Positions 1 to 29,479 of a stretch of 29,479 bases of DNA are shown in pieces. Source of the DNA: Utricularia gibba (Eukaryota > Streptophyta > Magnoliopsida > Lamiales > Lentibulariaceae); assembly GCA_002189035.1 (NCBI GenBank), contig NEEC01000504.1, positions 1 to 29,479 on the forward strand. The letters are read 5' to 3'. Position 1 is the stretch's first letter. Every line of letters begins with the position of its first letter. A program made the position numbers and the translations under genes. A model generated the notes under the pieces. The model was not told the DNA's origin and did not search any database. It saw only the letters and a list, made by a program, of their open reading frames with translations.

Positions 1-156
1 AAATAAAGTGATGTATTTATTAACGTTCAGTTTTTGGGGGCTGCCTACATGGTTTTTCAAGGAACAGCTTCTCGTTTTGTGGCGGCCAGTCTCGCTGGGA
101 ACTTGGTCCTTGACCCGATTATGTATTGCTCATGAGGTCAACCGGATGCAAATTGA
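1..156 (+). repeat. Half-unit 1 of the monomer (proposed ancestral ~156-bp repeat)
   Basis: In the reference monomer this half aligns with the following half at an offset of 155-158 bases. Matching landmarks in this half are TGATG at 9-13, ACATGGTTTTTCAA at 47-60, CAGCTT at 65-70, GGCGGC at 81-86, GTCT at 89-92, GAC at 112-114, and the TGCT/GGCT site at 127-130 followed by GAG. Around TGATG, 14 of 22 aligned bases agree by eye. Around ACATG, 13 of 15 columns agree with one mismatch and one gap. The order of landmarks is conserved, which supports duplication of one ancestral unit rather than scattered chance matches. Overall identity is low, so the duplication is old. Confidence 0.7.
146..153 (+). 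promoter_or_regulatory. Octamer-like ATGCAAAT site (reference copy)
   Basis: ATGCAAAT is identical to the canonical octamer bound by POU-domain proteins in animals. It is present in class A and most intermediate monomers. In class B monomers it becomes ATGGAAAT, and in several others the C is missing (ATGAAAT). An 8-base match in a 312-bp unit can arise by chance, and plants lack POU proteins, so this is only a motif match. Confidence 0.3.
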
Positions 157-185
157 TTAAAAAAATGATGCCTTGTTTAAATTAC

Positions 186-199
186 GATATCACGTGCAC
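186..199. other. Invariant chain of three overlapping palindromes (reference copy)
   Basis: GATATC at 186-191, CACGTG at 191-196 and GTGCAC at 194-199 overlap end to end. In every monomer I read, including the most deleted one near 11.3 kb, this 14-base core is unchanged, although neighbouring tracts vary freely. CACGTG is the canonical E-box/G-box core recognised by basic helix-loop-helix or bZIP proteins in animals, fungi and plants. Binding here is inference only. The core also supplies one EcoRV, PmlI and ApaLI-type site per monomer; the second arm of the inverted repeat adds another GTGCAC. Confidence 0.85.
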
Positions 200-257
200 C
201 CCACATGATTTTTTCAACAACTTACTTTATACTTGAGGAGGCGGTCTTGGGGTGCAC
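194..257. repeat. 10-bp inverted repeat within each monomer (reference copy)
   Basis: GTGCACCCCA at 194-203 is the exact reverse complement of TGGGGTGCAC at 248-257. The intervening 44 bases hold the second ACATG-T-run motif and GAGGAGGCGG. Bases just outside and inside the arms do not pair. In many other copies one arm loses a C or the other loses a G, giving CACCCACA or CTTGGGTGC. A 9-bp pairing survives in all of them. Whether those losses are real or sequencing error is unclear. Confidence 0.8.
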
Positions 258-3200
258 CTAGAACGGGACAAAGGTCAGGTTTGGCTTGCGCGAGAGTTAG
301 TTGTAGCTCGGAAAATAAAGTGATGTATTTATTAACGTTCAGTTTTGGGGGGCTGCCTACATGGTTTTTCAAGGAACGCTTCTCGTTTTGTGGCGGCCAG
401 TCTCGCTGGGAACTTGGTCCTTGACCCCGATTCTGTATGCTCATGAGGTCAACCGGATGCAAATTGATTAAAAAAAATGATGCCTTTGTTTAAATTACGA
501 TATCACGTGCACCCCACATGATTTTTTCAACAACTTACTTTATACTTGAGGAGGCGGTCTTGGGGTGCACCTAGAACGGGACAAAGGTCAGGTTTGGCTT
601 GCGCCGAGAGTTAGTTGTAGCTCGGAAATAAAGTGATGTATTTATTAACGTTCAGTTTTGGGGGCTGCCTACATGGTTTTTCAAGGAACAGCTTCTCGTT
701 TTGTGGCGGCCAGTCTCGCTGGGAACTTGGTCCTTGACCCGATTCTGTATGGCTCATGAGGTCAACCGGATGCAAATCGATTAAAAAATGATGCCTTTGT
801 TTAAATTACGATATCACGTGCACCCCACATGATTTTTTCAACAACTTACTTTATACTTGGAGGCGGTCTTGGGGTGCACCTAGAACGGGACAAAGGTCAG
901 GTTTGGCTTGCGCCGAGAGTTAGTTGTAGCTCGGAAAATAAAGTGATGTATTTATTAACGTTCAGTTTTGGGGCTGCCTACATGGTTTTTCAAGGAACAG
1001 CTTCTCGTTTTGTGGCGGCCAGTCTCGCTGGGAACTTGGTCCTTGACCCGATTTGTATGGCTCATGAGGTCAACCGGATAAATCGATTAAAAAAAATGAT
1101 GCCTTTGTTTAAATTACGATATCACGTGCACCCACATGATTTTTTCAACAACTTACTTTATACTTGAGGAGGCGGTGGGTGCACCTAGAACGGGACAAAG
1201 GTCAGGTTTGGCTTGCGCCGAGAGTTAGTTGTACTCGGAAAAAAGTGATGTATTTATTAACGTTCAGTTTTTGGGGGCTGCCTACATGGTTTTTCAAGGA
1301 ACAGCTTCTCGTTTTTGGCGGCCAGTCTCGCTGGGAACTTGGTCCTTGACCCCGATTATGTATGCTCATGAGGTCAACCGGATGCAAATGATTAAAAAAA
1401 TGATGCCTTTGTTTAAATTACGATATCACGTGCACCCACATGATTTTTTCAACAACTTACTTTATACTTGAGGAGGCGGTCTTGGGTGCACCTAGAACGG
1501 GACAAAGGTCAGGTTTGGCTTGCGCCGAGAGTTAGTTGTAGCTCGGAAAATAAAGTGATGTATTTATTAACGTTCAGTTTTGGGGGCTGCCTACATGGTT
1601 TTTCAAGGAACAGCTTCTCGTTTTGTGGCGGCCAGTCTCGGGAACTTGGTCCTTGACCCGATTCTGTATGCTCATGAGGTCAACCGGATGCAAATCGATT
1701 AAAAAAATGATGCCTTTTTTAAATTACGATATCACGTGCACCCACATGATTTTTTCAACAACTTGCTTTATACTTGAGGAGGCGGTCTTGGGGTGCACCT
1801 AGAACGGGACAAAGGTCAGGTTTGGCTTGCGCCGAGAGTTAGTTGTAGCTCGGAAAATAAAGTGATGTATTTATTAACGTTCAGTTTTGGGGGCTGCCTA
1901 CATGGTTTTTCAAGGAACAGCTTCTCGTTTTGTGGCGGCCAGTCTCGCTGGGAACTTGGTCCTTGACCCGATTATGTATGCTCATGAGGTCAACCGGATG
2001 AAATTGATTAAAAAAAATGATGCCTTTGTTTAAATTACGATATCACGTGCACCCCACATGATTTTTTCAACAACTTACTTTATACTTGAGGAGGCGGTCT
2101 TGGGTGCACCTAACGGGACAAAGGTCAGGTTTGGCTTGCGCGAGAGTTAGTTGTAGCTCGGCAAATAAAGTGATGTATTTATTAACGTTCAGTTTTGGGG
2201 GCTGCCTACATGGTTTTTCAAGGAACAGCTTCTCGTTTTGTGGCGGCCAGTCTCGCTGGGAACTTGGTCCTTGACCCGATTCTGTATGCTCATGAGGTCA
2301 ACGGATGCAAATCGATTAAAAAAATGATGCCTTTGTTTAAATTACGATATCACGTGCACCCACATGATTTTTTCAACAACTTACTTTATACTTGAGGAGG
2401 CGGTCTTGGGGTGCACCTAACGGGACAAAGGTCAGGTTTGGCTTGCGCCGAGAGTTAGTTGTAGCTCGGCAAATAAAGTGATGTATTTATTAACGTTCAG
2501 TTTTTGGGGGCTGCCTACATGGTTTTTCAAGGAACAGCTTCTCGTTTTGTGGCGGCCAGTCTCGCTGGGAACTTGGTCCTTGACCCCGATTCTGTATGGC
2601 TCATGAGGTCAACCGGATGGAAATCGATTAAAAAATGATGCCTTTCTTTAAATTACGATATCACGTGCACCCACATGATTTTTTCAACAACTTACTTTAT
2701 ACTTGAGGAGGCGGTCTTGGGGTGCACCTAGAACGGGACAAAGGTCAGGTTTGGCTTGCGCGAGAGTTAGTTGTACTCGGAAAATAAAGTGATGTATTTA
2801 TTAACGTTCAGTTTTTGGGGGCTGCCTACATGGTTTTTCAAGGAACAGCTTCTCGTTTTGTGGCGGCCAGTCTCGCTGGGAACTTGGTCCTTGACCCGAT
2901 TATGTATTGCTCATGAGGTCAACCGGATGCAAATTGATTAAAAAAAATGATGCCTTGTTTAAATTACGATATCACGTGCACCCCACATGATTTTTTCAAC
3001 AACTTACTTTATACTTGAGGAGGCGGTCTTGGGGTGCACCTAGAACGGGACAAAGGTCAGGTTTGGCTTGCGCCGAGAGTTAGTTGTAGCTCGGAAAATA
3101 AAGTGATGTATTTATTAACGTTCAGTTTTGGGGGCTGCCTACATGGTTTTTCAAGGAACAGCTTCTCGTTTTGTGGCGGCCAGTCTCGCTGGGAACTTGG

Positions 3201-6200
3201 TCTTGACCCCGATTATGTATTGCTCATGAGGTCAACCGGATGCAAATCGATTAAAAAAAATGATGCCTTTGTTTAAATTACGATATCACGTGCACCCACA
3301 TGATTTTTTCACAACTTACTTTATACTTGAGGAGGCGGTCTTGGGGTGCACCTAGAACGGGACAAAGGTCAGGTTTGGCTTGCGCCGAGAGTTAGTTGTA
3401 GCTCGGAAAAAAGTGATGTATTTATTAACGTTCAGTTTTGGGGGCTGCCTACATGGTTTTTCAAGGAACAGCTTCTCGTTTTGTGGCGGCCAGTCTCGCT
3501 GGGAACTTGGTCCTTGACCCCGATTATGTATGCTCATGAGGTCAACCGGATGCAAATCGATTAAAAAATGATGCCTTTGTTTAAATTACGATATCACGTG
3601 CACCCCACATGATTTTTTCAACAACTTACTTTATACTTGGAGGCGGTCTTGGGGTGCACCTGAACGGGACAAAGGTCAGGTTTGGCTTGCGCCGAGAGTT
3701 AGTTGTAAGCTCGGAAAATAAAGTGATGTATTTATTAACGTTCAGTTTTGGGGGCTGCCTACATGGTTTTTTCAAGGAACAGCTTCTCGTTTTGTGGCGG
3801 CCAGTCTCGCTGGGAACTTGGTCCTTGACCCCGATTCTGTATGGCTCATGAGGTCAACCGGATGCAAATCGATTAAAAAATGATGCCTTTTTTAAATTAC
3901 GATATCACGTGCACCCCACATGATTTTTTCAACAACTTACTTTATACTTGAGGAGGCGGTCTTGGGGTGCACCTGGAACGGGACAAAGGTCAGGTTTGGC
4001 TTGCGCCGAGAGTTAGTTGTAGCTCGGCAAATAAAGTGATGTATTTATTAACGTTCAGTTTTGGGGGCTGCCTACATGGTTTTTCAAGGAACAGCTTCTC
4101 GTTTTGTGGCGGCCAGTCTCGCTGGGAACTTGGTCCTTGACCCCGATTCTGTATGCTCATGAGGTCAACCGGATGCAAATCGATTAAAAAAAATGATGCC
4201 TTTGTTTAAATTACGATATCACGTGCACCCACATGATTTTTCAACAACTTACTTTATACTTGAGGAGGCGGTCTTGGGTGCACCTAGAACGGGACAAAGG
4301 TCAGGTTTGGCTTGCGCCGAGAGTTAGTTGTACTCGGCAAATAAAGTGATGTATTTATTAACGTTCAGTTTTTGGGGGCTGCCTACATGGTTTTTCAAGG
4401 AACAGCTTCTCGTTTTGTGGCGGCCAGTCTCGCTGGGAACTTGGTCCTTGACCCCGATTCTGTATGGCTCATGAGGTCAACCGGATGCAAATCGATTAAA
4501 GAAAATGATGCCTTTGTTTAAATTACGATATCACGTGCACCCACATGATTTTTTCAACAACTTCTTTATACTTGGAGGCGGTCTTGGGGTGCACCTGGAA
4601 CGGGACAAAGGTCAGGTTTGGCTTGCGCCGAGAGTTAGTTGTACTCGGCAAATAAAGTGATGTATTTATTAACGTTCAGTTTTGGGGGCTGCCTACATGG
4701 TTTTTCAAGGAACAGCTTCTCGTTTTGTGGCGGCCAGTCTCGCTGGGAACTTGGTCTTGACCCCGATTATGTATTGCTCATGAGGTCAACCGGATGCAAA
4801 TTGATTAAAAAAAATGATGCCTTTGTTTAAATTACGATATCACGTGCACCCACATGATTTTTTCAACAACTTACTTTATACTTGAGGAGGCGGTCTTGGG
4901 GTGCACCTAGAACGGGACAAAGGTCAGGTTTGGCTTGCGCCGAGAGTTAGTTGTAGCTCGGCAAATAAAGTGATGTATTTATTAACGTTCAGTTTTGGGG
5001 GCTGCCTACATGGTTTTTCAAGGAACAGCTTCTCGTTTTGTGGCGGCCAGTCTCGCTGGGAACTTGGTCCTTGACCCGATTCTGTATGGCTCATGAGGTC
5101 AACCGGATGAAATCGATTAAAAAATGATGCCTTTGTTTAAATTACGATATCACGTGCACCCACATGATTTTTTCAACAACTTACTTTATACTTGGAGGCG
5201 GTCTTGGGGTGCACCTAGAACGGGACAAAGGTCAGGTTTGGCTTGCGCCGAGAGTTAGTTGTAGCTCGGAAAATAAAGTGATGTATTTATTAACGTTCAG
5301 TTTTGGGGGCTGCCTACATGGTTTTTCAAGGAACAGCTTCTCGTTTTGTGGCGGCCAGTCTCGCTGGGAACTTGGTCCTTGACCCGATTATGTATTGCTC
5401 ATGAGGTCAACCGGATGCAAATCGATTAAAAAAAATGATGCCTTTGTTTAAATTACGATATCACGTGCACCCCACATGATTTTTTCAACAACTTACTTTA
5501 TACTTGAGGAGGCGGTCTTGGGTGCACCTAGAACGGGACAAAGGTCAGGTTTGGCTTGCGCCGAGAGTTAGTTGTAGCTCGGAAATAAAGTGATGTATTT
5601 ATTAACGTTCAGTTTTGGGGCTGCCTACATGGTTTTTCAAGGAACAGCTTCTCGTTTTGTGGCGGCCAGTCTCGCTGGGAACTTGGTCCTTGACCCCGAT
5701 TCTGTATGCTCATGAGGTCAACCGGATGCAAATCGATTAAAAAAATGATGCCTTTGTTTAAATTACGATATCACGTGCACCCCACATGATTTTTTCAACA
5801 ACTTACTTTATACTTGAGGAGGCGGTCTTGGGGTGCACCTAGAACGGGACAAAGGTCAGGTTTGGCTTGCGCCGAGAGTTAGTTGTAGCTCGGAAATAAA
5901 GTGATGTATTTATTAACGTTCAGTTTTTGGGGGCTGCCTACATGGTTTTTCAAGGAACAGCTTCTCGTTTTGTGGCGGCCAGTCTCGCTGGGAACTTGGT
6001 CCTTGACCCCGATTCTGTATGGCTCATGAGGTCAACCGGATGGAAATCGATTAAAGAAAATGATGCCTTTTTTAAATTACGATATCACGTGCACCCCACA
6101 TGATTTTTTCAACAACTTACTTTATACTTGAGGAGGCGGTCTTGGGGTGCACCTAGAACGGACAAAGGTCAGGTTTGGCTTGCGCCGAGAGTTAGTTGTA

Positions 6201-9200
6201 GCTCGGAAATAAAGTGATGTATTTATTAACGTTCAGTTTTGGGGGCTGCCTACATGGTTTTTCAAGGAACAGCTTCTCGTTTTGTGGCGGCCAGTCTCGC
6301 TGGGAACTTGGTCCTTGACCCCGATTATGTATGGCTCATGAGGTCAACCGGATGCAAATCGATTAAAAAAATGATGCCTTTGTTTAAATTACGATATCAC
6401 GTGCACCCACATGATTTTTTCAACAACTTACTTTATACTTGAGGAGGCGGTCTTGGGGTGCACCTAGAACGGGACAAAGGTCAGGTTTGGCTTGCGCCGA
6501 GAGTTAGTTGTAGCTCGGAAAATAAAGTGATGTATTTATTAACGTTCAGTTTTGGGGGCTGCCTACATGGTTTTTCAAGGAACAGCTTCTCGTTTTGTGG
6601 CGGCCAGTCTCGCTGGGAACTTGGTCCTTGACCCCGATTCTGTATGGCTCATGAGGTCAACCGGATGCAAATCGATTAAAAAAATGATGCCTTTGTTTAA
6701 ATTACGATATCACGTGCACCCCACATGATTTTTTCAACAACTTACTTTATACTTGAGGAGGCGGTCTTGGGGTGCACCTAGAACGGGACAAAGGTCAGGT
6801 TTGGCTTGCGCCGAGAGTTAGTTGTAGCTCGGCAAATAAAGTGATGTATTTATTAACGTTCAGTTTTTGGGGCTGCCTACATGGTTTTTCAAGGACAGCT
6901 TCTCGTTTTGTGGCGGCCAGTCTCGCTGGGAACTTGGTCCTTGACCCCGATTCTGTATGGCTCATGAGGTCAACCGGATGCAAATCGATTAAAGAAAATG
7001 ATGCCTTTTTTAAATTACGATATCACGTGCACCCCACATGATTTTTTCAACAACTTACTTTATACTTGAGGAGGCGGTCTTGGGGTGCACCTAGAACGGG
7101 ACAAAGGTCAGGTTTGGCTTGCGCCGAGAGTTAGTTGTAGCTCGGCAAATAAAGTGATGTATTTATTAACGTTCAGTTTTTGGGGCTGCCTACATGGTTT
7201 TTCAAGGAACAGCTTCTCGTTTTGTGGCGGCCAGTCTCGCTGGGAACTTGGTCCTTGACCCCGATTCTGTATGCTCATGAGGTCAACCGGATGCAAATCG
7301 ATTAAAAAAATGATGCCTTTGTTTAAATTACGATATCACGTGCACCCCACATGATTTTTTCAACAACTTACTTTATACTTGAGGAGGCGGTCTTGGGGTG
7401 CACCTAGAACGGGACAAAGGTCAGGTTTGGCTTGCGCGAGAGTTAGTTGTAGCTCGGAAATAAAGTGATGTATTTATTAACGTTCAGTTTTTGGGGGCTG
7501 CCTACATGGTTTTTCAAGGAACAGCTTCTCGTTTTGTGGCGGCCAGTCTCGCTGGGAACTTGGTCCTTGACCCCGAGTATGCTCATGAGGTCAACCGGAT
7601 GGAAATCGATTAAAAAAAATGATGCCTTTCTTTAAATTACGATATCACGTGCACCCCACATGTTTTTCAACAACTTACTTTATACTTGAGGAGGCGGTCT
7701 TGGGGTGCACCTAGAACGGGACAAAGGTCAGGTTTGGCTTGCGCCGAGAGTTAGTTGTAGCTCGGAAAATAAAGTGATGTATTTATTAACGTTCAGTTTT
7801 GGGGGCTGCCTACATGGTTTTTCAAGGAACAGCTTCTCGTTTTGTGGCGGCCAGTCTCGCTGGGAACTTGGTCCTTGACCCGATTATGTATGGCTCATGA
7901 GGTCAACCGGATGCAAATCGATTAAAAAAAATGATGCCTTTGTTTAAATTACGATATCACGTGCACCCACATGATTTTTTCAACAACTTACTTTATACTT
8001 GAGGAGGCGGTCTTGGGGTGCACCTAGAACGGGACAAAGGTCAGGTTTGGCTTGCGCCGAGAGTTAGTTGTAGCTCGGCAAATAAAGTGATGTATTTATT
8101 AACGTTCAGTTTTGGGGGCTGCCTACATGGTTTTTCAAAACAGCTTCTCGTTTTGTGGCGGCCAGTCTCGCTGGGAACTTGGTCCTTGACCCCGATTATG
8201 TATTGCTCATGAGGTCAACCGGATGCAAATCGATTAAAAAAAATGATGCCTTTGTTTAAATTACGATATCACGTGCACCCCACATGATTTTTTCAACAAC
8301 TTACTTTATACTTGAGGAGGCGGTCTTGGGGTGCACCTAGAACGGGACAAAGGTCAGGTTTGGCTTGCGCCGAGAGTTAGTTGTAGCTCGGAAAATAAAG
8401 TGATGTATTTATTAACGTTCAGTTTTGGGGGCTGCCTACATGGTTTTTCAAGGAACAGCTTCTCGTTTTGTGGCGGCCAGTCTCGCTGGGAACTTGGTCC
8501 TTGACCCCGATTCTGTATGCTCATGAGGTCAACCGGATGAAATCGATTAAAAAATGATGCCTTTTTTTAAATTACGATATCACGTGCACCCCACATGATT
8601 TTTTCAACAACTTACTTTATACTTGAGGAGGCGGTCTTGGGTGCACCTAGAACGGGACAAAGGTCAGGTTTGGCTTGCGCCGAGAGTTAGTTGTAGCTCG
8701 GAAAATAAAGTGATGTATTTATTAACGTTCAGTTTTGGGGGCTGCCTACATGGTTTTTCAAGGAACAGCTTCTCGTTTTGTGGCGGCCAGTCTCGCTGGG
8801 AACTTGGTCCTTGACCCCGATTATGTATTGCTCATGAGGTCAACCGGATGCAAATCGATTAAAAAAATGATGCTTTGTTTAAATTACGATATCACGTGCA
8901 CCCACATGATTTTTTCAACAACTTACTTTATACTTGAGGAGGCGGTCTTGGGGTGCACCTAGAACGGGACAAAGGTCAGGTTTGGCTTGCGCCGAGAGTT
9001 AGTTGTAGCTCGGAAAATAAAGTGATGTATTTATTAACGTTCAGTTTTTGGGGGCTGCCTACATGGTTTTTCAAGGAACAGCTTCTCGTTTTGTGGCGGC
9101 CAGTCTCGCTGGGAACTTGGTCCTTGACCCCGATTCTGTATGGCTCATGAGGTCAACCGGATGGAAATCGATTAAAGAAAATGATGCCTTTCTTTAAATT

Positions 9201-9329
9201 ACGATATCACGTGCACCCCACATGATTTTTTCAACAACTTACTTTATACTTGAGGAGGCGGTCTTGGGTGCACCTAGAACGGGACAAAGGTCAGGTTTGG
9301 CTTGCGCCGAGAGTTAGTTGTAGCTCGGA

Positions 9330-9630
9330 AAATAAAGTGATGTCAGTTTTGGGGGCTGCCTACATGGTTTTTCAAGGAACAGCTTCTCGTTTTGTGGCGG
9401 CCAGTCTCGCTGGGAACTTGGTCCTTGACCCCGATTATGTATGGCTCATGAGGTCAACCGGATGCAAATCGATTAAAAAAATGATGCCTTTGTTTAAATT
9501 ACGATATCACGTGCACCCCACATGATTTTTTCAACAACTTACTTTATACTTGAGGAGGCGGTCTTGGGGTGCACCTAGAACGGGACAAAGGTCAGGTTTG
9601 GCTTGCGCCGAGAGTTAGTTGTAGCTCGGA
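9330..9630 (+). repeat. Monomer with an internal deletion after GTGATGT
   Basis: This copy reads GTGATGTCAGTTTTGGGGG. About a dozen bases that normally read ATTTATTAACGT are missing, giving a 301-bp unit. It follows a class B-like unit and itself carries ATTATGTATGG, so it sits at a B-to-A transition. The deletion is larger than the usual one- or two-base losses, so it is more likely a genuine event than base-calling noise. Confidence 0.75.
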
Positions 9631-11168
9631 AAATAAAGTGATGTATTTATTAACGTTCAGTTTTGGGGGCTGCCTACATGGTTTTTCAAGGAACAGCTTC
9701 TCGTTTTGTGGCGGCCAGTCGCTGGGAACTTGGTCCTTGACCCCGATTCTGTATGGCTCATGAGGTCAACCGGATGGAAATCGATTAAAAAATGATGCCT
9801 TTCTTTAAATTACGATATCACGTGCACCCCACATGATTTTTTCAACAACTTGCTTTATACTTGAGGAGGCGGTCTTGGGGTGCACCTAGAACGGGACAAA
9901 GGTCAGGTTTGGCTTGCGAGAGTTAGTTGTAGCTCGGAAAATAAAGTGATGTTTATTAACGTTCAGTTTTGGGGGCTGCCTACATGGTTTTTCAAGGAAC
10001 AGCTTCTCGTTTTGTGGCGGCCAGTCTCGCTGGGAACTTGGTCCTTGACCCCGATTATGTATTGCTCATGAGGTCAACCGGATGCAAATCGATTAAAAAA
10101 AATGATGCCTTTGTTTAAATTACGATATCACGTGCACCCCACATGATTTTTTCAACAACTTACTTTATACTTGAGGAGGCGGTCTTGGGGTGCACCTAGA
10201 ACGGGACAAAGGTCAGGTTTGGCTTGCGCCGAGAGTTAGTTGTAGCTCGGAAAATAAAGTGATGTATTTATTAACGTTCAGTTTTGGGGGCTGCCTACAT
10301 GGTTTTTCAAGGAACAGCTTCTCGTTTTGTGGCGGCCAGTCTCGCTGGGAACTTGGTCCTTGACCCCGATTATGTATGGCTCATGAGGTCAACCGGATGA
10401 AATGATTAAAAAAATGATGCCTTTGTTTAAATTACGATATCACGTGCACCCCACATGATTTTTTCAACAACTTACTTTATACTTGAGGAGGCGGTCTTGG
10501 GTGCACCTAGAACGGGACAAAGGTCAGGTTTGGCTTGCGCGAGAGTTAGTTGTAGCTCGGAAAATAAAGTGATGTATTTATTAACGTTCAGTTTTGGGGG
10601 CTGCCTACATGGTTTTTCAAGGAACAGCTTCTCGTTTTGTGGCGGCCAGTCTCGCTGGGAACTTGGTCCTTGACCCCGATTCTGTATGCTCATGAGGTCA
10701 ACCGGATGAAATCGATTAAAAAAATGATGCCTTTGTTTAAATTACGATATCACGTGCACCCCACATGATTTTTTCAACAACTTACTTTATACTTGAGGAG
10801 GCGGTCTTGGGGTGCACCTAGAACGGGACAAAGGTCAGGTTTGGCTTGCGCCGAGAGTTAGTTGTAGCTCGGCAAAAAGTGATGTATTTATTAACGTTCA
10901 GTTTTGGGGCTGCCTACATGGTTTTTCAAGGAACAGCTTCTCGTTTTGTGGCGGCCAGTCTCGCTGGGAACTTGGTTGACCCCGATTCTGTATGGCTCAT
11001 GAGGTCAACCGGATGGAAATCGATTAAAGAAAATGATGCCTTTTTTAAATTACGATATCACGTGCACCCCACATGATTTTTTCAACAACTTGCTTTATAC
11101 TTGAGGAGGCGGTCTTGGGGTGCACCTGGAACGGGACAAAGGTCAGGTTTGGCTTGCGAGAGTTAGTT

Positions 11169-11440
11169 AAATAAAGTGATGGCGGTTCAGCCTACATGGT
11201 TTTTCAAGGAACAGCTTCTCGTTTTGTGGCGGCCAGTCTCGCTGGGAACTTGGTCCTTGACCCCGATTTATGCTCATGAGGTGATGCAAATTGATTAAAA
11301 AAAATGATTAAATTACGATATCACGTGCACCCACATGATTTTTTCAACAACTTACTTTATACTTGAGGAGGCGGTCTTGGGTGCACCTAGAACGGGACAA
11401 AGGTCAGGTTTGGCTTGCGCGAGAGTTAGTTGTAGCTCGG
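11169..11440 (+). repeat. Compacted monomer of 272 bp with many internal deletions
   Basis: This is the shortest monomer, about 40 bp below the norm. Just upstream it has lost TGTAGCTCGG before AAATAAAG. Inside it has lost much of TATTTATTAAC, the TTTTGGGGGCTG tract, part of TTCTGTATG, CAACCG in GAGGTCAACCGG, and the GCCTTTGTTT tract. The palindromic core, both inverted-repeat arms (with one C missing) and the long middle part from CCTACATGG to GACCCCG are intact. Several separate losses in one copy suggest either a decayed unit or a locally poor consensus. The preceding unit (10874-11168, 295 bp) is also short. Confidence 0.85.
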
Positions 11441-14400
11441 AAATAAAGTGATGTATTTATTAACGTTCAGTTTTGGGGCTGCCTACATGGTTTTTCAAGG
11501 AACAGCTTCTCGTTTTGTGGCGGCCAGTCTCGCTGGGAACTTGGTCCTTGACCCCGATTATGTATTGCTCATGAGGTCAACCGGATGCAAATTGATTAAA
11601 AAAATGATGCCTTTGTTTAAATTACGATATCACGTGCACCCCACATGATTTTTCAACTTACTTTTACTTGAGGAGGCGGTCTTGGGGTGCACCTAGAACG
11701 GGACAAAGGTCAGGTTTGGCTTGCGCCGAGAGTTAGTTGTAGCTCGGAAATAAAGTGATGTATTTATTAACGTTCAGTTTTTGGGGGCTGCCTACATGGT
11801 TTTTCAAGGAACTTCTCGTTTTGTGGCGGCCAGTCTCGCTGGGAACTTGGTCCTTGACCCCGATTCTGTATGCTCATGAGGTCAACCGGATGCAAATCGA
11901 TTAAAAAAATGATGCCTTTGTTTAAATTACGATATCACGTGCACCCCACATGATTTTTTCAACAACTTACTTTATACTTGAGGAGGCGGTCTTGGGGTGC
12001 ACCTAGAACGGGACAAAGGTCAGGTTTGGCTTGCGCCGAGAGTTAGTTGTACTCGGCAAATAAAGTGATGTTTATTAACGTTCAGTTTTTGGGGGCTGCC
12101 TACATGGTTTTTCAAGGAACAGCTTCTCGTTTTGTGGCGGCCAGTCTCGCTGGGAACTTGGTCCTTGACCCCGATTCTGTATGCTCATGAGGTCAACCGG
12201 ATGAAATCGATTAAAAAAATGATGCCTTTTTAAATTACGATATCACGTGCACCCCACATGATTTTTTCAACAACTTACTTATACTTGGAGGCGGTCTTGG
12301 GGTGCACCTGGAACGGGACAAAGGTCAGGTTTGGCTTGCGCCGAGAGTTAGTTGTAACTCGGCAAATAAAGTGATGTATTTATTAACGTTCAGTTTTTGG
12401 GGGCTGCCTACATGGTTTTTCAAGGAACAGCTTCTCGTTTTGTGGCGGCCAGTCTCGCTGGGAACTTGGTCCTTGACCCGATTATGTATTGCTCATGAGG
12501 TCAACCGGATGCAAATGATTAAAAAAATGATGCCTTGTTTAAATTACGATATCACGTGCACCCCACATGATTTTTTCAACAACTTACTTTATACTTGAGG
12601 AGGCGGTCTTGGGGTGCACCTAGAACGGGACAAAGGTCAGGTTTGGCTTGCGCCGAGAGTTAGTTGTACTCGGAAAATAAAGTGATGTATTTATTAACGT
12701 TCAGTTTTGGGGGCTGCCTACATGGTTTTTCAAGGAACAGCTTCTCGTTTTGTGGCGGCCAGTCTCGCTGGGAACTTGGTCCTTGACCCCGATTATGTAT
12801 TGCTCATGAGGTCAACCGGATGCAAATCGATTAAAAAAAATGATGCCTTTGTTTAAATTACGATATCACGTGCACCCACATGATTTTTTCAACAACTTAC
12901 TTTATACTTGAGGAGGCGGTCTTGGGTGCACCTAGAACGGGACAAAGGTCAGGTTTGGCTTGCGAGTTAGTTGTAGCTCGGAAAATAAAGTGATGTATTT
13001 ATTAACGTTCAGTTTTGGGGGCTGCCTACATGGTTTTTCAAGGGCTTCTCGTTTTGTGGCGGCCAGTCTCGCTGGGAACTTGGTCCTTGACCCCGATTCT
13101 GTATGCTCATGAGGTCAACCGGATGCAAATCGATTAAAGAAAATGATGCCTTTGTTTAAATTACGATATCACGTGCACCCCACATGATTTTTTCAACAAC
13201 TTGCTTTATACTTGAGGAGGCGGTCGGGTGCACCTAGAACGGGACAAAGGTCAGGTTTGGCTTGCGCCGAGAGTTAGTTGTAGCTCGGCAAATAAAGTGA
13301 TGTATTTATTAACGTTCAGTTTTTGGGGCTGCCTACATGGTTTTTCAAGGAACAGCTTCTCGTTTTGTGGCGGCCAGTCTCGCTGGGAACTTGGTCCTTG
13401 ACCCCGATTCTGTATGGCTCATGAGGTCAACCGGATGGAAATCGATTAAAGAAAATGATGCCTTTTTTAAATTACGATATCACGTGCACCCACATGATTT
13501 TTTCAACAACTTACTTTATACTTGAGGAGGCGGTCTTGGGGTGCACCTAGAACGGACAAAGGTCAGGTTTGGCTTGCGGAGAGTTAGTTGTAGCTCGGAA
13601 ATAAAGTGATGTATTTATTAACGTTCAGTTTTGGGGCTGCCTACATGGTTTTTCAAGGAACAGCTTCTCGTTTTGTGGCGGCCAGTCTCGCTGGGAACTT
13701 GGTCCTTGACCCCGATTCTGTATGGCTCATGAGGTCAACCGGATGAAATCGATTAAAAAAAAATGATGCCTTGTTTAAATTACGATATCACGTGCACCCC
13801 ACATGATTTTTTCAACAACTTACTTTATACTTGAGGAGGCGGTCTTGGGGTGCACCTAGAACGGGACAAAGGTCAGGTTTGGCTTGCGCGAGAGTTAGTT
13901 GTAGCTCGGCAAATAAAGTGATGTATTTATTAACGTTCAGTTTTGGGGGCTGCCTACATGGTTTTTCAAGAACAGCTTCTCGTTTTGTGGCGGCCAGTCT
14001 CGCTGGGAACTTGGTCCTTGACCCCGATTATGTATGCTCATGAGGTCAACCGGATGAAAGATTAAAAAAAATGATGCCTTTGTTTAAATTACGATATCAC
14101 GTGCACCCACATGATTTTTTCAACTTACTTTATACTTGAGGAGGCGGTCTTGGGTGCACCTAGAACGGGACAAAGGTCAGGTTTGGCTTGCGGAGAGTTA
14201 GTTGTAGCTCGGAAAATAAAGTGATGTATTTATTAACGTTCAGTTTTGGGGGGCTGCCTACATGGTTTTTCAAGGAACAGCTTCTCGTTTTGTGGCGGCC
14301 AGTCTCGCTGGGAACTTGGTCCTTGACCCCGATTCTGTATGCTCATGAGGTCAACCGGATGCAAATCGATTAAAAAAATGATGCCTTTGTTTAAATTACG

Positions 14401-17400
14401 ATATCACGTGCACCCCACATGATTTTTTCAACAACTTACTTTATACTTGAGGAGGCGGTCTTGGGGTGCACCTAGAACGGGACAAAGGTCAGGTTTGGCT
14501 TGCGCCGAGAGTTAGTTGTAGCTCGGCAAATAAAGTGATGTATTTATTAACGTTCAGTTTTTGGGGGCTGCCTACATGGTTTTTCAAGGAACAGCTTCTC
14601 GTTTTGTGGCGGCCAGTCTCGCTGGGAACTTGGTCCTTGACCCCGATTCTGTATGCTCATGAGGTCAACCGGATGGAAATCGATTAAAGAAAATGATGCC
14701 TTTTCTTTAAATTACGATATCACGTGCACCCCACATGATTTTTTCAACAACTTGCTTTATACTTGAGGAGGCGGTCTTGGGGTGCACCTGAACGGACAAA
14801 GGTCAGGTTTGGCTTGCGAGAGTTAGTTGCGGCAAATAAAGTGATGTATTTATTAACGTTCAGTTTTTGGGGGCTGCCTACATGGTTTTTCAAGAACAGC
14901 TTCTCGTTTTGTGGCGGCCAGTCTCGCTGGGAACTTGGTCCTTGACCCCGATTATGTATTGCTCATGAGGTCAACCGGATGCAAATCGATTAAAAAAAAT
15001 GATGCCTTTGTTTAAATTACGATATCACGTGCACCCCACATGATTTTTTCAACAACTTACTTTATACTTGAGGAGGCGGTCTTGGGGTGCACCTAGAACG
15101 GGACAAAGGTCAGGTTTGGCTTGCGGAGAGTTAGTTGTAGCTCGGAAAATAAAGTGATGTATTTATTAACGTTCAGTTTTGGGGGCTGCCTACATGGTTT
15201 TTCAAGGAACAGCTTCTCGTTTTGTGGCGGCCAGTCTCGCTGGGAACTTGGTCCTTGACCCCGATTATGTATTGCTCATGAGGTCAACCGGATGCAAATC
15301 GATTAAAAAAATGATGCCTTTGTTTAAATTACGATATCACGTGCACCCCACATGATTTTTTCAACAACTTACTTTATACTTGAGGAGGCGGTCTTGGGGT
15401 GCACCTAGAACGGGACAAAGGTCAGGTTTGGCTTGCGCGAGAGTTAGTTGTAGCTCGGAAAATAAAGTGATGTATTTATTAACGTTCAGTTTTGGGGGCT
15501 GCCTACATGGTTTTTCAAGGAACAGCTTCTCGTTTTGTGGCGGCCAGTCTCGCTGGGAACTTGGTCCTTGACCCCGATTCTGTATGCTCATGAGGTCAAC
15601 CGGATGAAATCGATTAAAAAAATGATGCCTTTGTTTAAATTACGATATCACGTGCACCCCACATGATTTTTCAACAACTTACTTTATACTTGAGGAGGCG
15701 GTCTTGGGTGCACCTAGAACGGGACAAAGGTCAGGTTTGGCTTGCGCCGAGAGTTAGTTGTAGCTCGGCAAATAAAGTGATGTATTTATTAACGTTCAGT
15801 TTTGGGGGCTGCCTACATGGTTTTTCAAGGAACAGCTTCTCGTTTTGTGGCGGCCAGTCTCGCTGGGAACTTGGTCCTTGACCCGATTCTGTATGCTCAT
15901 GAGGTCAACCGGATGCAAATCGATTAAAAAAATGATGCCTTTGTTTAAATTACGATATCACGTGCACCCCACATGATTTTTTCAACAACTTACTTTATAC
16001 TTGAGGAGGCGGTCTTGGGGTGCACCTAGAACGGGACAAAGGTCAGGTTTGGCTTGCGCCGAGAGTTAGTTGTAGCTCGGAAAATAAAGTGATGTATTTA
16101 TTAACGTTCAGTTTTGGGGGCTGCCTACATGGTTTTTCAAGGAACAGCTTCTCGTTTTGTGGCGGCCAGTCTCGCTGGGAACTTGGTCCTTGACCCCGAT
16201 TCTGTATGGCTCATGAGGTCAACCGGATGGAAATCGATTAAAAAAATGATGCCTTTGTTTAAATTACGATATCACGTGCACCCCACATGATTTTTTCAAC
16301 AACTTACTTTATACTTGAGGAGGCGGTCTTGGGGTGCACCTAGAACGGGACAAAGGTCAGGTTTGGCTTGCGCCGAGAGTTAGTTGTACTCGGAAAATAA
16401 AGTGATGTATTTATTAACGTTCAGTTTTTGGGGGCTGCCTACATGGTTTTTCAAGGAACAGCTTCTCGTTTTGTGGCGGCCAGTCTCGCTGGGAACTTGG
16501 TCCCCCCGATTCTGTAGCTCATGAGGTCAACCGGATAAATCGATTAAAAAATGATGCCTTTTTTTAAATTACGATATCACGTGCACCCCACATGATTTTT
16601 TCAACAACTTGCTTTATACTTGAGGAGGCGGTCTTGGGGTGCACCTGGAACGGGACAAAGGTCAGGTTTGGCTTGCGCCGAGAGTTAGTTGTAGCTCGGC
16701 AAATAAAGTGATGTATTTATTAACGTTCAGTTTTTGGGGCTGCCTACATGGTTTTCAAGGAACAGCTTCTCGTTTTGTGGCGGCCAGTCTCGCTGGGAAC
16801 TTGGTCCTTGACCCCGATTATGTATTGCTCATGAGGTCAACCGGATGCAAATGATTAAAAAAAATGATGCCTTTGTTTAAATTACGATATCACGTGCACC
16901 CCACATGATTTTTTCAACAACTTACTTTATACTTGAGGAGGCGGTCTTGGGTGCACCTAGAACGGGACAAAGGTCAGGTTTGGCTTGCGCGAGAGTTAGT
17001 TGTAGCTCGGAAATAAAGTGATGTATTTATTAACGTTCAGTTTTTGGGGCTGCCTACATGGTTTTCAAGGAACAGCTTCTCGTTTTTGGCGGCCAGTCTC
17101 GCTGGGAACTTGGTCCTTGACCCGATTCTGTATGCTCATGAGGTCAACCGGATGCAAATCGATTAAAAAATGATGCCTTTTTTTAAATTACGATATCACG
17201 TGCACCCCACATGATTTTTTCAACAACTTACTTTATACTTGAGGAGGCGGTCTTGGGGTGCACCTGAACGGGACAAAGGTCAGGTTTGGCTTGCGGAGAG
17301 TTAGTTGTAGGGAAAATAAAGTGATGTATTTATTAACGTTCAGTTTTGGGGCTGCCTACATGGTTTTTCAAGGAACAGCTTCTCGTTTTGTGGCGGCCAG

Positions 17401-20400
17401 TCTCGCTGGGAACTTGGTCCTTGACCCCGATTCTGTATGCTCATGAGGTCAACCGGATGCAAATCGATTAAAGAAAATGATGCCTTTGTTAAATTACGAT
17501 ATCACGTGCACCCCACATGATTTTTTCAACAACTTACTTTATACTTGAGGAGGCGGTCTTGGGGTGCACCTAGAACGGACAAAGGTCAGTTTGGCTTGCG
17601 CCGAGAGTTTAGTTGTAGCTCGGCAAATAAAGTGATGTATTTATTAACGTTCAGTTTTTTGGGGGCTGCCTACATGGTTTTTCAAGGAACAGCTTCTCGT
17701 TTTGTGCGGCCAGTCTCGCTGGGAACTTGGTTGACCCCGATTCTGTATGGCTCATGAGGTCAACCGGATGGAAATCGATTAAAAAATGATGCCTTTGTTT
17801 AAATTACGATATCACGTGCACCCCACATGATTTTTTCAACAACTTCTTTATACTTGAGGAGGCGGTCTTGGGGTGCACCTAGAACGGGACAAAGGTCAGG
17901 TTTGGCTTGCGCCGAGAGTTAGTTGTAACTCGGAATAAAGTGATGTATTTATTAACGTTCAGTTTTTGGGGGCTGCCTACATGGTTTTTCAAGAACAGCT
18001 TCTCGTTTTGTGGCGGCCAGTCTCGCTGGGAACTTGGTCCTTGACCCGATTATGTATTGCTCATGGTCAACCGGATGCAAATGATTAAAAAAATGATGCC
18101 TTGTTTAAATTACGATATCACGTGCACCCCACATGATTTTTTCAACAACTTACTTTATACTTGAGGAGGCGGTCTTGGGGTGCACCTAGAACGGACAAAG
18201 GTCAGGTTTGGCTTGCGGAGAGTTAGTTGTAGCTCGGCAAATAAAGTGATGTATTTATTAACGTTCAGTTTTTGGGGGCTGCCTACATGGTTTTTCAAGG
18301 AACAGCTTCTCGTTTTGTGGCGGCCAGTCTCGCTGGGAACTTGGTCCTTGACCCCGATTATGTATGCTCATGAGGTCAACCGGATGCAAATTGATTAAAA
18401 AAATGATGCCTTTGTTTAAATTACGATATCACGTGCACCCCACATGATTTTTCAACAACTTACTTTATACTTGAGGAGGCGGTCTTGGGTGCACCTAGAA
18501 CGGACAAAGGTCAGGTTTGGCTTGCGGAGAGTTAGTTGTAGCTCGGAAATAAAGTGATGTATTTATTAACGTTCAGTTTTGGGGCTGCCTACATGGTTTT
18601 TCAAGGAACAGCTTCTCGTTTTGTGGCGGCCAATCTCGCTGGGAACTTGGTCCTTGACCCCGATTCTGTATGCTCATGAGGTCAACCGGATGCAAATCGA
18701 TTAAAAAAATGATGCCTTTGTTTAAATTACGATATCACGTGCACCCCACATGATTTTTTCAACAACTTACTTTATACTTGAGGAGGCGGTCTTGGGGTGC
18801 ACCTAGAACGGGACAAAGGTCAGTTTGGCTTGCGTGAGAGTTAGTTGTAGCTCGGAAAATAAAGTGATGTATTTATTAACGTTCAGTTTTTGGGGCTGCC
18901 TACATGGTTTTTCAAGGAACAGCTTCTCGTTTTGTGGCGGCCAGTCTCGCTGGGAACTTGGTCCTGACCCCGATTGTAGCTCATGAGGTCAACCGGATGA
19001 AATCGATTAAAAAAATGATGCCTTTTTAAATTACGATATCACGTGCACCCCACATTTTTTTCAACAACTTGCTTTATACTTGAGGAGGCGGTCTTGGGGT
19101 GCACCTAGAACGGGACAAAGGTCAGGTTTGGCTTGCGGAGAGTTAGTTGTAGCTCGGAAAATAAAGTGATGTATTTATTAACGTTCAGTTTTGGGGCTGC
19201 CTACATGGTTTTTCAAGGAACAGCTTCTCGTTTTGTGGCGGCCAGTCTCGCTGGAATTGGTCCTTGACCCGATTCTGTATGCTCATGAGGTCAACCGGAT
19301 GAAATCGATTAAAGAAAATGATGCCTTTGTTTAAATTACGATATCACGTGCACCCCACATGATTTTTTCAACAACTTACTTTATACTTGAGGAGGCGGTC
19401 TTGGGTGCACCTAGAACGGGACAAAGGTCAGGTTTGGCTTGCGCCGAGAGTTAGTTGTAGCTCGGAAAATAAAGTGATGTATTTATTAACGTTCAGTTTT
19501 GGGGCTGCCTACATGGTTTTTCAAGGAACAGCTTCTCGTTTTGTGGCGGCCAGTCTCGCTGGGAACTTGGTCCTTGACCCCGATTCTGTATGGCTCATGA
19601 GGTCAACCGGATGCAAATCGATTAAAAAATGATGCCTTTGTTTAAATTACGATATCACGTGCACCCCACATGATTTTTTCAACAACTTACTTTATACTTG
19701 AGGAGGCGGTCTTGGGTGCACCTAGAACGGACAAAGGTCAGGTTTGGCTTGCGCGAGAGTTAGTTGTAGCTCGGAAAATAAAGTGATGTATTTATTAACG
19801 TTCAGTTTTTGGGGCTGCCTACATGGTTTTTCAAGGAACAGCTTCTCGTTTTGTGGCGGCCAGTCTCGCTGGGAACTTGGTCCTTGACCCCGATTATGTA
19901 TGGCTCATGAGGTCAACCGGATGCAAATGATTAAAAAAATGATGCCTTTGTTTAAATTACGATATCACGTGCACCCCACATGATTTTTTCAACAACTTAC
20001 TTTATACTTGAGGAGCGGTCTTGGGGTGCACCTAGAACGGGACAAAGGTCAGGTTTGGCTTGCGCCGAGAGTTAGTTGTAGCTCGGAAAATAAAGTGATG
20101 TATTTATTAACGTTCAGTTTTTTGGGGGCTGCCTACATGGTTTTTCAAGGAACAGCTTCTCGTTTTGTGGCGGCCAGTCTCGCTGGGAACTTGGTCCTTG
20201 ACCCCGATTCTGTATGCTCATGAGGTCAACCGGATGCAAATTGATTAAAAAAAATGATGCCTTTGTTTAAATTACGATATCACGTGCACCCACATGATTT
20301 TTTCAACAACTTACTTTATACTTGAGGAGGCGGTCTTGGGTGCACCTAGAACGGGACAAAGGTCAGGTTTGGCTTGCGCCGAGAGTTAGTTGTAGCTCGG

Positions 20401-23400
20401 AAATAAAGTGATGTATTTATTAACGTTCAGTTTTTGGGGCTGCCTACATGGTTTTTCAAGGAACAGCTTCTCGTTTGTGGCGGCCAGTCTCGCTGGGAAC
20501 TTGGTCCTTGACCCCGATTCTGTATGGCTCATGAGGTCAACCGGATGCAAATCGATTAAAAAAATGATGCCTTTTTTTAAATTACGATATCACGTGCACC
20601 CCACATGATTTTTTCAACAACTTACTTTATACTTGAGGAGGCGGTCTTGGGGTGCACCTGGAACGGGACAAAGGTCAGGTTTGGCTTGCGCCGAGAGTTA
20701 GTTGTCGGAAAATAAAGTGATGTATTTTTAACGTTCAGTTTTGGGGGCTGCCTACATGGTTTTTCAAGGAACAGCTTCTCGTTTTGTGCGGCCAGTCTCG
20801 CTGGGAACTTGGTACCCCGATTCTGTATGGCTCATGAGGTCAACCGGATGGAAATCGATTAAAAAAATGATGCCTTTCTTTAAATTACGATATCACGTGC
20901 ACCCCACATGATTTTTTCACAACTTGCTTTATACTTGTGGAGGCGGTCTTGGGGTGCACCTGGAACGGGACAAAGGTCAGGTTTGGCTTGCCGAGAGTTA
21001 GTTGTAACGGCAAATAAAGTGATGTATTTATTAACGTTCAGTTTTTGGGGCTACCTACATGGTTTTTCAAGAACAGCTTCTCGTTTTGTGGCGGCCAGTC
21101 TCGCTGGGAACTTGGTCCTTGACCCGATTATGTATTGCTCATGAGGTCAACCGGATGCAAATTGATTAAAAAAAATGATGCCTTTGTTTAAATTACGATA
21201 TCACGTGCACCCCACATGATTTTTTCAACAACTTACTTATACTTGAGGAGGCGGTCTTGGGTGCACCTAGAACGGGACAAAGGTCAGGTTTGGCTTGCGC
21301 CGAGAGTTAGTTGTAGCTCGGAAAATAAAGTGATGTATTTATTAACGTTCAGTTTTCGGGGGCTGCCTACATGGTTTTTCAAGGAACAGCTTCTCGTTTT
21401 GTGGCGGCCAGTCTCGCTGGGAACTTGGTCCTTGACCCCGATTATGTATTGCTCATGAGGTCAACCGGATGCAAATCGATTAAAAAAATGATGCCTTTGT
21501 TTAAATTACGATATCACGTGCACCCCACATGATTTTTTTCAACAACTTACTTTTATACTTGAGGAGGCGGTCTTGGGTGCACCTAGAACGGGACAAAGGT
21601 CAGGTTTGGCTTGCGCCGAGAGTTAGTTGTAGCTCGGAAATAAAGTGATGTATTTATTAACGTTCAGTTTTTGGGGGCTGCCTACATGGTTTTTCAAGGA
21701 ACAGCTTCTCGTTTTTTGTGGCGGCCAGTCTCGCTGGGAACTTGGTCCTTGACCCCGATTATGTATGGCTCATGAGGTCAACCGGATGGAAATCGATTAA
21801 AGAAATGATGCCTTTGTTTAAATTACGATATCACGTGCACCCACATGATTTTTTCAACAACTTACTTTATACTTGAGAGGCGGTCTTGGGGTGCACCTGG
21901 AACGGGACAAAGGTCAGGTTTGGCTTGCGCCGAGAGTTAGTTGTAGCTCGGAAAATAAAGTGATGTATTTATTAACGTTCAGTTTTTGGGGGCTGCCTAC
22001 ATGGTTTTTCAAGGAACAGCTTCTCGTTTTGTGGCGGCCAGTCTCGCTGGAACTTGGTCCCCCCGATTCTGTATGGCTCATGAGGTCAACCGGATGGAAA
22101 TCGATTAAAGAAAATGATGCCTTTGTTTAAATTACGATATCACGTGCACCCCACATGATTTTTTCAACAACTTGCTTTATACTTGAGGAGGCGGTCTTGG
22201 GGTGCACCTGGAACGGGACAAAGGTCAGGTTTGGCTTGCGCCTAGAGTTAGTTGTAGCTCGGAAAATAAAGTGATGTATTTATTAACGTTCAGTTTTTGG
22301 GGGCTGCCTACATGGTTTTTCAAGGAACAGCTTCTCGTTTTGTGGCGGCCAGTCTCGCTGGGAACTTGGTCCTTGACCCGATTATGTATGGCTCATGAGG
22401 TCAACCGGATGCAAATGATTAAAAAAAAATGATGCCTTTGTTTAAATTACGATATCACGTGCACCCCACATGATTTTTTCAACAACTTACTTTATACTTG
22501 AGGAGGCGGTCTTGGGGTGCACCTAAACGGGACAAAGGTCAGGTTTGGCTTGCGCCGAGAGTTAGTTGTAGCTCGGCAAATAAAGTGATGTATTTATTAA
22601 CGTTCAGTTTTTGGGGGCTGCCTACATGGTTTTTCAAGGAACAGCTTCTCGTTTTGTGGCGGCCAGTCTCGCTGGGAACTTGGTCCTTGACCCCGATTCT
22701 GTATGGCTCATGAGGTCAACCGGATGCAAATCGATTAAAGAAAATGATGCCTTTTTAAATTACGATATCACGTGCACCCCACATGATTTTTTCAACAACT
22801 TACTTTATACTTGAGGAGGCGGTCTTGGGGTGCACCTGGAACGGGACAAAGGTCAGGTTTGGCTTGCGCCGAGAGTTAGTTGTAGCTCGGAAAATAAAGT
22901 GATGTATTTATTAACGTTCAGTTTTTGGGGGCTACCTACATGGTTTTTCAAGAAAAGCTTCTCGTTTTGTGGCGGCCAGTCTCGCTGGGAACTTGGTCCC
23001 CCGATTCTGTATGGCTCATGAGGTCAACCGGATGGAAATCGATTAAAGAAAATGATGCCTTTCTTTAAATTACGATATCACGTGCACCCCATGATTTTTT
23101 CAACAACTTGCTTTATACTTGAGGAGGCGGTCTTGGGGTGCACGGGACAAAGGTCAGGTTTGGCTTGCGCCGAGAGTTAGTTGTAGCTCGGCAAATAAAG
23201 TGATGTATTTATTAACGTTCAGTTTTTGGGGCTGCCTACATGGTTTTTCAAGAAACAGCTTCTCGTTTTGTGGCGGCCAGTCTCGCTGGGAACTTGGTCC
23301 TTGACCCCGATTATGTATGGCTCATGAGGTCAACCGGATGCAAATCGATTAAAAAAAATGATGCCTTTGTTTAAATTACGATATCACGTGCACCCCACAT

Positions 23401-25992
23401 GATTTTTTCAACAACTTACTTTATACTTGAGGAGGCGGTCTTGGGGTGCACCTAGAACGGGACAAAGGTCAGGTTTGGCTTGCGCCGAGAGTTAGTTGTA
23501 GCTCGGAAAATAAAGTGATGTATTTATTAACGTTCAGTTTTGGGGGGCTGCCTACATGGTTTTTCAAGGAACAGCTTCTCGTTTTGTGGCGGCCAGTCTC
23601 GCTGGGAACTTGGTCCTTGACCCGTATGCTCATGAGGTCAACCGGATGCAAATTGATTAAAAAAAATGATGCCTTTGTTTAAATTACGATATCACGTGCA
23701 CCCCACATGATTTTTTCAACAACTTACTTTATACTTGAGGAGGCGGTCTTGGGGTGCACCTAGAACGGGACAAAGGTCAGGTTTGGCTTGCGCCGAGAGT
23801 TAGTTGTAGCTCGGAAAATAAAGTGATGTATTTATTAACGTTCAGTTTTTGGGGGCTGCCTACATGGTTTTTCAAGGAACAGCTTCTCGTTTTTGTGCGG
23901 CCAGTCTCGCTGGGAACTTGGTCTTGACCCCGATTATGTATGGCTCATGAGGTCAACCGGATGGAAATCGATTAAAGAAAATGATGCCTTTGTTTAAATT
24001 ACGATATCACGTGCACCCCATGATTTTTCAACAACTTACTTTATACTTGAGGAGGCGGTCTTGGGGTGCACCTGGAACGGGACAAAGGTCAGGTTTGGCT
24101 TGCGCCGAGAGTTAGTTGTAGCTCGGCAAATAAGTGATGTATTTATTAACGTTCAGTTTTGGGGGCTGCCTACATGGTTTTTCAAGGAACAGCTTCTCGT
24201 TTTGTGGCGGCCAGTCTCGCTGGGAACTTGGTCCCCGATTCTGTATGGCTCATGAGGTCAACCGGATGGAAATCGATTAAAGAAAATGATGCCTTTCTTT
24301 AAATTACGATATCACGTGCACCCCACATGATTTTTTCAACAACTTGCTTTATACTTGTGGAGGCGGTCTTGGGGTGCACCTGGAACGGGACAAAGGTCAG
24401 GTTTGGCTTGCGCCGAGAGTTAGTTGTAGCTCGGAAAATAAAGTGATGTATTTATTAACGTTCAGTTTTTGGGGGCTGCCTACATGGTTTTTCAAGAACA
24501 GCTTCTCGTTTTGTGGCGGCCAGTCTCGCTGGGAACTTGGTCCTTGACCCCGATTATGTATGGCTCATGAGGTCAACCGGATGCAAATCGATTAAAAAAA
24601 TGATGCCTTTGTTTAAATTACGATATCACGTGCACCCCACATGATTTTTTCAACAACTTACTTTATACTTGAGGAGGCGGTCTTGGGGTGCACCTAGAAC
24701 GGGACAAAGGTCAGGTTTGGCTTGCGCGAGAGTTAGTTGTAGCTCGGAAAATAAAGTGATGTATTTATTAACGTTCAGTTTTTGGGGGCTGCCTACATGG
24801 TTTTTCAAGGAACAGCTTCTCGTTTTGTGGCGGCCAGTCTCGCTGGGAACTTGGTCCTTGACCCCGATTATGTATGCTCATGAGGTCAACCGGATGCAAA
24901 TCGATTAAAAAAATGATGCCTTTGTTTAAATTACGATATCACGTGCACCCCACATGATTTTCAACAACTTACTTTATACTTGAGGAGGCGGTCTTGGGGT
25001 GCACCTAGAACGGGACAAAGGTCAGGTTTGGCTTGCGCCGAGAGTTAGTTGTAGCTCGGCAAAATGTGATGTATTTATTAACGTTCAGTTTTCGGGGGCT
25101 GCCTACATGGTTTTTCAAGGAACAGCTTCTCGTTTTGTGGCGGCCAGTCTCTGGAACTTGGTCCCCCCCGATTCTGTATGGCTCATGAGGTCAACCGGAT
25201 GCAAATCGATTAAAGAAAATGATGCCTTTCTTTAAATTACGATATCACGTGCACCCCACATGATTTTTTCAACAACTTACTTTATACTTGAGGAGGCGGT
25301 CTTGGGGTGCACCTGGAACGGGACAAAGGTCAGGTTTGGCTTGCGCCGAGAGTTAGTTGTAGCTCGGAAAATAAAGTGATGTATTTATTAACGTTCAGTT
25401 TTTGGGGCTGCCTACATGGTTTTTCAAGGAACAGCTTCTCGTTTTGTGGCGGCCAGTCTCGCTGGGAACTTGGTCCTTGACCCCGATTCTGTATGCTCAT
25501 GAGGTCAACCGGATGCAAATGATTAAAAAAAATGATGCCTTTGTTTAAATTACGATATCACGTGCACCCCATGATTTTTTCAACAACTTACTTTATACTT
25601 GAGGAGGCGGTCTTGGGGTGCACCTAGAACGGGACAAGGTCAGGTTTGGCTTGCGCCGAGAGTTAGTTGTAGCTCGGAAAATAAAGTGATGTATTTATTA
25701 ACGTTCAGTTTTTGGGGGCTGCCTACATGGTTTTTCAAGGAACAGCTTCTCGTTTTGTGGCGGCCAGTCTCGCTGGGAACTTGGTCCTTGACCCCGATTA
25801 TGTATGGCTCATGAGGTCAACCGGATGCAAATCGATTAAAAAAAATGATGCCTTTTTTAAATTACGATATCACGTGCACCCCACATGATTTTTTCAACAA
25901 CTTACTTTATACTTGAGGAGGCGGTCTTGGGGTGCACCTGAACGGGACAAAGGTCAGGTTTGGCTTGCGCCGAGAGTTAGTTGTAGCTCGGA

Positions 25993-26303
25993 AAAAAGTG
26001 ATGTATTTTAACGTTCAGTTTTTGGGGGCTGCCTACATGGTTTTTCAAGGAACAGCTTCTCGTTTTGTGGCGGCCAGTCTCGCTGGGAACTTGGTCCTTG
26101 ACCCCCGATTCTGTATGGCTCATGAGGTCAACCGGATGGAAATCGATTAAAGAAAATGATGCCTTTCTTTAAATTACGATATCACGTGCACCCACATGAT
26201 TTTTTCAACAACTTGCTTTATACTTGAGGAGGCGGTCTTGGGGTGCACCTGGAACGGGACAAAGGTCAGGTTTGGCTTGCGCCGAGAGTTAGTTGTAGCT
26301 CGG
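25993..26303 (+). repeat. Class B exemplar monomer
   Basis: This unit carries the full linked set that defines class B: GATTCTGTATGGCTC, GGATGGAAATCG, ATTAAAGAAAATG, CCTTTCTTT, CTTGCTTTAT and CCTGGAACGG. The linkage recurs in whole or large part in units around 11,014, 14,672, 20,850, 22,094, 23,034, 24,267, 27,388, 27,702 and 29,255. Because six separated sites vary together, this is a real sequence lineage and not base-calling noise. Confidence 0.85.
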
Positions 26304-26616
26304 AAATAAAGTGATGTATTTATTAACGTTCAGTTTTTGGGGGCTGCCTACATGGTTTTTCAAGGAACAGCTTCTCGTTTTGTGGCGGCCAGTCTCGCTG
26401 GGAACTTGGTCCTTGACCCGATTATGTATTGCTCATGAGGTCAACCGGATGCAAATCGATTAAAAAAAATGATGCCTTTGTTTAAATTACGATATCACGT
26501 GCACCCCACATGATTTTTTCAACAACTTACTTTATACTTGAGGAGGCGGTCTTGGGTGCACCTAGAACGGGACAAAGGTCAGGTTTGGCTTGCGCCGAGA
26601 GTTAGTTGTAGCTCGG
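26304..26616 (+). repeat. Class A exemplar monomer following a B unit
   Basis: This unit has GATTATGTATTGCTC, GATGCAAATCG, ATTAAAAAAAATG, CCTTTGTTT, CTTACTTTAT and CCTAGAACGGG, the alternative state at each class B site. It directly follows the class B exemplar. The same A-after-B order is seen near 2,900, 6,320, 9,430, 10,050, 14,950, 18,050, 21,127, 22,380, 23,310, 24,555 and 27,990. A T-for-G change gives TATTGCTC instead of TATGGCTC in many of these units. Confidence 0.85.
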
Positions 26617-27245
26617 AAATAAAGTGATGTATTTATTAACGTTCAGTTTTGGGGGGCTGCCTACATGGTTTTTCAAGGAACAGCTTCTCGTTTTGTGGCG
26701 GCCAGTCTCGCTGGGAACTTGGTCCTTGACCCCGATTCTGTTATCTCATGAGGTCAACCGGATGCAAATCGATTAAAAAAAATGATGCCTTTGTTTAAAT
26801 TACGATATCACGTGCACCCCACATGATTTTTTCAACAACTTACTTTATACTTGAGGAGGCGGTCTTGGGTGCACCTAGAACGGGACAAAGGTCAGGTTTG
26901 GCTTGCGCCGAGAGTTAGTTGTAGCTCGGAAAATAAAGTGATGTATTTATTAACGTTCAGTTTTTGGGGCTGCCTACATGGTTTTTCAAGGAACAGCTTC
27001 TCGTTTTGTGGCGGCCAGTCTCGCTGGAAACTTGGTCCTTGACCCCGATTATGTATGGCTCATGAGGTCAACCGGATGGAAATCGATTAAAGAAAATGAT
27101 GCCTTTGTTTAAATTACGATATCACGTGCACCCTACATGATTTTTTCAACAACTTACTTTATACTTGAGGAGGCGGTCTTGGGGTGCACCTGGAACGGGA
27201 CAAAGGTCAGGTTTGGCTTGCGCCGAGAGTTAGTTGTAGCTCGGA

Positions 27246-27871
27246 AAATAAAGTGATGTATTTATTAACGTTCAGTTTTTGGGGGCTGCCTACATGGTTT
27301 TTCAAGGAAGCTTCTCGTTTTGTGGCGGCCAGTCTCGCTGGAACTTGGTCGGGCCCCCGATTCTGTATGGCTCATGAGGTCAACCGGATGGAAATCGATT
27401 AAAGAAAATGATGCCTTTCTTTAAATTACGATATCACGTGCACCCCACATGATTTTTTCAACAACTTGCTTTATACTTGAGGAGGCGGTCTTGGGTGCAC
27501 CTGGAACGGGACAAAGGTCAGGTTTGGCTTGCGCCTAGAGTTAGTTGTAACACGGAAATAAAGTGATGTATTTATTAACGTTCAGTTTTTGGGGGCTGCC
27601 TACATGGTTTTTCAAGAAACAGCTTCTCGTTTTGTGGCGGCCAGTCTCGCTGGGAACTTGGTCCTGGACCCCGATTCTGTATGGCTCATGAGGTCAACCG
27701 GATGGAAATCGATTAAAGAAAATGATGCCTTTCTTTAAATTACGATATCACGTGCACCCCACATGATTTTTTCAACAACTTGCTTTATACTTGAGGAGGC
27801 GGTCTTGGGGTGCACCTGGAACGGGACAAAGGTCAGGTTTGGCTTGCGCCGAGAGTTAGTTGTAGCTCGGA
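27246..27871 (+). repeat. Tandem pair of class B monomers with private variants
   Basis: Two consecutive B units. The first has AAGGAAGCTT (three bases lost from AAGGAACAGCTT), a rewritten GGTCC-to-CCCCG segment reading GTCGGGCCCCCG near 27,350, and GCGCCTAGAG. Between the units lies GTAACACGG. The second has AAGAAACAGC and TCCTGGACC. The pair resembles 28807-29418 in variant order but is not identical, so the two look like mosaic relatives rather than a clean duplication. Confidence 0.6.
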
Positions 27872-28806
27872 AAATAAAGTGATGTATTTATTAACGTTCA
27901 GTTTTGGGGCTGCCTACATGGTTTTTCAAGGAACAGCTTCTCGTTTGTGGCGGCCAGTCTCGCTGGGAACTTGGTCCTTGACCCCGATTATGTATGCTCA
28001 TGAGGTCAACCGGATGCAAATCGATTAAAAAAATGATGCCTTTGTTTAAATTACGATATCACGTGCACCCCACATGATTTTTTCAAACAACTTGCTTTAT
28101 ACTTGAGGAGGCGGTCTTGGGTGCACCTAGAACGGGACAAAGGTCAGGTTTGGCTTGCGCTGAGAGTTAGTTGTAGCTCGGAAAATAAAGTGATGTATTT
28201 ATTAACGTTCAGTTTTGGGGCTGCCTACATGGTTTTTCAAGGAACAGCTTCTCGTTTTGTGGCGGCCAGTCTCGCTGGGAACTTGGTCCTTGACCCCGAT
28301 TATGTATGGCTCATGAGGTCAACCGGATGCAAATCGATTAAAAAATGATGCCTTTGTTTAAATTACGATATCACGTGCACCCACATGATTTTTTCAACAA
28401 CTTACTTTATACTTGAGGAGGCGGTCTTGGGGTGCACCTAGAACGGGACAAAGGTCAGGTTTGGCTTGCGCCGAGAGTTAGTTGTAGCTCGGAAAATAAA
28501 GTGATATATTTATTAACGTTCAGTTTTTGGGGGCTGCCTACATGGTTTTTCAAGGAACAGCTTCTCGTTTTGTGGCGGCCAGTCTCGCTGGGAACTTGGT
28601 CCTTGACCCCGATTATGTATGGCTCATGAGGTCAACCGGATGGAAATCGATTAAAAAAATGATGCCTTTGTTTAAATTACGATATCACGTGCACCCACAT
28701 GATTTTTTCAACAACTTACTTTATACTTGAGGAGGCGGTCTTGGGGTGCACCTAAACGGGACAAAGGTCAGGTTTGGCTTGCGCCGAGAGTTAGTTGTAG
28801 CTCGGA

Positions 28807-29418
28807 AAATAAAGTGATGTATTTATTCAGTTTTTGGGGGCTACCTACATGGTTTTTCAAGGAAGCTTCTCGTTTTGTGGCGGCCAGTCTCGCTGGAACT
28901 TGGTCCTGGACCCCGATTCTGTATGGCTCATGAGGTCAACCGGATGGAAATCGATTAAAGAAATGATGCCTTTTTAAATTACGATATCACGTGCACCCCA
29001 CATGATTTTTTCAACAACTTACTTTATACTTGAGAGGCGGTCTTGGGGTGCACCTAGAACGGGACAAAGGTCAGGTTTGGCTTGCGCCGAGAGTTAGTAG
29101 CAGGAAAATAAAGTGATGTATTTATTAACGTTCAGTTTTTGGGGGCTGCCTACATGGTTTTTCAAGAACAGCTTCTCGTTTTTGTGGCGGCCAGTCTCGC
29201 TGGGAACTTGGTCCTGGACCCCGATTCTGTATGGCTCATGAGGTCAACCGGATGGAAATCGATTAAAGAAAATGATGCCTTTTTAAATTACGATATCACG
29301 TGCACCCCACATGATTTTTTCAACAACTTGCTTTATACTTGAGGAGGCGGTCTTGGGTGCACCTGGAACGGGACAAAGGTCAGGTTTGGCTTGCGCCGAG
29401 AGTTAGTTGTAACACGGC
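28807..29418 (+). repeat. Second tandem pair of class B monomers, related to 27246-27871
   Basis: The first unit lacks AACGT after TATTTATT, and has GGCTACCTACAT, AAGGAAGCTT and TCCTGGACC. The second has AAGAACAGC, an extra T in the CGTTTT run, TCCTGGACC, CTTGCTT, CCTGGAAC and then GTAACACGG. Most of these are shared with the pair five units upstream, whereas the first unit here keeps CTTACTT and CCTAGAAC. That patchwork is what short gene-conversion tracts would leave. Confidence 0.6.
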
Positions 29419-29479
29419 AAATAAAGTGATGTATTTATTAACGTTCAGTTTTTGGGGGCTACCTACATGGTTTTTCAAG
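29419..29479 (+). repeat. Partial monomer cut by the window end
   Basis: The first 61 bases of a monomer, from AAATAAAGTG to TTTTTCAAG, with GGCTACCTACAT. The window, not the array, ends here. Confidence 0.95.

What the first reader, a model, noticed from the sequence alone, without database searches (positions are those of the whole stretch)
1..312. The 312-bp monomer looks like an ancient dimer of a ~156-bp repeat
Inside one monomer, landmarks recur in the same order at an offset of 155-158 bp, half the unit. They are TGATG (9/166), ACATG-T-run-CAA (47/203), CAGCTT versus CAACTT (65/218), GGNGGC then GTCT (81/237 and 89/244), GAC (112/267), and GGCT then GAG (127/283). About 156 bp is close to a nucleosome repeat and 312 bp to a dinucleosome. 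Dimerisation followed by homogenisation of the dimer is a known route of satellite evolution. The two halves have since taken distinct roles in sequence terms: only half 2 holds the invariant palindromic core.
Basis: seen in the sequence. Interest (0 to 1): 0.7.

Follow-up and report, generated by a model that had tools for sequence, protein, structure and literature searches.

The report
Plant satellite born as a dimer
A 313-base repeat that fills this whole contig of a small plant genome really does consist of two diverged copies of an older repeat of about 156 bases, doubled before its known subfamilies separated; this is a known way for satellites to evolve, here unusually well documented.

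Summary
Half A and half B of the consensus unit align beyond chance (89/153 identical, 0 of 2000 shuffles). Offset 157 is the only peak in banded circular self-alignment (0 of 500 shuffles). The same genome holds relatives: V (225/307 identical to the window's unit U; contig-end array of about 218 kb if unbroken between probes) and X (inside a 2.33-kb composite repeat). Both show the half-unit similarity. In a tree of 29 half-units, the 15 A and 14 B halves lie on opposite sides of a 100/100 branch, so the doubling predates the U/V/X split. Where one half varies between U and V, the other holds one of the two states in 49/63 columns (wrong registers 0.49; 0 of 134). An unrelated ~340-bp family shows no such peak (0 of 5 units). 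1167 of 1175 close half junctions alternate. One contig adds a five-unit higher-order repeat. No 156-bp array of this family was found in 72 fetched loci. The nucleosome reading got no support. Host: probably Utricularia gibba (inferred). Known kind; New World monkey alpha satellite is the best precedent.

The parts
1..29479 (+). head-to-tail satellite array filling the whole contig (G000:C86), ~95 copies of a 313-bp unit (subfamily U)
   Evidence: TRF period 313, 95.2 copies, 95% matches; 94 of 96 parsed monomers at least 90% complete, mean 0.992 to consensus
1..156 (+). half A of the first unit (descendant of one ~156-bp ancestral monomer)
   Evidence: aligns to half B 89/153 in consensus, 0 of 2000 shuffles; on one side of a 100/100 branch with the other A halves, 15 in all
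157..312 (+). half B of the first unit (the other ancestral monomer)
   Evidence: same tests
9..59 (+). A copy of the stretch best shared by the halves (TGATG ... ACATGGTTTTTCA)
166..217 (+). B copy of the same stretch (TGATG ... ACATGATTTTTTCAA)
186..200 (+). overlapping palindromes, GATATCACGTGCACC, in half B; the matching place in half A of this subfamily lacks it, half A of X1/X2 has TCACGAGC
   Evidence: sequence; compared across subfamilies
194..257 (+). 10-nt perfect inverted repeat GTGCACCCCA / TGGGGTGCAC (194-203, 248-257), both arms in half B

Best explanation
The 313-bp unit is the product of one ancient doubling of a ~156-bp satellite monomer. Exchange between repeats then spread and homogenised the AB pair, so the unit of turnover became the dimer and the halves drifted apart. 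The pair later split into U (this window), V and X, and U locally built longer higher-order repeats, such as a 5-unit, 1.57-kb one on contig C11. Shown here: the half-unit homology, its presence in three subfamilies, the A/B split in the tree, the alternation, the higher-order repeat. Inferred: that the process was unequal crossing over or conversion, and that the arrays are centromere- or pericentromere-associated (my probability about 0.5). Columns identical in both halves also vary less between subfamilies, as expected if a ~156-bp module is under some constraint; what reads it is unknown.
For: Half-unit peak: U 40 at offset 157, V 92 at 155/156, both 0 of 500 dinucleotide shuffles, best offset elsewhere -90 in each. 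Half against half by shuffle z: U 5.3 and V 7.4, X1 6.6, X2 6.3, and 3.8 or more in all 14 units tested (X3, cut short in half B, was left out). Tree: A 15 and B 14 on opposite sides of a 100/100 branch; holding the five X halves together is rejected, p-AU 8.5e-45 (I chose that group after seeing the sequences). Other half holds one of the two states: U/V 49/63, U/X1 42/62, V/X1 46/66, U/X2 39/52, wrong registers 0.49-0.50, reached in 0, 0, 1, 1 of 134 (for U/X2 there are 139 usable columns, so shift 139 in that scan is the true register itself). Columns fixed in both subfamilies have A=B in 65-72%, other columns 31-38%. Columns identical between halves vary between 7 subfamily consensi in 18.0% (of 178), against 34.4% (of 128) where halves differ: 0 of 305 circular shifts, 25 of 10000 base-and-CpG-stratified permutations, 0 of 126 wrong registers. 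Junctions AB 589, BA 578, AA 4, BB 4. Higher-order repeat on C11: lag-5 identity 0.986 against 0.954-0.961 at lags 1-4 and 6-9. Negative control: 0 of 5 units of the ~340-bp family show a half-unit peak.
Against: No 156-bp array of this family was found, but only part of the genome was read. How far the halves have drifted depends on the alignment: aligned pairwise, U 89/153, V 105/144, X1 97/147, X2 96/137, but in one four-way alignment U has 84/154 and V 79/154, so 'V and X are closer to the monomer' is not secure. Among the closer subfamilies (U, t0-t4, C10b), variants do not move toward the other half more than chance (19/50 = 0.38 against 0.34; 24 of 106 shifts reach it); the ancestral-state signal comes from the deeper comparisons. 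The last ~50 bases of the halves are barely alike. For the centromere part: in the listings in contig order, exact U words begin at C7 or C10, V words at C34 and X words at C150 (one-mismatch places not shown), so contigs C1-C6 hold none of these exact words, and among them C3 and C4 carry telomere repeats at both ends; and the ~340-bp family also sits at contig ends.
Confidence: 0.85

Rival explanations
1. The halves are not copies; the same short functional motifs (protein or nucleosome sites) recur at ~156-bp spacing by convergence.
For: Identity is concentrated in part of the half, and columns shared by the halves are the less variable ones, as spaced functional motifs would also give.
Against: The alignment runs through about 100 bases with few gaps. 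Columns that vary in one half still carry a state of the other half in 0.68-0.78 of cases against about 0.5. No 10-bp periodicity.
Confidence: 0.05
2. The halves were made or kept similar by later conversion between A and B inside the array, so the age of the doubling cannot be read from their similarity.
For: One half-unit on C11 (43528-43670) reads A 1-65 then B 72-150, roughly in homologous register, giving a 1.5-unit monomer; TRF sees a 151-bp period there. X2 halves match over a long first stretch.
Against: 1167 of 1175 close junctions alternate; of the eight odd ones I examined the three on C11, and only one looked in register. The tree keeps A and B apart at 100/100. Conversion would still need two homologous halves to begin with.
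Confidence: 0.08
3. The half-unit similarity is a by-product of base composition, homopolymers or assembly error in a noisy long-read contig.
For: Homopolymer lengths scatter between copies.
Against: The consensus was made from 80 copies; dinucleotide shuffles 0 of 2000; replicated in V, X and the C7, C8 and C11 copies; absent in the ~340-bp family of the same assembly.
Confidence: 0.01
4. The dimer origin is right, but the arrays are not centromeric: they are subtelomeric or interstitial heterochromatin.
For: No exact U, V or X words on contigs C1-C6, of which C3 and C4 have telomere repeats at both ends; a second family of ~340 bp occupies other contig ends.
Against: C213 starts with telomere repeats and ends 3.7 Mb away in a V array: edge near 3,486,170, V in 5 of 5 probes from 3.52 to 3.67 Mb and in none of 6 probes from 3.10 to 3.48 Mb, V over nearly all of the last 11.5 kb. 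A long retroelement frame lies within 8.6 kb of the edge. This is one contig.
Confidence: 0.4

Closest known systems
[quoted passage not shown] 2013, PMC4053949, passages read)
   Same: An accepted unit that is a fixed dimer of an older, half-length monomer; the halves differ strongly.
   Different: Primate; the monomeric relative is known there and not here. Half-unit ~156 bp here, with three diverged dimeric subfamilies in one genome.
Human alpha satellite SF1/SF2 dimers, one half with a CENP-B box (PMC8122249, passages read)
   Same: Alternating A/B units differing by up to ~30%; a special motif in one half only; longer higher-order repeats built on top.
   Different: No CENP-B-like function is known here; in X the corresponding place of half A resembles that of half B, so the one-half motif looks like a loss.
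AB-dimer higher-order repeats of plants, e.g. Sorghum bicolor (PMC4053949, passages read)
   Same: A and B monomers cluster apart in a tree.
   Different: There the single-monomer period is still seen; here TRF reports only the 313-bp period for the window.
Genlisea nigrocaulis 161-bp repeat Gn7c161, reported as (peri)centromere-associated; same family as Utricularia (PMC4542322, passages read)
   Same: Monomer length near 156; most abundant tandem repeat of a small Lentibulariaceae genome.
   Different: Sequence relation not tested: the passages I read print only primers, which I did not compare.
Maize CentC, 156 bp (PMC4806543, passages read)
   Same: Length of the inferred ancestral monomer.
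   Different: Length only; no sequence compared.

Membership tests
dimer-derived satellite (known kind) | two halves of the unit are homologous beyond chance | tested here: met
dimer-derived satellite (known kind) | A halves and B halves form two groups across subfamilies | tested here: met
   100/100 branch, 29 rows
dimer-derived satellite (known kind) | a monomeric half-length relative exists | tested here: inconclusive
   none of this family in 72 fetched loci, 263,163 letters, plus the window; the rest of the genome was searched only by exact words or a few scored candidates; no plant relatives available
dimer-derived satellite (known kind) | homogenisation acts on the AB pair | tested here: met
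   AB+BA 1167 of 1175 close junctions; mean 0.992 identity to consensus in the window
higher-order-repeat satellite | multi-unit period with identity above single-unit identity | tested here: met
   C11 lag 5 0.986 against 0.954-0.961 at lags 1-4 and 6-9; not seen in the window itself, where lags 1-12 are all 0.988-0.990
plant centromeric satellite | binds CENH3 chromatin | not testable with these tools
   no ChIP or FISH data
plant centromeric satellite | long arrays on most chromosomes | tested here: inconclusive
   no exact U, V or X words on C1-C6, including C3 and C4 with telomere repeats at both ends; diverged copies could be missed, and most array contigs are not placed on chromosomes
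plant centromeric satellite | 10-bp AT-dinucleotide periodicity (recalled as typical of some) | tested here: not met
   U 317/500, V 462/500 shuffles reach it
CENP-B-box satellite | CENP-B box | not tested
   no box consensus was scanned
structured RNA or tRNA-derived repeat | match to Rfam or a tRNA | tested here: not met
   0 Rfam matches up to E 5 for window 1-1300; 0 tRNAs in the window, bacterial settings

The most novel reading that the evidence does not exclude
A whole satellite library of one tiny plant genome (U, V, X; perhaps several megabases) descends from a single doubling of a 156-bp monomer and marks the centromeric regions of only some chromosomes. The published view that U. 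gibba centromeric regions lack satellites would then reflect that only satellite-poor chromosomes assemble end to end.
Probability: 0.3. Interest if true: 0.65.

Novelty: new member of a known kind. Interest (0 to 1): 0.45.

Why it matters
It gives a clean plant case of the route 'monomer, dimer, dimer becomes the unit, dimer builds higher-order repeats', with three nested levels (156, ~313, ~1570 bp) and diverged subfamilies in one genome that let the order of events be read. It also bears on a published statement (PMC8333044, passages read) that putative centromeric regions of U. gibba lack satellite repeats: if the host is that species, its assembly holds thousands of copies of this family (1315 exact U words; 5016 exact words of V and X2/X3), including an array at the end of a 3.7-Mb contig.

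Tried and rejected
Directional allele test among close subfamilies: no signal (19/50, 24 of 106 shifts reach it). AT-dinucleotide periodicity: none. Rfam and tRNA: none. Similarity to plasmid records: none. Unbanded rotation scan: uninformative, because small rotations of a unit against itself score high; replaced by the banded scan. SSU rRNA search for species identity failed on the machine and was not repeated; identity was approached by alpha-tubulin frames that look plant-like to me, rbcS, plant telomere repeats, a split COX1 and contig sizes. ~340-bp family as a sister of U/V: best alignments to V 11-15 bases with E above 2, none to U up to E 10; rejected. C255 start as a 156-bp monomer array: its ~153-bp unit scores within rotation-matched shuffles against 8 of 8 half-units tested and holds a stretch like the 3' end of 5S rRNA (my reading); rejected. 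Array edge at C213 as a refuge of monomers: strict A/B alternation.

Copy numbers are rough. The U word with five T occurs 288 times and is 13 of 403 such sites in my fetched arrays, which are not a random sample; that would mean about 9,000 U-like copies with a wide error. The V word occurs 5016 times, but it also fits the X2 and X3 units; it is in 30 of ~37 units of the C213 sample, so perhaps 5,000-6,000 V copies. The X word with up to one mismatch occurs 436 times. A 26-base half-A word of U matches exactly 1315 times.

Full report
What is there. The whole 29,479-base window is one head-to-tail array (TRF period 313, 95.2 copies). It starts at base 1 of contig C86 of a 100,091,633-base assembly in 516 contigs. 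Of 96 parsed monomers, 94 are at least 90% complete and average 0.992 identity to the consensus.

Host. No name is given. A plant is indicated by RuBisCO small subunit (6 matches), alpha-tubulin frames that look plant-like to me and TTTAGGG-type telomere repeats at several contig ends. An arthropod cuticle family gave no match, but that search had no positive control. COX1 lies in two pieces about 960 bases apart on C515. Assembly size and a 6,822,880-base contig (C451) fit Utricularia gibba, for which a 6.8-Mb Unitig_8 is mentioned (PMC8333044, passages read). This is an inference. The assembly paper I had in mind (Lan et al. 2017) is not held and is recalled only.

Observation. The landmarks are real, with one exception at 127. 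Half A against half B of the consensus (80 copies): 89 of 153 aligned bases identical, score 93, 0 of 2000 mono- and 0 of 2000 dinucleotide shuffles; the local score is reached by 2 of 2000. In banded circular self-alignment of the unit only offsets near 157 stand out (40; best elsewhere -90; shuffles 0 of 400 and 0 of 500).

Independent relatives. The right end of C213 (3,704,653 bases, telomere repeats at the left end) is an array of ~308-312-bp units, V, 225 of 307 identical to U. V's own half-unit peak is higher: 92 at 155/156, shuffles 0 of 500. The array begins near 3,486,170, was V in 5 of 5 probes between 3.52 and 3.67 Mb and fills the last 11.5 kb apart from a short gap: about 218 kb if unbroken between probes. 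A 910-residue frame within 8.6 kb of the edge matches a retroviral SH3-like domain over its cut-off and an integrase core under it (first 400 residues); its copia type, and gypsy-like frames on the other strand, are my reading. The right end of C402 holds a 2.33-kb composite repeat with about 2.7 units of a third kind, X, plus ~62-bp repeats. X1 and X2 halves align at 97/147 and 96/137, z above 6.

History. In a maximum-likelihood tree of 29 half-units (158 columns) the 15 A and 14 B halves are separated by a 100/100 branch, 0 of 500 label shuffles as low. The doubling therefore came before U, V and X parted. If the halves share an ancestor, then where one half differs between two subfamilies and the other half is fixed, the fixed base should often be one of the two states. 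It is in 49/63 (U/V), 42/62 (U/X1), 46/66 (V/X1) and 39/52 (U/X2), against 0.49-0.50 in wrong registers, reached in 0, 0, 1 and 1 of 134. For U/X2 the scan includes the true register once, because there are only 139 usable columns. A different alignment of U and V gave 49/66. Among close subfamilies the directional form of this test shows nothing (19/50). Whether V and X halves are closer to each other than U halves depends on the alignment: pairwise yes, in one four-way alignment no (U 84/154, V 79/154).

Constraint. Columns identical between the halves are also the steadier ones among seven subfamily consensi: 18.0% of 178 vary, against 34.4% of 128 where halves differ (0 of 305 shifts, 25 of 10000 stratified permutations, 0 of 126 wrong registers). 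This argues against chance similarity and hints at selection on a ~156-bp module or at slow-mutating positions; it does not say which.

Control. The same genome has an unrelated satellite family of ~336-356 bp (right ends of C244, C255, C451; starts of C402, C508). None of its 5 units tested shows a half-unit peak: the best score of each is reached by 13 to 30 of 60 mononucleotide shuffles.

Monomer search. TRF on the 72 fetched loci and the window gave 112 rows, 3 with a period of 140-172. One is the A/B hybrid on C11. Two are a ~153-bp repeat at the start of C255, whose unit scores within rotation-matched shuffles against 8 of 8 half-units and which holds a stretch like the 3' end of 5S rRNA (my reading). 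So no monomeric array of this family was seen.

Turnover. Over 11 fetched sets, half labels alternate at 1167 of 1175 close junctions (AB 589, BA 578, AA 4, BB 4). Of the eight odd junctions I examined the three on C11: one, at 43528-43670, reads A 1-65 then B 72-150, roughly in homologous register; two look like plain deletions. In the first ~15 kb of C11 the units form a 5-unit higher-order repeat: lag-5 identity over C11 1-48000 is 0.986 against 0.954-0.961 at lags 1-4 and 6-9, with type consensi 0.85-0.93 alike. The window has no such order.

The core. GATATCACGTGCACC lies in half B at 186-200. At the matching place half A of U reads differently, but half A of X1 and X2 reads TCACGAGC, and half B of V, X2, t0, C8a and C8b has departures. 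The motif was probably present in both halves at first and lost in A of U and V.

Place in the genome. Listings show at most the first 100 places, in contig order. The U places listed lie within the first ~62 kb of their contigs. Exact V words are first met on C34 and exact X words on C150. C1-C6 hold no exact U, V or X words; of these, C3 and C4 have telomere repeats at both ends. C213 ends in V, C402 in X, and C414 starts with 124 bp of U-like satellite followed by a stretch that looks retroelement-like to me. That fits blocks of centromeric or pericentromeric heterochromatin on some chromosomes, but subtelomeric or other blocks are not excluded, and the ~340-bp family competes for the role.

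Literature. Dimerisation of a half-length monomer into a new unit is documented: the 343-bp unit of New World monkeys, and AB dimers in Sorghum (PMC4053949, passages); alternating alpha-satellite dimers (PMC8122249, passages; PMC7767330, passages). Five searches of the held library for Utricularia with satellite, centromere, tandem-repeat or CENH3 terms (10 of 11 listed; 20 of 1,850; 3 of 3; 9 of 9; 2 of 2) showed me no title or abstract start describing this repeat; in three of the papers I read passages. Most subscription papers are not held. PMC8333044 (passages) speaks of an absence of satellite repeats in putative centromeric regions of U. gibba.

Verdict. The finding is right in its main point and belongs to a known kind. 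Its value is the depth of evidence and the three nested levels in one very small plant genome. Its functional reading stays open.

Noticed in passing
L011-L012 (G000:C11:1-18000): Five-unit higher-order repeat (~1.57 kb) of the satellite in the first ~15 kb; the last 9.7 kb of the same contig (L017) are near-identical simple units, mean 0.995 to consensus.
   Followed up: yes
L046, L058, L071 (right end of G000:C213): Diverged relative V in an array of about 218 kb, if unbroken between probes, at the end of a contig that starts with telomere repeats; two-unit period of ~617 bp by TRF.
   Followed up: partly
L050, L059, L072 (right end of G000:C402): Composite 2.33-kb tandem repeat that contains ~2.7 satellite units (X) and a block of ~62-bp repeats; the X word recurs in the same spacing on C150, C183, C196, C209 and C210.
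   Followed up: partly
L047, L048, L055 (right ends of C244, C255, C451), L030, L038 (starts of C402, C508): A second, unrelated satellite family of ~336-356 bp at ends of large contigs; no half-unit similarity.
   Followed up: partly
L028 (G000:C255:1-1500): A ~153-bp tandem repeat with a long A-rich run, ending in a stretch that looks like the 3' end of plant 5S rRNA; not related to the satellite halves. Possibly a 5S-derived tandem repeat.
   Followed up: partly
G000:C11:43528-43670: A single A/B hybrid half-unit, switching near the homologous position, giving a 1.5-unit monomer and a local 151-bp period.
   Followed up: partly
L018 (G000:C10:1-10000): Contig end with many short deletions inside units, including two units at only 0.75 identity; may be low-coverage assembly.
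   Followed up: no
window 1-29479 and all fetched U arrays: Homopolymer lengths scatter between copies (window: A runs 5-8, one T run 3-5), as in a long-read assembly with residual indel errors.
   Followed up: no
L034, L057 (start of G000:C414): 124 bp of U-like satellite directly beside a stretch that looks like zinc-knuckle coding (my reading) and, further in, a reverse-transcriptase-type RNase H frame.
   Followed up: partly
G000:C515:183547-185854: COX1 matched in two pieces (profile 1-210 and 211-436) about 960 bases apart, which would fit an intron in a plant mitochondrial contig.
   Followed up: no
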